From positions 3,230,020-3,294,019 of the forward strand of contig NZ_CP037422.1 in NCBI RefSeq assembly GCF_007748175.1: a stretch of 64,000 nt of DNA, written 5' to 3'. The translations under genes and the position numbers were made by a program. The notes below the pieces were generated by a model, which was not told the origin of the DNA, ran no database searches, and was given only the letters and a program-made list of their open reading frames with translations. Below are positions 1 to 64,000 of the stretch, piece after piece (the first letter of the stretch is position 1; each line of letters starts with the position of its first letter). This DNA comes from Gimesia aquarii (GTDB lineage Bacteria; Planctomycetota; Planctomycetia; Planctomycetales; Planctomycetaceae).

Positions 1-40
1 AGAATTTTAATTCTCGAAGCCTTTCTTAAGTTAATCGTTT

Positions 41-75
41 GCCGGCAGTACACCACAGAGATACTGCCGGCTTTT
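41..75 (+). terminator. Intrinsic terminator of an upstream gene
   Basis: A perfect 10-bp stem, GCCGGCAGTA (41-50) with TACTGCCGGC (62-71), an 11-nt loop and a short TTTT run. It probably ends a plus-strand gene lying left of the window; the small lipoprotein gene starts about 40 nt later. Confidence 0.6.
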
Positions 76-115
76 AATCCCCTCTTTCAAACACTCTATA
101 CGATTCTGAGAGTGC

Positions 116-559
116 GTGACGATGATACGACTGACCTTATCTCTGGTTTTGACTACATTCTTACTCCTTTCCTGCAAAAGCCCTGAAGAACCTTTCACAA
201 AAAAGACCTATCCTGTTAAAGGGAAAATCATGGTTGATGGAAAGGAACCTGACTTCCCCCTTCAGATCACCTGCCACAATACTGGCGAAATCGACACGGA
301 ACATCCCACTGCCTCTGGAAGTATCTCCAAGCGAGGTGGTACATTCGAACTTTCAACTTATACGACCGGTGATGGAATCCCTCCAGGTGATTATGTTTTA
401 ACATTCGTCTGGAAGAAATTTGATGTAATGTCGCGTAGTTATACCGGCCCCGATAAACTCAATAAGCGCTACGACGAACCTGAAAAATCGGATATTAAGT
501 TTTCTGTCGTCGAAGGAAAGCCAACCGATCTCGGGGTCATTGAATTAACCACAAAATAA
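116..559 (+). CDS. Small planctomycete lipoprotein, carboxypeptidase-regulatory-like
   Basis: A small exported lipoprotein of unknown function. The N-terminus has a short charged start, a hydrophobic run and a lipobox-like LLLSC at about residues 16-20, so it should be lipidated. The body begins 'YPVKGKIMVDGKEP', a pattern common in planctomycete proteins with a carboxypeptidase-regulatory/transthyretin-like beta-sandwich, and ends in a short strand ('DLGVIEL') typical of that family. In planctomycetes such genes usually sit just downstream of DUF1559 genes, and the terminator at 41-75 may close such a gene outside the window (inference). The start is GTG at 116 or ATG at 122, two codons apart; the Shine-Dalgarno sequence is weak for both. 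No enzymatic role is visible. Confidence 0.7.
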   Translation: MTMIRLTLSLVLTTFLLLSCKSPEEPFTKKTYPVKGKIMVDGKEPDFPLQITCHNTGEIDTEHPTASGSISKRGGTFELSTYTTGDGIPPGDYVLTFVWKKFDVMSRSYTGPDKLNKRYDEPEKSDIKFSVVEGKPTDLGVIELTTK

Positions 560-659
560 CGAGACTCCTTCTCTAATAGTTAACCTGAGAAGAAAAACAA
601 CCAGTTATTAGGATTCAAACGGTCCTAAAAAAAATCACTAATACAACTTCTAGATTGAG

Positions 660-1997
660 ATGATTACTATGTTCTTACGAGTCGTTACAAGCCTGTTGGT
701 AATCACACTCTGCACATCATTTATTTCGGCAGAGAGTTCCAATATTCCCGCGTCATTGAGAGATGCGAAGGAAATCCCAGAAGCATTTTTCAAATATATC
801 GAACGAGAAGAACCAGAGTATAAGTGGGAAATTCACGATTCATTTTCACATGAGGGCGTTACCGCTTATCCCGTCGAATTGACATCTCAAACCTGGCAGG
901 GAATCACCTGGAAACATTGGCTCTACATCTTTGAACCGGATAACGTTCGCATCAACAGCAAGGTTTTATTGTTCGTAACAGGTGGCAGTAATGGATCTCG
1001 TCCGAATGAAAAACGACTCAAGCCCGCATTTTTGCTGGCAAAAGCCACTGGAGCCCGAATCGCTTTACTCACACAGGTTCCCAATCAGCCTCTATTCGAT
1101 GGCAAAAAGGAAGACGATCTGATTACAGAAACCTGGTTGCGTTACCTCAAAACCGGCGACGAAAACTGGCCACTGCTGTTCCCGATGGCTAAAAGCGCAG
1201 TGAAAGCCATGGATGCGATTCAGGAAATCGCCTTAGAGAAACGAAACCTTGCAATCGACGGTTTTGTCATTACAGGGGCGTCCAAACGGGGATGGACAAG
1301 CTGGCTAACCCCGGTTGTAGACAAGCGAATCATCGCTACTGCGCCAATCGTCATTGACACACTCAATTTCCGCAAGCAGATGAAGCATCAAATTGCGACC
1401 TGGGGCAAATACAGCGAACAAATCATCGATTACACAAGTAAAGGACTGATCGTCGAAGGCGAAGAAAATGCCCGAGAAAAACATCTCCGCCTGATGATGG
1501 ACCCTTACACCTATCGACAACAGATCAAAATTCCCAAATTGCTCGTGAATGGCACCAATGACCCTTACTGGGTGGTTGATGCCATGCGTTTTTACTGGTC
1601 AGATCTGGTCGGGCCCAAATATATCCTCCAGGTTCCCAATGCAGGTCATGGCCTGGGGGATGGAGTCGAGTATGCCCTGCAAACAATCGGCGCGTTTTTC
1701 ATTCATGCTGCAACAGGAAAAGAACTTCCTGCTATCAAATGGGATAACACCAACGAATATGAATTAAAACTAACATGTATCAATAAACCAGCACAGGTCC
1801 GAGTCTGGAGCGCCTACTCAGAAGACAAAGATTTCCGCGACGCAGAATGGACCTCAAAAGAAGTGAGCCCAGAAGACAATGTATATCTAGCTAAAATAAG
1901 CAAACCTGAAAAAGGTCATGTCGCCTATTACATGGAAGCAGTATACTCAATAGGTCAAATCCCTTTTTCATTATGTACAATCACAACATCTAAATAA
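660..1997 (+). CDS. PhoPQ-activated pathogenicity-related (PqaA-type) alpha/beta hydrolase
   Basis: An exported protein of 445 residues resembling the PhoPQ-activated pathogenicity-related family (PqaA), a branch of the alpha/beta-hydrolase fold with poorly known substrates. Residues 1-24 form a signal peptide ending near 'FISAES'. 'LFVTGGSNG' sits in the strand-loop that carries the oxyanion region. The nucleophile elbow is G-A-S-K-R-G with Ser208; Asp301 ('GTNDPYWVVD') and His330 ('NAGHGLG') complete a likely triad. 'KRGWTSW' after the Ser is characteristic of the family. Members are frequent in planctomycetes, where PhoPQ control is not implied. Start ATG at 660, with another in-frame ATG at 669; neither has a strong ribosome binding site. 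The gene stands alone. Confident of the family, not of the substrate. Confidence 0.85.
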   Translation: MITMFLRVVTSLLVITLCTSFISAESSNIPASLRDAKEIPEAFFKYIEREEPEYKWEIHDSFSHEGVTAYPVELTSQTWQGITWKHWLYIFEPDNVRINSKVLLFVTGGSNGSRPNEKRLKPAFLLAKATGARIALLTQVPNQPLFDGKKEDDLITETWLRYLKTGDENWPLLFPMAKSAVKAMDAIQEIALEKRNLAIDGFVITGASKRGWTSWLTPVVDKRIIATAPIVIDTLNFRKQMKHQIATWGKYSEQIIDYTSKGLIVEGEENAREKHLRLMMDPYTYRQQIKIPKLLVNGTNDPYWVVDAMRFYWSDLVGPKYILQVPNAGHGLGDGVEYALQTIGAFFIHAATGKELPAIKWDNTNEYELKLTCINKPAQVRVWSAYSEDKDFRDAEWTSKEVSPEDNVYLAKISKPEKGHVAYYMEAVYSIGQIPFSLCTITTSK

Positions 1998-2177
1998 CCC
2001 ACTCTTCCCCAATTCTTTATTTCCATTAATGGAGGCTCTTTTTAAAAATAATCAGAGAAGATTTCTTTTTCGATCTATCAGTTTTGTTTTTGAATGTTAA
2101 GATTATGTGTAGAGGTTGTTAGCCTCTCGGAGAAACTGATAGAAGGAACGTATTTTAGTGGTGAAAGGAACAACCAC

Positions 2178-2495
2178 ATGAAGAAGAAATCCCTCGCCCC
2201 CTCTTCAAAAGTCATGCCCCCCAAAACCGTTGCGGATCGGACCTCCGCACTACAACTAAGTGATCCTCATTCTCTGGAATGTGAGATCCAACATGCTCTG
2301 GCACTGGATTCCGATGTTTGTCTGAATTCTCTAGTTGTCCGCCGCACTAAAAATGGCGTCTGCCTCGAAGGAGTTCTGGAATTTGATGATGAATGTCCAG
2401 ATATCTGCAAGAGAGTTCAAGCCCTCACAGGAGTTGAAGAGGTTATTAATCATTTACTGGTTAAAAAGCGTATGCCTCTCCCTCCCAAAGGGTAA
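2178..2495 (+). CDS. Small BON-domain-like protein
   Basis: A 105-residue protein. After a basic, disordered N-terminus (about residues 1-30) the rest reads like a single BON domain: helix 'LECEIQHALALD', strand 'LVVRRTKNGVCLEGVL', helix 'CPDICKRVQALTGV', strand 'EEVINHLLVKK'. BON domains bind lipid or protein partners and often occur in envelope proteins, but no signal peptide is visible, so it may be cytoplasmic. I start at ATG 2178, which has AAAGGA about 8 nt upstream, rather than at an upstream alternative start that would add 28 residues. It stands alone with no operon partner. The domain call is by pattern only. Confidence 0.6.
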   Translation: MKKKSLAPSSKVMPPKTVADRTSALQLSDPHSLECEIQHALALDSDVCLNSLVVRRTKNGVCLEGVLEFDDECPDICKRVQALTGVEEVINHLLVKKRMPLPPKG

Positions 2496-2830
2496 ACTCA
2501 TCGTTGAAATCTCAACTGTGGTTCTATAACCCAGTTGAGTCTTGCGTGAGTCTCCTCAGTACCTTGAGAGCTGTTAATCAATTGTTATTTTGACAAAAAT
2601 TGAAAATTCCTCTGTGCGCCGATTCTCACATCTGATAAGTTCCGCGAATCTACTTCGCTGTTTTAGGTGTCTCCAATACTTTGAAACACATCCTCAACCG
2701 TAACATCCTTTTCGGACACCCAAATTAAATTTTTTTACTTCTATACCTGACCATTGCAATAATTCATGAAGAATTCGGCAACTGTTAAAGGTACAAATTG
2801 AAGCACTTATCAGTAGCAAGGAAGGCCACT
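2496..2830. other. Intergenic region upstream of the RimI-like gene
   Basis: No convincing gene. A TTGACA hexamer at 2590-2595 lies in an AT-rich stretch but has no good -10 element at the right distance. The 3' end carries the strong AAGGAAGG ribosome binding site for the next gene. Confidence 0.4.
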
Positions 2831-3382
2831 ATGAGTCTCAATAAACATTCTAACCAGGATCTCATGGTTCAAATTCGCTGGCTGATCCGGAGGGATATGC
2901 CAGAGGTTCTTCAAATCGAGCAAGAAAGTTTTGAGTATACCTGGACCGAAGAGTATTTTCTCAGCTGCTTGAGACAAAGAAACTGTATTGGGATGGTGGC
3001 AGAATATAATCATCAGATTGTAGGATTCATGATTTATGAACTTCATAAGTCGATGATTCAGGTATTGAATTTTGCTGTTGCACCTGAATACAGGCAACAG
3101 GGTATCGGTCGCCAAATGGTCCAACGGGTGATTGATAAACTTTCTCAACAACGTCGCCGAGAAATTACACTCGAAGTCCGTGAAACCAACCTTGAAGCGC
3201 AACTATTTTTTCGTAAGATGGATTTTCGTGCTGTCTCTGTATTACGAAATTACTTTGAAGATGCAGAAGAAGACGCCTACGTTTTGCAATATCGCTTAGA
3301 ACGTTCAGAACAGGACTTCGCCCCGGGGCTCTCTCCCAAGAATCGAATCAGTAATTATCTCGACGCTTCAGATGCCGCTTGA
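2831..3382 (+). CDS. rimI: GNAT acetyltransferase, RimI-like (ribosomal protein alanine N-acetyltransferase)
   Basis: A GNAT-fold N-acetyltransferase resembling RimI, which acetylates the N-terminal alanine of ribosomal protein S18 and sometimes other proteins with acetyl-CoA. Early motif: 'IRRDMPEVLQIEQESFEYTWTEE', where the ES-F-x-x-x-W pattern is typical of RimI. The acetyl-CoA-binding motif A is 'VAPEYRQQGIGRQMVQRVI' (Q-Q-G-I-G), followed by 'LEVRETNLEAQLFFRKMDF', the usual RimI ending with N, A and F/Y. I start at ATG 2831 because AAGGAAGG lies 5 nt upstream; an upstream TTG at 2798 would add 11 residues without a site. The C-terminal 30 residues are extra relative to E. coli RimI. In many genomes rimI sits with tsaB/tsaE; here tsaE is 9 kb away. 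Confidence 0.8.
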   Translation: MSLNKHSNQDLMVQIRWLIRRDMPEVLQIEQESFEYTWTEEYFLSCLRQRNCIGMVAEYNHQIVGFMIYELHKSMIQVLNFAVAPEYRQQGIGRQMVQRVIDKLSQQRRREITLEVRETNLEAQLFFRKMDFRAVSVLRNYFEDAEEDAYVLQYRLERSEQDFAPGLSPKNRISNYLDASDAA

Positions 3383-3481
3383 ATTGATTAACAAAAGCAA
3401 GTTCAAAAAATCCATAGCGATATTTGCTCCATTCATTGGCATTAAACTCTAAAAAAAGACGTTTTCCCCGAATTCGGGCTA

Positions 3482-6100
3482 ATGGCAAAACAGTCACCAC
3501 GCGAATCTTCTCCCGATCAACCAACATCAATGATTCAATTGCGTGGCATTCGGGTTCATAACCTGAAAAGTATCGACCTGGATCTTCCTCTAAATCAGCT
3601 GACTGTCATCTGTGGAGTCAGTGGCTCAGGCAAAACCAGCCTTGCTTTTGATACGCTTTACGCTGAAGGTCAAAGGCGTTACATAGAAACTCTCTCCACT
3701 TCAGCCAGGCAGCACCTCAATCAGCTCCCTAAACCCGATGCTGATCACATCGATCACATCCCACCTGCCATCGCGCTCAAACAAAATACACGGAAGCATT
3801 CTACGGCTAAAGGTATTGAACCGACTGTCGCAACCGAGTCAGGCATTCATCACTACCTGCGCTTACTTTATACATCGCTGGGTGAAATCAGTTGTCCCGA
3901 TTGCCAACTGCCCGTAACCCCCCAATCTCCTGAATCCGTCTTTGCATTCATAAAAACTCTTCCAGCTAATACCCGATATCAAATTAGCTTCCCCATTACC
4001 AAGACAGAGGAACGATCGACAGCTGAAGTTATTGAAGATTTAACTCGCGAGGGGCTTACTCGTGTCATTATCAATCACGAAACTGTGAACTTGTCAGACA
4101 GCTTCACTCATGTCGATGAGGAATGGGATGATTTTTTGGTCGTTCTTGACCGCCTGAATACCAAAAACCTCGACGAGCAACGTGTTCTAGACAGCCTGGA
4201 AATCGCCTTTCAGGAATCTTCTGGGCTCGCGACGATACTAGTTGAACAAACGGAACTAGTGCAGTCCGATATTGGGCTCCCCTTTATTATCGATCAGAAA
4301 ACATGGTTTCGATTTGACTTCTCGACGGAATTAATCTGCCCTCAATGCCGTAAACAGTTTATTTTTCCCGAGCCACAGCTTTTCAATTTCTACAGCCCGG
4401 CAGGAGCCTGTCCGCTTTGTCAGGGATCGGGGGTTGTTTCAGATCCCCAAGCTAATCCCAAAACAACTAAGATCTGTTCAGCCTGCAATGGGAGTCGGTT
4501 GAATGAATCAGCACTTGCAGTACACGTACAAAATTACCATCTCGATCAACTCTGCCAACGCCCGATTCTAGAACTTGTTGACTGGTTTCAAAATCTGAGT
4601 CAGGGCACAAGTGCTCCCATTCAACAGCGCCTTTCACCCATTTTCCGTGAGATCAAGGACCGTTTAGCCCTGTTAAACGAATTGGGAGTCAGCTATCTCA
4701 CCTTAAACAGATCGGTCCGAACCCTCTCTGGCGGAGAGAGTCAACGAATCACATTAGCCTCTGTTTTATCTTCGAGCCTTGTAAATACACTTTATGTACT
4801 AGACGAACCTTCGTCCGGGCTCCATCCTGCTGATAATGATCGCGTGATTTCTGTGCTTCACAAACTACGTGACTTAAAAAATACCGTCGTTGTAGTGGAG
4901 CATGATGCAGAATTCATAAGAACTGCTGATCACATTGTGGAATTGGGTCCTGCTGCGGGCAAAGCAGGGGGGAAAGTTGTTTTTGAAGGGAGATATAAGA
5001 AGTTAATCGCAACAACAGCTACACCTACAAGTAATTTTCTGAATGCCCCCTCAATCAAAACTTTGAAATCGGCTCCCAGAAATGAAGCGTCTCAATGGCT
5101 CACACTCCATGATGTTACTCAAAATAATCTCAAAAACCTGACCGTTTCATTCCCATTGGGACAATTATCCGTAGTCACAGGTATCAGCGGTAGCGGAAAA
5201 AGCAGTTTGATTGAGCAAACATTGTTTCCTGTGCTCTCTGACTTAATGACCGAAACCACAACTGCTGAGACATTTTCATTCTGCGAATCAACTACGGGTG
5301 TTGAACAAATTGATGAGGTGATTTTACTTGATCAAGCTCTCGTCGGTCAGACATCACGTAGCATACCGGCGACATATCTCAATCTGTTCGATGACATCAG
5401 AGCTGTTTTTGCCCAAACAGCCGACGCGAAATTACGTAACCTCTCCCCAAAACACTTCAGTTTTAATAGCAAAAACGGTGGCCGCTGCCACGAATGCAAA
5501 GGAACTGGATTGATAGACATCGATTTACAATTTCTGGGTGACCTCACAATGGTCTGCCAGGAATGTCATGGTAAGCGTTATCAACGTGAATTGCTGGAGA
5601 TCAAATATCGTAAACTTAATATCGCCGAGGTGTTAGCATTAACTGTTGATGAAGCCTTCCCTTTTTTCAGAGGCCAAGCGGCGTTACAGAAGAAGCTGAA
5701 ACAACTGAAAGATGTGGGCCTGGGCTATCTCCCGTTAGGGCAACCGGTATCTTCGCTCTCGGGTGGTGAATGCCAACGCTTAAAACTGGCGGCCTATTTA
5801 ACCACAACGAGCCGCAACAAAACACTGTTTCTGATGAATGAACCCACGTGTGGCTTGCACCCCCTAGATGTGAAACATGTTTTGAACTGCTTTGAACATT
5901 TACTGTCGGCAGGACACTCCTTCATTGTCATTGAACATAATCTGCAGGTCGTCTCAAATGCTGACCATATCATTGACCTTGGACCAGGAGCCGGAGAGCA
6001 GGGAGGGAGTATTGTCGTTACAGGAACGCCTAGTGAAGTTGCGTTACACCCGACATCTTATACTGGAATAGCGCTCAAACATCTGACGACTGCGAATTGA
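3482..6100 (+). CDS. UvrA-like ABC ATPase lacking the insertion domain (divergent excinuclease subunit A)
   Basis: A UvrA-family DNA-damage-sensing ABC ATPase of 872 residues; canonical UvrA is about 940. First ATPase: Walker A GVSGSGKT (45-52), signature 'LSGGESQR', Walker B 'YVLDEPSSGLHP' with Asp441. A region resembling the UvrB-interaction domain follows the first Walker A. Zinc-binding CPQC...CPLC is present, but only about 20 residues separate CPLC from the next cluster (CSAC-NGSRL); canonical UvrA has roughly a hundred or more there, the insertion domain. Second ATPase: Walker A 'GISGSGKS', zinc finger CHEC...CQEC, signature 'LSGGECQR', and Walker B 'LFLMNEPTCGLHP', in which the usual Asp is Asn786. 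These changes suggest a paralogue rather than the main UvrA. It converges on uvrB with 13 nt between stop codons. Start ATG 3482; ATG 3530 is an alternative. Confidence 0.85.
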   Translation: MAKQSPRESSPDQPTSMIQLRGIRVHNLKSIDLDLPLNQLTVICGVSGSGKTSLAFDTLYAEGQRRYIETLSTSARQHLNQLPKPDADHIDHIPPAIALKQNTRKHSTAKGIEPTVATESGIHHYLRLLYTSLGEISCPDCQLPVTPQSPESVFAFIKTLPANTRYQISFPITKTEERSTAEVIEDLTREGLTRVIINHETVNLSDSFTHVDEEWDDFLVVLDRLNTKNLDEQRVLDSLEIAFQESSGLATILVEQTELVQSDIGLPFIIDQKTWFRFDFSTELICPQCRKQFIFPEPQLFNFYSPAGACPLCQGSGVVSDPQANPKTTKICSACNGSRLNESALAVHVQNYHLDQLCQRPILELVDWFQNLSQGTSAPIQQRLSPIFREIKDRLALLNELGVSYLTLNRSVRTLSGGESQRITLASVLSSSLVNTLYVLDEPSSGLHPADNDRVISVLHKLRDLKNTVVVVEHDAEFIRTADHIVELGPAAGKAGGKVVFEGRYKKLIATTATPTSNFLNAPSIKTLKSAPRNEASQWLTLHDVTQNNLKNLTVSFPLGQLSVVTGISGSGKSSLIEQTLFPVLSDLMTETTTAETFSFCESTTGVEQIDEVILLDQALVGQTSRSIPATYLNLFDDIRAVFAQTADAKLRNLSPKHFSFNSKNGGRCHECKGTGLIDIDLQFLGDLTMVCQECHGKRYQRELLEIKYRKLNIAEVLALTVDEAFPFFRGQAALQKKLKQLKDVGLGYLPLGQPVSSLSGGECQRLKLAAYLTTTSRNKTLFLMNEPTCGLHPLDVKHVLNCFEHLLSAGHSFIVIEHNLQVVSNADHIIDLGPGAGEQGGSIVVTGTPSEVALHPTSYTGIALKHLTTAN

Positions 6101-6113
6101 AACACGATTCATG

Positions 6114-8159
6114 TTATTTTCTACGTCGCTGCCGTTTTCTTTTTTTTCCGCCGCGCGATGCTTTCCCTTTTTTAGGTCTCCCCGATGATCCACCTTGATT
6201 CTTAAGATCGTCTATCCGATCGCGTAACAACGCAGCTCGTTCAAATTCCAGTTGATCTGCAGCTTCCAACATTTCTTTTTCCAATTCACCCAAAAATTCT
6301 TGCGTGATGTACTCTGACTCATCTGAAAAACCCACAGACTCACGAACGAACTGCCGCGCTTCTACTTCTTCTTCAATTCCCCGTTTGATCGCCTTTTTAA
6401 TGGTCTCCGGTGTAATCCCGTGCTCTTGATTATACTCTTGCTGAATTTTGCGTCGTCGTTCTGTTTCGTCAATGGCATTCTGCATGCTGTTTGTCATTCG
6501 ATCAGCATACAAAATCACTTCTGCATTAACATGCCTGGCAGAGCGACCAATGGTTTGAACCAGACTGGTTTCACTACGTAAAAAACCTTCCTTATCTGCA
6601 TCGAGTATGGCAACCAGAGAAACTTCGGGAATATCTAATCCTTCCCGTAAGAGATTGATACCTACAACGACATCATATTGTTTTTCTCGTAGGCCTCTCA
6701 AAATTTCGACACGTTCGAACGCATCCAATTCGGAATGCAACCAGGCACAACGAATTCCTTCTTCCTGAAAATACGAAGAAAGATCTTCAGCAAGCCGCTT
6801 TGTGAGCGTGGTTACCAAGACTCGTTCCTGTACTGCGACGCGTTTAAGAATCTCCTCTTTCAAATGAGGTACCTGACCGCGTGCCGGAACGATTCTTATT
6901 GCAGGATCAATCAATCCTGTGGGACGAATCACCTGTTGTATCACTTCACCTTCAACACGTTCTAACTCCCAATCACCGGGTGTCGCTGAAACAAAGATTG
7001 TCTGCTTGCGGCGTGCATTCCACTCATCGAACGTCAGGGGACGGTTATCCAGTGCCATCGGCAGACGAAAACCATGCTCCACAAGATTAGTCTTTCGCGA
7101 ACGGTCGCCCGCAAACATGGCGCGAACTTGAGAAACGGTCACATGCGATTCATCTACAAACAAAAGGAAGTCTTCGGGAAAAAAGTCCAGTAATGTATCC
7201 GGCGGTGATCCTGGTTTCCTGCCTGCCAATGCACGGCTGTAATTTTCAATCCCAGGACAAAAGCCAACTTCCTCCAACAACTCCATATCGTAGCGCGTTC
7301 GTGCACTGAGCCGTTGTGACTCCAGCAGTTTGCCTTCATTCTGCAATACCTTGAGGCGTTCATCCAATTCGTTCTGAATCTCATTGAGCGCCGACTCAAT
7401 TCGCTCTTGTGGCAAAACAAAATGCTTGGCTGGATAAATATATGCTTCATTGACTGTTCTGAGTACTTCCCCCGTCAAAGGGTCAATGACAGCTAAATTT
7501 TCGATTTCGTCTCCCCAGAACTCGACCCGATATGCAAATTCTTCATAAGCGGGCCAACATTCGACGACGTCTCCACGAACACGAAACTTTGCCCGTGAAA
7601 GTTCAACATTGTTTCGGTCGTACTGAATATCAATCAGCTTACGCAGCATTTCATCACGGTCGATCTCAACACCGACTCGGAGTGGGATCATCATTTCCAG
7701 ATAGTCTTTGGGAGATCCTAACCCATATATGCAACTCACACTGGCAACCACAATGACATCCCGACGACTCACCAGTGCACTGGTCGCCAGTAAGCGCAGG
7801 CGGTCTATTTCGTCATTGATCGATGCATCTTTCTCGATATAAATATCCCGCTGAGGAATATACGCTTCCGGTTGATAGTAATCGTAGTAACTCACAAAAT
7901 ACGTGACAGCGTTATTCGGAAAGAACTCCTTGAACTCTGAATACAACTGAGCCGCTAGAGTTTTGTTATGAGAGAGAATCAAAGCGGGCCGCCCCAACTC
8001 TGCGATCACATTCGCCATTGTGAATGTTTTCCCCGATCCAGTGACGCCCAGTAGAACTTGTTCTGCTTTTCCCTGCTGAATACCTTTAACCAGACCTTCA
8101 ATGGCACGGGGCTGATCGCCAGAAGGTTGAAAGTCACTTTGAAGCTGAAACACAGACAT
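6114..8159 (-). CDS. uvrB: UvrABC system protein B (excinuclease helicase subunit)
   Basis: UvrB verifies damage handed over by UvrA and recruits UvrC for dual incision in nucleotide excision repair. Visible features: '[12 protein letters not shown]' at the N-terminus, Walker A GVTGSGKT (38-45), the beta-hairpin '[12 protein letters not shown]' that clamps DNA, helicase motifs 'FVDESHVT', '[10 protein letters not shown]', '[11 protein letters not shown]' and 'QTIGRSARH', and a C-terminal UVR helical hairpin ('[19 protein letters not shown]') that binds UvrC. A very basic tail ([10 protein letters not shown]) ends the protein. I use ATG at 8159; GTG at 8165 is in frame, but AAAGGA lies only 4 nt from it and 10 nt from the ATG. 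Length is normal for the family. It is convergent with the UvrA-like gene, so the two are not one operon. Confidence 0.97.
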
Positions 8160-8373
8160 GGTCACTAAATCCTTTGGCCCTGCAAATAGCAGAAGGCGCT
8201 CTCTGGCGCGGAGGTAGTACAGGGATGTAAGCAGCTATTGTAAAGAATAGACGCCCCTTAAGGAAAGGGACCAAAGTAGCAGGGGAAACAGCTAACCAAC
8301 TTCAGAGATGAAAAGATCGGAATCGCTTGATGCAACACGTGTCCTGTTTTGGCACCTGATCACTCAATATGAT

Positions 8374-9231
8374 TCAGTCTTCCGCAGCAGGTTCATCCAA
8401 TGAATTTTCCTCTGTGGACGTAACCTCGCCTGGCTGATCTGCTTCTTCAGTGCGTGTTTCTGGTTCTGAAGAATTCAGGCCTTCTTCCGTATCATCCTCT
8501 TCAGGCAGAGGAGGCATAATCCAGATTTCGCCATATTCTATTGGCTGTTCAGCTCGAAACTGATGATGCCGCAGCAACTCCAGAATGGCGAGAAAGATAC
8601 CAATGATGCGACTGCGAAGTTTCTCACCTTCAAAGAAATCACTAAAAGCAAGGCGACCTTGTTCACGCACTTTTTCGCCGATCCGTTCAACATACGTTGA
8701 AATCGGTGTATCATCATAGGTGATACTGGATTCTTCTTCGACTTCCTTACGCTTCACAACCCGAGCTAAGGCACTTACCAGATCCCATAATTCAACTTCT
8801 TTAATCAAATCTTCGGAAGGATCTTTACCCGTTTTGGGGCGTTCATCGGATAACCGCGGATAATGCTCCTGCCATTCAGCGGCATGTTCTTCCAAAGCCG
8901 TAGCGGCATCTTTGAATTTTTTATACTCAAGTAACTGCTGGATCAAATCACTACGTGGATCATCGATGACTTCTGCGATTTCTTCTTCTTCCGCACGGGG
9001 CAGAATCATCCGACTTTTAATCTCAGTTAACGTGCTGGCCATTACGATAAAATCGCCGACCAAATCCAAATCAATTAATTCCAAGACATCAAGAAACTCA
9101 TTAAATGATGCCGTGATGGAAGCAATCGGGAAATCAAGAATGTCGAGTTCATTGCGGCGAATCAAATATAACAGCAGATCCAATGGACCACTGTATATAT
9201 TGAGATCGACCCGGTATTGAGCAGTCGTCAT
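8374..9231 (-). CDS. scpA: Segregation and condensation protein A (ScpA, kleisin)
   Basis: ScpA is the kleisin that bridges the SMC dimer heads and, with ScpB, forms the bacterial condensin that compacts and separates chromosomes. The N-terminal SMC-neck-binding region is clear: 'FSGPLDLL'-type 'YSGPLDLLLYLIRRNELDILD', then 'YVVMAATLLxIKSR'-type 'FIVMASTLTEIKSRMILPR'. The C-terminal winged helix ('IIGIFLAILELLRHHQ') precedes an acidic tail of about 45 residues rich in Glu, which is longer than usual. No scpB gene is next to it, unlike the scpA-scpB pairs of Firmicutes. Start ATG at 9231. It lies in the same direction as uvrB with a 214-nt gap, so probably independent transcription. Confidence 0.93.
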   Translation of the reverse strand: MTTAQYRVDLNIYSGPLDLLLYLIRRNELDILDFPIASITASFNEFLDVLELIDLDLVGDFIVMASTLTEIKSRMILPRAEEEEIAEVIDDPRSDLIQQLLEYKKFKDAATALEEHAAEWQEHYPRLSDERPKTGKDPSEDLIKEVELWDLVSALARVVKRKEVEEESSITYDDTPISTYVERIGEKVREQGRLAFSDFFEGEKLRSRIIGIFLAILELLRHHQFRAEQPIEYGEIWIMPPLPEEDDTEEGLNSSEPETRTEEADQPGEVTSTEENSLDEPAAED

Positions 9232-9423
9232 AGCGAAATTTCAGGCTCTGTTAGCTGTCGCAGTTTCTACGGCTTATCGATAAACCGTTTTCAATCATTA
9301 AGTTACATCGAATTGAAAACGTAACATAGTGAATCGTCAGGAGTCACTATCTTCAATCCGACATTATCGTTATCGTCAGATTAACTGTCACAAATTCAAA
9401 GATTCCCCCTGTGAGATTCAGAA

Positions 9424-9458
9424 ATAAAAAATCGGCAAGTCGATATGACTTGCCGATT
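9424..9458 (-). terminator. Intrinsic terminator of the C26-like gene
   Basis: AATCGGCAAGTC (9430-9441) pairs perfectly with GACTTGCCGATT (9447-9458), giving a 12-bp stem and a 5-nt loop. On the minus strand it is followed by TTTTTTA, about 30 nt after the stop codon of the gene ending at 9489. Confidence 0.85.
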
Positions 9459-9488
9459 TCAAACGCAACAACTCCAGATCACACAAAG

Positions 9489-10253
9489 CTAAGCAGCTCT
9501 GCGGACAGGCATCTGGAGAATCTGTGGTTCCGGCTCTTCACAGGCGGCCAGGAAGTTCTCAAAGACCTGCATATCCAATGCAGAAGAAGAATGATTTTGT
9601 GGATGCCATTGCACGCCCACGCAGAACCAATCTTCATCTGGAATTTCAATTGCTTCAATTACTCCGTCCGGGGCCGTCGCTGAAACAATAAACATCTTTG
9701 AAATGTAATTGACAGCCATATGATGCTGACTGTTTACTCGAATTTCACCAGGTCCATACATTTTATCAACACGCGTGCCTGGGACAATATCAATAATATG
9801 TCTTAAGTTTGCTTCAACACCATCTCGGTGATACATAGCACCAGGGACATCCTCTGTCACATGTTGATGCAATGTCCCCCCACAGAGCACGTTCATCAAT
9901 TGCATTCCCGAACCGATTGCCAACAGAGGCAATTTCATTTCCATAGCGATGGTACAAATTCTGCGATCGAAATCTTCACGACGAAGCGGCATAGCACGTG
10001 AAGCAGGGTGCTTTTCAAACCCCAGTCGAATCGGGTCCAGATCTAAAGCACAGCCAGAAAGAACCAGACCATCAAGCTGGTTCAAGAATTGTTTTAAATC
10101 ATCATCGTCAGACAAAGGCGGAATCATCATGGGGATTCCGCCGGCATTTGTGATCGAATCATAATAGCCGGTGTAAAACCAGCTGATTGCCTGGGCTTCT
10201 TTTTGTTCGGGGCGAAAGTCTCCCGTGATTCCGATTAAAGGTTTTTTAGACAT
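9489..10253 (-). CDS. Class I glutamine amidotransferase-like (peptidase C26 / PuuD family) without catalytic Cys
   Basis: A 254-residue protein with the fold of gamma-glutamyl-gamma-aminobutyrate hydrolases (PuuD, peptidase C26). Family landmarks are present: 'PLIGITGDF', 'DGLVLSG', 'LPLLAIGSGMQLMNVLCGGTLHQ' and 'VGVQWHPQN'. The nucleophile elbow of active members reads I-C-R-G-M-Q; here Cys is replaced by Gly114 (I-G-S-G-M-Q). The catalytic His217 remains, but the Glu two residues later is Gln219. I checked both codon stretches on the DNA. The protein therefore looks unable to hydrolyse gamma-glutamyl bonds and may be a binding or regulatory pseudoenzyme (inference). I start at the second ATG (10253) because AAGGA lies 8 nt upstream; ATG 10262 overlaps that site. 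A strong terminator follows; it seems monocistronic. Confidence 0.8.
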   Translation of the reverse strand: MSKKPLIGITGDFRPEQKEAQAISWFYTGYYDSITNAGGIPMMIPPLSDDDDLKQFLNQLDGLVLSGCALDLDPIRLGFEKHPASRAMPLRREDFDRRICTIAMEMKLPLLAIGSGMQLMNVLCGGTLHQHVTEDVPGAMYHRDGVEANLRHIIDIVPGTRVDKMYGPGEIRVNSQHHMAVNYISKMFIVSATAPDGVIEAIEIPDEDWFCVGVQWHPQNHSSSALDMQVFENFLAACEEPEPQILQMPVRRAA

Positions 10254-10475
10254 TGGTTCCATCCTTCACTTCTATGCACATCCTGTGCGGTAAATATTTC
10301 CATGGAGACAACGGAAAGCCTCCATTCAAAAAAACCGGAGGAAGCGAATGACGTAGAATCGCAAAGAAGTGCGTTCGAGCGGATGAAAATCCCCCCATCG
10401 AACGAATAGAAAAATAGAATCCATTCTCTCTTCTAGCGGTCCGTTCCTTCGGTCCGATTGTTACTGAATCATCCC

Positions 10476-10546
10476 AGTAACCTCAAATGTTTGTTGATTC
10501 AATCATTTCAAATCATTTGAGTGAGCGAATCTTAGTAACCTCAAAT
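10476..10546. repeat. Short direct and inverted repeats AGTAACCTCAAAT
   Basis: AGTAACCTCAAAT occurs at 10476-10488 and again at 10534-10546. Between them CATTTGAG (10514-10521) is the inverse of CTCAAATG (10482-10489). Possibly operator sites upstream of the minus-strand C26-like gene; the function is unknown. Confidence 0.4.
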
Positions 10547-10793
10547 CAGGCTGTCCAGCGAATCGATTATTTTGAGCGAATATTTTCCCATAGTTGATTT
10601 CGACCACCATATCTTGTGTCAGGTTAACCTGGATGAATTTCATTTTAGTGATTCATCAAAAAAATTCTTGATAACGGTTTCGATGAGTAGTCAGAAATCG
10701 CAGAAAATAATATGGAATTGATCAGATATTGACTTCGTGGGAAATATCGTTTTGTGCGAATTAATCCTAAAAAATGAGGCATTTATGTTTAGC

Positions 10794-10821
10794 TTGACCT
10801 CATGGCGACGTAACTTAAACT
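10794..10821 (+). promoter_or_regulatory. Orphan sigma-70-like promoter
   Basis: TTGACC (10794-10799), a 16-nt spacer and TAAACT (10816-10821). There is no plus-strand gene until tsaE at 12586 and the minus-strand MFS gene lies between, so it may drive an untranslated RNA or be a chance match. Confidence 0.25.
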
Positions 10822-11210
10822 GCGCAATCTGCGTCGCGCGCGGAACACATTTCTGGGTAGTGCATAAATCTGTCCTGTCTTTCTTATCACTACAAAATCA
10901 GCCTGGAATTTGAAAATTTGAAGGGAATCATACGATTTAGCCGTCATTGATGCTCAATATTCAGCTGCTATCAAACGTTATCATTCCTGTCTGAAAGGTA
11001 TTTGACAACAGATGAACTGGCTTTCGAATCACGTTCACAACATATCGTCCTTGAAGTTACTATCCACACATAAATGTCTTCCATAATAAAAGAAATGAGT
11101 CATTCAAGAACAAAATTAAATTCTAGTAGATATCACCTCAATAAGAGAGATGAAAAATTGACCCTGTAAAAATAATTCTGATCATGGAATCATATTGAGA
11201 CATAAATCAA

Positions 11211-12425
11211 TCAAGCCGTCTCGATGGCTTCGGTTTTTGATTCTGCTTTTGAGGTCAGAGAAGGTAATAACACCGCACCAATGGTCGCCAGGATGAGACA
11301 AGGGATAATGGCATGAAACGCTTTATGGGGAATCCCCAACGCCACAAAATGACTCGTAATCTTTGCTTGAATCATGCCGCCTCCCCCCCAGGCCATTCCC
11401 ATTGTAATTGCTGATGCCACACCGCCTCCTTTGGGAAACAGTTGATGGGAATAGGAAACCATCGCCGGACTGGTCCCCCATAAAATCAGACCACTGGGAA
11501 TTAATAGCAGGGTCATCAACCAGGTAGGACAACCTTCCCAGCCAAGTACAAACATCAAGGGAATCCCCAACAGCGGACATCCTATCATGAAGGCTTTTTC
11601 ATGCCCCGACTTGAAACGAAACGCCATTAACAGCATTCCTGCGCTGGCAGAAAACAGGAACACTGATTGGACCATGCCGATCTCGAATGCCGACGCATCA
11701 TGATTTTTGAGTATGAATGAAATCAACTTATCCATCGCCATATTCGGTACCAGGCGTAAAGAACAAACCATGAACAAAAACAGTGCTAACAAAACTCTCC
11801 CCTCCAGCATCTGGGAGAGAGACTGTGCGGGTGCTTTGCGATCACGCTCGAAAAGTTCCGCCGGCGGCTTTCCCAATTGATACAGGAATAGTATCAGACC
11901 AGAATATAGTGGCGCGAGTATCCAGACACTGGTTAGCCCCCATATCGAAACAATAGCGCCACAGATAATGGGTCCTAGCGCCAGCCCCATCGCCCCCCCA
12001 AACATAAACAGTGAGAGACTGCGGGTACGACGTTCTGGAATTAATGAACCTGCTACAACCGCTGCTTCAGGATGAAAGGAACCGATTCCAATTCCTCCCA
12101 GCAAAAGTGCGACACATAACACAAACACACTGTTCGCTGGCCCCACCATAGGCATCATCACAGCACCCAAAACAGGCCCGATCCACAAGATGGATTTAAT
12201 GGGATAACGATCACGAATGTATCCAAATACAGGTTGCGCCAAAGAGGAGGCTAATGCATGAATTGTGAGTACAATGAACAATGAATTTTCTGTTAAGGAA
12301 TGCACCCGTTCCAGCTCACCCCACAAAGGTCCCACGACGATTGCTGATGCGTCAACAATGATATGCGTGAGTGTGAGACAAATCAGACAACGATAGGCGT
12401 GAGACATTTTCAGAGATATTTTCAA
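11211..12425 (-). CDS. MFS transporter, fosmidomycin-resistance (Fsr)-like
   Basis: A 404-residue integral membrane protein of the major facilitator superfamily with about twelve hydrophobic segments. The N-terminal 'LTLTHIIVDASAIVVGPLW' followed by 'FTLIQ/QPxFGxxxDR'-type 'SLAQPVFGYIRDRYPIK' (motif A variant) and 'GIGIGSFHPEAAVVAG' are typical of the fosmidomycin-resistance (Fsr) branch, which exports small hydrophilic compounds by proton antiport. The HPE tripeptide after the fourth helix is conserved there. The real substrate is unknown. Start ATG at 12425, with an in-frame ATG six codons on. It is divergent from tsaE (160 nt between) and separated from the C26-like gene by a long gap, so it is likely transcribed alone. 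Confidence 0.8.
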   Translation of the reverse strand: MKISLKMSHAYRCLICLTLTHIIVDASAIVVGPLWGELERVHSLTENSLFIVLTIHALASSLAQPVFGYIRDRYPIKSILWIGPVLGAVMMPMVGPANSVFVLCVALLLGGIGIGSFHPEAAVVAGSLIPERRTRSLSLFMFGGAMGLALGPIICGAIVSIWGLTSVWILAPLYSGLILFLYQLGKPPAELFERDRKAPAQSLSQMLEGRVLLALFLFMVCSLRLVPNMAMDKLISFILKNHDASAFEIGMVQSVFLFSASAGMLLMAFRFKSGHEKAFMIGCPLLGIPLMFVLGWEGCPTWLMTLLLIPSGLILWGTSPAMVSYSHQLFPKGGGVASAITMGMAWGGGGMIQAKITSHFVALGIPHKAFHAIIPCLILATIGAVLLPSLTSKAESKTEAIETA

Positions 12426-12585
12426 GGCGGGAATTCAGAAACAGATGAGGCTTCATTCTACAGGACGAGACAGTAAAATGGGAATCAGGTTCATGGAACT
12501 CTCTGATTCTTTTTGACACATTTTCAGATTTTGACTTGTATTGTGATTTCTCCCTGAAAAAGCTATATCTGCACTCTCATATGAT

Positions 12586-13113
12586 TTGAACCTCAATCAA
12601 TTCACGAAAGACTTTTTATTGAACACAACTGCAGAGTGGATCTTTAAATCAGCAAGCGAATCTGAGACCCAACGTCTGGGAGTCATGCTCGCAAAGCAAC
12701 TAGAACCGGGTGCGGTGATCGCCTTAAATGGCAACCTGGGCGCAGGCAAAACACGCCTGGTCCAAGCGATTGCTACAGCTCTGGGAGTTGATCCCAATGA
12801 AGTGAACAGCCCCACATTTGTGCTGATTCAGGAATATCAAGGGGAGCTGCCGCTCTACCACTTCGATACGTATCGTTTGAAAGATACCGATGAATTTCTG
12901 GAATTGGGAGCCGATGATCTTTTGTATGCAGATGGAGTTTGTCTGATCGAATGGGCTGATAAAGTCGCTGAGGTCTTGCCCCGTGATCTTGTTCAAATCA
13001 ACATTGAACACACATCGGAAACAGCGCGAACGTTTCATTTCCAAGGGCAGGGGCCGCGTTCAGTCAAAATCGTAACCGCATTGCAACAAAAGAACGATTC
13101 CCCACCCGAGTAA
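12586..13113 (+). CDS. tsaE: tRNA threonylcarbamoyladenosine biosynthesis ATPase TsaE
   Basis: TsaE is the P-loop ATPase that works with TsaB and TsaD to place the threonylcarbamoyl group on A37 of ANN-decoding tRNAs. Visible: Walker A GNLGAGKT (49-56), 'VNSPTFVLIQEY' (switch-like S-P-T-F), 'LYHFDTYRL' and 'VCLIEWADKV', the family's Walker-B-like end. The N-terminus is about 20 residues longer than usual if TTG 12586 is the start; a second TTG at 12619 is possible, and neither has a clear ribosome binding site, so the start is uncertain. The C-terminal tail after 'HTSETARTF' is also extended. It is followed 20 nt later by the SDR gene in the same direction, so the two probably share a transcript. 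Confidence 0.92.
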   Translation: MNLNQFTKDFLLNTTAEWIFKSASESETQRLGVMLAKQLEPGAVIALNGNLGAGKTRLVQAIATALGVDPNEVNSPTFVLIQEYQGELPLYHFDTYRLKDTDEFLELGADDLLYADGVCLIEWADKVAEVLPRDLVQINIEHTSETARTFHFQGQGPRSVKIVTALQQKNDSPPE

Positions 13114-13133
13114 ATATTCTAATCTGAGGCAAG

Positions 13134-14147
13134 ATGCCAGTTATGATTGTAGAATCTGAAGAAAAACTGTTAGTCACCGGGGGCACAGGGCTTGTTGGCA
13201 GTAGTGTCATTCAACGCGCTCGTACTGCAGGTATTACAACTGTCGCACTCGTTCGTTCCGCATCAAAAGCTTCATATCTTAAAGAGGTAGGTGCAGAAGT
13301 GATTGAAGCGGATCTCACTGACAAAAAATCGCTGGACGATATACTTCGTGGTGTGACGATTGTCGTCCATACTGCTGCTAAAGTTGGTGACTGGGGCAGT
13401 ATTGATGAATACCGCAAAACAAATGTGGTCGGATTCGGGCATTTATTGTCTGCACTTCAAGAACAAAGTCTCATCAAACATTTGATTCATATCAGCTCGC
13501 TGGGAGTTTACGAGGCGCGGGATCATTACGGCACAGATGAGACAGAACCTCCGCATGCATCTGGCATCGATGCCTACACTCTCAGCAAGATCGAATCAGA
13601 AGAACTTCTAAAACAACAATCCATCCCGTTCACGATATTACGGCCCGGCTTTATCTATGGCCCGCGTGATCGTACTGTATTACCTCGCATCTTAGAGCGT
13701 TTGAAATCAGGGCAGTTTGCTTATCTCGGTTCACCCGAGCAATTAATGAACAATACATACGTAGAACATCTGGTAGATGCTGTTTTTCTGGCATTCTCAA
13801 ACGAAGATGCGATAGGTCAGACATATAACATCACAGATGTAACACTGGCCAGCAAACGAGAATTTATCTCCACCATTGCAAGACTGGCTGAATATAAAGA
13901 GCCGAACAAAGTCGTTCCACTCCCGGTTGCACGCAATCTGGCTCGGATTTTGGAACGTCTCTGGAGATTCTTAGGCAAAAAACAGGCACCGATTCTCTCT
14001 CAAGCTCGGATTAAATTCTTGGGTCTGAACCTCGATTTCAGCACACAAAAAGCACAATCCGAACTGAACTATCATCCCAATAAAACCTTTCAGGAAGCAA
14101 TGAAAGAGACGATTGACTGGTTTCACCAAAATCAAAAAATCCCCTAA
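13134..14147 (+). CDS. Extended short-chain dehydrogenase, NAD-dependent epimerase / 3beta-HSD / OleD-like
   Basis: A 337-residue extended SDR that should bind NAD(P) with a Rossmann fold: TGGTGLVG at 15-22, an acidic cofactor-binding turn near 'EADLTD', and catalytic Tyr148-x3-Lys152 ('DAYTLSKIE') with a preceding Ser ('HISSLGVY'). 'VVHTAAKVGDWG' followed by 'NVVG' resembles the 3beta-hydroxysteroid dehydrogenase and OleD branch; OleD reduces the beta-keto acid in long-chain olefin synthesis. Sugar-nucleotide epimerases share most of these motifs, so the substrate is open. It has no membrane helix. Start ATG 13134 has GAGG 7 nt upstream. Co-directional with tsaE (20 nt). An OleB-like hydrolase is present 35 kb away. 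Confidence 0.75.
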   Translation: MPVMIVESEEKLLVTGGTGLVGSSVIQRARTAGITTVALVRSASKASYLKEVGAEVIEADLTDKKSLDDILRGVTIVVHTAAKVGDWGSIDEYRKTNVVGFGHLLSALQEQSLIKHLIHISSLGVYEARDHYGTDETEPPHASGIDAYTLSKIESEELLKQQSIPFTILRPGFIYGPRDRTVLPRILERLKSGQFAYLGSPEQLMNNTYVEHLVDAVFLAFSNEDAIGQTYNITDVTLASKREFISTIARLAEYKEPNKVVPLPVARNLARILERLWRFLGKKQAPILSQARIKFLGLNLDFSTQKAQSELNYHPNKTFQEAMKETIDWFHQNQKIP

Positions 14148-14260
14148 TCGACTTGAATATGATGAAGTCTGATGAATTCTATATGAATTAACGATCCCAT
14201 CAAAACGGAAGCCTAAAAGGCATTTGACCCCGATCACTTGTGGTGGATACAATACCAGAT

Positions 14261-14551
14261 ATGGAAAGTGAAACTACTCCACAACAAGCGCGAACTCAAT
14301 TGGAACAGCAGGCAGCGCCCCCAAAGCGGTCATGGCGGCGTTATCTGATCAGTTCACTGATTCAAGTAACGATCTTGTTAACACTGTATGTGCTTTCCAT
14401 CGGGCCTTTCTTCTGGCAATGGTTCGCTTCATATAACTCGATGGGTTCTCCTTTCTTCGCTGCATTCTATATGCCCCTTTTATTTGTCTGTGAGTATGTG
14501 CCCCCGATTTCTGATGGGGTAAACTGGTATATCAATCTCTGGATTGGTTAA
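14261..14551 (+). CDS. Small hypothetical membrane protein
   Basis: A protein of about 96 residues (103 if the GTG at 14240 is used). A polar, Gln-rich N-terminus and a basic RSWRRY patch precede a hydrophobic helix ('LISSLIQVTILLTLYVLSI'), then a second weaker hydrophobic part ('FFAAFYMPLLFVCEYVPP') ending in 'WYINLWIG'. This predicts two membrane spans with the N-terminus in the cytoplasm by the positive-inside rule. I do not recognise a family. It follows the SDR gene by about 110 nt and precedes the dnaE promoter, so it may be the last gene of the tsaE unit. The composition is normal for the region, supporting a real gene, but the start is unsure. Confidence 0.5.
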   Translation: MESETTPQQARTQLEQQAAPPKRSWRRYLISSLIQVTILLTLYVLSIGPFFWQWFASYNSMGSPFFAAFYMPLLFVCEYVPPISDGVNWYINLWIG

Positions 14552-14685
14552 TTCCAGACGCTTCGCCCCCACCGTAACCAAAACGGCTTTTTTGGATTCA
14601 AGCTCGCATTGAAAGAGTTTCATCCCTGATACGACATCAATCATTACACATATCAAAAACAAAAATCTCAAAGCGACCAGATTGA

Positions 14686-14713
14686 TTGACAAATCAGATC
14701 ATCCCAATACACT
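14686..14713 (+). promoter_or_regulatory. Putative sigma-70 promoter for dnaE
   Basis: A perfect TTGACA (14686-14691), a 16-nt spacer and TACACT (14708-14713), which matches four of six -10 positions. It lies about 115 nt before the dnaE start, giving a leader of roughly 110 nt. Confidence 0.45.
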
Positions 14714-14827
14714 CATGAGTAGGGAAGCTGATGAAGAATTCTCTCCAGCTTCCAATATCAAAATCTCTCACAGCTCAAGCTGATTATTGCCTGGATGGCA
14801 TCCAAATAGACGGGAGCACGGAATATT

Positions 14828-17800
14828 ATGAGCGACCCACGCCCTTTTGCTCATTTACATTGTCATACACACTTTAGCATGCTGGACGGCGCCAGCCGCA
14901 TACCGGAAATGGTAAGTAAAGTCAAAGAAGCCGGTATGAATTCGCTTGCGATCACAGATCATGGCAATTTATACGGAGCCATGGACTTTTATCAGCAATG
15001 CCGTAGCCAGGAAATCAATCCCATCTTAGGATTGGAAGCTTACATTGCACCGCGCAGTCGGTTTGAAAAAGGCGCCTCACGGATGAAGGAAGCCAGCTTT
15101 CATCTGACATTGCTGGCACAAAACCGCAAGGGATTCGAAAACCTGATTAAGCTCTCTTCCACCTCCTATCTCGAAGGTTTTTATTATAAACCCCGCATCG
15201 ACAAGGAAATCCTGGAAGCACATAGCGAAGGTCTGATTCTGCTTACGGGGTGTGCAGCCGGTGAACTATCGCACCATATTCTTGGTGAAGATTGGGAAGA
15301 GGCGGAAAAGCTATGCGCCTGGTATGAGAAAGTATTTGGCGACCGCGTTTATATGGAAATCCAGAATGCGGGCCTGGAAATTCAAAGACAGTGCCTGGAA
15401 GGAACCGTCGATCTGGCCAATAAAATGGGCCTGCCGTTAGTCGCTTCTAACGATGCCCATTATGTCGATCAAAAAGATGCTTTCGCGCAAGATGTGCTCT
15501 TGTGTGTCAGCACGCGTTCTGTCGTCAGCGATGAAAAACGAATGAAAATGACTGGCGATCAATTTTTCGTCCGTACTCAGGATGAAATGTATGACGCATT
15601 TCCAGGTTTGGAACACGCGGTCGCACGCACGCAAGAACTGGCTGATCGAGTCGACATTCAGATGTCTGACAAAAAGTACTATCCAGTCTTTCAACCTCCC
15701 GATGGAATGACTGATACACAATACCTGCGAAAACTGTGTGAAGAACGCTTGCCTGTAAAGTATGGTGATGAGCTGACGCAGGAACATTGGGATCGCCTCG
15801 ACCTCGAATTAGGCGTGATCGAACAAATGGGCTACGACAGTTACTTTCTGATTGTATGGGATTTCGTGCAATTTGCAGAAAGTGAAAAAATCCCTTGTAC
15901 TGCGCGTGGTTCAGCCTGTGGTGCGATTGTGGCATACCTGCTGGGTATGTCACAAGTCTGCCCTCTGAAATATGACTTGTTGTTTGAACGATTCCTTGAC
16001 CCCAGTCGAAGTGAACCGCCAGATATCGACATCGATTTCTGCCGTGACCGACGCCAGTTGGTTATCGATTATACGAAGCAGAAATACGGCGAACACAGTG
16101 TAGCGCAAATTGGAACATTTGGTACGCTCAAAGCAAAAGCCGCCATTCGAGATGTAGGCCGCGCGCTGGGAGTTCCACTGGCGCGGGTCAATGAAATTGC
16201 AAAAATGATTCCGGAAACACTGGGAATCAAACTCAAGGATGCACTGAAGGAAAGTCCTGATCTGCAAGCCGCCTATGACCAGGATCCAGACATTAAACAG
16301 CTGCTGGATCTGGCTATGCAACTTGAGGGGTTGAGCCGCAGTGCCGGTACACACGCCGCGGGAGTCGTAGTCGCCGATTTACCTCTGTCCGAAGTAGTTC
16401 CACTCCAAATGATCACCGGGAAGACTGACATCATTACTCAATGGGATGGCCCCACCGTAGAATCGGTGGGCCTGCTCAAAATGGACTTCCTGGGTTTGCG
16501 TAACCTGACGATTCTGGACAAAGCCGTTCAAAACGTCAAAAAACATTGCAACATCGACATTGATCCACACAAGCTACCGCTGGATGATAAAAAAACATTC
16601 GCGTTATTACAGCGGGGAGAAACCAAAGGGATCTTCCAGTTGGAAAGTGGCGGCATGCGCGACTTGCTGACAAAAATGAAGCCGGACAAGTTCGAAGACA
16701 TTATTGCTACTTCTGCCTTGTATCGCCCCGGCCCTCTGGAAGGGGGCATGGTGATGCAATATGTGGATGTTAAAAACGACCGCATTCCGATTCCGAAAGT
16801 GCATCCTGTTGTAGATGAAATCCTCAATGAAACCTACGGTGTGATGGTTTATCAGGAACAGGTCATGCGGATCCTGAACCGAGTCGGGGGAATCGAACTT
16901 TCTGCTGCGTATCGTTGTATTAAAGCGATTAGCAAGAAAAAACTAAAAACCATCGCCGAGTTCAAAGACCAGTACATTAGCGGCGCCAAAGAACGAGGAG
17001 TCGATGAACAACTGGCGGTCGATCTGTTTGACATGATCGAAAAATTTGCTGGCTATGGATTTAACAAATCACATTCGACCGCTTACGGAGGTGTGGCCTA
17101 TGCCACGGCTTACCTCAAAGCGCATTATCCGAAAGAATTCATGGCTGCATTGCTTTCATGTGGTATGGAGAGCCATGAACGGATTAACGAACATGTCGAT
17201 GATTGCCGTCGCATGAAACTTGAAGTATTGCCGCCTGATATTAATCGATCTGATGTCGAATTTAGTGTGGATGGTGAAAAAATTCGCTTTGGCATGGGTG
17301 CGATCAAAGGCGTTGGCGAACAAGCTCTGGAAGAGGTTGTTAAAGAAAGAGAAGAAAACGGACCCTTCACAAGTATTTTTAATCTCTGTGAACGTGTTGA
17401 TCCTAAAACACTAAATAAAAGTATGATTGAAATCCTGATCAAAGCGGGCGCGCTCGACAGTCTGGGAGGCCATCAGGCTCAGTTGATGCTCACGGTCGAA
17501 CGCGCTGTGCAATCAGCGATCAATATACACCGTGACCGGGCCCGCGGACAAAAGAGTCTGTTTGATGATGACCCAGTCGATGATGAAGTTGAATCCAGTG
17601 ATAACGCATTACTACCAGAAGCGGAAGAGTGGCCGCGAGCCCAGAAACTGGCCGCAGAAAAAGAAGTCTTCGGTTTTTACCTGACATCACATCCATTGGC
17701 TGAGGTGGGAGACACGCTTACCAAATATGCACAACATAAAACCAATGAACTGTCTGAAATGGAAGATCGCGAAGAAGTCATCTTAGCAGGTATGATTTCT

Positions 17801-18343
17801 TCAATTAAAAATGCGGCCACCAAAAAAGCCAGCAAGAACGGTCATACACGTTATGTCAACTTTGACTTGGAAGACCCCCATGGTTTGGTACGTTGCATCA
17901 TGTGGCCAGAGCAATTTGCCCGCGTGGGTGAAAAGGTCAAACTGGAAGAGATGGTAATCATCAAAGGGAAAATTGATAAACGGGGCAGAGAGCCCAATGT
18001 GGTTGTGGATCAGCTCTTTACTTTGAATGATGCCCGAAAACAGTTTACAGACCGCTTGGCGATTAACTTCAAACGAGGCGTCCATAACCGCCAGGATATG
18101 GTCAATGTACACGACATTTTATCCCAATTTCCTGGCCAGACCGAAGTCATTCTGGTCGTAGACTCCGTCGATCAGGAAAAATCAGACACACAGTTACGCT
18201 ACGTCTTAAATCCTCCCGGAAATCTACGTGTTTCCTGTAGTCAGGAGTTTGAATCGCAGCTCTCAGCCGTGATTGGAGAGAGCCACATTCACTTTCATAC
18301 AACAAACAAGAAAAAAAGCATGAATGGAAGTATTGGCCGGTAG
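14828..18343 (+). CDS. dnaE: DNA polymerase III alpha subunit (DnaE)
   Basis: The catalytic subunit of the replicative polymerase. The N-terminal PHP domain starts 'FAHLHCHTHFSMLDGAS' and keeps 'ITDHGNLYG', so its metal-binding histidines look intact. The family C polymerase core follows: 'GRGSAxG'-type 'TARGSACGAIVAYLLG', and 'EPPDIDIDFCRDRR' with the catalytic D-I-D. 'GTHAAGVVVAD', 'QLESGGMRDLL', 'YRPGPL', 'YQEQVM' and 'FAGYGFNKSHSTAYG' are signature blocks. The C-terminal part has a helix-hairpin-helix region ('RFGMGAIKGVGEQALEEV') and an OB fold ('VILAGMISSIKNAATKK'). At 1171 residues it is DnaE1-sized. ATG 14828 follows GGGAG with about 11 nt spacing. Probably transcribed from the TTGACA promoter upstream. 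Confidence 0.98.
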   Translation: MSDPRPFAHLHCHTHFSMLDGASRIPEMVSKVKEAGMNSLAITDHGNLYGAMDFYQQCRSQEINPILGLEAYIAPRSRFEKGASRMKEASFHLTLLAQNRKGFENLIKLSSTSYLEGFYYKPRIDKEILEAHSEGLILLTGCAAGELSHHILGEDWEEAEKLCAWYEKVFGDRVYMEIQNAGLEIQRQCLEGTVDLANKMGLPLVASNDAHYVDQKDAFAQDVLLCVSTRSVVSDEKRMKMTGDQFFVRTQDEMYDAFPGLEHAVARTQELADRVDIQMSDKKYYPVFQPPDGMTDTQYLRKLCEERLPVKYGDELTQEHWDRLDLELGVIEQMGYDSYFLIVWDFVQFAESEKIPCTARGSACGAIVAYLLGMSQVCPLKYDLLFERFLDPSRSEPPDIDIDFCRDRRQLVIDYTKQKYGEHSVAQIGTFGTLKAKAAIRDVGRALGVPLARVNEIAKMIPETLGIKLKDALKESPDLQAAYDQDPDIKQLLDLAMQLEGLSRSAGTHAAGVVVADLPLSEVVPLQMITGKTDIITQWDGPTVESVGLLKMDFLGLRNLTILDKAVQNVKKHCNIDIDPHKLPLDDKKTFALLQRGETKGIFQLESGGMRDLLTKMKPDKFEDIIATSALYRPGPLEGGMVMQYVDVKNDRIPIPKVHPVVDEILNETYGVMVYQEQVMRILNRVGGIELSAAYRCIKAISKKKLKTIAEFKDQYISGAKERGVDEQLAVDLFDMIEKFAGYGFNKSHSTAYGGVAYATAYLKAHYPKEFMAALLSCGMESHERINEHVDDCRRMKLEVLPPDINRSDVEFSVDGEKIRFGMGAIKGVGEQALEEVVKEREENGPFTSIFNLCERVDPKTLNKSMIEILIKAGALDSLGGHQAQLMLTVERAVQSAINIHRDRARGQKSLFDDDPVDDEVESSDNALLPEAEEWPRAQKLAAEKEVFGFYLTSHPLAEVGDTLTKYAQHKTNELSEMEDREEVILAGMISSIKNAATKKASKNGHTRYVNFDLEDPHGLVRCIMWPEQFARVGEKVKLEEMVIIKGKIDKRGREPNVVVDQLFTLNDARKQFTDRLAINFKRGVHNRQDMVNVHDILSQFPGQTEVILVVDSVDQEKSDTQLRYVLNPPGNLRVSCSQEFESQLSAVIGESHIHFHTTNKKKSMNGSIGR

Positions 18344-18476
18344 CTCTTTTGCAGCGACATTCTTAAATAAACTGCCAGATCCCTGATTTTTTGCGGAATC
18401 CAACTGTTCTTACAAGCCGAATATAAGATATAGTTATATTGTTGTTTGGTGAACAGAACCTAACAGGACGTTTGGA

Positions 18477-19073
18477 ATGAGAAAAACTGGTATCATATTC
18501 GTAATTTTGATGGGAATCTCCATGTTGTTCCTGTCAAAAACGCGGAATTCTGATCAGAACCGGTCTAAGAAAAGCTTGCGTGCTGCTCAGCTCACATTGC
18601 AACAGATTCCCGCACGCATCAAATCCCGTCCATCAGTGGCTCGCCCAGTCACATCAACCAAAACTGATACATCATCTGCTTTAGATGAGACAGTTCCATC
18701 TGCTTCTTTTCAAGGTTTATCAACAGACGAAATCCTTGCCAAACTCGTCGGTCAATGGGAACAAACAAAGAGCAATAGTAAGCGGATTCTCACAATCAAA
18801 GAAAATGGGGCTGCGACAATGGTGATTCAACCCCAGGGAATCTGGAAAACAATCCTGGGGAATCAAATTACCATTGATATCGAATGGAGCCTCAACGAGG
18901 GCACACTGACGTTACGCACTGTCGGCGGAAAACCGGAAAACAAGCTGGAATATATCAATCAAGTCTGGGGAGATAAATTTACCCGGAAAATTCATTCGAT
19001 TGAAGATAAAATGTTCACTCTTCGAGATGACGAAGGTGATGTCAGCCAGAAATGGGTCAGAACTTCATACTGA
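18477..19073 (+). CDS. Exported hypothetical protein
   Basis: A 198-residue protein of unknown function. Residues 1-21 ('MRKTGIIFVILMGISMLFLS') form a signal peptide or membrane anchor. A low-complexity linker rich in Lys, Arg, Ser and Thr runs to about residue 80. The C-terminal domain begins 'LAKLVGQWEQTKSNSKRILTI' and alternates beta strands to the end ('FTLRDDEGDVSQKWVRTSY'). The G-x-W start and repeated strands recall small planctomycete proteins with a lipocalin-like beta-barrel (DUF-type 'KLVGxW' domains). No catalytic residues can be named. The start codon has AGGA 8 nt upstream in 'aggacgtttggaATG'. It lies between dnaE and bioB, all co-directional, but the gaps over 100 nt suggest separate units. 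Confidence 0.65.
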   Translation: MRKTGIIFVILMGISMLFLSKTRNSDQNRSKKSLRAAQLTLQQIPARIKSRPSVARPVTSTKTDTSSALDETVPSASFQGLSTDEILAKLVGQWEQTKSNSKRILTIKENGAATMVIQPQGIWKTILGNQITIDIEWSLNEGTLTLRTVGGKPENKLEYINQVWGDKFTRKIHSIEDKMFTLRDDEGDVSQKWVRTSY

Positions 19074-19290
19074 GCCAATATAGACAATTCCCGTACACCG
19101 CTCCAATTCCAGCCGCCCGACTCACTTGTACTCTCTCCCATTTCGCCTATCATAGTGGCAATACGTGTCCTAAACACAGTATGCATTCTGATGTACCCAC
19201 TGGATATGTTAATATGGATTCAACTTCGTATCACTGAAAATCGTGTGGAACCACACGGCTGATAATAAATTGCTTCTCCTACTTCGAAAG

Positions 19291-20358
19291 ATGGCTTCGA
19301 TGAACGTTCAGGCTAATTCATCTCTTTCCCGCTGGCAGACTCTGGCTGACCAGGTTTTGTCCGGTTACCAGATTACCCGCTCCGAAGGTTTAGAAATATT
19401 AAATGCGTCTGATGACGAATTATTGGAAATGCTGGCAGCAACTTTTCGGATTCGAAAGCAATATTTTGGGAAACAGGTACAGCTCTATTACCTTAAAAAC
19501 GCCAAAAGTGGTCTCTGCCCCGAAGATTGTGGTTATTGTTCACAGGCGCGTGGCTCACAAGCAGAGATACCCAAGTACCGAATGCTGAACGAAGAAAAGT
19601 TAATGGATGGAGCCAAAGCCGCTGATGAAGCCAAAGCGGGAACTTATTGCATTGTTGCCAGTGGACGCGGCCCGACTGACAAAGAAGTAGAACACGTAGC
19701 TTCCGTCGTTGAGAAAATCAAGTCCACTTATGACTTGCGTATTTGCTGCTGTCTGGGGCTGTTAAACGAAGATCAGGCTCAACGTCTTCAGCAGGCAGGC
19801 GTGAATCGCATCAATCATAATCTCAACACCAGCCGCGACTATTATGACAAAATCTGTTCGACACATACCTATGAAGACCGTATACAAACACTGAAAGTCG
19901 CCCGTGATGCAGGTATGGAACTCTGTAGTGGACTCATTGTGGGAATGGGCGAAACTCCCGAAGATATCGTCGACACGACATTCGAACTGCGTAATCTGGA
20001 GCCTAAGTCAATTCCGGTGAATTTCCTGAACTCGATTGAAGGTACTTCACTCGAAGCAGTCGATGAACTTGATCCTCGCTATTGCCTGAAGGCGCTCTGT
20101 CTCTTCAGAATGGCCAACCCGGCCTCAGAAATTCGAATCGCCGGTGGTAGAGAAGTCAATCTGCGTTCTATGCAGGCCATGGGCTTATATGCAGCAAACT
20201 CGATGTTTGTGAGCGATTATCTTACAACGAAAGGCCAGTCTGCAGATGCGGACTATGAAATGATTGCCGACCTCGGTTTCGAAGTCATCATTTCTGGCCA
20301 TGAGGTGGAAGCCGGTAGCGAACCTCCCAAACTGGCTGCCCAAAGCGAATCCTGTTAA
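19291..20358 (+). CDS. bioB: Biotin synthase (radical SAM)
   Basis: BioB inserts sulfur into dethiobiotin, the last step of biotin synthesis, using a [4Fe-4S] radical-SAM cluster and an auxiliary [2Fe-2S] cluster. The radical-SAM motif is C76-P-E-D-C80-G-Y-C83, followed by 'SQARGS' (family: SQSxxN or SQSRxS). Other conserved blocks: 'YCIVASGRGPT', 'CCCLGLLNEDQAQRL', 'YNHNLNTS'-type 'INHNLNTSRDYYDKICSTHTYEDR', 'CSGLIVGMGE', 'PVNFLNSIEGT' and 'IRIAGGREVNLR' (auxiliary-cluster Arg). I start at ATG 19291; ATG 19300 and an upstream GTG at 19243 are also in frame. bioF lies 29 kb away, so the pathway is dispersed. The next gene is the hopene cyclase, about 200 nt downstream, with no obvious terminator between. 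Confidence 0.95.
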   Translation: MASMNVQANSSLSRWQTLADQVLSGYQITRSEGLEILNASDDELLEMLAATFRIRKQYFGKQVQLYYLKNAKSGLCPEDCGYCSQARGSQAEIPKYRMLNEEKLMDGAKAADEAKAGTYCIVASGRGPTDKEVEHVASVVEKIKSTYDLRICCCLGLLNEDQAQRLQQAGVNRINHNLNTSRDYYDKICSTHTYEDRIQTLKVARDAGMELCSGLIVGMGETPEDIVDTTFELRNLEPKSIPVNFLNSIEGTSLEAVDELDPRYCLKALCLFRMANPASEIRIAGGREVNLRSMQAMGLYAANSMFVSDYLTTKGQSADADYEMIADLGFEVIISGHEVEAGSEPPKLAAQSESC

Positions 20359-20554
20359 CTTAACAGGTCCAGGTAAAGTTCCCGTTTCTCTCTATTCTCA
20401 AACCCCTTATGAGGATTGAGGTTGTACGAAAACCAATACATCTCTAAGATCCTGGTTTCGAAATGGGGTGCGCACAGACTCTCAGCTCTTGCTGAAAAAC
20501 ACCCCAAATTCAGGGAATGGAATCCTTTGTAAATCAAGTCAGGGAGCACCTGAA

Positions 20555-22708
20555 ATGAATTCAGGCAGACTAAGAGCCAGCGACCTTACCGGTAGCACGG
20601 CGGACGGCCACCAAACGCCCACCTTCAAAATTTTTCCCAGTACGGAAGCCGCTCCGTTCGACCACCCAGAGAACCTGCTGAAAGGTATTGCGCGATCTCG
20701 CGACTATCTCCTTTCACTACAACATGACGATGGATATTGGGTCGGAGAATTGGAAGGTGACTCGATCCTGGAATCGGAATACATTCTACTCTTGGCGTTT
20801 CTGGGAAAACAAAACTCTGAGGATGCAATACAAGCGGCAAACCATTTGTTGGATACACAAATGCCTGAAGGCGGTTGGAACATGTATCCGGAAGGTCCCA
20901 TCGAAATCAGTGCTTCGGTCAAAGCTTATTTTGCACTCAAGCTGACGGGACATTCGCCAGAAGCAGATTATATGCAACGTGCCTGCAGCGCGATTCTTGC
21001 AGCAGGAGGAGTCGAAGCCGTCAATAGTTTTACCCGCTATTATCTCGCTTTGCTGGGAGTGATTCCCTATGCAGCATGCCCGGCAGTCCCACCAGAACTG
21101 ATGCTGATTCCACGTTGGATGCCTTTTAATATTTTTGAGATGTCGGCCTGGTCACGCACGATTCTGGTCCCGCTTAGTATTCTATGGGCTTATCGTCCTT
21201 CGATTTCACTCCCACCAGAGCAGGGGATTTCCGAGTTGTTTACAGGCGATCCTGCAGCGTACCCCAAGTTCATGCCGAAATCGGAAGCCCTCGATTCGCT
21301 CAAAAAAAAAACCTGGATCAACTGGCATCGGGTATTCCAGTTCGTCGATCAGGGAATCAAAGTTATAGAAAAATGGGGAATCAAACCGCTTCGCAACAAA
21401 GCCGTCAACAAAGCCCATCAATGGATGAAGGCCCGCTTCGAATTGAGCGATGGACTGGGCGCGATTTTTCCGCCTATCATCTGGACTGTGATTGCGTTGA
21501 AATGCCTGGGAGAAGAAGAGACCAGTCCTGATATCCAGCGCGCATTACGGGAGTTGAAAAAACTACAGATTCGCGAGGGAGATCGCATCCGCCTGCAACC
21601 CTGCAAGTCTCCCGTCTGGGATACTGCTCTGAGTACCATCGCTTTGCGGGAAGCGGGAGTTTCTAATCGACATCCAGCAATTCGAAAATGTGTTACATGG
21701 TTGCTTTCCCAGGAAGCAAAACAACCGGGAGACTGGATTAACTCCAGCCAATCAAAAACTCCCGGTGGTTGGTATTTTGAATTTAATAATGAGTTTTACC
21801 CCGATGTGGATGATACAGCCATGGTCATCATGGCACTCCGCCGTTGTATGCCTAAAACTTTAAAGAATGATCGTTGGCTGACCGACTTTCTGGTAACACC
21901 GGAATGGAATCCCTACGACGAAAATCTGAACACCGAAGCCATCATTACCGGGCGAAGTGAATCCCGGGAGCAAGCCTACGCTGATCTGGATCTATTACAA
22001 CCGATGATCGGCGCCATCCAACGTGGGATTCACTGGATTTTAGGCATGCAAAATAAAGATGGAGGCTGGGGTGCTTTTGATCGCGATAATAATCGGGAAT
22101 TGTTCACACAGGTTCCTTTCGCTGACCATAATGCAATGGTCGATCCCAGTACCGCCGATCTAACGGCGCGTGTTCTGGAAGCCTTTGCTGATGTCCAACT
22201 ACCTAGCGGACACCCTGCTTCCCAAAGTGCAGTTGAATATGTATGGAGCGAACAGGAAGAGGACCATTGCTGGTATGGCCGCTGGGGTGTCAATTATTTA
22301 TATGGAACCTGGCAAGCCATTACAGGATTAACTCAAATAGGAATTCCTGAAGATGATCCTCGCATCGTCCGTGCCGCGGGATGGATCAAATCAAAACAGC
22401 AACCATCGGGTGGCTGGGGTGAAACAGCAGACAGCTATGCAGATCCTTCCTTACGCGGGCAGGGAACTGTCACACCTTCACAGACTGCCTGGGCTTTAAT
22501 GGGATTAATGGCAGCCGGTGAAATTGATTCCGCGGCGGTAAGACGTGGTATCCACTTTTTAATCGAAGCGCAAAATGAAGATGGAAACTGGGACGAAGAA
22601 CCATTTACTGGAACCGGTTTTCCCAAAGTGTTCTATCTCAAGTATCACCTCTACCGTACTTACTTTCCTTTGATGGCGCTGGCTCGATTCGAGCGTTTAC
22701 GACGCTGA
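20555..22708 (+). CDS. shc: Squalene-hopene cyclase
   Basis: Cyclises squalene to hopene/diplopterol, the first step of hopanoid synthesis, at the membrane face. The catalytic acid motif is D417-V-D-D420-T-A. Several QW repeats that stiffen the alpha-barrels are visible: 'QHDDGYWVGELEGD', 'QMPEGGWNMYP', 'QNKDGGWGAFD', 'QQPSGGWGE' and 'QNEDGNWDEEPFTGTGFP'; the last two with 'FYLKYHLYRTYFPLMAL' form the typical C-terminus. The 717-residue length is normal (630-720) with a slightly long N-terminus. I start at ATG 20555 because AGGGAG lies 8 nt upstream; an upstream in-frame ATG would add 29 residues. Hopanoids are known in planctomycetes. No other hopanoid genes (hpn) adjoin it. Confidence 0.95.
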   Translation: MNSGRLRASDLTGSTADGHQTPTFKIFPSTEAAPFDHPENLLKGIARSRDYLLSLQHDDGYWVGELEGDSILESEYILLLAFLGKQNSEDAIQAANHLLDTQMPEGGWNMYPEGPIEISASVKAYFALKLTGHSPEADYMQRACSAILAAGGVEAVNSFTRYYLALLGVIPYAACPAVPPELMLIPRWMPFNIFEMSAWSRTILVPLSILWAYRPSISLPPEQGISELFTGDPAAYPKFMPKSEALDSLKKKTWINWHRVFQFVDQGIKVIEKWGIKPLRNKAVNKAHQWMKARFELSDGLGAIFPPIIWTVIALKCLGEEETSPDIQRALRELKKLQIREGDRIRLQPCKSPVWDTALSTIALREAGVSNRHPAIRKCVTWLLSQEAKQPGDWINSSQSKTPGGWYFEFNNEFYPDVDDTAMVIMALRRCMPKTLKNDRWLTDFLVTPEWNPYDENLNTEAIITGRSESREQAYADLDLLQPMIGAIQRGIHWILGMQNKDGGWGAFDRDNNRELFTQVPFADHNAMVDPSTADLTARVLEAFADVQLPSGHPASQSAVEYVWSEQEEDHCWYGRWGVNYLYGTWQAITGLTQIGIPEDDPRIVRAAGWIKSKQQPSGGWGETADSYADPSLRGQGTVTPSQTAWALMGLMAAGEIDSAAVRRGIHFLIEAQNEDGNWDEEPFTGTGFPKVFYLKYHLYRTYFPLMALARFERLRR

Positions 22709-23029
22709 TTTCTCTCTACAGTCTCTGCCTTTTTTTAGTAGTGTTTTTTCTTATGCACAGAACGTCACGTTCGTTTAAAAAACGAAACATTCACAAATTT
22801 TTAATAAAAAAACACCCTATAAAAAAGGGTTAAAAGGCAACTTACTACACACAACCGCACTACGAAAAAAATATTTTTAGTTTTTTTTAAACTAAGTTTA
22901 TTCCGTTCTTGTTTCCTCTTCATGACAGGTGTAATTTCTGGCCTGCTCAAACTTACTCTTGATTCTAAAGAGTAGCTGTAAACTTTTTCGCAGGCACCCT
23001 CTAAACCCATAGTTTCACTGGAGTCTTAA
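22709..23029. other. AT-rich intergenic region before the DUF1559 gene
   Basis: Very AT-rich with long A and T runs. TTCGTTT-AAA-AAACGAA (22770-22786) is a perfect 7-bp inverted repeat, and ACCCT/AGGGT flank an A-rich loop near 22813-22830. No T run follows either on the plus strand, so I do not call a terminator of the cyclase gene. It probably holds the promoter of the DUF1559 gene. Confidence 0.4.
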
Positions 23030-24001
23030 ATGAAGAGATGTACTGGAACCTCTAAGCGCGGGTTCACGCTAATCGAACTACTTGTTGTGATTGCAATCAT
23101 TGCGATTCTGATTGCATTACTTCTCCCGGCAGTGCAGCAGGCTAGAGAAGCAGCCCGCCGTTCTACCTGTAAAAACAATTTGAAACAAATCGGACTGGCA
23201 ATTCACAACTATGCCGAAACGCATCGTGTATTTCCTTTGGGTTATGTAAGAAACGCTTCTGCTACTGAAGATTTTAGCTGGGCTTGGTCTACCTTTCTCT
23301 TACCATTCATGGATCAGGCATCATTGTACAACGCGATCTCACCAAATGGCCAAGCTCAACTGCCACTAGCGACTGACACTTTAGGTGGAGTAGTCAACGC
23401 ATTACAGACGTCAATTCCAGTATATCGTTGCCCTTCGTCTGTCGCACCTGCGATCAATACGGAAAGAACAGACAATGTACCCGCTGGCTATGGTACAACA
23501 AATTATCCTGGAGTTTCCGGCCATACTTCAAGCATTGCTCCTAACACAACTTATACAAACAAAGGAACATTCTACCAACGTAGTGCTCTTCGTTTCCGTG
23601 ATTTCACAGATGGTGCTTCGAATACTATGCTGGTCGGTGAACGTGCATTTCGAAATAGTGCACCAGCAACTCAACAACCTGCCGCTGCCATCTGGGCAGG
23701 AGGTCGTTATAATCGAATTGGTCCTAGTGGGATCATTTCCCCTTTAAGTGACCTAAAAGAGGATGCAACTGGTGATGTCTCAGACTCTACACGCATCAAC
23801 CAACAAAATGCTGCTGCTCATCGTGGTTTTGGTAGCCAGCACGTTGGTGGTTGTCACTTCCTATTGGGAGACGGTACTGTTCGCTTCATAAGTGAAAATA
23901 TTGACGCTAGTGACTTTGACACAGCAGTAGGAGCGATTTCCCTAGGAACCTATCAGAGACTAGCCATTGTTAATGATGGTCAAACTCTAGGTGAATTCTA
24001 A
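23030..24001 (+). CDS. DUF1559 protein with prepilin-type N-terminus
   Basis: A member of the planctomycete DUF1559 (SBP_bac_10) family, of unknown function, present in dozens to hundreds of copies per genome. The N-terminus '[36 protein letters not shown]' (residues 8-43) is a type II/IV pseudopilin signal: prepilin peptidase should cut before Phe, and the hydrophobic helix would anchor or polymerise the protein. '[15 protein letters not shown]' follows, as in the family. The C-terminal H-x9-DG-like box is '[21 protein letters not shown]'. 323 residues is typical. The start ATG has GGAG 7 nt upstream. A strong terminator follows at 24061, and the AT-rich gap before suggests its own promoter, so it is monocistronic. 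Possible roles are pseudopilus-like surface fibres (inference). Confidence 0.92.
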
Positions 24002-24373
24002 TTAAGTACCTTACTTGAACTTTGTTCCTGCTAATATTTAGTATCTGAACAAAAATCACAAACAGGCAGAATCTCAACACGCAACCCGTTGAGATTTCTG
24101 CCTGTTTTGTTTTGATCTTAGCGTGAAATACAAGCTGTCAGTGTAATCCAAATCCCTCCCGATAAAACTCTTCTTGCACACATCAAGGATATCAGATATG
24201 GTTCCCTGTTGGCTCACACTCATGATCTACAGCAAGCGTCCTTAAAATTGAGTCAAAATGAATTCTTCAGTGCCTTTGGATTAGATTTGATTACTATCCT
24301 TACACTGAAGAATACTGATTTCAATGTACGCGAATGAATTTCGCCGATTGAACGTTCCCATGGAAGGGCGCAT
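24002..24373. other. Intergenic region between the DUF1559 and TPR/peptidase genes
   Basis: Contains the DUF1559 terminator (24061-24113). The rest shows no gene; the last 60 nt leads into the GGAAGG site of the next gene. Confidence 0.4.
24061..24113 (+). terminator. Intrinsic terminator of the DUF1559 gene
   Basis: AACAGGCAGA-ATCTCAAC pairs with GTTGAGAT-TTCTGCCTGTT across a short loop, with one bulged base, and is followed by TTGTTTT. A stem of about 17 bp. Confidence 0.85.
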
Positions 24374-26983
24374 ATGCAAAGAGTGCAGAGTTTACGATTC
24401 TGGATTGATTACACCATTCCACTTCTGCACCAGCTTTCTACTTACAAACTCCGCTCCCTCTGTCAGCTTCTGTTATCGCTTTGTTTGATCGTCACTTACA
24501 CTACAATCCCTGAATCATCATACGCCTCAGAGATTGAGAGTTGCGAACAATTATTACTTTCCGGCCAATATGAAAAATGCATCGCAACCGCCGAAACTGC
24601 CATCAATCAAAAAACATACGGCTCCGAATGGCCTGCACTCAAAGCACAAGCTGAGCTAGCCGTTGGACAATACGTTGAAGCCAGACAAACAATCGGTGCC
24701 GGCCTCAAACGCTATTCCTGGAGCCTGCCACTCAGATTGTTGGCTTATAAAATCTATCTGTTGAATAATCAACGCGATGAAGCCTTCGTGTTCTTAAACA
24801 GCATTCATGAACTCGCCAACCGTTCTGCCTGGCGTTATACCGACGCCGATAGCCTGGTCGCATTGGGACAAGCTTCATTATTAAAACATTTTGATCCGGG
24901 AGAAGTGCTTGAATCATTTTACGATCGTGCGATCAAAGAATATCCGACTCATCGAAATGCGTATCTGGCCATTGGGAGCCTGGCATTAGCTAAGAACGAC
25001 TTTGTTTTGGCACAAGAAACATTTCAAACGGCATTGAAACACATTCCCAATGATGCCGACCTTCTATTTGGTCTGGCGATGTCAATGCAACGTTCGAATC
25101 CGGAACGTTCACAAAAACTACTCATTCAGGTACTCAACTCAAACCCCAAGCATATCCCCACACAGCTACATCAAGTTTCCCAGTTGATTCACTCCGAACA
25201 ATACGATGACGCTAAAAAGCAACTGGATCAAATTTTGTTAATCAACCGACATCTGGCAGAGGCCTGGTCCTACCTGGCAGTCATCGCTCATCTGGAAAAT
25301 CAACCTGATGCTGAAACCGCTTATTACTGGCAGGCATTAAGTCATCACGATCAAAATCCCGAAGTCGACTATCTCATTGGAAAAAAGCTATCTGAACACT
25401 ATCGGTTTCAAGAAGGAGCCGCATATCAACAGCAGGCTCTAGAGAAGGATTCGAATTTCCTTCCCGCTCGGATTCAATTAGCACAGGATGAACTTCGTTT
25501 GGGACGCGAAGTCAGCGGCTGGGAGCACGCACTGCAAGCCCATCATCAAGATGGGTACGATACAACGACGTTCAACCTGCTGGAACTGAAAGACCAATTG
25601 GCAAAATTCAAAACGCTGGAAGATGATTATTTTGTCATCCGTATGGAATCGAAAGAAGCAGACGTCTACGGCCAGGAGGTCATCAAACTCTTACACGAAG
25701 CGCGAGAAGTACTCTGCCAAAAATATGATTTCAAACTCAAAGATAAAATCACTGTCGAAATCTTTCCCGATCCCGACGATTTTGCCGTACGTACATTTGG
25801 AATGCCTGCCGTCTCCGGCTATCTGGGTGTCTGCTTCGGAAAAGTGATCACGGCGAACAGCCCTGCGTCTCAATCAGAGAACCCCACCAACTGGCAGTCT
25901 GTCTTATGGCATGAATTCTGTCACGTTGTTACATTAGAACTTACAAAAAACAAAATGCCACGTTGGATCAGTGAAGGCATTTCTGTTTATGAAGAACGGC
26001 AAAAAAATCCCCGTTGGGGTGAGACTATGATTCCTGAATACCGGGAGATGATTCTGAAAGGGGAAGCCACACCGATTAGTGAATTAAGCAGTGCGTTTCT
26101 TAATCCCAAAAGCGGCATGCACATTCAATTCGCATATTATCAATCTTCGATTGTCGTTGAATATCTGATCGAACAGTTCGGGTTTGAAGCTTTAAAACAA
26201 ATTTTAAATGATCTACGTGTTGGAATTCCCATTAATGTCGCCATTGAACGACGTACAAAGACTCTGGGAGAGCTGGAACAGGAATTCGCGATCTACATAA
26301 ACGAGAAGGCCCGGAATTTTGGGCCTTCTATCGATTGGTCAGAACAGAATTTGACCGCTCTGATGAGTGATGATACACAGCGATTTGAGGAATGGATTCG
26401 AGAACACCCCCATCACTTCAAAGGCCTCATGGCATATGCTCAGGTTCTTGAAGAAGAGAACCGGCTCAAAGAACTTGAAGTGGTATTGAAGAAACTGATT
26501 CAACTCTATCCTCACTATACAGGATCAGATAATGCCAGTGAGAAATTAGCAAACCTCTTTAGACAACAAAAGCGTTTTGATCAGGAACAGAAAATACTTG
26601 AGCAATACGCGGAAATTGATCCCAATGCCCTGAATGTCTTTCATCGACTCACTGAACTCTATCAGAAGTCACAAAACTGGCCCGCAGTTTACAAAACGGC
26701 CCAACAGGCACACGCAATTAACCCACTCTACCAAGAAACTCAACAGGCACTTGCTAAAGCCTGTATCGAACTGAAACGACAGCAGGAAGCAATCAACGCT
26801 TATCGCGCCATTTTGGTGCTGAATCCGCACAATAAAGCAGAAGCTCATTATCAACTTGCCCGTTTACTGAAACAAAATGATTTCCAACTGGCAAAACGAC
26901 ACACACTCATTGCGCTCGAAGAGGCGCCTCGTTTCCGAGAGGCGCATCAACTATTACTCGAACTGACAACAAACAAACCTTAA
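24374..26983 (+). CDS. Exported TPR protein with peptidase MA-like (gluzincin) domain
   Basis: An 869-residue protein with a long N-terminal hydrophobic segment ('LLLSLCLIVTYTTIPESSYA', about residues 30-50) acting as a signal. Several tetratricopeptide repeats follow (about 55-400; e.g. 'AYLAIGSLALAKNDFVLAQETFQTALKHIP'). A peptidase-MA-type metalloprotease domain sits in the middle: the zinc motif H513-E-F-C-H517 with E534 in 'WISEGISVYEE' as the likely third ligand. More TPRs close the protein (about 640-860). The architecture suggests an envelope protease or scaffold that recruits partners through TPRs. GGAAGG lies 6 nt before the ATG. It is 54 nt from the DUF4159 gene in the same direction, so it may be the first gene of the MoxR block, though a separate promoter is possible. 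The substrate is unknown. Confidence 0.8.
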   Translation: MQRVQSLRFWIDYTIPLLHQLSTYKLRSLCQLLLSLCLIVTYTTIPESSYASEIESCEQLLLSGQYEKCIATAETAINQKTYGSEWPALKAQAELAVGQYVEARQTIGAGLKRYSWSLPLRLLAYKIYLLNNQRDEAFVFLNSIHELANRSAWRYTDADSLVALGQASLLKHFDPGEVLESFYDRAIKEYPTHRNAYLAIGSLALAKNDFVLAQETFQTALKHIPNDADLLFGLAMSMQRSNPERSQKLLIQVLNSNPKHIPTQLHQVSQLIHSEQYDDAKKQLDQILLINRHLAEAWSYLAVIAHLENQPDAETAYYWQALSHHDQNPEVDYLIGKKLSEHYRFQEGAAYQQQALEKDSNFLPARIQLAQDELRLGREVSGWEHALQAHHQDGYDTTTFNLLELKDQLAKFKTLEDDYFVIRMESKEADVYGQEVIKLLHEAREVLCQKYDFKLKDKITVEIFPDPDDFAVRTFGMPAVSGYLGVCFGKVITANSPASQSENPTNWQSVLWHEFCHVVTLELTKNKMPRWISEGISVYEERQKNPRWGETMIPEYREMILKGEATPISELSSAFLNPKSGMHIQFAYYQSSIVVEYLIEQFGFEALKQILNDLRVGIPINVAIERRTKTLGELEQEFAIYINEKARNFGPSIDWSEQNLTALMSDDTQRFEEWIREHPHHFKGLMAYAQVLEEENRLKELEVVLKKLIQLYPHYTGSDNASEKLANLFRQQKRFDQEQKILEQYAEIDPNALNVFHRLTELYQKSQNWPAVYKTAQQAHAINPLYQETQQALAKACIELKRQQEAINAYRAILVLNPHNKAEAHYQLARLLKQNDFQLAKRHTLIALEEAPRFREAHQLLLELTTNKP

Positions 26984-27017
26984 AACCATGAAAACAGGTT
27001 TTGATATGGACTAATCA

Positions 27018-27033
27018 GGCTCAAGGAGGAGCC
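27018..27033 (+). promoter_or_regulatory. Hairpin presenting the ribosome binding site of the DUF4159 gene
   Basis: GGCTC (27018-27022) pairs with GAGCC (27029-27033), leaving AAGGAG in a six-base loop. That loop is the Shine-Dalgarno sequence for the ATG at 27038. It may tune translation or be chance. Confidence 0.35.
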
Positions 27034-27037
27034 GACC

Positions 27038-27844
27038 ATGAGAACGAGTTTGATTTCATCAGCAGTGATCTGCGTGTCATTGATCGTGGTTACGATCAGC
27101 ATTGGGCAATACAGTCCGTCGATTCCCTCGGACCGAGGTGGAGTTCCGGACTGGAAAAATGACTCGGAATTCAAACATGATGTCTTCACATTTGTCCGAA
27201 TCAGATACAACTCACATCAAGGCTGGCGACGCTGGGCCACCGATTACCCCGATAGTGATCTCAATTTCTCTTATCGTTTGCAGCAACTCACTTCCATGAA
27301 AGTCGATCCGCAAGGACGCATTCTGGAACTGAGCGATGAAGAACTATTTGATTACCCTTTCATCTATATGATTGAGCCCGGCTCTCTGGAATTCACGGAA
27401 GAAGAAGTGACCGCCCTCAGACGCTATTTAACCAACGGCGGATTCATGATGGTCGACGACTTCTGGGGTGAAGCGGAATGGGATAACTTCGCTTTGGAAA
27501 TGAAACGTGTTTTTCCAGAACGAGAACTGGTAGATATTCCGCTGGAGCATCCGATTTTTCACTGCGTCTATGATCTTAAAGAAAAGCCACAAGTTCCCAG
27601 TATTGGTGTCGCACAGTGGGGACGTTCCGAGGGAATCACCTGGGAACGGGAAGACGCAAAAGAAGTTCATTATCGCGGCTTATTCGACGACCAAGGTCGT
27701 CTGATGACCGTTGTTTGTCACAATACTGACCTGGGTGATGGCTGGGAAAGAGAAGGGGAGGACAAATGGTATTTTCAAGAGTTTTCGGAAAAGAAAGCCT
27801 ACCCCCTGGGAATTAATATCGTCTTTTATGCAATGACACATTGA
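27038..27844 (+). CDS. DUF4159 domain protein, exported
   Basis: A 268-residue protein starting with a signal peptide or anchor ('SLISSAVICVSLIVVTISIGQ'). 'FVRIRYNSHQGWRRWATDYPDSDLNFSYRLQQLTSMKVDP' matches the start of DUF4159, and 'YMIEPGSLEFTEEEVTALRRYLTNGGFMMVDDFWGE' resembles the ThuA/glutamine-amidotransferase-like core seen in DUF4159, with a Gly-Gly-Phe turn but no nucleophile Cys. 'ELVDIPLEHPIFHCVYDLKEKPQVP' is a further family block. DUF4159 proteins are regularly found beside MoxR, DUF58 and BatA genes, which is the case here. The ribosome binding site AAGGAGG is very strong and lies in a small hairpin loop. It opens the seven-gene block, 42 nt before moxR. The molecular role is unknown. 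Confidence 0.85.
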   Translation: MRTSLISSAVICVSLIVVTISIGQYSPSIPSDRGGVPDWKNDSEFKHDVFTFVRIRYNSHQGWRRWATDYPDSDLNFSYRLQQLTSMKVDPQGRILELSDEELFDYPFIYMIEPGSLEFTEEEVTALRRYLTNGGFMMVDDFWGEAEWDNFALEMKRVFPERELVDIPLEHPIFHCVYDLKEKPQVPSIGVAQWGRSEGITWEREDAKEVHYRGLFDDQGRLMTVVCHNTDLGDGWEREGEDKWYFQEFSEKKAYPLGINIVFYAMTH

Positions 27845-27886
27845 ATGCAGCGCACGTCATTTTATCGTTTTTTCAGGAGCTGAATC

Positions 27887-28912
27887 GTGAACTTGAAACT
27901 TGTCACCCCTGAGGGCCGCAGTGAAGAAGAACGCATTTTCGAAATGCTGCAGAATAGTCGTCAACAGATAGACTCCGAAATTTCCAAAGCGGTCATCGGA
28001 CAAAAAGAAATCATTGATCAACTTCTAATTGCATTATTTGCAGGAGGGCACTGTCTTATTACAGGAGCCCCCGGACTCGCCAAAACATTACTGGTGAATT
28101 CACTGGCCCAGGTATTCAAATTGAAATCACAACGCATTCAGTTCACACCAGACCTGATGCCTGCAGACATCACGGGCACAGAAATTTTAGCTGCAGATTC
28201 TCAAGACGAACAAGGATTGAAATTCGTCAAAGGACCTGTCTTTACCAATATCCTTTTAGCCGATGAAATCAACCGGACACCTCCTAAAACTCAAGCAGCT
28301 TTATTAGAAGCGATGCAGGAAAAACAAGTTACGGTTACCGGCGTCAAATACGAACTGGACAAACCCTTTTTTGTACTGGCGACTCAAAACCCAATCGAAA
28401 TGGAGGGCACCTACCCGCTCCCCGAAGCGCAGCTGGACCGTTTCATGTTTAATCTGGTCATCGACTATCTTTCGGAGGATGACGAAGTCGCCGTGGTCAC
28501 TCAAACCACGGCCCGCGATTCTGAACCGATTGTCCCTCTCTTCACGGGCCATGACATTCAACAGTTTCATCAATTTGTCCGCGACGTTCCGGTTGCTGAA
28601 GAGATTGTGCGTTATGCAGTTCAACTCTGCGCCGCTTCTCGTCCTCATCAGCCGGGCACTCCTGACTTTGTGAATGAATGGGTCAACTGGGGTGCTGGAC
28701 TGCGAGCTGCACAAAGCTTGATTCTCGGAGCCAAAGCACGCGCGGTTCTGTGGGGGCGAGTGCACGTCACAATGGAAGACATTCAGGCATTATTGGCGCC
28801 TGTCCTCAGACACCGCATCCTGATCAATTATCGTGCTGAAGCGGAAGGCATTACCGTCGAACAGATTGTCCAGCAATTGATTGAATCTACGAAAAGGCCC
28901 GTTGCAGCATGA
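27887..28912 (+). CDS. MoxR family AAA+ ATPase
   Basis: A 341-residue AAA+ ATPase of the MoxR branch, which assists assembly or activation of partner complexes together with VWA-domain proteins. Motifs: 'VIGQKEIIDQLLIALFAGGHCL', Walker A GAPGLAKT, Walker B 'ILLADEINRTPPKTQAALLEAMQE' (D-E), sensor 1 'FVLATQNPIEMEGTYPLPEAQLDRFMF' and the C-terminal lid with 'RAVLWGRVHVTMEDIQALLAPVLRHRI'. It should be cytoplasmic and hexameric. GTG start at 27887 with AGGAG upstream. Its last four bases overlap the ATG of the DUF58 gene, a translationally coupled arrangement that implies equal synthesis. Confidence 0.97.
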   Translation: MNLKLVTPEGRSEEERIFEMLQNSRQQIDSEISKAVIGQKEIIDQLLIALFAGGHCLITGAPGLAKTLLVNSLAQVFKLKSQRIQFTPDLMPADITGTEILAADSQDEQGLKFVKGPVFTNILLADEINRTPPKTQAALLEAMQEKQVTVTGVKYELDKPFFVLATQNPIEMEGTYPLPEAQLDRFMFNLVIDYLSEDDEVAVVTQTTARDSEPIVPLFTGHDIQQFHQFVRDVPVAEEIVRYAVQLCAASRPHQPGTPDFVNEWVNWGAGLRAAQSLILGAKARAVLWGRVHVTMEDIQALLAPVLRHRILINYRAEAEGITVEQIVQQLIESTKRPVAA

Positions 28913-29853
28913 GTTCATTTTCAATGAAACAAAATTCCCCTCACAAAACGAAACAGAATCAGCGATTCGCATCCCAGCGCATTGACCCAGCCTGTTTAAT
29001 GCGCATCAAATCTTTGGAACTAAGGGCCAAATCGGTTGTGGAAGGATCCTGGAATGGTTTACATCGCAGTCCTTACCACGGGTTTTCGGTAGAATTCACT
29101 GAATACCGAGAGTACTCACCTGGTGATGATCCCCGCCACATCGACTGGAAACTGGCAGCCCGATCGAATCAGCACTTTATCAAACGCTACGAAGAAGAAA
29201 CGAATCTCTGCTGTCATATGCTGCTCGATTTAAGTTCGTCCATGCAATTCCACAGCCTGGGTTATTCCAAAGCAGATTATGCCAAAACCCTGGTCGCGAC
29301 GTTTGCCTATTTTCTTTCAACTCAACGTGATGCGAGTGGTCTGATTATCTTTGATGAACAGGTCGAATCAGTTGTGCCTGCGCGTTTTACCCGCGGTCAG
29401 CTTAGAAGAATCCTGATTGAACTGGAACGACCTCCACAGGGGTCCCATACCAATTTCATCTCTCCGTTAAAACATGCAGTAGAAACCATCAAGAAACGGG
29501 GGTTGGTCGTGTTAGTCTCCGACCTGCTTTCTCCCACTGAGGAGTTAAGTACACACCTGGGATATCTGCGTGCCAAAGGCCATGAGGTTGCTTTGTTTCA
29601 AATCCTTGACCCGGCTGAGCTTCATTTTGACTTCAGTGAAACCGCGATTTTTGAAGATCTGGAATCAGGAGACCATATGGCCCTGAATCCGAAAGCAGCT
29701 CAGGCCAATTATCAGCAGCAAATGGACCAACATTTGGAAGAAATTCAAACGATTTGTCGACAGCAAGGAGTGCATTACCACAAACTGACGACGGATACGC
29801 CGCTGGAGTCGGGCTTATCCAGTTTTCTAACCGATCGCGCCGCATGGAAGTAA
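28909..29853 (+). CDS. DUF58 domain protein (VWA-like)
   Basis: A soluble 314-residue DUF58 protein, the usual partner of MoxR. The defining block is 'HRSPYHGFSVEFTEYREYSPGDDPRHIDWKLAARSNQHFIKRYEEE', with Y-x-P-G-D-D-x-R-x-I-D-W. The following VWA-like fold has 'MLLDLSSSMQFHS' (metal-site D-x-S-x-S), 'VATFAYFLSTQRDASGLIIFDE' and 'LVVLVSDLL'. No membrane helix is seen. Start ATG 28909 overlaps the moxR stop (ATGA). 22 nt separate it from the next gene. In known MoxR operons the DUF58 protein is thought to be an adaptor between ATPase and membrane VWA proteins (inference here). Confidence 0.95.
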   Translation: MSSFSMKQNSPHKTKQNQRFASQRIDPACLMRIKSLELRAKSVVEGSWNGLHRSPYHGFSVEFTEYREYSPGDDPRHIDWKLAARSNQHFIKRYEEETNLCCHMLLDLSSSMQFHSLGYSKADYAKTLVATFAYFLSTQRDASGLIIFDEQVESVVPARFTRGQLRRILIELERPPQGSHTNFISPLKHAVETIKKRGLVVLVSDLLSPTEELSTHLGYLRAKGHEVALFQILDPAELHFDFSETAIFEDLESGDHMALNPKAAQANYQQQMDQHLEEIQTICRQQGVHYHKLTTDTPLESGLSSFLTDRAAWK

Positions 29854-29875
29854 TTTAATAATAGAGGAAGTACCG

Positions 29876-31978
29876 TTGAGTTTTTTGACCCCACTCTATT
29901 TATTTGGAATCATAGCCGTCGGCTTACCGATCTTACTGCATCTGGTCAGACATCAACCTAAAAATGTCTTTCAATTCAGTACGCTCCGCTTCCTGGAACA
30001 CAAGCCCCCTCAGACGAACCGCAAAAACAAAATTGAACACTGGTTACTATTACTACTTCGGGCTGTCGCCGTGATGTTACTGGTCGCCGCTTTTGCACGT
30101 CCCTTTTTCAAAAGCAAGGATCTTGAACTGGCTAAGAATTCCACAACTCAGCAAACCATTTTGTTGATCGACACGAGTTCCAGCATGCGGCGGGAAACAC
30201 TTTGGAACGCAGCTCTAGAAAAAGCCAAAAACATCATTCAACAAGCGAGGAAGAATCAAATCGCAATTTACACCTTTGATTCGAAGCTGACTCCTGTTAA
30301 AGGTCTTAATGAAACAAAACAGCTAAAAACTCATCAGTCCCATAAATTCGATCAGGAACGACTCACAAAGTTAACCCCTGGATGGAATTCTACAAATCTT
30401 GGTAAGGCTTTGACTGAAATTGCTGCGCTGTTACAGCAGCAGGCCGCTTCCGATCCAGCAAAAACTCCTCTGCAAAACAGCACGATTGAACTGATCACTG
30501 ATTTTCAGGCAGGTTCTCAACTTAATGCACTTAATAATTTCTCATGGCCAGAGGAACTCAAAGTTCGTTTACATCAACTGCCAGTCAAAAAAACAAGTAA
30601 TGCCGGTTTACAATTGCTGGCATTGAATGAGTCATCCGAGGCGACTGTGCGCATCGTTAATGCCGCCGATTCCAAACAGGAGCAATTTACACTCACCTGC
30701 CAGGGGAAAGAGAGTACATCGAAACAAGTTTATGTTCCCCGGGGTCAATCGCGCGTGGTCCAAATACCGACACAAGAAGATATGCAGCATGTCAAACAAA
30801 TCGTTCTCAGTGGCGATGCGCATGATTTTGACAATACGCTTTATCTTCAGCCAATTACAAAAACAAAATTAAATATCGTGCATTACGCCACACCCGAAAC
30901 CAGCGCCACTCAATCTCCTGACTTTTTTGCCAAACGGGCATTTCCTTCCACCAAATCGCGAGAAGTTCATTATCTGACAGTCGGCCCTGATTCACCCAAA
31001 ATTTTGATTGCTTCGACCAAGATTCATCTGATGATACTCAGCCGCCCACTATCACAGTCTGAAACCAGTCTGGTGAAACAATATCTGCAACAAGGTGGAA
31101 TCGTGCTCTGTTCTTTACATAATGAGAGAGCCAGTCAAACCTTAAAATCATTACTCCCTTTCCCACAAAAAATAGCCAGAAAATTGACCGTTGCTCCCGC
31201 TGAAGTAAATGGCTACGCACTACTCACGAACATCAACTTTGATCATCCGACCTTTCAAATGTTTCAGGCTCCTGAATTCTCAGACTTTACAAAACTGAAG
31301 TTCTGGAAGTATCAACGACTGAGCTTGCCAGACAGCGTCCCACATCAGGTTCTCGCGCGCTTCGATCATGTGCATCCTGCGATTCTGAATATTCCAAGTG
31401 GAGAAGGGCAGTTGATCGTCATGACATTTGGTTGGACTCCCCAGGAAAGTCAGTTCGCACTTTCTACCAAATTTGTACCGATGATGAACGTGATTCTGGC
31501 TCAAAATGCAAGGTTGATCGAAGTTCCTTCACAATTCACAGTCGACGAAAAAATCAAATTGCCGAACATCAAACAACTCACAAAAATCGCTAACCTCAAC
31601 TCATCCCCCATTAAGTTAGCTATCGGCAAAGCCGACCTTGAAGAAAACATTCAACCGGGTCTCTATGAGGTTATGGTCGAAGAAGAAAACATGCCAGCAC
31701 AAACGTTTGCAGTCAATCTGGCAATTGACGAAAGCAAAACCGCCCCACTAGCAGTGGAAAAGCTGGAAGCATTGGGAGTCAAGCTCCTTAAACCTGGTGA
31801 AACCACCGAAGCAGAGTCAAAGTCTTTCGATGTTCGACGTCAGGTACTCATTCAAGAACTGGAACAAAAACAAAAAATCTGGCGTTGGCTGATCATTGTC
31901 GCTCTCGCAATGCTTTGTCTGGAAACCCTGCTGGCGAAATGGATCGCCAGTCCTACTTCAGCGACACGAAAGGCGTAA
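29876..31978 (+). CDS. BatA/VWA-domain membrane protein
   Basis: A 700-residue protein of the aerotolerance BatA type. It begins 'MSFLTPLYLFGIIAVGLPILLHLVR' (membrane helix 1) and 'FQFSTLRFLEH' (the BatA signature), then helix 2 ('LLLLRAVAVMLLVAAFARPFF'). The VWA domain has the metal site 'LLIDTSSSM' (D-x-S-x-S). A long periplasmic part (about 250-660) follows, with strands such as 'GIVLCSLHNERA', and a final helix 'WRWLIIVALAMLCLETLLAKWI'. TTG start at 29876 preceded by AGGAAG. It abuts the DUF4175-like gene: stop at 31978, next ATG at 31981. It would present its VWA domain to partners at the membrane. Confidence 0.93.
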   Translation: MSFLTPLYLFGIIAVGLPILLHLVRHQPKNVFQFSTLRFLEHKPPQTNRKNKIEHWLLLLLRAVAVMLLVAAFARPFFKSKDLELAKNSTTQQTILLIDTSSSMRRETLWNAALEKAKNIIQQARKNQIAIYTFDSKLTPVKGLNETKQLKTHQSHKFDQERLTKLTPGWNSTNLGKALTEIAALLQQQAASDPAKTPLQNSTIELITDFQAGSQLNALNNFSWPEELKVRLHQLPVKKTSNAGLQLLALNESSEATVRIVNAADSKQEQFTLTCQGKESTSKQVYVPRGQSRVVQIPTQEDMQHVKQIVLSGDAHDFDNTLYLQPITKTKLNIVHYATPETSATQSPDFFAKRAFPSTKSREVHYLTVGPDSPKILIASTKIHLMILSRPLSQSETSLVKQYLQQGGIVLCSLHNERASQTLKSLLPFPQKIARKLTVAPAEVNGYALLTNINFDHPTFQMFQAPEFSDFTKLKFWKYQRLSLPDSVPHQVLARFDHVHPAILNIPSGEGQLIVMTFGWTPQESQFALSTKFVPMMNVILAQNARLIEVPSQFTVDEKIKLPNIKQLTKIANLNSSPIKLAIGKADLEENIQPGLYEVMVEEENMPAQTFAVNLAIDESKTAPLAVEKLEALGVKLLKPGETTEAESKSFDVRRQVLIQELEQKQKIWRWLIIVALAMLCLETLLAKWIASPTSATRKA

Positions 31979-31980
31979 AT

Positions 31981-34900
31981 ATGGGCCTTCCCGATCTCAT
32001 ACAACAACTTAATCAAGTCGTGTTTCGTTATGAGGCCAGTCGAAAATTGAAACGACTGACACTGATTTGGCTGGCTGCCGGCGGCCTGACGATACTCGCA
32101 TGTCTTTTTCTCAAACCGATTTCCTCGCAGCAAGATCAACTCTTTTTATTGGCTGTACTGCTTGGGATTCCGTTTTTAGCTGCGATAGGAACACTTTTCT
32201 CTCGGGTTCACAAACTCCTTTCGCCCGCCAACAGACATAAAGTTGCAACATTAATAGAACGAACTTATCCGGATTTGGATACCAGTCTGCTGGCTACGTT
32301 GGAATTGGAAAACGCAACGAATGAAATTCATCCAACATTTCTACAAAACCGCCTGGTTCAACAAGTCATTGAACACGGAACACAACACGATTGGAGGCAA
32401 ACCATCTCCAACCGCAAGTTATTTCTGCAAAGTACCGCTCATGTAGTCTGTTTCACAGCCTGGTTTGTTGGTTGTCTCAGTTGCTGGTCCTACCTGAAAG
32501 CAGCACCACTACCAAAAGAAATCCCACTCGCTACTACCTCAGATAGCAAACAGTATCTGGTCGAAATCAAACCGGGAACGATAGAGCTTGAAAAAAATCA
32601 TCCTTTGTTGATCACCGCCCGTTTTACAGGAGAAACTCCTGAAACAGCAACCTTGCGAATTACCTCAGCTTCCGATGAACCCCAAACCATCCCATTAGAC
32701 AAGCATCTGGACGATCCTATATTTGCGGTCCGATTACCTAAGATTGCCCATGATCTTTCCTATATCGTCCAGGCAGATTCCTGGGAATCAGAAACCTATC
32801 AGGTCAAAGTCTTTGTTCTGCCTGAACTGCTTCAACTGGATACGGTGATTAACGCTCCTGACTATACAGGACGACCCACGCAAAAAATGGAAGACGCGTT
32901 ACAAATGAGTGCGATCGTCGGTTCGTCAATTGAGTTACAGGCTCGTTTTAACAAACCAGTGCAAACCGCGTTACTCGAATCAGAAAATCAGCAACCGCTT
33001 CCGCTGAAAGTCAGCTCAGATGGCATGTCAGCCCGAATCAGAATCATCGCAGAGAATAACCAGTCCTGGAATCTGCGTTTGATCGATTCTCATTCACGCG
33101 AAAATCGAACGCCGCCTTATATTGATCTGGTGGTCGTTCCCAACCTGCCTCCCGAAATCAAGGTCACATTCCCAGCCCGTGATACGCGTGTCTCTCCACT
33201 GGAAGAAGCGTTAGTGCAAGGTAGTGTCAGTGATGATTTTGGTCTGCAACAAGTGGGTCTCGTCTATACAATTCCCGGACAAACAGCGCAGACTCTCTCG
33301 CTACGTGAAACAACAAAGCCTGTTTTAGAATTTGTCGCAGAACATCTGCTCTCTCTGGAACGCCTCCAGGTCCAGCCGGACACTTTAATTTCGTATTACC
33401 TCTTTGCAGAAGATATTGCCCCTGATGGCAACACGCGCAAAGTACTCAGTGATATGTACTTCATGGAAGTTCGCCACTTTGAGGAAATCTTCAGAGAAGG
33501 GCGGTCTGCGAGTAGCTCATCACAATCAAAAAAGTCTGGAGGGAATGCAAAGCAGGTAGAAAAACTGGCGGAACAACAAAAACAAATCATCAATGCGACC
33601 TGGAAAATTATTCGACGGGAAATCAAATCCACAGTCTCTGATCAATTCAACAAAGATGTATCAACGGTTCATGAAGCTCAACAGGCATTAGTTACCAGTG
33701 TTTTAAAACTGGCTTCAAAGGTCAAATCGCACAAGTCAAAAGTAATCATCGATTCTGTCGTCCATAAAATGCAGGAAACCGTCTCGATTCTCGATTCAGT
33801 CAATCAATCTCGCAATGTTGAACAACTCACGGCTGCCCTCAATACAGAACAGTCAAGTTACCAATTATTGTTGAAACTGAGAGCAAGAGAACATCGTGTC
33901 TCAAAAAACAAGAATGGTGGAGGCAGTAAAGGAGGAGGCAGCAGTCGCTCTCAACAGCAAATGCAACAACTTGAGTTGACCAACAAGAAACAACGTTACG
34001 AAACAGAAAATCAGGCGTCTCAAGCTCAAGCAGCACAACCTGATCGCGAAGCATTACAAATTCTCAATCGACTCAGAGAACTGGCACAACGTCAAAAAGA
34101 CCTGAATGAACAATTGAAAGCGTTATCTGATAAAAAGCGGCTCGCAAAAAATGACCAGGAACGAGAAGAAATCGAACGGCAACTCAAGCGGCTTAGAGAA
34201 CGTCAACGGGAATTGCTCCGTAATACCGACGAAGTGGCCCAAAAAATGGATCAGTCGAAAAAAGCCTCTTCCGCAAAATCGAGACGCGAACTTGAACAAA
34301 CGCGTTCTCACTTACAGCAAAGCTCAGAAGCACTCAAAAAAGGACAGGTCTCCCGCGCACTCAATTCAGGCACCAGAGCACAACAGCGATTGGATCAACT
34401 CAAAAATGAATTCCGCAAAAAAACAGCCAACCAATTTGCAGATGCAATGCGTTCCCTGAATAAGCAGGCAGAACAGCTTAATCAGAAGCAAAAAGAAATC
34501 AGCCAGGCACTCAACAAACAACAGCAATCAACGCAACCTGAAAAAAAACGTTCATTGCGCAAAAATAAAGGGCAGCAAGCAATGGCCGACAAATTACACG
34601 AACAGGAATCCGACCTGAAAAATCTTGTCGAGCAAATGAAGAAAATCGTTCAGGAATCAGAAAAATCAGAGCCTTTACTTTCGAAACATCTTTATGATGC
34701 GATTCGGAAAACCAGACCTTATCGTCCTGCAGATTCCTTAAAAAATGCAGCCAACTTTCTGAAAGAGGGTGCCTCTGAACGTGCACAGCAGGCGGAACAA
34801 CGTGCCGCAGAGGGAATTGAGGCAATGAAACAGGGAATCGAAGTTGCTGTTGAAAGCGTTTTAGGAAATGACCTGGAATCTCTTAAACGGGCGCGAGAGG

Positions 34901-35607
34901 CAATAAAAGCACTCTCATCAGAAATGAAGAACGAACAAAAGCTGGCTGGTAACCCGAATTCACAAAAGCAGCGCACCGCTTCTTCACCAAAAGCCACACC
35001 CTCCGGTAGCCCAAAAACTCGTACAGATAAGCAATCAACTTCCTCAAAGCCGGGACAGCAAAAGCAGGCTGGCTCGCCTTCCGGTCAGGGTAAATCTCCT
35101 GTGCAACTCGCTTCTGCACAAAAGGGAAAAGGGCAGGGTTCTGGACCAAAACCGGGAGTTTCACAATCATCAACATCAAAGACAGGTCCGAAAACACTGA
35201 AAAGCGCTAAGGGAAAATCCAAAAGTGGCTCGGGTGGCAGTCAGGGAGGTCCTGGAGGTCAAACAACCGGGCCAATTACAGGTAATCAATTTCGAAAGTG
35301 GTCTGACCGTATGCGGGATGTGGAGGAAATGGTAGGCGATCCCGATCTCCGCAGTAAAGTGGCTCAGATTCGAGAACGTGCACAAAGTATGCGTGCGGAA
35401 TTTAAACGACACTCTAAAGTACCGAAGGGAGACCTGGTTAATGCGCAAATCCTGGAACCGCTGGCTGAACTTCAAAAAATATTGTCCAACGAAATCATTA
35501 AACGAGGCGCGCAAACAACGTTGGCACCAATCGACGGTGACCCGGTACCGGAAAAATACTCCGATCTGGTCCGTCGCTATTATGAAGAATTAGGGAGTGG
35601 AAAATGA
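31981..35607 (+). CDS. Large DUF4175-like membrane coiled-coil protein
   Basis: A 1208-residue protein. Three hydrophobic helices near the N-terminus (about 25-45, 50-70, 155-175) anchor it; a beta-rich part follows (about 190-480, with 'FGLQQVGLVYTIPG'). From about 560 to 960 it is a long coiled coil rich in Gln, Glu, Lys and Arg ('RELAQRQKDLNEQL', 'REEIERQLKRLRERQREL'). Residues 980-1090 are low-complexity Lys/Ser/Gly/Pro ('KQRTASSPKATPSGSPK', 'GSGGSQGGPGGQ'), probably disordered. The last 110 residues form a helical domain. This is the DUF4175-like pattern of planctomycete MoxR operons. I start at ATG 31981 rather than an upstream start inside the previous gene. It overlaps the next gene by 4 nt (ATGA at 35604). 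Confidence 0.85.
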   Translation: MGLPDLIQQLNQVVFRYEASRKLKRLTLIWLAAGGLTILACLFLKPISSQQDQLFLLAVLLGIPFLAAIGTLFSRVHKLLSPANRHKVATLIERTYPDLDTSLLATLELENATNEIHPTFLQNRLVQQVIEHGTQHDWRQTISNRKLFLQSTAHVVCFTAWFVGCLSCWSYLKAAPLPKEIPLATTSDSKQYLVEIKPGTIELEKNHPLLITARFTGETPETATLRITSASDEPQTIPLDKHLDDPIFAVRLPKIAHDLSYIVQADSWESETYQVKVFVLPELLQLDTVINAPDYTGRPTQKMEDALQMSAIVGSSIELQARFNKPVQTALLESENQQPLPLKVSSDGMSARIRIIAENNQSWNLRLIDSHSRENRTPPYIDLVVVPNLPPEIKVTFPARDTRVSPLEEALVQGSVSDDFGLQQVGLVYTIPGQTAQTLSLRETTKPVLEFVAEHLLSLERLQVQPDTLISYYLFAEDIAPDGNTRKVLSDMYFMEVRHFEEIFREGRSASSSSQSKKSGGNAKQVEKLAEQQKQIINATWKIIRREIKSTVSDQFNKDVSTVHEAQQALVTSVLKLASKVKSHKSKVIIDSVVHKMQETVSILDSVNQSRNVEQLTAALNTEQSSYQLLLKLRAREHRVSKNKNGGGSKGGGSSRSQQQMQQLELTNKKQRYETENQASQAQAAQPDREALQILNRLRELAQRQKDLNEQLKALSDKKRLAKNDQEREEIERQLKRLRERQRELLRNTDEVAQKMDQSKKASSAKSRRELEQTRSHLQQSSEALKKGQVSRALNSGTRAQQRLDQLKNEFRKKTANQFADAMRSLNKQAEQLNQKQKEISQALNKQQQSTQPEKKRSLRKNKGQQAMADKLHEQESDLKNLVEQMKKIVQESEKSEPLLSKHLYDAIRKTRPYRPADSLKNAANFLKEGASERAQQAEQRAAEGIEAMKQGIEVAVESVLGNDLESLKRAREAIKALSSEMKNEQKLAGNPNSQKQRTASSPKATPSGSPKTRTDKQSTSSKPGQQKQAGSPSGQGKSPVQLASAQKGKGQGSGPKPGVSQSSTSKTGPKTLKSAKGKSKSGSGGSQGGPGGQTTGPITGNQFRKWSDRMRDVEEMVGDPDLRSKVAQIRERAQSMRAEFKRHSKVPKGDLVNAQILEPLAELQKILSNEIIKRGAQTTLAPIDGDPVPEKYSDLVRRYYEELGSGK

Positions 35608-37943
35608 ATTGTTTGGCCCAATTACAATTCGCTGCACCTCATTGGACTACAATTGCAGTCGTCACGATTATCGCTGGACTGATTCTCGTGATTTTTGCGT
35701 ATCGATCTCTCACGTTAAAACGCTCTCTGGCGAGTGCTGCGATATGCTTGAAAGTCTTCGGTATCGTAATTCTTTCAATTGCCTTGACCGAACCACTCTG
35801 GAGTGGCACACATGTCCAACCCGGTACCAATTTGTTTGCCGTAGTAGTCGACAATAGTCAAAGTCTGCAAATCAAAGATCCGAAAACGAAGCAGCCACGC
35901 CTGGAGCAAGTCAAACAATTACTCACTTCATCACAGCCGGCAGAAAAGAATAATCTCCCAGAATGGCTCATCAATCTAGAACAGAATTTTTCCGTTCGAA
36001 AATATTCAGTCAATGCACATACAAAAGCGATACCAGAACTGCAACACCTTCAATTTGATGGTTCAAAAACAAATCTTGTTTCAGGACTCAACGAATTAAA
36101 TCAACGTTATACCAAGTTACCGTTAGCGGGTATCCTGTTGATGACCGATGGAATTTCCGCCGAGGAAATCAGTCGTCTGGAAACGTCCGCCCCCATTTAT
36201 CCGATTGTGATTGGAAGCACTTTACCAGCCATTGATCTTGCCATCAAAAACACAGCAATCAGTTATTCGCCTTTTGAAGATGCACCGATTCGAATTCTCG
36301 CAGACCTCTCTGCGAGTCAGTGTCAGAATCAACAAATAAAAGTAGAACTACAGGACGAATCTGGTAAGACTGTCGAAACCGTGACGCGTGAGGTCAGTCA
36401 GCAGGAACAACAGTTTCAAATTCGATTTCAGATCCGTCCTGAAGAAACCGGTATTGCCTTTTATCAACTCAAAGCCACTCTTATCGCACCACAAAGTGCA
36501 GAAGTGACGCTTGCCAATAATCATCGCATGTTGAAAATTGATCGCGGTCGAAAAGCACACCGGGTGCTCTATGTCTCTGGTCGTCCTAACTGGGAATTCA
36601 AATTCCTCCGACGCGCGATTGAAGAAGATGAATTTATTAATCTCGTGGGCCTGATTCGTATCGCAAAAAAAGAAACCAAATTTGACTTCCGCAGTCGAGA
36701 CGGAGAAGAAGGCAATGCTTTATTTCGAGGCTTTGATCAAGACAATGACTCCGACCTCGAACGCTATGATCAGCCCGTTTTCATGCGAATCAACACGAAA
36801 TCGCCCCATGAATTGCAAGATGGTTTCCCCAAAACAGAAGAAGAACTCTTTCAGTATGAATCGATCATTATTGATGATTTGGAAGCGGCTTTCTTCTCGC
36901 ACGATCAAATAGAGCTGATTACTCGATTTGTTTCAGAGCGAGGAGGTGGGCTGTTGATGCTGGGCGGACAGGAGTCGTTTCAAAAGGGTGGTTATCATAA
37001 AACAGATCTCGCTCGCCTCTTACCCATTTATTTCCCACAACGAAAAACTGCTGCTCTCGAAACGGAATACCAATTTTCACTGACCCGCGACGGTTGGCTT
37101 CAACCCTGGATGCGGCATCATAAGAATGAGCAAGAGGAACACAAACGTCTGGCCGAGATGCCACCATTCAAAACGATCAATCGTGTCGATACCACAAAAC
37201 CCGCTGCAACTCTGGTTGCAGAATTGAAAAGCTCAAAAACTGATGCACAGCCGGCTATAGCCACTCAACGCTATGGCCGGGGGCGTGTCGCAGCGGTAAT
37301 GGTTGGTGACCTCTGGCGGTGGCGACTAAAAGAAGATTCCCAGTCTCCCCAACTCAACAAATCCTGGCGACAGCTCTTACGCTGGATGACAACTGATGTG
37401 CTGGAGCCCATTGATTTACGGGTTGAGAACAATCCGAGTGGAAATAAAGGTACAAAAATCAGAGTCTTCGTCCGCGATCCTCAGTTTCAGAAGCGTAGTG
37501 ACTATCAAGTGCAACTGGAAATCACAACGCCTCAAAAAGAACGGATCAAGCTGATTGCCGACCCCGTCAACGACAAGCCTGGAGAATACCAGTCGGTTTT
37601 TCTCCCCTCTCAATCAGGTGGGTATCATATTTCAGCTACGGTGACGGCCCCGGACTCGAAAACCAAAACGATTCAAGGTGGTTGGGTACACGATCCGCAA
37701 AGTACTGAATTTCGTGCGATTCAACCGAATCTTGAACTTTTACAACAAATCGCCACTCAATCAAAGGGTGAAGTGATCCCGGCTGACCAGTTACCACAGT
37801 TTGTAAAAACACTCGATCAACGACATATTCCTGTTACCGCAGAGGTAGTGACTCCCCTCTGGCATCATCCCTGGGTCCTGTTGCTCGTACTGGGCTGCCT
37901 GTTTGGTGAATGGTCTTTACGACGATGGAAAGGATTACCCTGA
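35604..37943 (+). CDS. VWA-like membrane protein with glutamine-amidotransferase-like domain
   Basis: A 779-residue membrane protein. Two helices at the start ('TTIAVVTIIAGLILVIFAYR' and 'LKVFGIVILSIALTEPLW') and one at the end ('PWVLLLVLGCLFGEWSL') anchor it. A VWA domain begins 'LFAVVVDNSQSLQIKD' (D-x-S-x-S). A CARDB-like beta part follows ('PFEDAPIRILADLSAS'), then 'VLYVSGRPNWEFKFLRRAIEED' and 'GGGLLMLGGQESFQKGGY', typical of the class I amidotransferase-like fold fused to such VWA proteins; no catalytic Cys is visible in that region. Its start overlaps the DUF4175-like gene (ATGA), and its stop overlaps the next gene (TGATG). It looks like the second membrane subunit of the block. Confidence 0.88.
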   Translation: MNCLAQLQFAAPHWTTIAVVTIIAGLILVIFAYRSLTLKRSLASAAICLKVFGIVILSIALTEPLWSGTHVQPGTNLFAVVVDNSQSLQIKDPKTKQPRLEQVKQLLTSSQPAEKNNLPEWLINLEQNFSVRKYSVNAHTKAIPELQHLQFDGSKTNLVSGLNELNQRYTKLPLAGILLMTDGISAEEISRLETSAPIYPIVIGSTLPAIDLAIKNTAISYSPFEDAPIRILADLSASQCQNQQIKVELQDESGKTVETVTREVSQQEQQFQIRFQIRPEETGIAFYQLKATLIAPQSAEVTLANNHRMLKIDRGRKAHRVLYVSGRPNWEFKFLRRAIEEDEFINLVGLIRIAKKETKFDFRSRDGEEGNALFRGFDQDNDSDLERYDQPVFMRINTKSPHELQDGFPKTEEELFQYESIIIDDLEAAFFSHDQIELITRFVSERGGGLLMLGGQESFQKGGYHKTDLARLLPIYFPQRKTAALETEYQFSLTRDGWLQPWMRHHKNEQEEHKRLAEMPPFKTINRVDTTKPAATLVAELKSSKTDAQPAIATQRYGRGRVAAVMVGDLWRWRLKEDSQSPQLNKSWRQLLRWMTTDVLEPIDLRVENNPSGNKGTKIRVFVRDPQFQKRSDYQVQLEITTPQKERIKLIADPVNDKPGEYQSVFLPSQSGGYHISATVTAPDSKTKTIQGGWVHDPQSTEFRAIQPNLELLQQIATQSKGEVIPADQLPQFVKTLDQRHIPVTAEVVTPLWHHPWVLLLVLGCLFGEWSLRRWKGLP

Positions 37944-39013
37944 TGCAAAATCGATGTATGTACAGATTACTATCGGGAATCATCGGCACATTGTTACTCT
38001 GCAACTTTGAACTTATCCGTTCTGAAGCGGCCGCTCCTCCCATCGAGAACAAAGAACGTATTCTGATTGTCGTCGGTGCAGCCGGTCAGGAAAAATATGA
38101 GCAGCAGTTCGCAAGTTGGGTTGCGCGTTGGAAAGAAATCGCATCTCACAAAAGAGCAGAAGTATCAGTCATAGGTGAATGCATCGATGCCCGGTGTTCC
38201 GACCTGAAATTGTTGCAGAAGGAACTACAGCGTGAAACAGACAACATAACAGCTACCTGGTTGATCTTAATCGGGCATGGTACATTCGATGGAAAAACGG
38301 CGCGATTTAACTTAAGAGGACCTGATGTCACTGCCGAGCAGTTAAGCGCATTATGTGACCCCGTTAAACATCCCCTGGCAGTGATTAACTGTTTTTCTGC
38401 CAGCGGCCCCTTTATAGAAGCACTTTCGGCAGACAAACGTGTGATCATTACAGCCACCAAGAACGGACATGAATTCTACTTTTCTCGCTTTGGTGGCTTT
38501 CTTGCTGAGACAAGTACTCAAGAGCAGACGGACCTGGATCACGATGGCCAGGTCTCTCTGCTGGAAGCTTATTTATCCGCTTGCCGCGATACGAACGCGT
38601 ATTATCAGCAGAAAGGAGAATTAGCCACCGAACACGCATTGCTGGATGACAATGCCGATCGAAGTGGAACACGCGGCGATCAATATCAGGGGCTGATTAA
38701 GATCCCCGATCAGAATTCGAATACAGCGATTTTAGCAGATGGCCACAGAGCTCATCAATTCATCCTGTTCTCTACTCACAAAGTGGAATTGCTTTCCGGA
38801 GAACAAAAACGAAAACGAGATGAACTGGAAATTCAAATTCTGGAATTGAAACAACGCAAAGCGTCGTTTTCCAGCCTGAATGAATACTATCTGACTCTGG
38901 AACCGTTAATGGTTCAGCTGTCACAGATCTACCGTCAGCTTGATCAACAGAAAAGACCTGTGATTTATGACCCTCTGGTCGTTCCCGCCAATGCAAAAAA
39001 GACCGGAAAATAA
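37943..39013 (+). CDS. Exported caspase-fold (clan CD, C13/C14-like) protein with EF-hand-like loop
   Basis: A 356-residue protein with a signal peptide (about 1-29, 'LLSGIIGTLLLCNFELIRSEA') and so probably periplasmic. The core reads as a caspase-like fold: strand 'RILIVVGAAG', then a hydrophobic strand ending H112-G ('WLILIGHGTFDGK') and a second ending N-C150 ('PLAVINCFSASGP'), the His-Gly and Cys spacing of clan CD cysteine peptidases. 'DKRVIITATKNG' matches the next strand of legumain-like (C13) proteins. Residues 197-208 (D-L-D-H-D-G-Q-V-S-L-L-E) match the 12-residue EF-hand calcium loop. A coiled coil ends the protein. ATG 37943 overlaps the previous stop (TGATG), with AAAGGA 9 nt before. 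Activity is not shown. Confidence 0.8.
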   Translation: MQNRCMYRLLSGIIGTLLLCNFELIRSEAAAPPIENKERILIVVGAAGQEKYEQQFASWVARWKEIASHKRAEVSVIGECIDARCSDLKLLQKELQRETDNITATWLILIGHGTFDGKTARFNLRGPDVTAEQLSALCDPVKHPLAVINCFSASGPFIEALSADKRVIITATKNGHEFYFSRFGGFLAETSTQEQTDLDHDGQVSLLEAYLSACRDTNAYYQQKGELATEHALLDDNADRSGTRGDQYQGLIKIPDQNSNTAILADGHRAHQFILFSTHKVELLSGEQKRKRDELEIQILELKQRKASFSSLNEYYLTLEPLMVQLSQIYRQLDQQKRPVIYDPLVVPANAKKTGK

Positions 39014-39024
39014 CCGGTCCTTTT
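39001..39024. terminator. Hairpin terminator overlapping the stop of the caspase-like gene
   Basis: GACCGG (39001-39006) pairs with CCGGTC (39014-39019), with CTTTT after it and AAAAAA before it. It includes the TAA of the caspase-like gene and lies between convergent genes, so it may serve both strands, ending the MoxR block and the sigma-factor gene. Confidence 0.65.
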
Positions 39025-39058
39025 GCTGATTGATGTATCTGATTGGATTATCAGAGAA

Positions 39059-39898
39059 TTATTCCCCGGTAATTTCCTTAGCTAATTTTTTGAGTGCTTC
39101 ACTTTCAATCTGACGCACACGTTCTCGGGTCAGCCCCAGTGTCTGTCCGATCTCTTTAAGTGTTTTTGGTTCGTCGCCATCCAACCCAAAACGCATGCGT
39201 AGTATATTGGCTTCGCGATCGGGAATTTCTTTCAACAGACGAAAAACGTGTTTAAGGTTGTCATTCTCAACCAACTCATCATCGGGACCTTTCAATCGCT
39301 CATCGGGAATCATCTCTCCGAGCGACCAGCCAGCGTCTTGTTGTTCTGATTGTGGTGAAGAGTTATAGAGCTGAATCGCTTTCTTAACAATCTTCAACTT
39401 TTTCGGAGGCAGATCTAATTCTTTTGCGACTTCCTCCGTAGTGGGAGTTCGATCAAGCGAATCTTGAAGCTGTGCCGTCGCGCGTCGCCATTTCGTGAGT
39501 AATTCAACCATGTAAGCGGGAATACGAATTGTCTTCGCAGAATTCACAAGTGCCCGCTTGATTGATTGTTTAATCCAGTAGCTGGCATAGGTACTGAACC
39601 GGGTCCCCATGTCGGGGTCAAAACCTTCAACGGCTCGTAATAAACCAAGATTCCCTTCTTCAATCAGATCTTGAAGTGGCAACCCTTTACCGGCATAGGC
39701 ACGGGCAATATTAACGACTAACCTCAGATTCGCACGCACCATCCGATCGCGGGCTTCTTTATCGCCACTTTCAATACGACGAGAAAGATCTTTTTCTTCT
39801 TCTGCAGAGAGCAGAGCGGTTTCGTTAATCTCTTTGAGGTATGTTTCTAACGGATTCTGTACGGCTGAAGAGGAGCGCCGTCGAGCAGTTTTCTGCAT
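39059..39898 (-). CDS. RNA polymerase sigma factor, RpoD/SigA-like (group 1/2)
   Basis: A 279-residue sigma-70 factor lacking region 1.1. Region 1.2 is 'NPLETYLKEINETALLSAEEE'; region 2 'NLRLVVNIARAYAGKGLPLQDLIEEGNLGLLRAVEGFDPDMGTRFSTYASYWIKQSIKRAL' carries the -10 recognition and melting helices; region 3 follows ('IRIPAYMVELLTKWRRA'); region 4 ends 'TLKEIGQTLGLTRERVRQIESEALKKL', the -35 helix-turn-helix. The -35 recognition helix sequence is standard, so it should read TTGACA-like promoters. Group 2 is likely by length, yet planctomycetes often have several short sigma-70 copies and this could be a major one. Start ATG 39898 with a weak ACAGG site. Confidence 0.93.
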   Translation of the reverse strand: MQKTARRRSSSAVQNPLETYLKEINETALLSAEEEKDLSRRIESGDKEARDRMVRANLRLVVNIARAYAGKGLPLQDLIEEGNLGLLRAVEGFDPDMGTRFSTYASYWIKQSIKRALVNSAKTIRIPAYMVELLTKWRRATAQLQDSLDRTPTTEEVAKELDLPPKKLKIVKKAIQLYNSSPQSEQQDAGWSLGEMIPDERLKGPDDELVENDNLKHVFRLLKEIPDREANILRMRFGLDGDEPKTLKEIGQTLGLTRERVRQIESEALKKLAKEITGE

Positions 39899-40390
39899 GG
39901 AAAACCTGTTATCTATTTGTTGTTAGCAAATGGAAAAGCCGAAAGATTTCCGTGGCTTCCCATTAAATTGCAGACGTTCGCGGGAACTCGTTTCCTCTCG
40001 ATACGATATCTCAATCACAGAATTCAGGCAGGTAGACCTTTCACTCTGTAGAATTCTTATCGGCAAAGAATGACCCGTTCCTGAACTTCGTATGGAAAAG
40101 CAGGGCACTGAAAGAGGAATCTGCGGAAACTGTGACGGTTGTAACGAATAGATAGATTTAGAATGCTAAAATACAGCCATTATTATAGTTTCGGAGATTT
40201 CTCACTCCCGGGCATTGCATCAAAGGCAGTTGATGTTCGTCTCAAAAGAAAACACGGGAATCCCCTGCAGACATTACCCTGAAAAATGTCTGCCACAATC
40301 GAACAGAGGTAAAATAAAAAAGCGGTGGCCACTGACGACCACCGCTTTCGTATTTCTCAAACTGTAAATCGAGATTCGATTTACAGGGGA
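39899..40390. other. Intergenic region between the sigma factor and rpsA
   Basis: Holds the rpsA terminator (40311-40348) and presumably the promoter of the sigma-factor gene on the minus strand. No gene is visible. Confidence 0.4.
40311..40348 (-). terminator. Intrinsic terminator of rpsA
   Basis: AAAGCGGTGG (40319-40328) pairs with CCACCGCTTT (40339-40348) around a 10-nt loop. On the minus strand a TTTTTTATTTT run follows the stem, about 45 nt after the rpsA stop. Confidence 0.88.
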
Positions 40391-42235
40391 CTATTCCGTC
40401 TTTTCTTCAGCCCCGGCTTCTTCAGCAGGGACCTCGTCAGCAGGAGCTTCCGTTGGCATTGAGAACAAAGGAGCATCGCCTCCGGTTCCCCCCATTAACT
40501 CCTTGCGAGGTGCAACAGCTGTCGCTTCTCCACCTTCTGCGGAATCTGATTCTTCTTCAATTGGCTCTTCGAGTTTACGACTCAAGCCAATTTTTCGATC
40601 ATCCGTATCGACACGCAGGATTTTGACATCCAGCGTTTCACCCACTTTGACGATATCCTCCGGATTTTCCACTTTCTGATCCGAGAGTTCTGAAATGTGT
40701 AACAGACCTTCCAGTTCTTCTTCTAATTCGACGAAGACACCAAAGTTTGTGATCTTGGTAACCACACCTTGAACAATCGCACCAGGCTGGTACTTTTCGG
40801 GAATGTCTGTTTCCCAAGGGTCGGAGGCAAGTTGTTTTAGGCCCAAGGCAATTCGTTTACGCTCTTCATCAACGGAAATGACGAGACACTCGATCTCGTC
40901 GCCTTTTTTCATCACTTCGCTGGCATGCGAAATCTTACGCGTCCAGGACATATCACTGACATGCAACAGTCCGTCGACGCCTTCTTCGAGTTCGATGAAA
41001 GCACCATAGTTGGTCAGGTTGCGAACCGTTCCTTTGACCTTGGCGCCCTCTGGGTACTTCTTGGTGACTTCGTCCCATGGGTTGGACTGAGTCTGCTTCA
41101 TTCCAAGCGAAATTTCCTGCTTGTCTTTATTGACTCCCAGAACAACGACTTCGACTTCATCACCAATATTGACCAGCTCACTGGGGTGATTGATGCGTTT
41201 CGTCCAGGACATTTCACTAATATGAACCAAGCCTTCAATCCCATCTTCCAGTTTCACGAACGCACCGTATGACATGACGTTGACGACATGTCCGATGACT
41301 TTCGTTCCAACGGGATATTTAGACTCAACCAACTCCCAGGGACTCGGTGTTTTTTGCTTCAGTCCCAGAGCAATTTTTTCTTTTTCGCGATCAACACTCA
41401 AGATCATGACTTCGACTTCGTCATCAATCTTGACAATTTCAGTGGGATGATTAATTCGTCCCCAACTCATGTCGGTGATGTGTAACAAACCGTCAATACC
41501 ACCCAAATCAACGAAGGCACCAAAGTCGGCGATATTTTTAACAACACCTTTAACGACTTGGGCCTCTTCAATTTTGCTGAGTAAGTCTTGTTTGAGTTTT
41601 TCGCGTTTTTCTTCGATGAGTTTACGACGAGAAACAACGATGTTACGTCTTGCTTCATCAATTTTAAGAATCACACACTCAATGGTACGACCGATGTAGT
41701 TGGCAATATCAGAAGGACGACGAATATCAACCTGACTGGCTGGCAGGAAGACGTTCACACCAATATTGATGAGCAAACCACCCTTGATTTTACGAACGAC
41801 TGTACCGGAAACCACATCGCCTTCAGCATGCGTCGCGATGACTTTTTCCCATTCGCGAATACGATCTGCTTTCCGCTTGGAAAGCATCGTCAATCCGAAT
41901 TCGTCTTCTACTTCTTCAAGCAGTACTTGTACCTTATCGCCGGCCTTGGGAACTTCTTCTTCCTCAGACCATTCATCGATATGGACAACGCCTTCACTTT
42001 TGAATCCGATATCTACGAGAACTTCTTCACCTTCAACACTTAAAATCACACCATCAATGATTTGATTCACGTCGTAAGCACAGGAGACGGAGGCATAAAT
42101 ATCATCCAGAACCCAATCCGCTTCATCGCCTTCTACATCACCCTCACCATCAACATCTGACATGATCCCTGCAAATGCGGCATCAAGGTCGTCATCAGAA
42201 ACGTTAAACTCTCGAATTAAATTACGATCAACCAT
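40391..42235 (-). CDS. rpsA: 30S ribosomal protein S1
   Basis: Ribosomal protein S1 binds mRNA leaders and helps start translation. Six S1 (OB-fold) repeats are visible in 614 residues, e.g. 'GVVKNIADFGAFVDLGGIDGLLHITDMSW', 'GHVVNVMSYGAFVKLEDGIEGLVHISEMSW' and 'GVVTKITNFGVFVELEEELEGLLHISELS'; the first two are less conserved, as in E. coli. An acidic N-terminus (about residues 1-45) and an acidic, Ala/Glu-rich tail after residue 550 are extra; E. coli S1 has 557. Start ATG 42235 has no strong Shine-Dalgarno site. A 478-nt leader region lies upstream, which may allow self-regulation (known for S1 elsewhere, inference here). Terminator follows. Confidence 0.97.
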   Translation of the reverse strand: MVDRNLIREFNVSDDDLDAAFAGIMSDVDGEGDVEGDEADWVLDDIYASVSCAYDVNQIIDGVILSVEGEEVLVDIGFKSEGVVHIDEWSEEEEVPKAGDKVQVLLEEVEDEFGLTMLSKRKADRIREWEKVIATHAEGDVVSGTVVRKIKGGLLINIGVNVFLPASQVDIRRPSDIANYIGRTIECVILKIDEARRNIVVSRRKLIEEKREKLKQDLLSKIEEAQVVKGVVKNIADFGAFVDLGGIDGLLHITDMSWGRINHPTEIVKIDDEVEVMILSVDREKEKIALGLKQKTPSPWELVESKYPVGTKVIGHVVNVMSYGAFVKLEDGIEGLVHISEMSWTKRINHPSELVNIGDEVEVVVLGVNKDKQEISLGMKQTQSNPWDEVTKKYPEGAKVKGTVRNLTNYGAFIELEEGVDGLLHVSDMSWTRKISHASEVMKKGDEIECLVISVDEERKRIALGLKQLASDPWETDIPEKYQPGAIVQGVVTKITNFGVFVELEEELEGLLHISELSDQKVENPEDIVKVGETLDVKILRVDTDDRKIGLSRKLEEPIEEESDSAEGGEATAVAPRKELMGGTGGDAPLFSMPTEAPADEVPAEEAGAEEKTE

Positions 42236-42713
42236 ACTAAAATAAATCCAAACACGCTTAAAAATTTCGAAGATGAATTCTTACGAGAATATCAAATGAA
42301 TTTCGTGAGTTAGCGAAACTGGGGTTCGGCGTTCCCGCTCCAACACCATTCAGGCGTCTCTTCAACAACGGCTCAGAGGAGCCATGCTCACAGAATCAGA
42401 CTTGTGAGAATTCAGCCGAATTTGCGATCTAACAATCCAAAATAATGCAAAGAGAATGAGAGCATCTCTTGCAACATTCCAGTGAATATCAACTTCTCCA
42501 AAACCAATTGCCTCACTTCGCGGATAACGCCCAACGCGTTATTCTGTGCACCAAGGAGGTCAGTCCTGCAAATATATCAGAATGATTTGATTTAATTCCA
42601 GCCATATACATGGCTTAAAGTCATGAAATCAGGGAATTCTTCGATATTTCATCTATTTTGGCCCTCATCAATGATCTGGCCAGAAAAGGAACGTGCAAGG
42701 TGTCAATCGATGA
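42236..42713. other. Intergenic region upstream of rpsA
   Basis: No gene. Two small hairpins are visible: GGCTC-AGAG-GAGCC near 42370 and ATAACGC-CCAAC-GCGTTAT at 42524-42542. The rpsA promoter and leader (minus strand) must lie here, and the end of the DUF4432 gene abuts on the right. Confidence 0.4.
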
Positions 42714-43892
42714 TTAAGAAAACTGTGCATGAGGCTCATCGTGGATGATAGACTCGCTTTTTTCACTTAACTTCGTGATTTTTTGCCGTATCTCATCAAC
42801 CGAATCTGAATTATTTAAAATGGAAATCTGGATTTCTGTTTGATAGCTACTTCCAGGACTGAGATTTTTCAACCGGCCTTGCTCTCGTTCAATCGCTCTG
42901 AAGTTAGGAAAATTGATGCCTGGTTCCAATCCGGTTACATAACCGGCCGACTCCGTTTGAGTATTTTTCCAGAGCGTAAAACAGGGTAAATCGCCCTGCT
43001 TAAAATTAACCAAAAACCCCAGGCCACCTTTTTTATCACTGAGCAGGGCAGGCGTGTACCCGTTATCATCACAAATTGGCTTAAAATAGTATGCCTGCTC
43101 AGCGTAATCGGTAGTTGGTCCTAAATAGGTATTAAAGCCGGCCATTCCTTCTGCGGCACGGGAATCTCGGGGAGCCATCTCAGCAAAAGGGATTTCAAAT
43201 TGCGCTCCTGCTTCCAGAAATGGTGAACCAACATTAATGTGATACAACAACTCTGATTCTGCTGTGACGGGTCCCAGATTCGTCACCCTGTCATGAATTG
43301 CAAATTCAGCCGATCCTAATTGTGTTTCCAATGTCGATTCCAGCAAAAAGTGACTGCCAAATAACATGCCTTCTTCCATCTTGCCTGTAATTCTGATCCA
43401 ACCACCATCCCTGGGATCAAGTTCCACGCTCACATAATGAGCGGGGGTATTGGCAATACGTCCATGTAAAGTTAAGTCAGATTCAATGGGATTCCCGGCA
43501 GTATCCTGTCCAGGAGGACCATTGGAAATCAGACCACACCGACAAACCAACTCATTGAATCCGCTGAGCCAGCCCAGCCCCCCCCGTTCTGAAAGGTTAA
43601 TAAAAGCGGGATTCACGGGAGCTTTCACAGGAGAGTCCCATCCCAGGGGAATCTCCTGATAGCTGCCTTTCCAGACTCCCATGCCCCGTGTTGGTAACAG
43701 TGAAAGTCTCAGCGCTCCGTTATCAATTTCGATAAGATCAACGCCCTCTGACTGTCCACCGTGCAATTGTTTTTTGTAAATCGACCAGTTGGGATCTGCT
43801 GAAAATTCGGAGTGACTCTCTGCATTTAGCAGAACTTCTTCGATCCAGGTTTGAGTATTGACATCAGTGAACAGGACTTGCTTTGCTTCCAT
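42714..43892 (-). CDS. DUF4432 family protein (aldose-1-epimerase-like fold)
   Basis: A 392-residue cytoplasmic protein. Its blocks match DUF4432, a galactose-mutarotase-like beta-sandwich family: 'LLPTRGMGVWKGSYQEIPLGWDSPVKAPVNPAFI', 'GGLGWLSGFNELVCRCGL', 'LTLHGRIANTPAHYVSVEL', 'HDRVTNLGPVTAESELLYHINVGSPFLEAGAQF', and 'YVTGLEPGINFPNFRAIEREQGRL'. The His in 'LHGRIAN' and 'LLYHIN' and the Glu in 'GLEPG' occupy positions used for sugar binding and catalysis in mutarotases. The substrate is not known; some DUF4432 genes lie in sugar-acid catabolism. ATG 43892 has GAAGGT about 8 nt upstream. No neighbour gives context: rpsA is about 480 nt downstream and a GT2 is divergent upstream. Confidence 0.85.
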   Translation of the reverse strand: MEAKQVLFTDVNTQTWIEEVLLNAESHSEFSADPNWSIYKKQLHGGQSEGVDLIEIDNGALRLSLLPTRGMGVWKGSYQEIPLGWDSPVKAPVNPAFINLSERGGLGWLSGFNELVCRCGLISNGPPGQDTAGNPIESDLTLHGRIANTPAHYVSVELDPRDGGWIRITGKMEEGMLFGSHFLLESTLETQLGSAEFAIHDRVTNLGPVTAESELLYHINVGSPFLEAGAQFEIPFAEMAPRDSRAAEGMAGFNTYLGPTTDYAEQAYYFKPICDDNGYTPALLSDKKGGLGFLVNFKQGDLPCFTLWKNTQTESAGYVTGLEPGINFPNFRAIEREQGRLKNLSPGSSYQTEIQISILNNSDSVDEIRQKITKLSEKSESIIHDEPHAQFS

Positions 43893-44232
43893 GATCTTAC
43901 CTTCGTTCTAGCCTGACCTCTATCCAGGTTGATTAAAGCGTCTCCAGGACTGTTTGGACCTCGTATCATCGCTTTGGAACCGCTATGGTTAAATTGGACG
44001 CGATATAGAATATCAGCATATTTGAAATATCCGGTATGACCGAATTAGAGTGAAATATCAATCTGACAGTCTGGATAATGTAAACCGGTTTGTTCCTCTT
44101 GGCCATCGATGAAAGCCAAAACGAATCAGAAACTCCTCTTGCAGTTGGGATTTACGACATATAATACAGAAAGTATTACTCAAATCCAAAACCACGTCCT
44201 TATAATATAATTTCATCACGGATTTCCACTCA
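43893..44232. other. Divergent intergenic region DUF4432 / GT2
   Basis: Must hold promoters for both divergent genes. A perfect TATAAT at 44201-44206 is about 27 nt before the GT2 start, but the -35 position (around 44178) is poor. Nothing else recognisable. Confidence 0.35.
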
Positions 44233-45075
44233 ATGACACCAGTTCCTCAACCGGACGAACACGGCTATCCTTACACGACTGAATGGTATGATTCCTTGAA
44301 AGCTTCACTGGGAGAAGCCGGTTGTCGTCAACTCGGCTTTTATCCTATTCCTGAAGGCTTTCTGCTATCCGTTGTGATTCCCATCTTTAATGAGAGCAAA
44401 ACCGTAGAAAATCTGATTGATCAGGTCAGAGCAGTTCCCATTCGCAAAGAATTGGTACTCGTCGACGATGGTAGCACCGATGGAACACGTGAGATTTTGA
44501 AACGACTGGAAGAACAGAGCCAGTCTCAAGAAGATTCACAAAATCAGATCCGTGTGATTTTTCATGAAGTGAACCAGGGAAAAGGAGCTGCCGTCCGGAC
44601 TGGATTTCTGGAAGCACAAGGCGATGTCATGATCATTCAGGATGCCGACCTTGAATACGATCCATCGGAATACCCGCGTCTTTTACAGCCCATCATCGAG
44701 GGCAAAGCGGACGTCGTCTATGGCAGCCGCTTTCTGGGGGATCAGCCCCATCGCGTACTGTATTACTGGCATTTCCTGGGAAACAAGTTTCTGACGACGC
44801 TCTCGAATTGTTTTACAAATCTCAACCTCACCGATATGGAAACTTGCTACAAGCTTTTCAAAAAAGAAGTCATTAAGGAGATCGCCCCCGGTCTCTGCCA
44901 GAATCGATTCGGAATTGAACCTGAAATCACAGCAAAAGTGGCACGGCGCCAGTGTCGCATTTTTGAAATGTCAATCAGTTATGATGGTCGTACATACGAT
45001 CAGGGGAAAAAAATTGGCTGGCGAGATGGTGTAAAGGCGCTGTGGTGCATTGTGCGATATGGATTGAAAGATTAA
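44233..45075 (+). CDS. Glycosyltransferase family 2 (polyprenyl-phosphate-type)
   Basis: A 280-residue soluble GT2 with the GT-A fold. '[21 protein letters not shown]' is the nucleotide-sugar-binding start, '[16 protein letters not shown]' carries the first Asp pair, and '[23 protein letters not shown]' holds the D-A-D metal site. '[30 protein letters not shown]' and '[14 protein letters not shown]' are like dolichyl/polyprenyl-phosphate mannose or glucose transferases. There is no C-terminal membrane part, so it probably acts at the inner face of the cytoplasmic membrane and moves a sugar to a lipid carrier. Start ATG 44233 with a weak ribosome binding site; TATAAT precedes it. Transcribed alone. 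The exact donor is unknown. Confidence 0.88.
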
Positions 45076-45364
45076 TTACATATCCGAGTGCCATGCAATA
45101 ACGTCCCATCTGCGAAGTACTTATTTTGCCGATTGCTTGTCTGATCCTTTCTAAAAACAGGCTTCCAAGCATTGCCTGGAGGGCTAATTTTCACATAGAA
45201 TCAGCATCATGTTATCAAAACGTAGAAATAAACATATGCATACTTTAAATCTGCGTAGTCGAATTCCCGATGACAGGCAGATTCGAAGTGAACGCCACAT
45301 CATGCTTAATGCATTAATCAGCAATCAGAATCATTAAGATCTCAGTCAACGAACGGAAACTCAT

Positions 45365-47356
45365 ATGGACTCTCCTTCGGAGAACCCACAAAGCGATCCT
45401 CCCAAAGGCAAAGCCCCCCAAAAGCAATCAGGCAAAGAAAACCAAGGGACTCCCTCGACGGGCCCCTGGTTAATCATTCTGCTGATTCTGGTGATTGGCA
45501 GCCTGATCATGATGAAAACCTCGCCGGGAAATGTCGGCTCGAAGGTGGACTACAGTTTTTTTATTTCAGAACTCAAACGTGGAAATGTCGATTCTGTAGA
45601 CTTTCATGGCGACATTCTAACCGGCAAATGGAAGATTCGTCCTGATAATCCTGATGAAAAAAAGAAGGGCGAAAAACTGGAAGCGGAATTCAATACTGTT
45701 TTGCCTTCACTCCCCGTCGAAGATCGCGATCTCGTTCCGGAATTACTCAAACAGAAAGTCACATTCAAAGCTGAAAGCACCAAAGTCGGGATAGGTACGT
45801 ATATCCTGCCCTGGTTAATTGGGCCGCTGTTGATTATTGGTTTCTTCTGGTTCATGCTCAGGCGCTCTGCAGATCCAATGGGTTCAGGCATGCTCGGCAA
45901 TTTTACTAAGAGCCCCGCAAAGCGTTTTCGCCCATCGGAAGAACAGACGACGTTCGACGATGTCGCCGCAATGGAACAGGCGAAAGGAGAGTTAGAGGAA
46001 GTCGTCGAATTCCTGAAAACACCCGCCAAATTCCAGCGATTGGGTGCACAGATCCCAAAAGGTGTGTTGCTGATGGGCTCGCCAGGAACTGGTAAGACCT
46101 TATTAGCCCGTGCCACTGCCGGTGAAGCAGGAGTTCCCTTTTATTCGATTAACGGTTCTGAATTCATCCAGATGTTTGTAGGCGTTGGTGCAAGCCGCGT
46201 GCGGGACTTATTTCGAACCGCCAAGGAAAATGCCCCTTGTATTATTTTCGTTGATGAAATCGACGCTGTCGGACGGATTCGAGGAGCTGGTTTGGGAGGT
46301 GGACATGATGAACGAGAACAGACCTTAAATCAAATGCTCAGTGAAATGGATGGGTTCCAGCAAAATGAAGCCGTCATCGTCATCGCAGCTACCAACCGGC
46401 CTGATGTCTTGGATCCAGCACTACTGCGTCCGGGACGCTTTGATCGACACATCACCGTAGATCGACCTACCAAGGATGGTCGCGAAGCGATCCTGAAAGT
46501 TCATTCACGAAAAATTCCCCTGTCTGACGATGTCGATTTGAAAAAAGTTGCCGCAGGGACAATTGGTTTTTCGGGTGCTGATTTGAAAAACCTTGTCAAT
46601 GAAGCAGCACTTTCGGCGACGCGTTTGAATAAAGATCAAGTCGACATGGAAGATTTCGACAATGCCCAGGATCGTGTCTTGATGGGGCCACCACGTGAAG
46701 AAATTCTTGGTGAAAAAGAGCGGGAAATGACTGCTTATCACGAGGCTGGCCACGCATTACTGGCGTGGCTACTTCCAGAGATTGACCCTGTTCACAAAGT
46801 GACTGTCATCCCCCGAGGCAGGGCACTCGGTGTCACTCAATTGCTCCCCGATGAAGAACGATACAACATTGGAGAGAAGCAAATTCACTCTCAGTTGGCG
46901 TTCATGCTGGGAGGTCGGGCTGCTGAAAGAATAGTGTTCGGCGAGCATACCGCCGGCGCATCGGATGATATCAAACGGGCAACCCAGATCACTCGAAAAA
47001 TGGTGGGGCAGTGGGGCATGAGTGACGTCATTGGTCCTGTCGCGTTTCGCCATTCGGATGAAAACCCGTTCCTTGGAAAAGAGATGAAATCTCAAGGGGA
47101 ATGTAGTGAAGAAACAGCCCATGTGATCGACCAGGAAATGCAGCGATTTTTAAATGCTGCCGATGATCTGGCTGAAAAAATGTTAACGGAAAATCGGGAG
47201 AAACTTGATCTGCTAGCAAAAGCACTCGTAGAAAAAGAGGCCATTGACAGTAATGACATCAAGGAATTGATTGGGACTTCGGTTCGTGAGCAAGCTAACA
47301 TTGACAATGCAAATCAAACAAGCAGCAGCAATGCCGACGAAAATCAATCAGAGTAA
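45365..47356 (+). CDS. ftsH: ATP-dependent zinc metalloprotease FtsH
   Basis: A membrane AAA+ protease that degrades misfolded membrane and regulatory proteins. Two helices ('[16 protein letters not shown]' about 32-48 and '[20 protein letters not shown]' about 143-163) flank the periplasmic domain. AAA+ motifs: Walker A G238-SPGTGKT-245 (Ser in place of the usual Pro after Gly), '[11 protein letters not shown]', and the second region of homology '[21 protein letters not shown]'. The zinc motif is H459-E-A-G-H463 with the distant Asp in '[12 protein letters not shown]'. An acidic Ser/Asn tail ends the protein. The N-terminus before the first helix is Pro/Lys-rich. Start ATG 45365 follows GGAAAC. 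Followed 68 nt later by the helicase gene, co-directional. Confidence 0.97.
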
Positions 47357-47424
47357 CCAGCTCGTCCTGAATGCCTCTTTTATGAGATCGACACTTCTCC
47401 TGCCACAGCAGGAATGATTAGGAA

Positions 47425-48672
47425 ATGACAGAAGAAAAGAAAAAGAAGAATCTGAAGACTCGTTTTGATCAATTAGGGTTGAATGAAGAAATATTAAAAA
47501 ATCTCAGCCAGGCAGGGTATGAAACACCGAGCCCGATCCAGGCTGAATTGATTCCGGTTGCGGTCACAGGTCAGGATTGCATCGGACAGGCCAGAACGGG
47601 AACCGGTAAAACAGCCGCCTTTTCGTTACCAATGCTGCAACAAATCGATCTGAGACGGCCAGGAGCACAAGCGTTAATTCTGGCTCCCACAAGGGAGTTG
47701 AGTGAGCAGGTTGCCACTGAGATCCGCAAGCTCTGCCCCGACAAATCGCTGAACCTTGCAGTACTTGTGGGAGGTAAGCCGCTCCGTCCTCAGGAAAATC
47801 AATTAAAAAAGGGCGCCCAAATTGTGGTGGGTACACCGGGACGTGTGATTGACCATATTAACCGTGGCAATCTGAAATTGAATACGCTCAATTTTGTTAT
47901 TCTCGATGAAGCAGATCGCATGCTGGATATCGGCTTTCGTCCTGATATTGAAAAAATCCTCCGCAAGTGCCCTGAAAAGCGACAAACATTGTTACTTTCC
48001 GCGACCTTGCCTCCACCTGTAGAACGTTTGGCAAAACGCTATATGCAAGACCCCGTAATGATCGATCTTTCGGAAGATCGGGTCAGCGTAGAGTCAATCG
48101 ACCAGTATTACATCACCGTCGATCCAAATCGCAAAGTCAAACTTCTCACTCGGCTTCTGTTTCAAGAACGCCCCAAACAAACGATTGTCTTTACTCGTAC
48201 CAAACGGGGTGCTGATAAACTAGATCGTATCTTTTCCAAAAAACTCAAAGCGGTTGCCGCCATTCATGGTGATCTCCCACAGTCCAAACGAGATCGCGTC
48301 CTCAAGAAGTTCCGCGAAGGGAAAATTCGATTATTAATTGCCACCGATGTGATGGGGCGCGGTATCGATGTCAGTGGCATCTCGCATATCATCAACTACG
48401 ATATCCCTGAATTTAATGACGATTATGTGCATCGTATCGGGCGCGTTGGACGCTTGTCATCCGATCAAAAGGGTGCCGCGTTTACTTTTGTCGCACCAGA
48501 CGAAGGCGACCAGTTGACCAATATCGAAAATCGTATCAATCATATGATTTCTGAGTTTCGGGTTGATGATTTTGAAGCTTATAAACCAAAACAACCCCGC
48601 AAAACTGTCGAGAAAGTAACACACCTTGGCAACACGGGACACTTAATCAACCCCGACTTCGGCGAATTCTGA
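47425..48672 (+). CDS. DEAD-box RNA helicase
   Basis: A 415-residue ATP-dependent RNA helicase that unwinds RNA duplexes in ribosome assembly or mRNA decay. Motifs in order: Q-motif 'TRFDQLGLNEEILKNLSQAGYETPSPIQ', motif I 'ARTGTGKT', Ia 'APTRELSEQ', Ib 'TPGR', II 'VILDEADRMLDIGF', III 'LLSATLPP', IV 'TIVFTRTKRGAD', V 'ATDVMGRGIDVSGISHIINYD', VI 'YVHRIGRVGRLS' (Val where Thr is usual). The C-terminal extension is short, so it is RhlE/DbpA-sized core only. Start ATG 47425, with AGGAA close before. It follows ftsH and ends against the convergent hydrolase gene. Confidence 0.95.
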   Translation: MTEEKKKKNLKTRFDQLGLNEEILKNLSQAGYETPSPIQAELIPVAVTGQDCIGQARTGTGKTAAFSLPMLQQIDLRRPGAQALILAPTRELSEQVATEIRKLCPDKSLNLAVLVGGKPLRPQENQLKKGAQIVVGTPGRVIDHINRGNLKLNTLNFVILDEADRMLDIGFRPDIEKILRKCPEKRQTLLLSATLPPPVERLAKRYMQDPVMIDLSEDRVSVESIDQYYITVDPNRKVKLLTRLLFQERPKQTIVFTRTKRGADKLDRIFSKKLKAVAAIHGDLPQSKRDRVLKKFREGKIRLLIATDVMGRGIDVSGISHIINYDIPEFNDDYVHRIGRVGRLSSDQKGAAFTFVAPDEGDQLTNIENRINHMISEFRVDDFEAYKPKQPRKTVEKVTHLGNTGHLINPDFGEF

Positions 48673-48703
48673 GCATCGCACGTTCAAGAAAAGATTGCTT
48701 CAG

Positions 48704-49573
48704 CTATTTTAGAAACTGTTCAATACGTGGTAGCATGATTTCATGCGCGTCTTCGAACACATAATGCCCGGCGTCGGAAATTCGTAACGTTTCCGCATTT
48801 GGAAATCGTCGTTCAAATTCGTCCAGGAAGTTGGTGGTAAAACACCAATCCCGCTCCCCCCAGATTAAGAGCATCGGATGATTTTGAAATTGCTGCAAAC
48901 CTTCTTCCACATGCAACAGTGTCTGATAACTGGGATGCGATGGCTTTAATGGGATGTCCTTGACAAATTGATCGACTGCGATGCGATTCCGCCAGGAATC
49001 ATAGGGCCCTAAGAAACCGGTTTTGACTTCGTCCGTCATGCGTTCCCGCTTTTCGACCGCCATTGAAACTGCAGCTCCTGAAAACAAATTCAATCCGCGC
49101 ACTCCACAACTTCCCAGGATTGGTATCCGACAAACGGCAATACGCAAAGGGATTTCCTGAGAGCGAAAGGCGGCCGTATTCATTAACACAAAACGTTGAA
49201 ACCGTTCGGGCAGATCAACGGCAGCCCCCATGCCAATTGCGCCTCCCCAGTCGTGGGCAAACAAAGTGATGTCCTGGAGATCCAGTTCCTGAATCAGCGT
49301 CTTCAAATTATTGATATGTGATTCCAGTTTGTAGGCATAGTCCTGCGGTTTATCAGACAATCCACAACCGATATGATCAACGGCTATCACGCGATAGTGC
49401 GCAGAGAGCTGCTTCACCAAACGTCGCCAGGCAAAACTCCAGGTCGGGTTCCCATGCACCATCAACAGCGGTTGACCTTGCCCCTCGTCCAGATAATGGT
49501 ATTGATGCCCGTCTATCTCCAACCAATGCGAAGCGAAAGGATATTCATTTTTGATCTGATCACGAAAATTCAT
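48704..49573 (-). CDS. Haloalkane dehalogenase subfamily III / OleB-like alpha/beta hydrolase
   Basis: A 289-residue cytoplasmic alpha/beta hydrolase. '[13 protein letters not shown]' holds the oxyanion/halide Asn42; the nucleophile elbow is 'AHDWGG' with Asp108 and the halide-binding Trp109. '[24 protein letters not shown]' and '[11 protein letters not shown]' give the acid and catalytic His. An Asp nucleophile with Trp next to it marks haloalkane dehalogenases; this branch (subfamily III) also contains OleB, the beta-lactone decarboxylase of long-chain olefin synthesis, and DrbA from Rhodopirellula. It is 60 nt downstream of bioF on the same strand, but its Asp nucleophile argues against a BioH-type pimeloyl esterase. 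Start ATG 49573. Both dehalogenase and OleB activity remain possible. Confidence 0.85.
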
Positions 49574-49633
49574 GCGGAGTTCTTTTGTACGTCTTTGATG
49601 CCATCAGGTTCATGAGATTCTAATTTGCATACC

Positions 49634-50824
49634 TTATCGAGATTCCACATTCCTGGCGAGTGAACGATCCAGGGCTTTTAAAAAGCGTTTGAGATCATCT
49701 CGTTGATGGGCACAGGTGATCGAAACTCTCAGTCGTGATGTCCCTTGCGGAACCGTGGGCGGCCTGATCGCCCCCACCAGGAAACCGGATTCTTGTAGAT
49801 CCGCTGCCATTTTCATCGTCAGCTCAGGATCCTTCAGAATGATCGGAATGATCGGTCCGGATGAAGGAGGGACAGAAATTGACGGACGTTGCTGTAACTC
49901 TCTACGTAGAAACGTGGACTGTTCATGGAGTAAACGCCGTCGATCTGGTTCTGACTGAATAATCTCAAGGGCCTTACAGGCTGCTGCACAAATCGAAGGA
50001 GGCAGGGCGGTCGAATAAATTTGTGTTCGTACTCGATTCCAAAGCCAGTCGATCAGAGCACAAGGCCCCGCCACAAAACCTCCCATCGTCCCGACGGCTT
50101 TACTGAGCGTACCAATCCGAACCGTCACGCGTTCTTCCACCCCCAGTTCCTCAGCCAGGCCTCTGCCAGATCCCCCCCAGACTCCCGTCGCATGAGCTTC
50201 ATCCAGCATTACTGTGGCGTTGAATTCTTCAGCTAAATCGCAGAGTGAAACTAAAGGTGCCAGACTTCCATCCATGCTGAAAACAGAATCAGTAACAATG
50301 ATTTTTTTTCCGTCACCAGATGTCTTTTCCAGTTCCCGTTTGAGTTTCTCTAATTGATCATGACGATACACACGCAGCCTGGCACCAGATAACCGACAGC
50401 CGTCAATTAAACTCGCATGGTTCAGTCGATCACAAAAAATCGTATCTTCCTGATTGGCAAACGCTGAGATGATTCCCAAATTGGCTGCATAGCCACTGGG
50501 AAACAGAATCGCCTCGTCGGTCCTTTCAAATTGAGCCAACCGGTTTTCAAGCTGTGCGTGCCATTCGGTGCGACCACTCACCAGCGCACTGGCACGTGTG
50601 CCCACTCCCATTTCGGGTAAGGCGGCTGCAGCGGCAGCGATCACGCGTTCGTCGTGCGAAAGATTAAGATAGTCATTGCTGGAGAAATTAATCAGCTCAC
50701 GACCTTCCAGCAGACAACGCCCGTCAGCCAGCGGATGAAATGTTCTGCGGGAGCGAAACAGACCAGCAGCACGGATCTCCCGTAACTCATTATCAATCCA
50801 TTCGGGAACTTCTGGAGAAGACAT
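49634..50824 (-). CDS. bioF: 8-amino-7-oxononanoate synthase (BioF)
   Basis: A PLP-dependent alpha-oxoamine synthase that joins pimeloyl-ACP (or -CoA) and alanine in biotin synthesis. Motifs: 'INFSSNDYLNLSHDERV', 'GVGTRASALVSGRTEWHAQLENRLAQFERTDEAILFPSGYAANLG', 'DRLNHASLIDGCRLSGA', 'VMLDEAHATGVWGGSGRGLAEELG' (the PLP Asp and His) and 'RIGTLSKAVGTMGGFVAGP' with the Schiff-base Lys. The 396-residue length is normal. Glycine C-acetyltransferase (Kbl) and serine palmitoyltransferase share this fold, but 'GRGLAE' and the absence of their insertions favour BioF. Start ATG 50824. It probably forms a two-gene unit with the downstream OleB-like hydrolase. bioB lies 29 kb away. Confidence 0.9.
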   Translation of the reverse strand: MSSPEVPEWIDNELREIRAAGLFRSRRTFHPLADGRCLLEGRELINFSSNDYLNLSHDERVIAAAAAALPEMGVGTRASALVSGRTEWHAQLENRLAQFERTDEAILFPSGYAANLGIISAFANQEDTIFCDRLNHASLIDGCRLSGARLRVYRHDQLEKLKRELEKTSGDGKKIIVTDSVFSMDGSLAPLVSLCDLAEEFNATVMLDEAHATGVWGGSGRGLAEELGVEERVTVRIGTLSKAVGTMGGFVAGPCALIDWLWNRVRTQIYSTALPPSICAAACKALEIIQSEPDRRRLLHEQSTFLRRELQQRPSISVPPSSGPIIPIILKDPELTMKMAADLQESGFLVGAIRPPTVPQGTSRLRVSITCAHQRDDLKRFLKALDRSLARNVESR

Positions 50825-50911
50825 GCTTACGCAGACCTGACTATCTCATACATAGCGATAAAAAACGCAGCCGATTTCCCTAATTGATTCTGGAAACTTA
50901 GAATTCGCACT

Positions 50912-52051
50912 TTATGTCAGGGAAATCACATGATTACTTAAACGCTCAAATCCGTCTTCTGTGATCAGATAATTGTGCTCAATTCTCATTCCCCCAATCC
51001 CTTCGACATAGACACCAGGTTCCAGAGTCACCACATCACCGGCCAAAAGGGTGTCGGTGCTCTCAGGAACCTGAATCGGTGCTTCTGGATGTCCCAGTCC
51101 CAGTCCATGACCGGCGTGATGTTGAAAGTTGTCGCGATATCCGGCATCCCAGAGGGGCGCTGCTGTTGCAGCATGCACGTCGGCACATTTTGTGCCTGCT
51201 TTGAGTGTTGACTCGCCTGCCTGCATCGCTGCCTGACAAAGCGAGAATAGTTTTTGCTGGTCTGCACTTGGCTCACCGACGCTGATGGTATTCGTGAAGT
51301 CACTGCGGTAACCGTGAACCACAACTGAGTAGTCCAGCACAAACAAATCGCCATGCTCTAATACGTGTGGTGATGGTAGTCCCCCCGCTTTGGGAACTGC
51401 GGCGTTACAGGCGCGGAAGTCTCCGTAAATGGCTACTGGCATACCCGCTGCCTGGACTACCGCTGCCTGGACTTTACGGAACACGTCAAATTCACTTTTA
51501 CCTGCTTCCACAATCTCTCGTGCACAAGCATGACCAGCATCACAGGCCTGCATAGCCAATTTCAATAAGGCGATCTCATCGGCGTGTTTCTGCCGCCGTA
51601 ATTGACGTAAGATGCTTCCTAGCTCAAGTGAGGCATCGGTTTGTGTAATTTCGAGTTCGTGTAACGCGCCTACGGGTAACCATTCGGCTTCAACAGCACC
51701 TGCACGACCTTTTAACTGTGGTACGACCGACTTCAACGCCTTAAATAAAGCATGATCACGATTCTCGACTGAGTGTTTATGATCGTACCATTGCTCAATC
51801 GCTTCATGATCGACATAGAATTCTGCGGCAGCAGAACGCAGGGTGAAATTATCGCCAATTAATGTGACACCCTTGTCTCGATCCAGCAATAATAGTGCGC
51901 GTTCTCCGCGTGAGAAACTAAAAGGTTGTACCAGAAAATTTGACAAGTACAGTACGTGACGAGGATCAGCGATTAAGACCCACTGCAGGTGATCGGGAAC
52001 CGCTTCCCACAAGCGCTTCTGGCGTGCCAAACAGCCTTCTTTAGACAGCAT
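50912..52051 (-). CDS. M24 family metallopeptidase (Xaa-Pro aminopeptidase-like)
   Basis: A 379-residue pita-bread-fold peptidase. The N-terminal creatinase-like domain ('[25 protein letters not shown]') is followed by the catalytic domain. The five metal ligands can be read: Asp in '[22 protein letters not shown]' (two Asp), His in '[15 protein letters not shown]', Glu in '[20 protein letters not shown]' (two Glu). This predicts a di-metal aminopeptidase that removes residues before Pro, in the cytoplasm. Creatinase-like non-peptidases share the fold but not all ligands. Start ATG 52051, AAAGGA about 11 nt upstream. It is 53 nt downstream of trxB on the same strand, and 88 nt before bioF, so all four genes may be co-transcribed. 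Confidence 0.93.
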
Positions 52052-52103
52052 TTCTTTTATGTCCTTTAACGGAAATCAATGATACGAGAGGCGAACGACG
52101 ACT

Positions 52104-53156
52104 TTAATCGAACCCTTTGTCAACAAGCCAGCGTTCTGCATCCAGCGCCGCCATACAGCCACTGCCGGCTGCTGTGATCGCTTGCTTGTAATGATCATCG
52201 GCCACATCGCCAGCGGCAAACACACCATCTACGTTTGTATTGGTACGGAAAGGGACCTTCCACTGAATATACCCTTTGTCGTTCGTCTCAATTTGACCTT
52301 TCAGAAAGTTGATATTGGGAGTATGACCAATGGCAGCAAAATAACCGGTGGCATCCAGCTCTTCTGTCTGGTTTTCATCCAACGTACTTCTGATCCGTAC
52401 GCCGGTCACACCTTTTTCATCATCTCCTAACACTTCATCAATGACCGAATTCCATTTCACTTCGATCTTCTCATTGGCTAAGGCACGGTCTGCCATAATT
52501 TTGCTGGCACGAAATTCATCGCGACGATGGACGAGATATACCTTGGAAGCAAACTTCGTGAGGAACGTACCTTCTTCCATGGCACTGTCGCCACCACCGA
52601 CGACAACCAATGGCTGATTCCGAAAACGAGGCATCGCTCCATCACAGACTGCACAAGCAGAAACGCCCATATTCTTGAAACGCTCTTCGGAATCGAGCCC
52701 CAGATAATTGGCCCGCGCCCCAGTGGCGATGATCACCGTCAAAGCTTCCACTGTTTCGCCATTCGCGGGAGTTACTTTGAAAGGGTGCGAGGAAAAATCA
52801 ACATCGACGATATCATCGGTGACCACCTTTGTACCGAAATTGATCGCTTGCTGACGCATCAATTCCATCAGCTCTGGTCCACTGACCCCTTCACCCAAAT
52901 GGGGTGCCATGTACTTTCGTTTGGATTCGTCTATCGAGTCATCCAGATAGGCGTTTAGATTCCCATTAGGGAACCCCGGGTAATTTTCAACTTCCGTCGT
53001 TAGAGCCAACTGACCTAAAGGCAGTGTTCCTTGTAAACGATTTTCTTCTGTCACAGCCCCTTCAAAACAGAGGGGTTCCAGATTGGCTCTGGATGTGTAA
53101 ATACAAGCGGCCCAACCAGCGGGCCCAGATCCGATTACAACGACTTTTTCCGGCAC
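52104..53156 (-). CDS. trxB: Thioredoxin reductase
   Basis: An FAD/NADPH enzyme that reduces thioredoxin. FAD-binding '[23 protein letters not shown]' opens the protein; the redox pair is C-A-V-C ('[13 protein letters not shown]'); NADPH-binding '[36 protein letters not shown]' follows; '[34 protein letters not shown]' closes with the second FAD site. 350 residues is slightly longer than E. coli TrxB (321). Start choice: AGGAGGTGA precedes two in-frame GTG codons, 53162 (3 nt away) and 53156 (9 nt); I take the latter, giving M-P-E-K-V-V. The ribosome binding site is nearly perfect. First gene of a probable trxB-M24 unit. Confidence 0.95.
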
Positions 53157-53360
53157 GTTCACTCACCTCCTGATATCGAGATTCTCTGACTGAAATGATT
53201 TGAAACAAATTTTCAGTAACGGGAGAATTGCCAGTAGCATGGATTATAGAAACACGAGCAACAAACACATTGGTGTGCTCGACAATCCTACTGAAGTAGC
53301 GTGAGGAATTCCAGAAGGTGGGATGACTCGTTTCTGAGCAGAACTGGAAATTAGGGAAAT

Positions 53361-53403
53361 AAAAAAGGTGCTTCGAATCATGTGAATGACTGAAGCACCT
53401 TTT
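53361..53403 (-). terminator. Orphan intrinsic terminator upstream of trxB
   Basis: AAAAGGTGCTTC (53363-53374) pairs with GAAGCACCTTTT (53392-53403), a 12-bp stem with a 17-nt loop. The minus strand continues TTTTTTATTT, a strong terminator. No protein gene ends here; it could terminate a small RNA. Confidence 0.7.
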
Positions 53404-53584
53404 CTGTGCTGAATGGAGCAAGTGCGGGCCAACGCTTGCCACCATCGCTGTTAATACATAAAAGCATAAGCCGTACCAATTAAAAATAATTGTGCAAAAA
53501 ATACTGTAAGCCATTCATTATTCAACACTTAGTATATCATTAAGAGTATGTGAAGAAGATCATCGCTTAAGAACATGTATTACT

Positions 53585-53602
53585 ATGCAACATATGTTGC
53601 AT
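53585..53602. promoter_or_regulatory. Perfect 18-bp palindrome, possible operator
   Basis: ATGCAACATATGTTGCAT is a perfect 18-bp dyad. It has no T run and is not hairpin-like in GC content, so it resembles a site for a dimeric repressor or activator, about 200 nt before panB. The regulator is unknown. Confidence 0.45.
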
Positions 53603-53798
53603 TATCATACGATGCAAAATACTACACATTCTCCCCTCCACATGATTTTAAAGAAAAGCAGACACCAGTCTTGCGAATTCAGACTTAGTTTTCATATGGT
53701 GGAACCCTTAACGATGCAGAGATGTCTACAATAGTAATCTATTATTGATCTGGTCTGGCTAGATGCCCAAACCTGCTGAGAGTTTTAAGGAGAGTTCC

Positions 53799-54614
53799 GT
53801 GTCGAATGCTTCCCCAGCACGACCCAAAAAGTTTACCGTTCCCCAGTTTCTAGCAACCAAGGAAAAAAAGCAGAAGATTTCCATGCTGACTGCCTATGAT
53901 TTTCTGTCAGCTAAAATTCTGGATGAAGCCGGATTAGACTGCCTTTTGGTAGGCGACACTTTGGGAATGGTCGTCCAGGGAAAAAGCACAACACTACCCG
54001 TGACAGTCGATGAAATGATCTATCACGGTGAAATCGTTTCGCGTGCTGTTCAAAGGGCGCTGATCATTGTGGACATGCCTTTTATGTCATTTCATGTTTC
54101 ACCTTCACAGGCGTTGGAAAATGCAGGGCGAATTTTGAAAGAGACAGGTGCCGACGCCGTGAAGCTGGAAGGGGGCGTCAATCAGGTCAAAACAATCGAA
54201 ACCATCGTTTCTGCGGATATCCCTGTCATGGCTCATCTGGGTCTGAAACCACAGTCAGTTCGTGCCCTGGGTGGGATGGGAAAAATTCAACGCGATGAAG
54301 ACGACCTGATCGCTGACGCTCTGGCAGTCGAAAGAGCAGGGGCCTTTGGGATTATTCTTGAAATGATTACCGCCCCCATCGCCAAAAAGATTACAGATAC
54401 CGTCACGATTCCCACGATTGGCATTGGTTCCGGGCCAGGCTGTGACGGACAAGTATTGGTGACGCCTGATATGTTAGGTATGAATGCTGATTTTCATCCA
54501 CGATTTTTGAAAAAATACGCTGATCTCACAACGGTCATGACGAATGCTGCTCAAGCCTACGCAAAGGAAGTACGCGAAGGTCAATTTCCCGATGAGTCAC
54601 ACAGCCATACCTGA
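53799..54614 (+). CDS. panB: 3-methyl-2-oxobutanoate hydroxymethyltransferase (PanB)
   Basis: PanB makes ketopantoate from alpha-ketoisovalerate and methylene-tetrahydrofolate, the first committed step of pantothenate and CoA synthesis. Conserved blocks: 'KISMLTAYDFLSAKILDEAGLDCLLVGDTLGMVVQG' (metal Asp), 'TVDEMIYHGEIVSRA', 'IIVDMPFMSF' (second metal Asp), 'DAVKLEGGV', 'VMAHLGLKPQSVRALGG', 'GAFGIILEMI' (catalytic Glu) and 'TIGIGSGPGCDGQVLVTPDMLGM'. About 271 residues (E. coli 264). I start at GTG 53799 because AAGGAG is 6 nt upstream; ATG 53763 would add 12 residues but has no site. Single gene; convergent with the next GT2, 44 nt away. No panC adjoins. Confidence 0.96.
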   Translation: MSNASPARPKKFTVPQFLATKEKKQKISMLTAYDFLSAKILDEAGLDCLLVGDTLGMVVQGKSTTLPVTVDEMIYHGEIVSRAVQRALIIVDMPFMSFHVSPSQALENAGRILKETGADAVKLEGGVNQVKTIETIVSADIPVMAHLGLKPQSVRALGGMGKIQRDEDDLIADALAVERAGAFGIILEMITAPIAKKITDTVTIPTIGIGSGPGCDGQVLVTPDMLGMNADFHPRFLKKYADLTTVMTNAAQAYAKEVREGQFPDESHSHT

Positions 54615-54658
54615 GCAAGCCTTAAGAAATGCTCTACTGTGATGAACCAGAGCGCAAG

Positions 54659-55414
54659 TCAGTCAGAAGACTGAAGCGTACGAACCCGTTTCCCGAAACA
54701 GTTTTCGATTCCAAGCACAAACATCACCCATAAAGCTGAAAATGCCTCACCCAGGTTAATCTTCGAGCTTCCGAACCGACGTTCTTCGAACGTGAAGGGG
54801 ACTTCCTCAAAAGTACAACCGACACGACGGCAGCGATAAAGGATCTCTTCCTGAAACGCATAGCCCTTGGCCCTCAAGAGAGAAAAATCGATCTCGGCCA
54901 GTTTTGAGACCCGATAACAACGAAAACTCCCACTGCAGTCCCGAGATTTCAAACGGAGTAACAAACGGGCGTACCAATTGATGGCACCACTCATGAAATA
55001 GCGTTTCGGCCCCCAGCCTTCAATTTCCCCACCGGGGACATATCGAGAGCCAATTGCGACATCCGCATTTTTGGTCGCTTCTACCAGAGCGGGCATGTAA
55101 CGGGGAGGATGACTAAAGTCAGCATCCAGATTCAAAACGAGATCGTATTGATTTTCGATCGCATATTGAAAACCAGCGACGGTCGCCGTGCCTAAGCCTA
55201 GCTTTCCACTGCGGTGGATTGAATGAATGCGTTGATCGCTTTTTTTCAGTTCTTTAGCAAACTCTCCCGTCCCATCGGGGGAATTGTCGTCAATCACTAA
55301 GATTGCAGCATAAGGCAGATGTTCGTGAATCTCCGGAATGAGTAATTCCAGATTTTCTCGTTCATTATACGTACAGAGTGTCACTAATAATCTGGGAGAA
55401 TCAGAGTCTGTCAT
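54659..55414 (-). CDS. Polyprenol-phosphate mannosyltransferase-like GT2
   Basis: A 251-residue GT2 of the dolichol-phosphate mannose synthase (DPM1) type. 'LLVTLCTYNERENLELLIPEI' starts the GT-A fold, 'ILVIDDNSPDGTGEFA' has the first Asp pair, 'YDLVLNLDADFSHPPRYMPALVE' the D-A-D metal motif, and 'VAIGSRYVPGGEIEGWGPKRYFMSGAINWYARLLL' with 'DCSGSFRCYRV' are the family's lipid-facing blocks. 'GYAFQEEILYRCRRVGCTFEEVPFTFEERRFGSSKIN' completes it. It has no C-terminal membrane helices, like the single-domain form. It would transfer a sugar to polyprenyl phosphate for protein or polysaccharide glycosylation. Start ATG 55414. 33 nt after the His-rich TPR gene on the same strand. Confidence 0.9.
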   Translation of the reverse strand: MTDSDSPRLLVTLCTYNERENLELLIPEIHEHLPYAAILVIDDNSPDGTGEFAKELKKSDQRIHSIHRSGKLGLGTATVAGFQYAIENQYDLVLNLDADFSHPPRYMPALVEATKNADVAIGSRYVPGGEIEGWGPKRYFMSGAINWYARLLLRLKSRDCSGSFRCYRVSKLAEIDFSLLRAKGYAFQEEILYRCRRVGCTFEEVPFTFEERRFGSSKINLGEAFSALWVMFVLGIENCFGKRVRTLQSSD

Positions 55415-55447
55415 TAGTTATTTCAGGCCCAAAGAAAAACGTCTCAA

Positions 55448-56821
55448 TTATTGAGGAGGAATCAACGCAGGCGGTTGTTGACTTTTAGCAGGCTCTGGCA
55501 AGGGAATCAATGGTGCGCCAGGAGTCTTTGCATCTTCAGGCAGAGGAGGTAGAGACTGGTTATTAATCTGGGGTAACTTCGATGAAGGTGGGGGTGGCAG
55601 TGATAGTTTGTGCTGTGGCAGCGTTTTTGTAACCGGAGCAGATCGAGACGATCCAGACGGATTCTGTTTCTTAGAGGGCTGATTCGACTCAAATGCAGGC
55701 GGACGAGTTTGCGTTGGATTCACAACAAACCCCGATTGACTCCCTTTTTTCTGAATCGTTTTTTGATTTCCCACACCGAAATTGGGATCCAGAAATGCCA
55801 GAAAATGATTGCCACGACCAGCCAGACGAACACCGGTCTTTAAAACATCTCTTGCCTGTTCTGCCTGACCGTCAAAATATAACACGACTCCAAAGATGAA
55901 GAGTCTTTCAGGATCACGAATGTCTTCTTTGACCCATTCTGCAACCTGATGTAGCATCGAATCTTTGGCGATCACATTATCTGGACCAAAAAGATTGCTC
56001 AAACTTTCTCCTGTGAGCGGCCATTTCGGATCCAGGGCCAATCCTTGTTTAAATTCATAAGCGGCCCGGTCATACTGTTTTAATGCGACCAGCGCGAATC
56101 CTTTTTTGAAGTGAGGAGTGGGCAGGTCCTTCGTCAACGAAGCTGCCAGCTTATAACGATCGTAGGCTCTTCGATAATCCTGTTTTTTGAAATACTCATC
56201 GCCTTTCACCAAATTACGCAGACTTAACTCGCGTGCATGAGGAGTGGAAGGAATGATGTATTTCTTGATTGTCTTGGTAGGTTTGGGAAGATAATTGGGA
56301 TCTTCCCAACGTGCTAAATCATCGTTGAGTGCATTATTCAAAGGCAAATTACTCGCAGCACTTGGATTGGTCAGTTGCGGATGCGCTGGAAGAGTGGGTA
56401 ACGTGCCAGGCACATTACTATAAGGATAAACGGCCGGTGGCGAGAAACCCTGTCCAGGAAGTATCGGATAAAAACCATTCAATGAATAGTTACCGGAGAA
56501 TAAGACCGGGTTGCCTGCAATGAACGCATCCGTGCTGTAGTATCCAAAACGGTTATAAAAGTAGGGTCCCCAGGGATTACCATAATAGGCATTGCCGGAA
56601 AACGAAAAATTAAAATCAACGCTTCCTGAACTTCTACCAAACGAAAACCCGGGACTAGGCCAGGTGCGACCATAATAACGTGGATAGGAATGCCTGTGAT
56701 GGTGGTGCGAATGATGGTAATGACCATGTCGCCCTTGTGAAGCATGCGGCCTTTGCGCAGAAGCCTGATCGGATAGACCTGAGAACAGACAAGCTGTGCA
56801 CAATGTGAGAATATACCGCAT
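55448..56821 (-). CDS. Exported TPR protein with His-rich N-terminus and Pro-rich tail
   Basis: A 457-residue protein of unknown function. Residues 1-22 are a signal peptide ('ILTLCTACLFSGLSDQASA'). A His-rich stretch follows ('HGHYHHSHHHHRHSYPRYYGR'), which could bind metal ions. Then Tyr/Gly/Asn/Pro-rich sequence ('GNAYYGNPWGPYFYNRFGYY'). About residues 190-330 contain three or so TPR-like helical pairs ('YRRAYDRYKLAASLTKDLP', 'YDRAAYEFKQGLALDPKWP'). The tail is Pro/Gln/Ser-rich and probably disordered. I start at ATG 56821 because AGGAG lies 7 nt upstream; an upstream start at 56935 lacks one. It precedes the GT2 by 33 nt and may be its operon partner. Probably an envelope protein. Confidence 0.7.
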   Translation of the reverse strand: MRYILTLCTACLFSGLSDQASAQRPHASQGRHGHYHHSHHHHRHSYPRYYGRTWPSPGFSFGRSSGSVDFNFSFSGNAYYGNPWGPYFYNRFGYYSTDAFIAGNPVLFSGNYSLNGFYPILPGQGFSPPAVYPYSNVPGTLPTLPAHPQLTNPSAASNLPLNNALNDDLARWEDPNYLPKPTKTIKKYIIPSTPHARELSLRNLVKGDEYFKKQDYRRAYDRYKLAASLTKDLPTPHFKKGFALVALKQYDRAAYEFKQGLALDPKWPLTGESLSNLFGPDNVIAKDSMLHQVAEWVKEDIRDPERLFIFGVVLYFDGQAEQARDVLKTGVRLAGRGNHFLAFLDPNFGVGNQKTIQKKGSQSGFVVNPTQTRPPAFESNQPSKKQNPSGSSRSAPVTKTLPQHKLSLPPPPSSKLPQINNQSLPPLPEDAKTPGAPLIPLPEPAKSQQPPALIPPQ

Positions 56822-57267
56822 TTGTTTTCTCCTGAAGGCCCAGCTATTACTTACAATTGCATTATGCACGCTGAATTCCCTAAAAGCAAGGACTTGTTGA
56901 ATTGATACAGCGATAAACGGCCTTGCATTAAACATGAGAGTGCCACTTCATAAAGACTTTATGATTCTCAAAAACAGCACAAATTCGTTTCCAGACTCAA
57001 ATCCGATTTTCAGGTCAGAGAAACTCTCAGGAAAAGGATAAAAAATAGTTACGATTCATCCAGATTACGATGATCTGCAAAGTTGAAATAGGAATCAGGT
57101 AGCTTAGAGAAGCTTTTTCGCCCTCATTGTCGACCTTGCTGATGAGGTTTATGCCGTAAGTCATCTAACGAAAACAGCTGTCAGGAACGGGTTGCTCATT
57201 ACATTAGGCACAGCCAAAACTATCAAGTCCAGTTCTCCTCTTCAAACTCAAACCACCCATTTTCACA

Positions 57268-57297
57268 GGTTTCGAAGGGGTTTTCTACTTCGAAACC
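57268..57297. repeat. Perfect inverted repeat in the gap before the Cys-rich gene
   Basis: GGTTTCGAAG (57268-57277) and CTTCGAAACC (57288-57297) form a 10-bp stem with a 10-nt loop. No T run follows on the plus strand, so an operator or RNA element is as likely as a terminator. Confidence 0.5.
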
Positions 57298-57538
57298 ATC
57301 GGAAATCCTGCTCAGCTTAACTAACCGTTACGACACACATAATCCGATGCAAAAATGACGTAACCTTTTTATCTGATAATGACTTGAGACATTCAAGCGA
57401 TTATTCCAGCACGCCGATAGATTGTAGCAGTCGCAATGAGAATTCGCGTCTGAATGATCACAAGGAAAACAATTCAGCTGTGAATTAGGTCGATGTTCGC
57501 GAGAGTATCAACCACAAACGGAATAACTATTGTAAAGG

Positions 57539-57560
57539 GATTGTTAACGAACAATCTTTT
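57539..57560 (+). terminator. Weak terminator-like hairpin
   Basis: GATTGTT-AACG-AACAATC (57539-57556) followed by TTTT. A 7-bp AT-rich stem; no plus-strand gene lies upstream, so it could end a short RNA or attenuate the leader of the Cys-rich gene. Confidence 0.25.
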
Positions 57561-57720
57561 AGACTCAAGCCAGCGCGAGTTGAGGTATTCAACTTGGACC
57601 GAAAGTAGTCTCAAAGGGAACAAAACAAAATTCGCGCAATAATCACAATGGTGTGACATAAGAGGCACATCAATCTGTCTATGATGGTCAGAAAACGACC
57701 CAAGAAGGAGACGCTGTTCT

Positions 57721-58950
57721 ATGAAATGGATTAGTCTGTTAAGTGCATTAGTTGTGGCATTAGGGATGAATGCCGTTGCACAAGCAGATCTTTTTGACCT
57801 TTCGCTTAATCGCGGGGCTGCAAAGAGCTGTGAATGTGCCTCGACATGTCAACCCGAGTGTTGTAAACCCACTATTACAAAACCATGCGAGCCTAACGTT
57901 TATACTTACCAACGTCAGTGCTCATCAATTAAACCACCTTGCTGTGGCGAAACTGGTCCCGCCTGCTGTAAGCCTGCACGTAGGCTCCGCGGTTGGTTCA
58001 AAAAACGCTGCTGTAATTCAGGATCAAGCTGCAACTCAGGAAACTGCAACAACGGTTGTGCTCCCAAAGCATGTGCCGCACCAGCTCCAAAGGCTTGCTG
58101 TGCTCCTGCTCCAAAAGCATGTGCCGCACCAGCTCCAAAAGCTTGCTGTGCTCCTGCTCCAAAAGCATGTGCCGCACCAGCTCCAAAAGCTTGCTGTGCT
58201 CCTGCTCCTAAAGCATGTGCCGCACCAGCTCCAAAAGCTTGCTGTGCTCCTGCTCCAAAAGCATGTGCCGCACCAGCTCCAAAAGCTTGCTGTGCTCCTG
58301 CTCCCAAAGCATGCACACCAGCTCCAAAAGCCTGCTGTGCTCCTGCTCCTAAAGCTTGCACACCAGCACCTAAGACTTGTGCTGCACCAGCTGCTAACAA
58401 CTGCTGCAACGACAAGCCTTGCTGCAACGCAGATCCTTGCGAAATCGCAGAATTGATCTACCAGTCTCAAACAGCTTGCTATGCTAAGCACCGTCGCAAA
58501 GCAATCCACAAGCTGGGTGACAAGTTCAACTGTGAGTGCAATCCTGAAATCATGTGTGCTTTCATCTACGCTTTGAACGACGCTGACGAACGTGTTCGTG
58601 CTAAAGCTGCTGATGAAATTGGCGACCAGCTTCGTAAGAACAACTGCTGCTGCTCACCACAATTAACAGCTGCACTGACTTGTGCTCTGGGTGACTGCGA
58701 CAAGAAAGTTGTTCGTGAAGCAACTCAGGCTCTGGAACTCTGCGGATACGAAGTTGTTGAAGGTTGCTGTGACAAACCTTGCTGCCACACTGGATGTGCT
58801 CCTAGCGGATGCTCTCCTTCAGCAGCACCAGCTCCTGCTCCAACCTCAGATCCTAAGGCTTACTTCCCCAGCCGTTTTCAAGACCAAAAACAGTCTCGTC
58901 GACGTTTGAGTGGAAACAGCCTGTCTAACTTGTTCGGTCTGATTGACTAA
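57721..58950 (+). CDS. Secreted Cys/Pro/Ala-repeat protein with HEAT-like domain
   Basis: A 409-residue exported protein. Residues 1-22 are a signal peptide ('WISLLSALVVALGMNAVAQA'). By hand count about 57 residues are Cys (roughly 14 percent), with many C-C pairs. Residues 115-224 are fourteen copies of an 8-residue unit PKAC[A/C]APA (two copies lack one residue). Around 240-345 a helical part resembles two to three HEAT-like repeats ('DADERVRAKAADEIGDQL', 'CDKKVVREATQALELCGYEVVEG'). The C-terminus is Ala/Pro/Ser-rich with a basic patch. The composition fits a disulfide-crosslinked structural protein; Cys- and Pro-rich wall protein was reported for planctomycetes, so this is a wall or surface candidate (inference). 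ATG has AAGGAG 8 nt upstream; a strong terminator follows; monocistronic. Confidence 0.85.
   Translation: MKWISLLSALVVALGMNAVAQADLFDLSLNRGAAKSCECASTCQPECCKPTITKPCEPNVYTYQRQCSSIKPPCCGETGPACCKPARRLRGWFKKRCCNSGSSCNSGNCNNGCAPKACAAPAPKACCAPAPKACAAPAPKACCAPAPKACAAPAPKACCAPAPKACAAPAPKACCAPAPKACAAPAPKACCAPAPKACTPAPKACCAPAPKACTPAPKTCAAPAANNCCNDKPCCNADPCEIAELIYQSQTACYAKHRRKAIHKLGDKFNCECNPEIMCAFIYALNDADERVRAKAADEIGDQLRKNNCCCSPQLTAALTCALGDCDKKVVREATQALELCGYEVVEGCCDKPCCHTGCAPSGCSPSAAPAPAPTSDPKAYFPSRFQDQKQSRRRLSGNSLSNLFGLID
58063..58392 (+). repeat. Tandem coding repeat, 24-nt unit in 48-nt pairs
   Basis: Fourteen copies of a 24-nt unit encoding PKAC[A/C]APA, mostly alternating Ala and Cys at position 5, so the higher-order period is 48 nt. 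Two units (PKACTPA) are 21 nt. Copies are nearly identical at DNA level, implying recent expansion or gene conversion. Confidence 0.95.
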
Positions 58951-59429
58951 TTATCAATCAAATCCAGTTAGATAACCATGAACTCTTAAACGGCTCTCCT
59001 TTCCAAAAAGGGGAGCCGTTTTTTTTGTTGTCCTTGAGAAATCAAGAAACCAGCATTGAATTCCTTTTATTTTGGACAGTATAATCCGATTATCTGATAC
59101 TAAAGTCTTAAAGATATGAAAACATTAGACTTAAAATAATATACTCGTAATCTCTGTTATGATCTGTTACCATATAGGCATCCCTCCAACCGACACTCAT
59201 TGTGTCAAAGCCTGCAGTTGAGAAACATGTATTGTAAGTTCCCTCCTGATTCACAAGTCGACACCCCAAAAACATCCTGCCTGATCAATTACTGCTAAGT
59301 ATAACTGTGAAAAATGAAGCAAATTTAAGCGTAACCCTATGAAAACACTTGTTGTTTGATTCAGAAATCGAAATGCTACACTCCGAAAACTAGTCAACAA
59401 TCGCCTTTTCAGATTTGAAGGTTCTCACA
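58951..59429. other. Intergenic region before the Rieske gene
   Basis: Contains the terminator at 58988-59026. The remaining 400 nt is AT-rich with no gene; it presumably carries the promoter of the Rieske-cytochrome b operon, with a partial -10 match TACACT near 59380. Confidence 0.4.
58988..59026 (+). terminator. Intrinsic terminator of the Cys-rich gene
   Basis: AAACGGCTCTCCTTT pairs with AAAGGGGAGCCGTTT, followed by a long T run. About 13-15 bp with one G-T pair. Confidence 0.92.
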
Positions 59430-59948
59430 ATGCGACGTCGAAAATTCCTCAAATACTGCACGAGTGTTTTAAGTTCTATCTATGCCATTATCCTGGCAGT
59501 GCCGGCGCTAGGCTTTTTGTTTTCGACGCTTAAGCGAGGACAGCAGGAAAAGGAGACCTATGAGCTGGCCAAGCTGAATGATCTGGAGCCTGGAGTTCCC
59601 CAACGCTTTACAATCATCGATCGGCGAGTCGATGCCTGGACGAAATATCCTTCGGGTCCGATTGGATCGGTTTGGATCAGTAAAAATGAAGATGAATCAA
59701 TCACCGCCTTTTCGTCAACCTGTCCTCATTTAGGATGTGTGGTTGATTACGTACCTGGAGATAAAGTCTTTTTCTGTCCCTGTCATGCAGCCACGTTTGA
59801 GTCGAACGGCAGCATCGTCAGTGGTCCTCAGCCTCGTGGAATGGATGAATTAAACGCGTCGATCAAGACGATACGCGGCGAAAAATGGATTGTTGTGGAA
59901 TACGAAAAATTCGAAACGGGAATTGCAGAAAAAGTTTCAATAAATTAG
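59430..59948 (+). CDS. qcrA: Rieske [2Fe-2S] protein of a cytochrome bc complex (QcrA-like)
   Basis: The Rieske iron-sulfur subunit takes electrons from quinol at the positive side of the membrane. The N-terminus 'MRRRKFLKYCTSVLSSIYAIILAVPALGFLF' is a twin-arginine (RRxFLK) signal with a long hydrophobic helix that stays as the anchor. The cluster ligands are C-P-H and C-P-C-H: 'CPHLGCVVDYVPGDKVFFCPCHAATF', including the two disulfide Cys. 'GPQPRGMDEL' is the conserved end of the domain. I start at ATG 59430, which has GAAGG about 9 nt upstream; TTG 59415 would add 5 residues. 72 nt before the cytochrome b gene, same strand: one operon. Confidence 0.95.
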   Translation: MRRRKFLKYCTSVLSSIYAIILAVPALGFLFSTLKRGQQEKETYELAKLNDLEPGVPQRFTIIDRRVDAWTKYPSGPIGSVWISKNEDESITAFSSTCPHLGCVVDYVPGDKVFFCPCHAATFESNGSIVSGPQPRGMDELNASIKTIRGEKWIVVEYEKFETGIAEKVSIN

Positions 59949-60020
59949 CGCAGTGTCATTTACCTCAAGCCATGACAACGTAGATGTAATCATTTAAATT
60001 TCCCATAGGGAGATCATACA

Positions 60021-62018
60021 GTGCTGCCAGAAAAAACCAAAAAGTGGATCGATGAACGAACCGGATACAAGAATTTCTTGCATGCGATCTTCTTATTAAA
60101 TTTTCCCACCAAAAGACGCTCTCGCTGGCAATTCATCTGGGGGGGAGCTCTGGTATTGATGATGCTGGTGGAAATTGTCACCGGCACATTATTAATGACT
60201 GTCTATAGCCCTTCTGAAGCGGCAGCCTGGGGCAGTGTGCATTATATTGAAACTCAGGTCAATCTGGGCTGGTTTGTACGAGGACTGCATCATTACACCG
60301 CACATATGATGATCGTCGCTATCATTGTGCAGATCTTTCTAGTGATTGTTTCAGCCGGTTATCGCAAGCCAAAAGAATTTATTTACTGGACCAGTCTATT
60401 AATTGGCGGGGTCATTGTGGGGTTGACGATTACCGGAAACCCGCTTCCCTGGGATCAGAAAGGTTACTGGTCTTATCAAATTGAAACGGGAATTGCAGGT
60501 ACGATGCCCGGCATCGGTTCGACGTTACGTTCTTTGGTTGTTGGTGGGAGCGAATTTGGAAACCTCACGTTAACGCGACTTTATACGATTCACGTGATCG
60601 TTCTACCGGTCATTGCCATTCTGCTGTTTACCGTTCATATGGCATTGATTCGTCGTGAGCGTCTGCGAACTGCAAAGATCAAAGAAGCCGCCGATGACCC
60701 CGATGTCGATTTTGAACTGGATGAAGATGACCCTTTAAAAGATGAAATCACCCAGCCCTATTGGCCCTATCAAACAACAAGAACCCTGGTATTAACCTTA
60801 TTTCTGATCGGTATCGTCATCATTCAAATGATGACTTATCCCACTCTGAAAAACCAGCATGTTGACTATGAGCTGCTGGAATGGGAGGCCGACCTGCACC
60901 CAAGTGAGATTAAACTCGAAGCGCCTGCTGACAGTGCGCTGCCGTTTGTCGCACGACCTGAATGGTTTGTGAGATTTCTGTTTGAACTCAGGCATATGGT
61001 TCCCAAGGATCTCGAAGTCTTAGTCACGGCTGTTTTACCGGGCGTGTTACTGGCGATACTGGTTCTGGTTCCCTTTTATGAAAAAGTTTTAGGAGAAAAG
61101 TGGGGGCAGCGACTGGCTATTGCCGTTTATGTGGGTGGCATACTCATCATCTCGGGTATTAGCTGGTATGGGATTCAAACAGAGCGTAGTGCTCCCGACT
61201 ATGCTTTGAATCGTTCGCAGGAAATCGCTTATGCTGCGCGTGCTTCCTGGTTAGCCAGCAAGAACGGGGTTCCTCCTGAAGGGCCGGCTTCTTTACTGCG
61301 GAATGACCCGAAATCAATGGGACCGCTCATTTTTGCACGCCATTGTGGAATCTGTCACACATGGAATGGGCATGATGGGACAGGGCACTATATCATGGAG
61401 ATGAAAGACGGTAAAAAAGTCAAAGCCACTCCTCGTGCTTCAGATCTTGCAGAGTTTGCCACTACTAAATGGATTGCCGAGTTCCTCACCAACCCAAGGG
61501 ACCCCAAATTCTTCGGCCATGTTGGTTCTCTGAAAGGGGGAGAGGCGATTCTGAATGGCGAAATGAGTGACTGGGCCGACAGCTATGTCGGACCGGAAGG
61601 CATACTCTCAAAAGCAGATATTGAAGCCGTCTCAGCACTCCTGGCGCGCGAAGCAAATCGGAGAGACTATGAACCTGTCAGCGAGGCTGTTATCAAGCGC
61701 GGTATTTCTGTTTTCAGTGGTCAGAATTTCAAAGACAAAGACGGCAAAGTCGTCGATTTTGATGGCTATTGTGCGCAATGCCACGCCATGAAAGCGGGAG
61801 ATCCTGACGATGAAGGAGGAGGTGCCGCACCTGACTTCAATGGTTATGGATCGGCCAAATGGCTCTCTGAGTTCATTCGCAGCCCGGGCGCAGAAAAGTT
61901 TTATGGTGATAAAAATATCATGCCTGCCTTTGAAGAATCCAAGCTTTCCAAACACGATTTGAACTTGCTTGTCAACTGGATGCGTGGAGAATGGCAACGA
62001 CCGAAAACGGAAAACTAA
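60021..62018 (+). CDS. Cytochrome b fused to a di-heme cytochrome c (bc-type complex)
   Basis: A 665-residue fusion. Residues 1-220 are a b6-type cytochrome b: 'WFVRGLHHYTAHMMIV' and 'LYTIHVIVLPVIAILLFTVHMALI' supply the four heme-b His; the last pair is 14 residues apart, as in b6 rather than mitochondrial b (13). An acidic stretch leads to the subunit-IV-like part with 'RPEWFVRFLFELRHMVP' (a PEWY variant) and helices 'LPGVLLAILVLVPFYE' and 'IAVYVGGILIISGISWYG'. The C-terminal periplasmic part has two heme-c motifs, C442-G-I-C-H446 and C584-A-Q-C-H588. So quinol oxidation and cytochrome c are in one chain. GTG start with AGGGAG 9 nt upstream. Operon with the Rieske gene. Probably a menaquinol-cytochrome c reductase. 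Confidence 0.93.
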   Translation: MLPEKTKKWIDERTGYKNFLHAIFLLNFPTKRRSRWQFIWGGALVLMMLVEIVTGTLLMTVYSPSEAAAWGSVHYIETQVNLGWFVRGLHHYTAHMMIVAIIVQIFLVIVSAGYRKPKEFIYWTSLLIGGVIVGLTITGNPLPWDQKGYWSYQIETGIAGTMPGIGSTLRSLVVGGSEFGNLTLTRLYTIHVIVLPVIAILLFTVHMALIRRERLRTAKIKEAADDPDVDFELDEDDPLKDEITQPYWPYQTTRTLVLTLFLIGIVIIQMMTYPTLKNQHVDYELLEWEADLHPSEIKLEAPADSALPFVARPEWFVRFLFELRHMVPKDLEVLVTAVLPGVLLAILVLVPFYEKVLGEKWGQRLAIAVYVGGILIISGISWYGIQTERSAPDYALNRSQEIAYAARASWLASKNGVPPEGPASLLRNDPKSMGPLIFARHCGICHTWNGHDGTGHYIMEMKDGKKVKATPRASDLAEFATTKWIAEFLTNPRDPKFFGHVGSLKGGEAILNGEMSDWADSYVGPEGILSKADIEAVSALLAREANRRDYEPVSEAVIKRGISVFSGQNFKDKDGKVVDFDGYCAQCHAMKAGDPDDEGGGAAPDFNGYGSAKWLSEFIRSPGAEKFYGDKNIMPAFEESKLSKHDLNLLVNWMRGEWQRPKTEN

Positions 62019-62054
62019 GTTCTTGTATATTTCAAAGGAACTATACAAGAACTT
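62017..62054. terminator. Inverted repeat spanning both convergent stop codons
   Basis: AAGTTCTTGTATA (62017-62029) and TATACAAGAACTT (62042-62054) form a perfect 13-bp stem with a 12-nt loop. It overlaps the TAA of the cytochrome gene (62016-62018) and that of the S41 protease (62053-62055). It lacks a T run and is AT-rich, so it may be a bidirectional terminator or RNA-stability hairpin. Confidence 0.55.
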
Positions 62055-63681
62055 ACGAACGTGGGATGAGTGTCGCCTCGGAAGTAGCCTTCTGTTCTTC
62101 GATTTTTTTGCGCAGCTGTTTCAATGCGGATTTGAGTATCGGGTCTTGGGTTTTCGTAAAGTCATCATGCGTTGCCTTCACTTTGACATCAGGCTGAACA
62201 CCTACAGAATCGAGCGGCTTAGCATTCATATCAAGGGCGATCCAACGCGGTAGATTCACAATGATGCCCGCACCTGGGTTGAGTTGCCGGGGATTTCCAC
62301 TGGATCCGGCTGTCCGATCCCCCATGGTTGTTACGTTAGGACATTGTGCCAGCATCAGCACAAATGCCTCAGCGGAACTCATCGTTTTCTCACCTTGTAA
62401 AACAATAACAGGCCCACGGTAATACCAATTCTTATTCGGTGCGAAGGTGCGTTTCTGTTTGGTTCCCAAGTCGCTGTGCTGATCACCGTTTCGATACTGA
62501 TGCATCGCATAAACTCTGGGACGATCGACAAAGAAGCCTGCCAGCTTCGCACCTAGAGGCTCTGATCCACCACCATTGGCACGCAAATCTAAAATCAGGC
62601 CTCGCGTTCCCTTCATTTCTTTCAGAACCATTTCGAAATCTCTGGGGAGTGACTCATTTACCAGATTATCAACTGCGATATAGCCAATGCCGTCTTTAGT
62701 CTGTCCCCATCGCAGTCCCTTTCTACGGTCAAATGAACCTATGAGATGCGCGGCCGCGGCGGGACTGGCATTAAAGAATCGCTCGCGGTTAAAGCCTTGG
62801 ACATAGTTACCATCCACTTTCACATAAACATGCAGATCTTTTAAATGCTTGAGCATTTCATTGAGAATCTGAGCCAGTTCACGATTGCTCTTTGCTTTCG
62901 CTATGAGTGGCCTGTATTTCTTCCGCAGGCTCTGCCAGTCAACATCTGGCTTGATCATGAACATGGCATACTCGCGATCAAACGCGTTCCATACTGTGTC
63001 GAAAATCTCTAATGCCCCACCATCCTTCAATGGGGTCGCGACGGGGAGTGTCCGCTGCCGAAACGCATCAACATATTTCGCCTCATTTTTTCCAGTGTCG
63101 ATCACATAGAATCGTCGCGAACCTTCTTTGGTTTCCAGATCGAAAATGATCGATTCTCTGAGCGGGATCACTGGTCTCCCTTTGTTTTGCCAGCTAGATC
63201 GCATCTTAAAATGCGCCAGTTCTTTTGCCTGTTCAACGAGGGTCACATCGCCTTGTTCCCCAACGGTATCAGATGGAAACAGGTTTCCAACAAGTGCCGG
63301 ATGAAAACGCATCCACACGCTTGTGATATGCTCCCCCTTACCAGCGCCAGCCGACAGAACATTGCCTGGCTTATCGGCAAATACAGCAGCCCAAAGTACG
63401 TTCGTGCCGTGACATCCAAAAACAACCTGCGAAGGCCCCAGCTTGATTTCAAAGTCGTCTGCCAGCTTGTAGTGAAAGGATTTCAGAATCCAAACATCCT
63501 GTTGACCTGAAGTCCAGTTATAGGCACGGAACTGCTTCGAATAATCTAGATTCGCGGTGTATTTCTTACCAAGATCTTCGGCAACGGCAGTTGCCGTTAA
63601 GAAGACCAGTAATAATCCGAAAATCGAAAAATATTTCAGAGATCGCCAGACCAGTTGTAAGCTGAGAGAGCTTGTCACCAT
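62053..63681 (-). CDS. Exported S41 family serine protease (tail-specific/tricorn-like)
   Basis: A 542-residue exported protein. A signal peptide ('YFSIFGLLLVFLTATAVA', ending near residue 35) is followed by a large N-terminal domain of unknown type (about 40-220), a helical cap ('FDTVWNAFDREYAMFMIKPDVDW', typical at the start of S41) and the S41 core: 'RGLILDLRANGGGS', 'VIVLQGEKTMSSAEAFVLMLAQC' with the nucleophile Ser in M-S-S-A-E, and 'TMGDRTAGSSGNP'. No PDZ domain is obvious. The dyad Lys is expected a few residues after the Ser, but is not clear, so activity is uncertain; tricorn-type S41 uses other residues. I start at ATG 63681 (AGGA 9 nt upstream) rather than TTG 63699. Convergent with the cytochrome operon. 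Confidence 0.85.
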   Translation of the reverse strand: MVTSSLSLQLVWRSLKYFSIFGLLLVFLTATAVAEDLGKKYTANLDYSKQFRAYNWTSGQQDVWILKSFHYKLADDFEIKLGPSQVVFGCHGTNVLWAAVFADKPGNVLSAGAGKGEHITSVWMRFHPALVGNLFPSDTVGEQGDVTLVEQAKELAHFKMRSSWQNKGRPVIPLRESIIFDLETKEGSRRFYVIDTGKNEAKYVDAFRQRTLPVATPLKDGGALEIFDTVWNAFDREYAMFMIKPDVDWQSLRKKYRPLIAKAKSNRELAQILNEMLKHLKDLHVYVKVDGNYVQGFNRERFFNASPAAAAHLIGSFDRRKGLRWGQTKDGIGYIAVDNLVNESLPRDFEMVLKEMKGTRGLILDLRANGGGSEPLGAKLAGFFVDRPRVYAMHQYRNGDQHSDLGTKQKRTFAPNKNWYYRGPVIVLQGEKTMSSAEAFVLMLAQCPNVTTMGDRTAGSSGNPRQLNPGAGIIVNLPRWIALDMNAKPLDSVGVQPDVKVKATHDDFTKTQDPILKSALKQLRKKIEEQKATSEATLIPRS

Positions 63682-63814
63682 GAAACCACATCCTCGCAAC
63701 AGAAAATTTCATCTTCACTGTCAGATCTTCCCGATGGTATCTTCTTCGCTAGAGCATTACCAATCTTGAGAAAAAAGAAGGATCTTGATCAAGCCTGGTT
63801 TCCTCACTCGTCTC

Positions 63815-64000
63815 TCAAGGACTCTGAATCTCTACTCCTGCCGGTAACTTCACTTGCGAATTACCGGCAAGATAGGCAATCAAATCTGCCAGTTGCTGAT
63901 CGCTCAGCTTTTCCAATTGTCCCTCTGGCATGAGTGAGAGATTTGACTGAGTCATCTCCTCAATCTGTTGCCGATCGAATACGAATTGTTCGTTCTGTGT
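63815..64000 (-). CDS. C-terminal end of a PVC-type cytochrome/heme-binding protein (partial)
   Basis: The last 61 residues and stop codon (TGA) of a gene that runs out of the window. It reads '...FVFDRQQIEEMTQSNLSLMPEG', then 'QLEKLSDQQLADLIAYLAGN' and ends 'VKLPAGVEIQSP'. 'SLMPEGxLxxLSxQxLADLIAYL' is the standard end of the planctomycete heme-binding domain that follows a CxxCH motif in large PVC-type dehydrogenase or cytochrome proteins; the preceding part should hold the heme motif, outside the window. Same strand as the S41 gene, 134 nt upstream of it, so perhaps one unit. Confidence in the reading frame is high, in the full product moderate. Confidence 0.75.
   Translation of the reverse strand, partial: TQNEQFVFDRQQIEEMTQSNLSLMPEGQLEKLSDQQLADLIAYLAGNSQVKLPAGVEIQSP

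Follow-up and report, generated by a model that had tools for sequence, protein, structure and literature searches.

A caspase-fold gene within a conserved MoxR/DUF58/BatA-type gene block of Gimesia aquarii and its relatives

The eight-gene block and its boundaries

The window, a 64,000-nucleotide stretch of the 7.2-Mb, single-contig genome of Gimesia aquarii, contains eight genes that run in the same direction from 24374 to 39013 on the forward strand. In order these encode TPR/Peptidase_MA_2, DUF4159, MoxR, DUF58, BatA-type VWA, DUF4175-like, VWA/GATase1_like and caspase-like proteins, and they are referred to here as genes 1 to 8. The junctions listed in the first-pass annotation of this same-direction run (ATGA at 28909 and 35604, TGATG at 37943 and a 2-nt gap at 31979) are all correct.

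Gene 1 (24374..26983) matches TPR repeats and the gluzincin domain Peptidase_MA_2 (motif HEFCH) in Pfam-type searches. By simple hydropathy its product has a marginal N-terminal hydrophobic stretch, and export is probable. Because the gluzincin HExxH is intact in 16/16 aligned rows, gene 1 is a likelier candidate than gene 8 for the protease of the block. Gene 2 (27038..27844) encodes a DUF4159 protein (195.6 bits) with an N-terminal hydrophobic segment. Gene 3 (27887..28912) encodes a MoxR AAA+ ATPase with AAA_3 (209 bits) and AAA_lid_2 matches; the Walker A lysine is present in 39 of 49 rows, the other 10 being gapped and mostly cut sequences, and the Walker B Asp-Glu in 47, the other two being gapped. 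The DUF58 protein of gene 4 (28909..29853) is VWA-type by domain match, has no TM-like stretch by hydropathy, and its DxSxS motif is kept in 62/62 rows.

Genes 5, 6 and 7 have features that suggest membrane proteins, as judged by simple hydropathy, a method that gives false positives (it flagged a marginal stretch in MoxR). Gene 5 (29876..31978) matches the BatA and two_anch models, has two N-terminal and one C-terminal TM-like segments, and keeps DxSxS in 64/64 rows. The DUF4175-like gene 6 (31981..35607) was assigned at 20.9 bits, below the cut-off of 27.3; two N-terminal TM-like segments are followed by a long K/Q/E-rich region that is probably a coiled coil. Gene 7 (35604..37943) encodes a membrane VWA and GATase1-like protein whose VWA match is sub-threshold in Pfam. 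Its D83 and S85 are present in 91 of 92 rows and S87 in 66, with Gly in place of the latter in 24, and its GG elbow lacks a conserved cysteine (Cys at position 458 in 4/92 rows). A predicted model of the protein (pLDDT 82.6, pTM 0.67) has Salmonella STM3548 (2gk3) as its top Foldseek match. The proteins of genes 5 and 7 are distant full-length paralogues (hhalign probability 94, E 1.4e-7). The DUF4159 protein was also considered as a clear homologue of the GATase-like part of gene 7 and rejected at an hhalign probability of only 9. Gene 8 (37943..39013) encodes a caspase/C13-fold protein with His112, Cys150, Ser152 and EF-hand-like loops at residues 197-208 and 235-246; in the window its N-terminus is weakly hydrophobic, and the protein is probably exported. 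The genome holds one copy of gene 8, 11 DUF58 matches and 13 gene-7-type match pieces.

A terminator-like hairpin with a T-rich tail (24060..24113, hairpin 24060-24107, forward strand) lies 3' of the upstream DUF1559 gene. It folds at -27 kcal/mol (z -6.7, 0/200 shuffles as good) and is the predicted upper limit of the transcription unit. At the other end, a second terminator-like hairpin (39001..39019, forward strand, z -4.5) holds the gene 8 stop codon in its loop. Ten other Gimesia-type loci (9 distinct) were inspected and all retain its stem, 4 of them (3 distinct) showing a paired change. The gene after the block, at 39059-39898, lies on the opposite strand. Transcription of the eight genes as a single unit is plausible from this layout, and we infer that they form an operon. 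A promoter scan returned fewer hits than shuffled sequence (15 vs 21.3). No Rfam match was obtained in 23900-40500 at gathering scores, and the idea of the block as an RNA element was rejected on that ground. A moderately stable fold (26975-27045, z -3.3) spans the gap between genes 1 and 2 and covers the GGAGG before the DUF4159 start; translational control of gene 2 by this fold is possible.

Conservation of the block and of the gene 7-gene 8 pair

One set of 195 Planctomycetota genomes was searched with two profiles: the caspase profile matched in 30 of them at 1e-10, and some gene-7-like match was present in 187 at 1e-5. Strong matches, defined as at least 360 bits for the caspase and at least 653 bits for gene 7, occur in exactly the same 24 of the 195 genomes, and in all 24 the two lie side by side on one strand, no more than 300 bases apart. 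By kinship, 6 of the 24 belong to the genus of the window (its own genome among them), another 10 to its family, another 6 to its class, and the last 2 come from other classes. Neither strong match occurs in four more genomes of that family (G099, G160, G176 and G180).

The window was compared with the 23 other strong regions, of which L158 and L167 were left out since a contig end was too near, leaving 22 assessable genomes. All eight genes are present in order in 16 of these 22. The first-pass annotation had described a block of seven genes ending in the caspase-like gene and had offered the TPR/peptidase-MA gene as a possible eighth member. A single conserved block that includes the caspase-fold gene was indeed found, yet its genes number eight rather than seven, the TPR gene standing at its head in those 16 genomes. 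Incomplete blocks hold seven genes in L164 (no TPR gene), six in L166, three in L146, and genes 7 and 8 only in L154, L155 and L165. The block was to count as refuted if the caspase-fold gene proved to be seldom adjacent to the MoxR genes in relatives; instead, MoxR stands in the same block as genes 7 and 8 in 18 of the 22 genomes and is absent alongside in L146, L154, L155 and L165.

Named loci from GTDB genomes extend this range. Judged by their titles or their place in the tree, the best 80 of the 446 found are from Planctomycetota and Verrucomicrobiota, some of them under odd MAG names. Gene 7 is directly upstream of the caspase gene in 75 of these best 80, and in the other five the open frame begins at base 94 or less of the contig, i.e. 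at a contig end. The spacing of the two genes was measured in 98 pairs; in every one the caspase frame either overlaps gene 7 or begins no more than 333 nt away. Where at least 9 kb of upstream sequence was available (51 loci), the order DUF4175-like/gene 7/caspase is present in 49, with gene 7 and caspase only in the remaining two. On the downstream side (frames of at least 150 aa), each family is found on the same strand at 6 of 100 loci at most. One locus titled as a Klebsiella pneumoniae MAG (L039) clusters in the caspase tree with rows from Verrucomicrobiota, and its bin has very likely been mislabelled; similar doubt attaches to some Akkermansia and Kuenenia titles.

Because L154, L155 and L165, all of one genus, keep just genes 7 and 8 together, these two are suggested to be the closest functional pair of the block. 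The same three loci could be read differently, with the caspase-fold gene a mere neighbour that is co-located through shared ancestry and has no functional tie to the remaining genes. Distances among caspase proteins correlate with those of genes 4-7 at r 0.81-0.88 over 53 shared loci; the comparison covered genes of the block, and shared descent alone could give such a correlation. Among genes 4-7 themselves r is 0.91-0.96. However, adjacency to gene 7 in 24/24 genomes and in 75/75 testable named loci, set against a downstream side with no conserved family, makes a neighbour with no functional tie to the block very improbable.

The partnership does not extend to every gene-7-like block. Twenty remote blocks were picked from genomes without a strong match, and none of the 20 contains the caspase gene, although only 0.5 kb of downstream sequence was available in one of them (L205). 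Gene 7 precedes the DUF4175-like gene in 9 of the 20, L212 alone has the order of the caspase-type blocks, and the other 10 showed no DUF4175-like frame. The caspase gene is absent also at the next-best gene-7 match (L173, in genome G008) and at a paralogue in the genome of the window itself (L177). Given these absences, the caspase-fold gene marks one subfamily of blocks, so that its membership, as first proposed, is upheld for the conserved block and limited to that subfamily.

Eight weaker caspase matches were also recovered, of which seven (L168-L172, L175 and L176) lie in blocks downstream of gene 7 and one (L174) does not. A DUF4159 frame is located between gene 7 and the caspase gene in L169, L171 and L172, and another gene in L176. 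In L169, L171, L172 and L175 the DUF4159 frame adjoins the caspase gene and is not at the block head. The divergent blocks L168, L169 and L170 are headed by two tandem MoxR genes. A second MoxR-DUF58 set is located 3' of the caspase gene in L162 and L023 (12032-13836 in the latter), which indicates that MoxR blocks can sit in tandem.

Fold, catalytic residues and loops of the caspase-like protein

The caspase fold was recovered for the gene 8 protein when tested. With window protein as query, neither PF01650 nor PF00656 matched at E 10, the genome as a whole has no PF00656 match, and PDB sequence searches returned no match. Within the family, PF01650 is weakly matched in 4 of 44 members (best E 0.083), and the distant block member L170 passes the cut-offs for both C13 (PF01650) and C14 (PF00656). 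The named near relatives of the protein are from Gimesia. Peptidase family C13 (legumain) has the caspase fold and the GHG histidine in common with gene 8. Gene 8 differs from C13 in having Ser/Ala at the likely nucleophile position, in missing PF01650 and in being a constant partner of a MoxR/VWA block.

Residues were compared in an alignment of 103 distinct proteins, each scoring 200 bits or more against the family profile, with the window protein included and the weaker block-borne matches left out. His112 (of GHG) and Ser154 are present in all 103 rows. Position 150 holds C in 79, T in 12, A in 7, S in 3 and G in 2, while position 152 holds S in 98 and A in 5. A C13-type set (A6) of 15 rows, found through L174 and with 7 of the 15 bearing a C13 label, was used for register; all 15 contain a cysteine in the motif PC.SGGF or near it. 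This cysteine was matched with Ser152 by MAFFT with intermediate rows (no gap around the motif), by hmmalign with L174, and by HMMER with one one-residue gap. Conversely, hhalign opens two gaps and places Cys150, rather than Ser152, opposite the C13 cysteine, in which case the cysteine is kept in 79/103.

We favour the Ser152 register because it requires fewer gaps and because L170, which passes the C13 and C14 cut-offs, has its cysteine there. Position 152 is thus the likely nucleophile position, with Cys150 at -2; Cys150 would then occupy what we take to be the S1-pocket position (Glu187 of legumain, Gln283 of caspase-1). In the seven distant block-borne homologues position 152 holds S, P, C, P, G, P and P, the Cys being that of L170, and in L175 the histidine is lost as well. 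Under either register the cysteine nucleophile is, by these alignments, not kept throughout the family. The caspase-fold protein of the paralogous block L176 (14626-15732) has Pro at the likely nucleophile position and GHS for GHG, with both calcium-type loops recognisable.

We weighed against these alignments a reading in which gene 8 encodes a working cysteine peptidase that depends on calcium (Cys150 as nucleophile, His112 as base) and that the MoxR/VWA machine releases or activates as an output in signalling or stress. It would agree with the hhalign pairing, with the presence of Cys150 in 79/103 and His112 in 103/103 rows, and with the EF-hand-like loops, which would fit calcium control; metacaspases are a precedent for calcium control of a caspase-fold peptidase. 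However, the profile alignments and intermediate rows put the nucleophile at Ser152, and Cys150 is missing in 24/103, a pattern that takes 11 or more changes on a quickly built tree with long-branch warnings, 4 of the changes being forced by well-supported branches. Moreover, 47 columns are at least 95% conserved both in rows with and in rows without Cys150, and no column but C150 reaches 97% conservation in the Cys rows while staying below 85% in the others, so the rows lacking it look undecayed. Our first reading, of Cys150 as a nucleophile lost many times, was rejected when the intermediates pointed to Ser152; the 11 changes most likely concern the residue two before the nucleophile position. 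With Ser/Ala at the position that most of the alignments match to the C13 cysteine, and hhalign disagreeing on register, the caspase-like member is probably not a cysteine peptidase, and an active enzyme of the kind outlined is unlikely.

A serine hydrolase or peptidase built on the caspase fold from Ser152 and His112 would agree with Ser152 in 98/103 rows and with the invariant histidine. However, Ala stands at position 152 in 5/103, six of the seven distant block-borne homologues have no Ser there (five have Pro or Gly), and we know of no precedent for a serine hydrolase on this fold, so we judge it very unlikely.

Across the 103 rows the EF-hand-like loops hardly vary. In loop 1 (197-208), D197, D201, S205 and E208 are present in 103/103 and D199 in 101/103. 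In loop 2 (235-246), D236 and D239 are present in 103/103, with D or E at 246 in 95/103. EF-hand_5 gave a weak Pfam match in 12 of 44 family members. Calcium binding by the gene 8 protein would be consistent with these residues. Of the seven distant block members, just two (L175 and L176) show loop 2, and two others (L169 and L171) have a truncated loop 1; the loss of one loop or the other counts against a universal calcium role.

Known systems and the proposed role of the block

The block had been put forward at first as a possible signalling or envelope-surveillance complex undescribed under one name. Its conserved MoxR/DUF58/BatA core is in fact already known, from Bat operons and cmdABCD, and only the caspase-fold partner and the other additions are without a name in the literature searched. 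That literature, which left out most subscription journals, yielded no account of a MoxR/DUF58/BatA block with a caspase-fold gene among its members. The features of a Bat-type module are present here, namely MoxR with Walker motifs and adjacent DUF58 and BatA-type VWA genes with DxSxS (62/62 and 64/64). The Rhizobium leguminosarum operon RL3499-RL3502 (cmdABCD) is presumably similar in its DUF58/DUF4159/DUF1355 (now GATase1_like) content. Unlike this block, the available portions of its descriptions mention no caspase-fold or TPR-gluzincin gene. Bat (Bacteroides aerotolerance) operons likewise contain MoxR, DUF58, BatA-type VWA and TPR proteins, as here, whereas no GATase-like VWA, DUF4159 or caspase-fold gene is mentioned in the parts of their descriptions consulted (PMC5700661, PMC11834572).

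Excerpts from several reports bear on function. MoxR ATPases are thought to be chaperones in protein-complex maturation (PMC3893208). The R. leguminosarum operon RL3499-RL3502 reportedly affects cell morphology and the integrity of the membrane (PMC5700661, PMC3893208), and RL3499, RL3500 and RL3501 are tabulated as defective in growth on TY medium (PMC5118466, PMC4255674). In Acinetobacter, the DUF4175 protein AdvA takes part in division (PMC7481262). On the strength of the chaperone role, the envelope and morphology effects and AdvA, we read the block as an envelope-maintenance module. In this module the cytoplasmic MoxR and its DUF58 partner would drive ATP-dependent assembly or remodelling of the gene 5 and gene 7 proteins, and the DUF4175-like protein would bridge these two paralogous membrane VWA/GATase-like proteins, as their families suggest. 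Judging from their N-termini, the TPR-gluzincin, DUF4159 and caspase-fold proteins may act on the periplasmic side, the last as a dedicated partner gained by the gene 7 protein. Since the fold and the GHG histidine are retained, as are the EF-hand-like loops within the orthologue set, and the cysteine nucleophile is most likely gone, gene 8 probably encodes a binding or capping subunit. Topology, complex, calcium binding and function of the block are predictions drawn from what was observed directly, i.e. gene order, co-conservation, fold and residue pattern. Taken as a whole, an eight-gene module of the MoxR/DUF58/BatA kind for envelope maintenance, with gene 8 as a calcium-dependent binding or capping subunit and not a protease, is the reading we hold with moderate confidence. 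The more specific proposal, that an envelope machine driven by MoxR in Planctomycetota and Verrucomicrobiota has a calcium-gated caspase-fold pseudo-peptidase as a constant periplasmic subunit, is tentative and rather doubtful.

Planctomycete cell envelopes are unusual and poorly understood, and a block found in members of two phyla, with its MoxR engine, two membrane VWA proteins and constant caspase-fold partner, offers a concrete and testable candidate for their maintenance. If the more specific proposal is true, a bacterial caspase fold would have been turned from cutting to peptide or protein recognition in core envelope maintenance, and not in cell death or defence. The residue pattern, with histidine and calcium-type loops kept and the likely nucleophile gone, predicts which mutations should matter and which should not. 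These results suggest that, in these bacteria, the presence of a caspase-like protein is not necessarily a sign of programmed cell death.

The MoxR-vWA conflict systems described in 2020 also combine MoxR, VWA and a caspase-fold member, and the block could be such an anti-invader system with a caspase-like effector (Kaur et al. 2020). The MoxR protein is above the Pfam bpMoxR cut-off (39.2 vs 27 bits), and inactive caspase domains are described in these systems, about 70% of those at the effector position of VMAP systems according to the section consulted (PMC7159879). However, AAA_3 fits MoxR far better (209 bits), no VMAP, iSTAND, double-FtsH or beta-propeller was found among the eight proteins with Pfam and PADLOC, and even distant relatives vary little in gene content. 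The block differs from conflict systems further in that no third component was found and in its membrane or exported members, and we consider a conflict role highly improbable. A search for the block as a defence system with PADLOC produced weak AAA hits only, at 17.4 bits or less and on MoxR, and this candidate was rejected. Among planctomycete metacaspases, only 64% kept the dyad in one survey, by the portion of it available (PMC3501461).

About 6 kb downstream of the block, at 45365-47356 of the window, lies an ordinary FtsH-type protease gene (one AAA plus M41). Elsewhere in the same genome (G000 C1:1584206-1585465, L178) an 822-aa frame with two DUF4159 matches is located near a MoxR gene.
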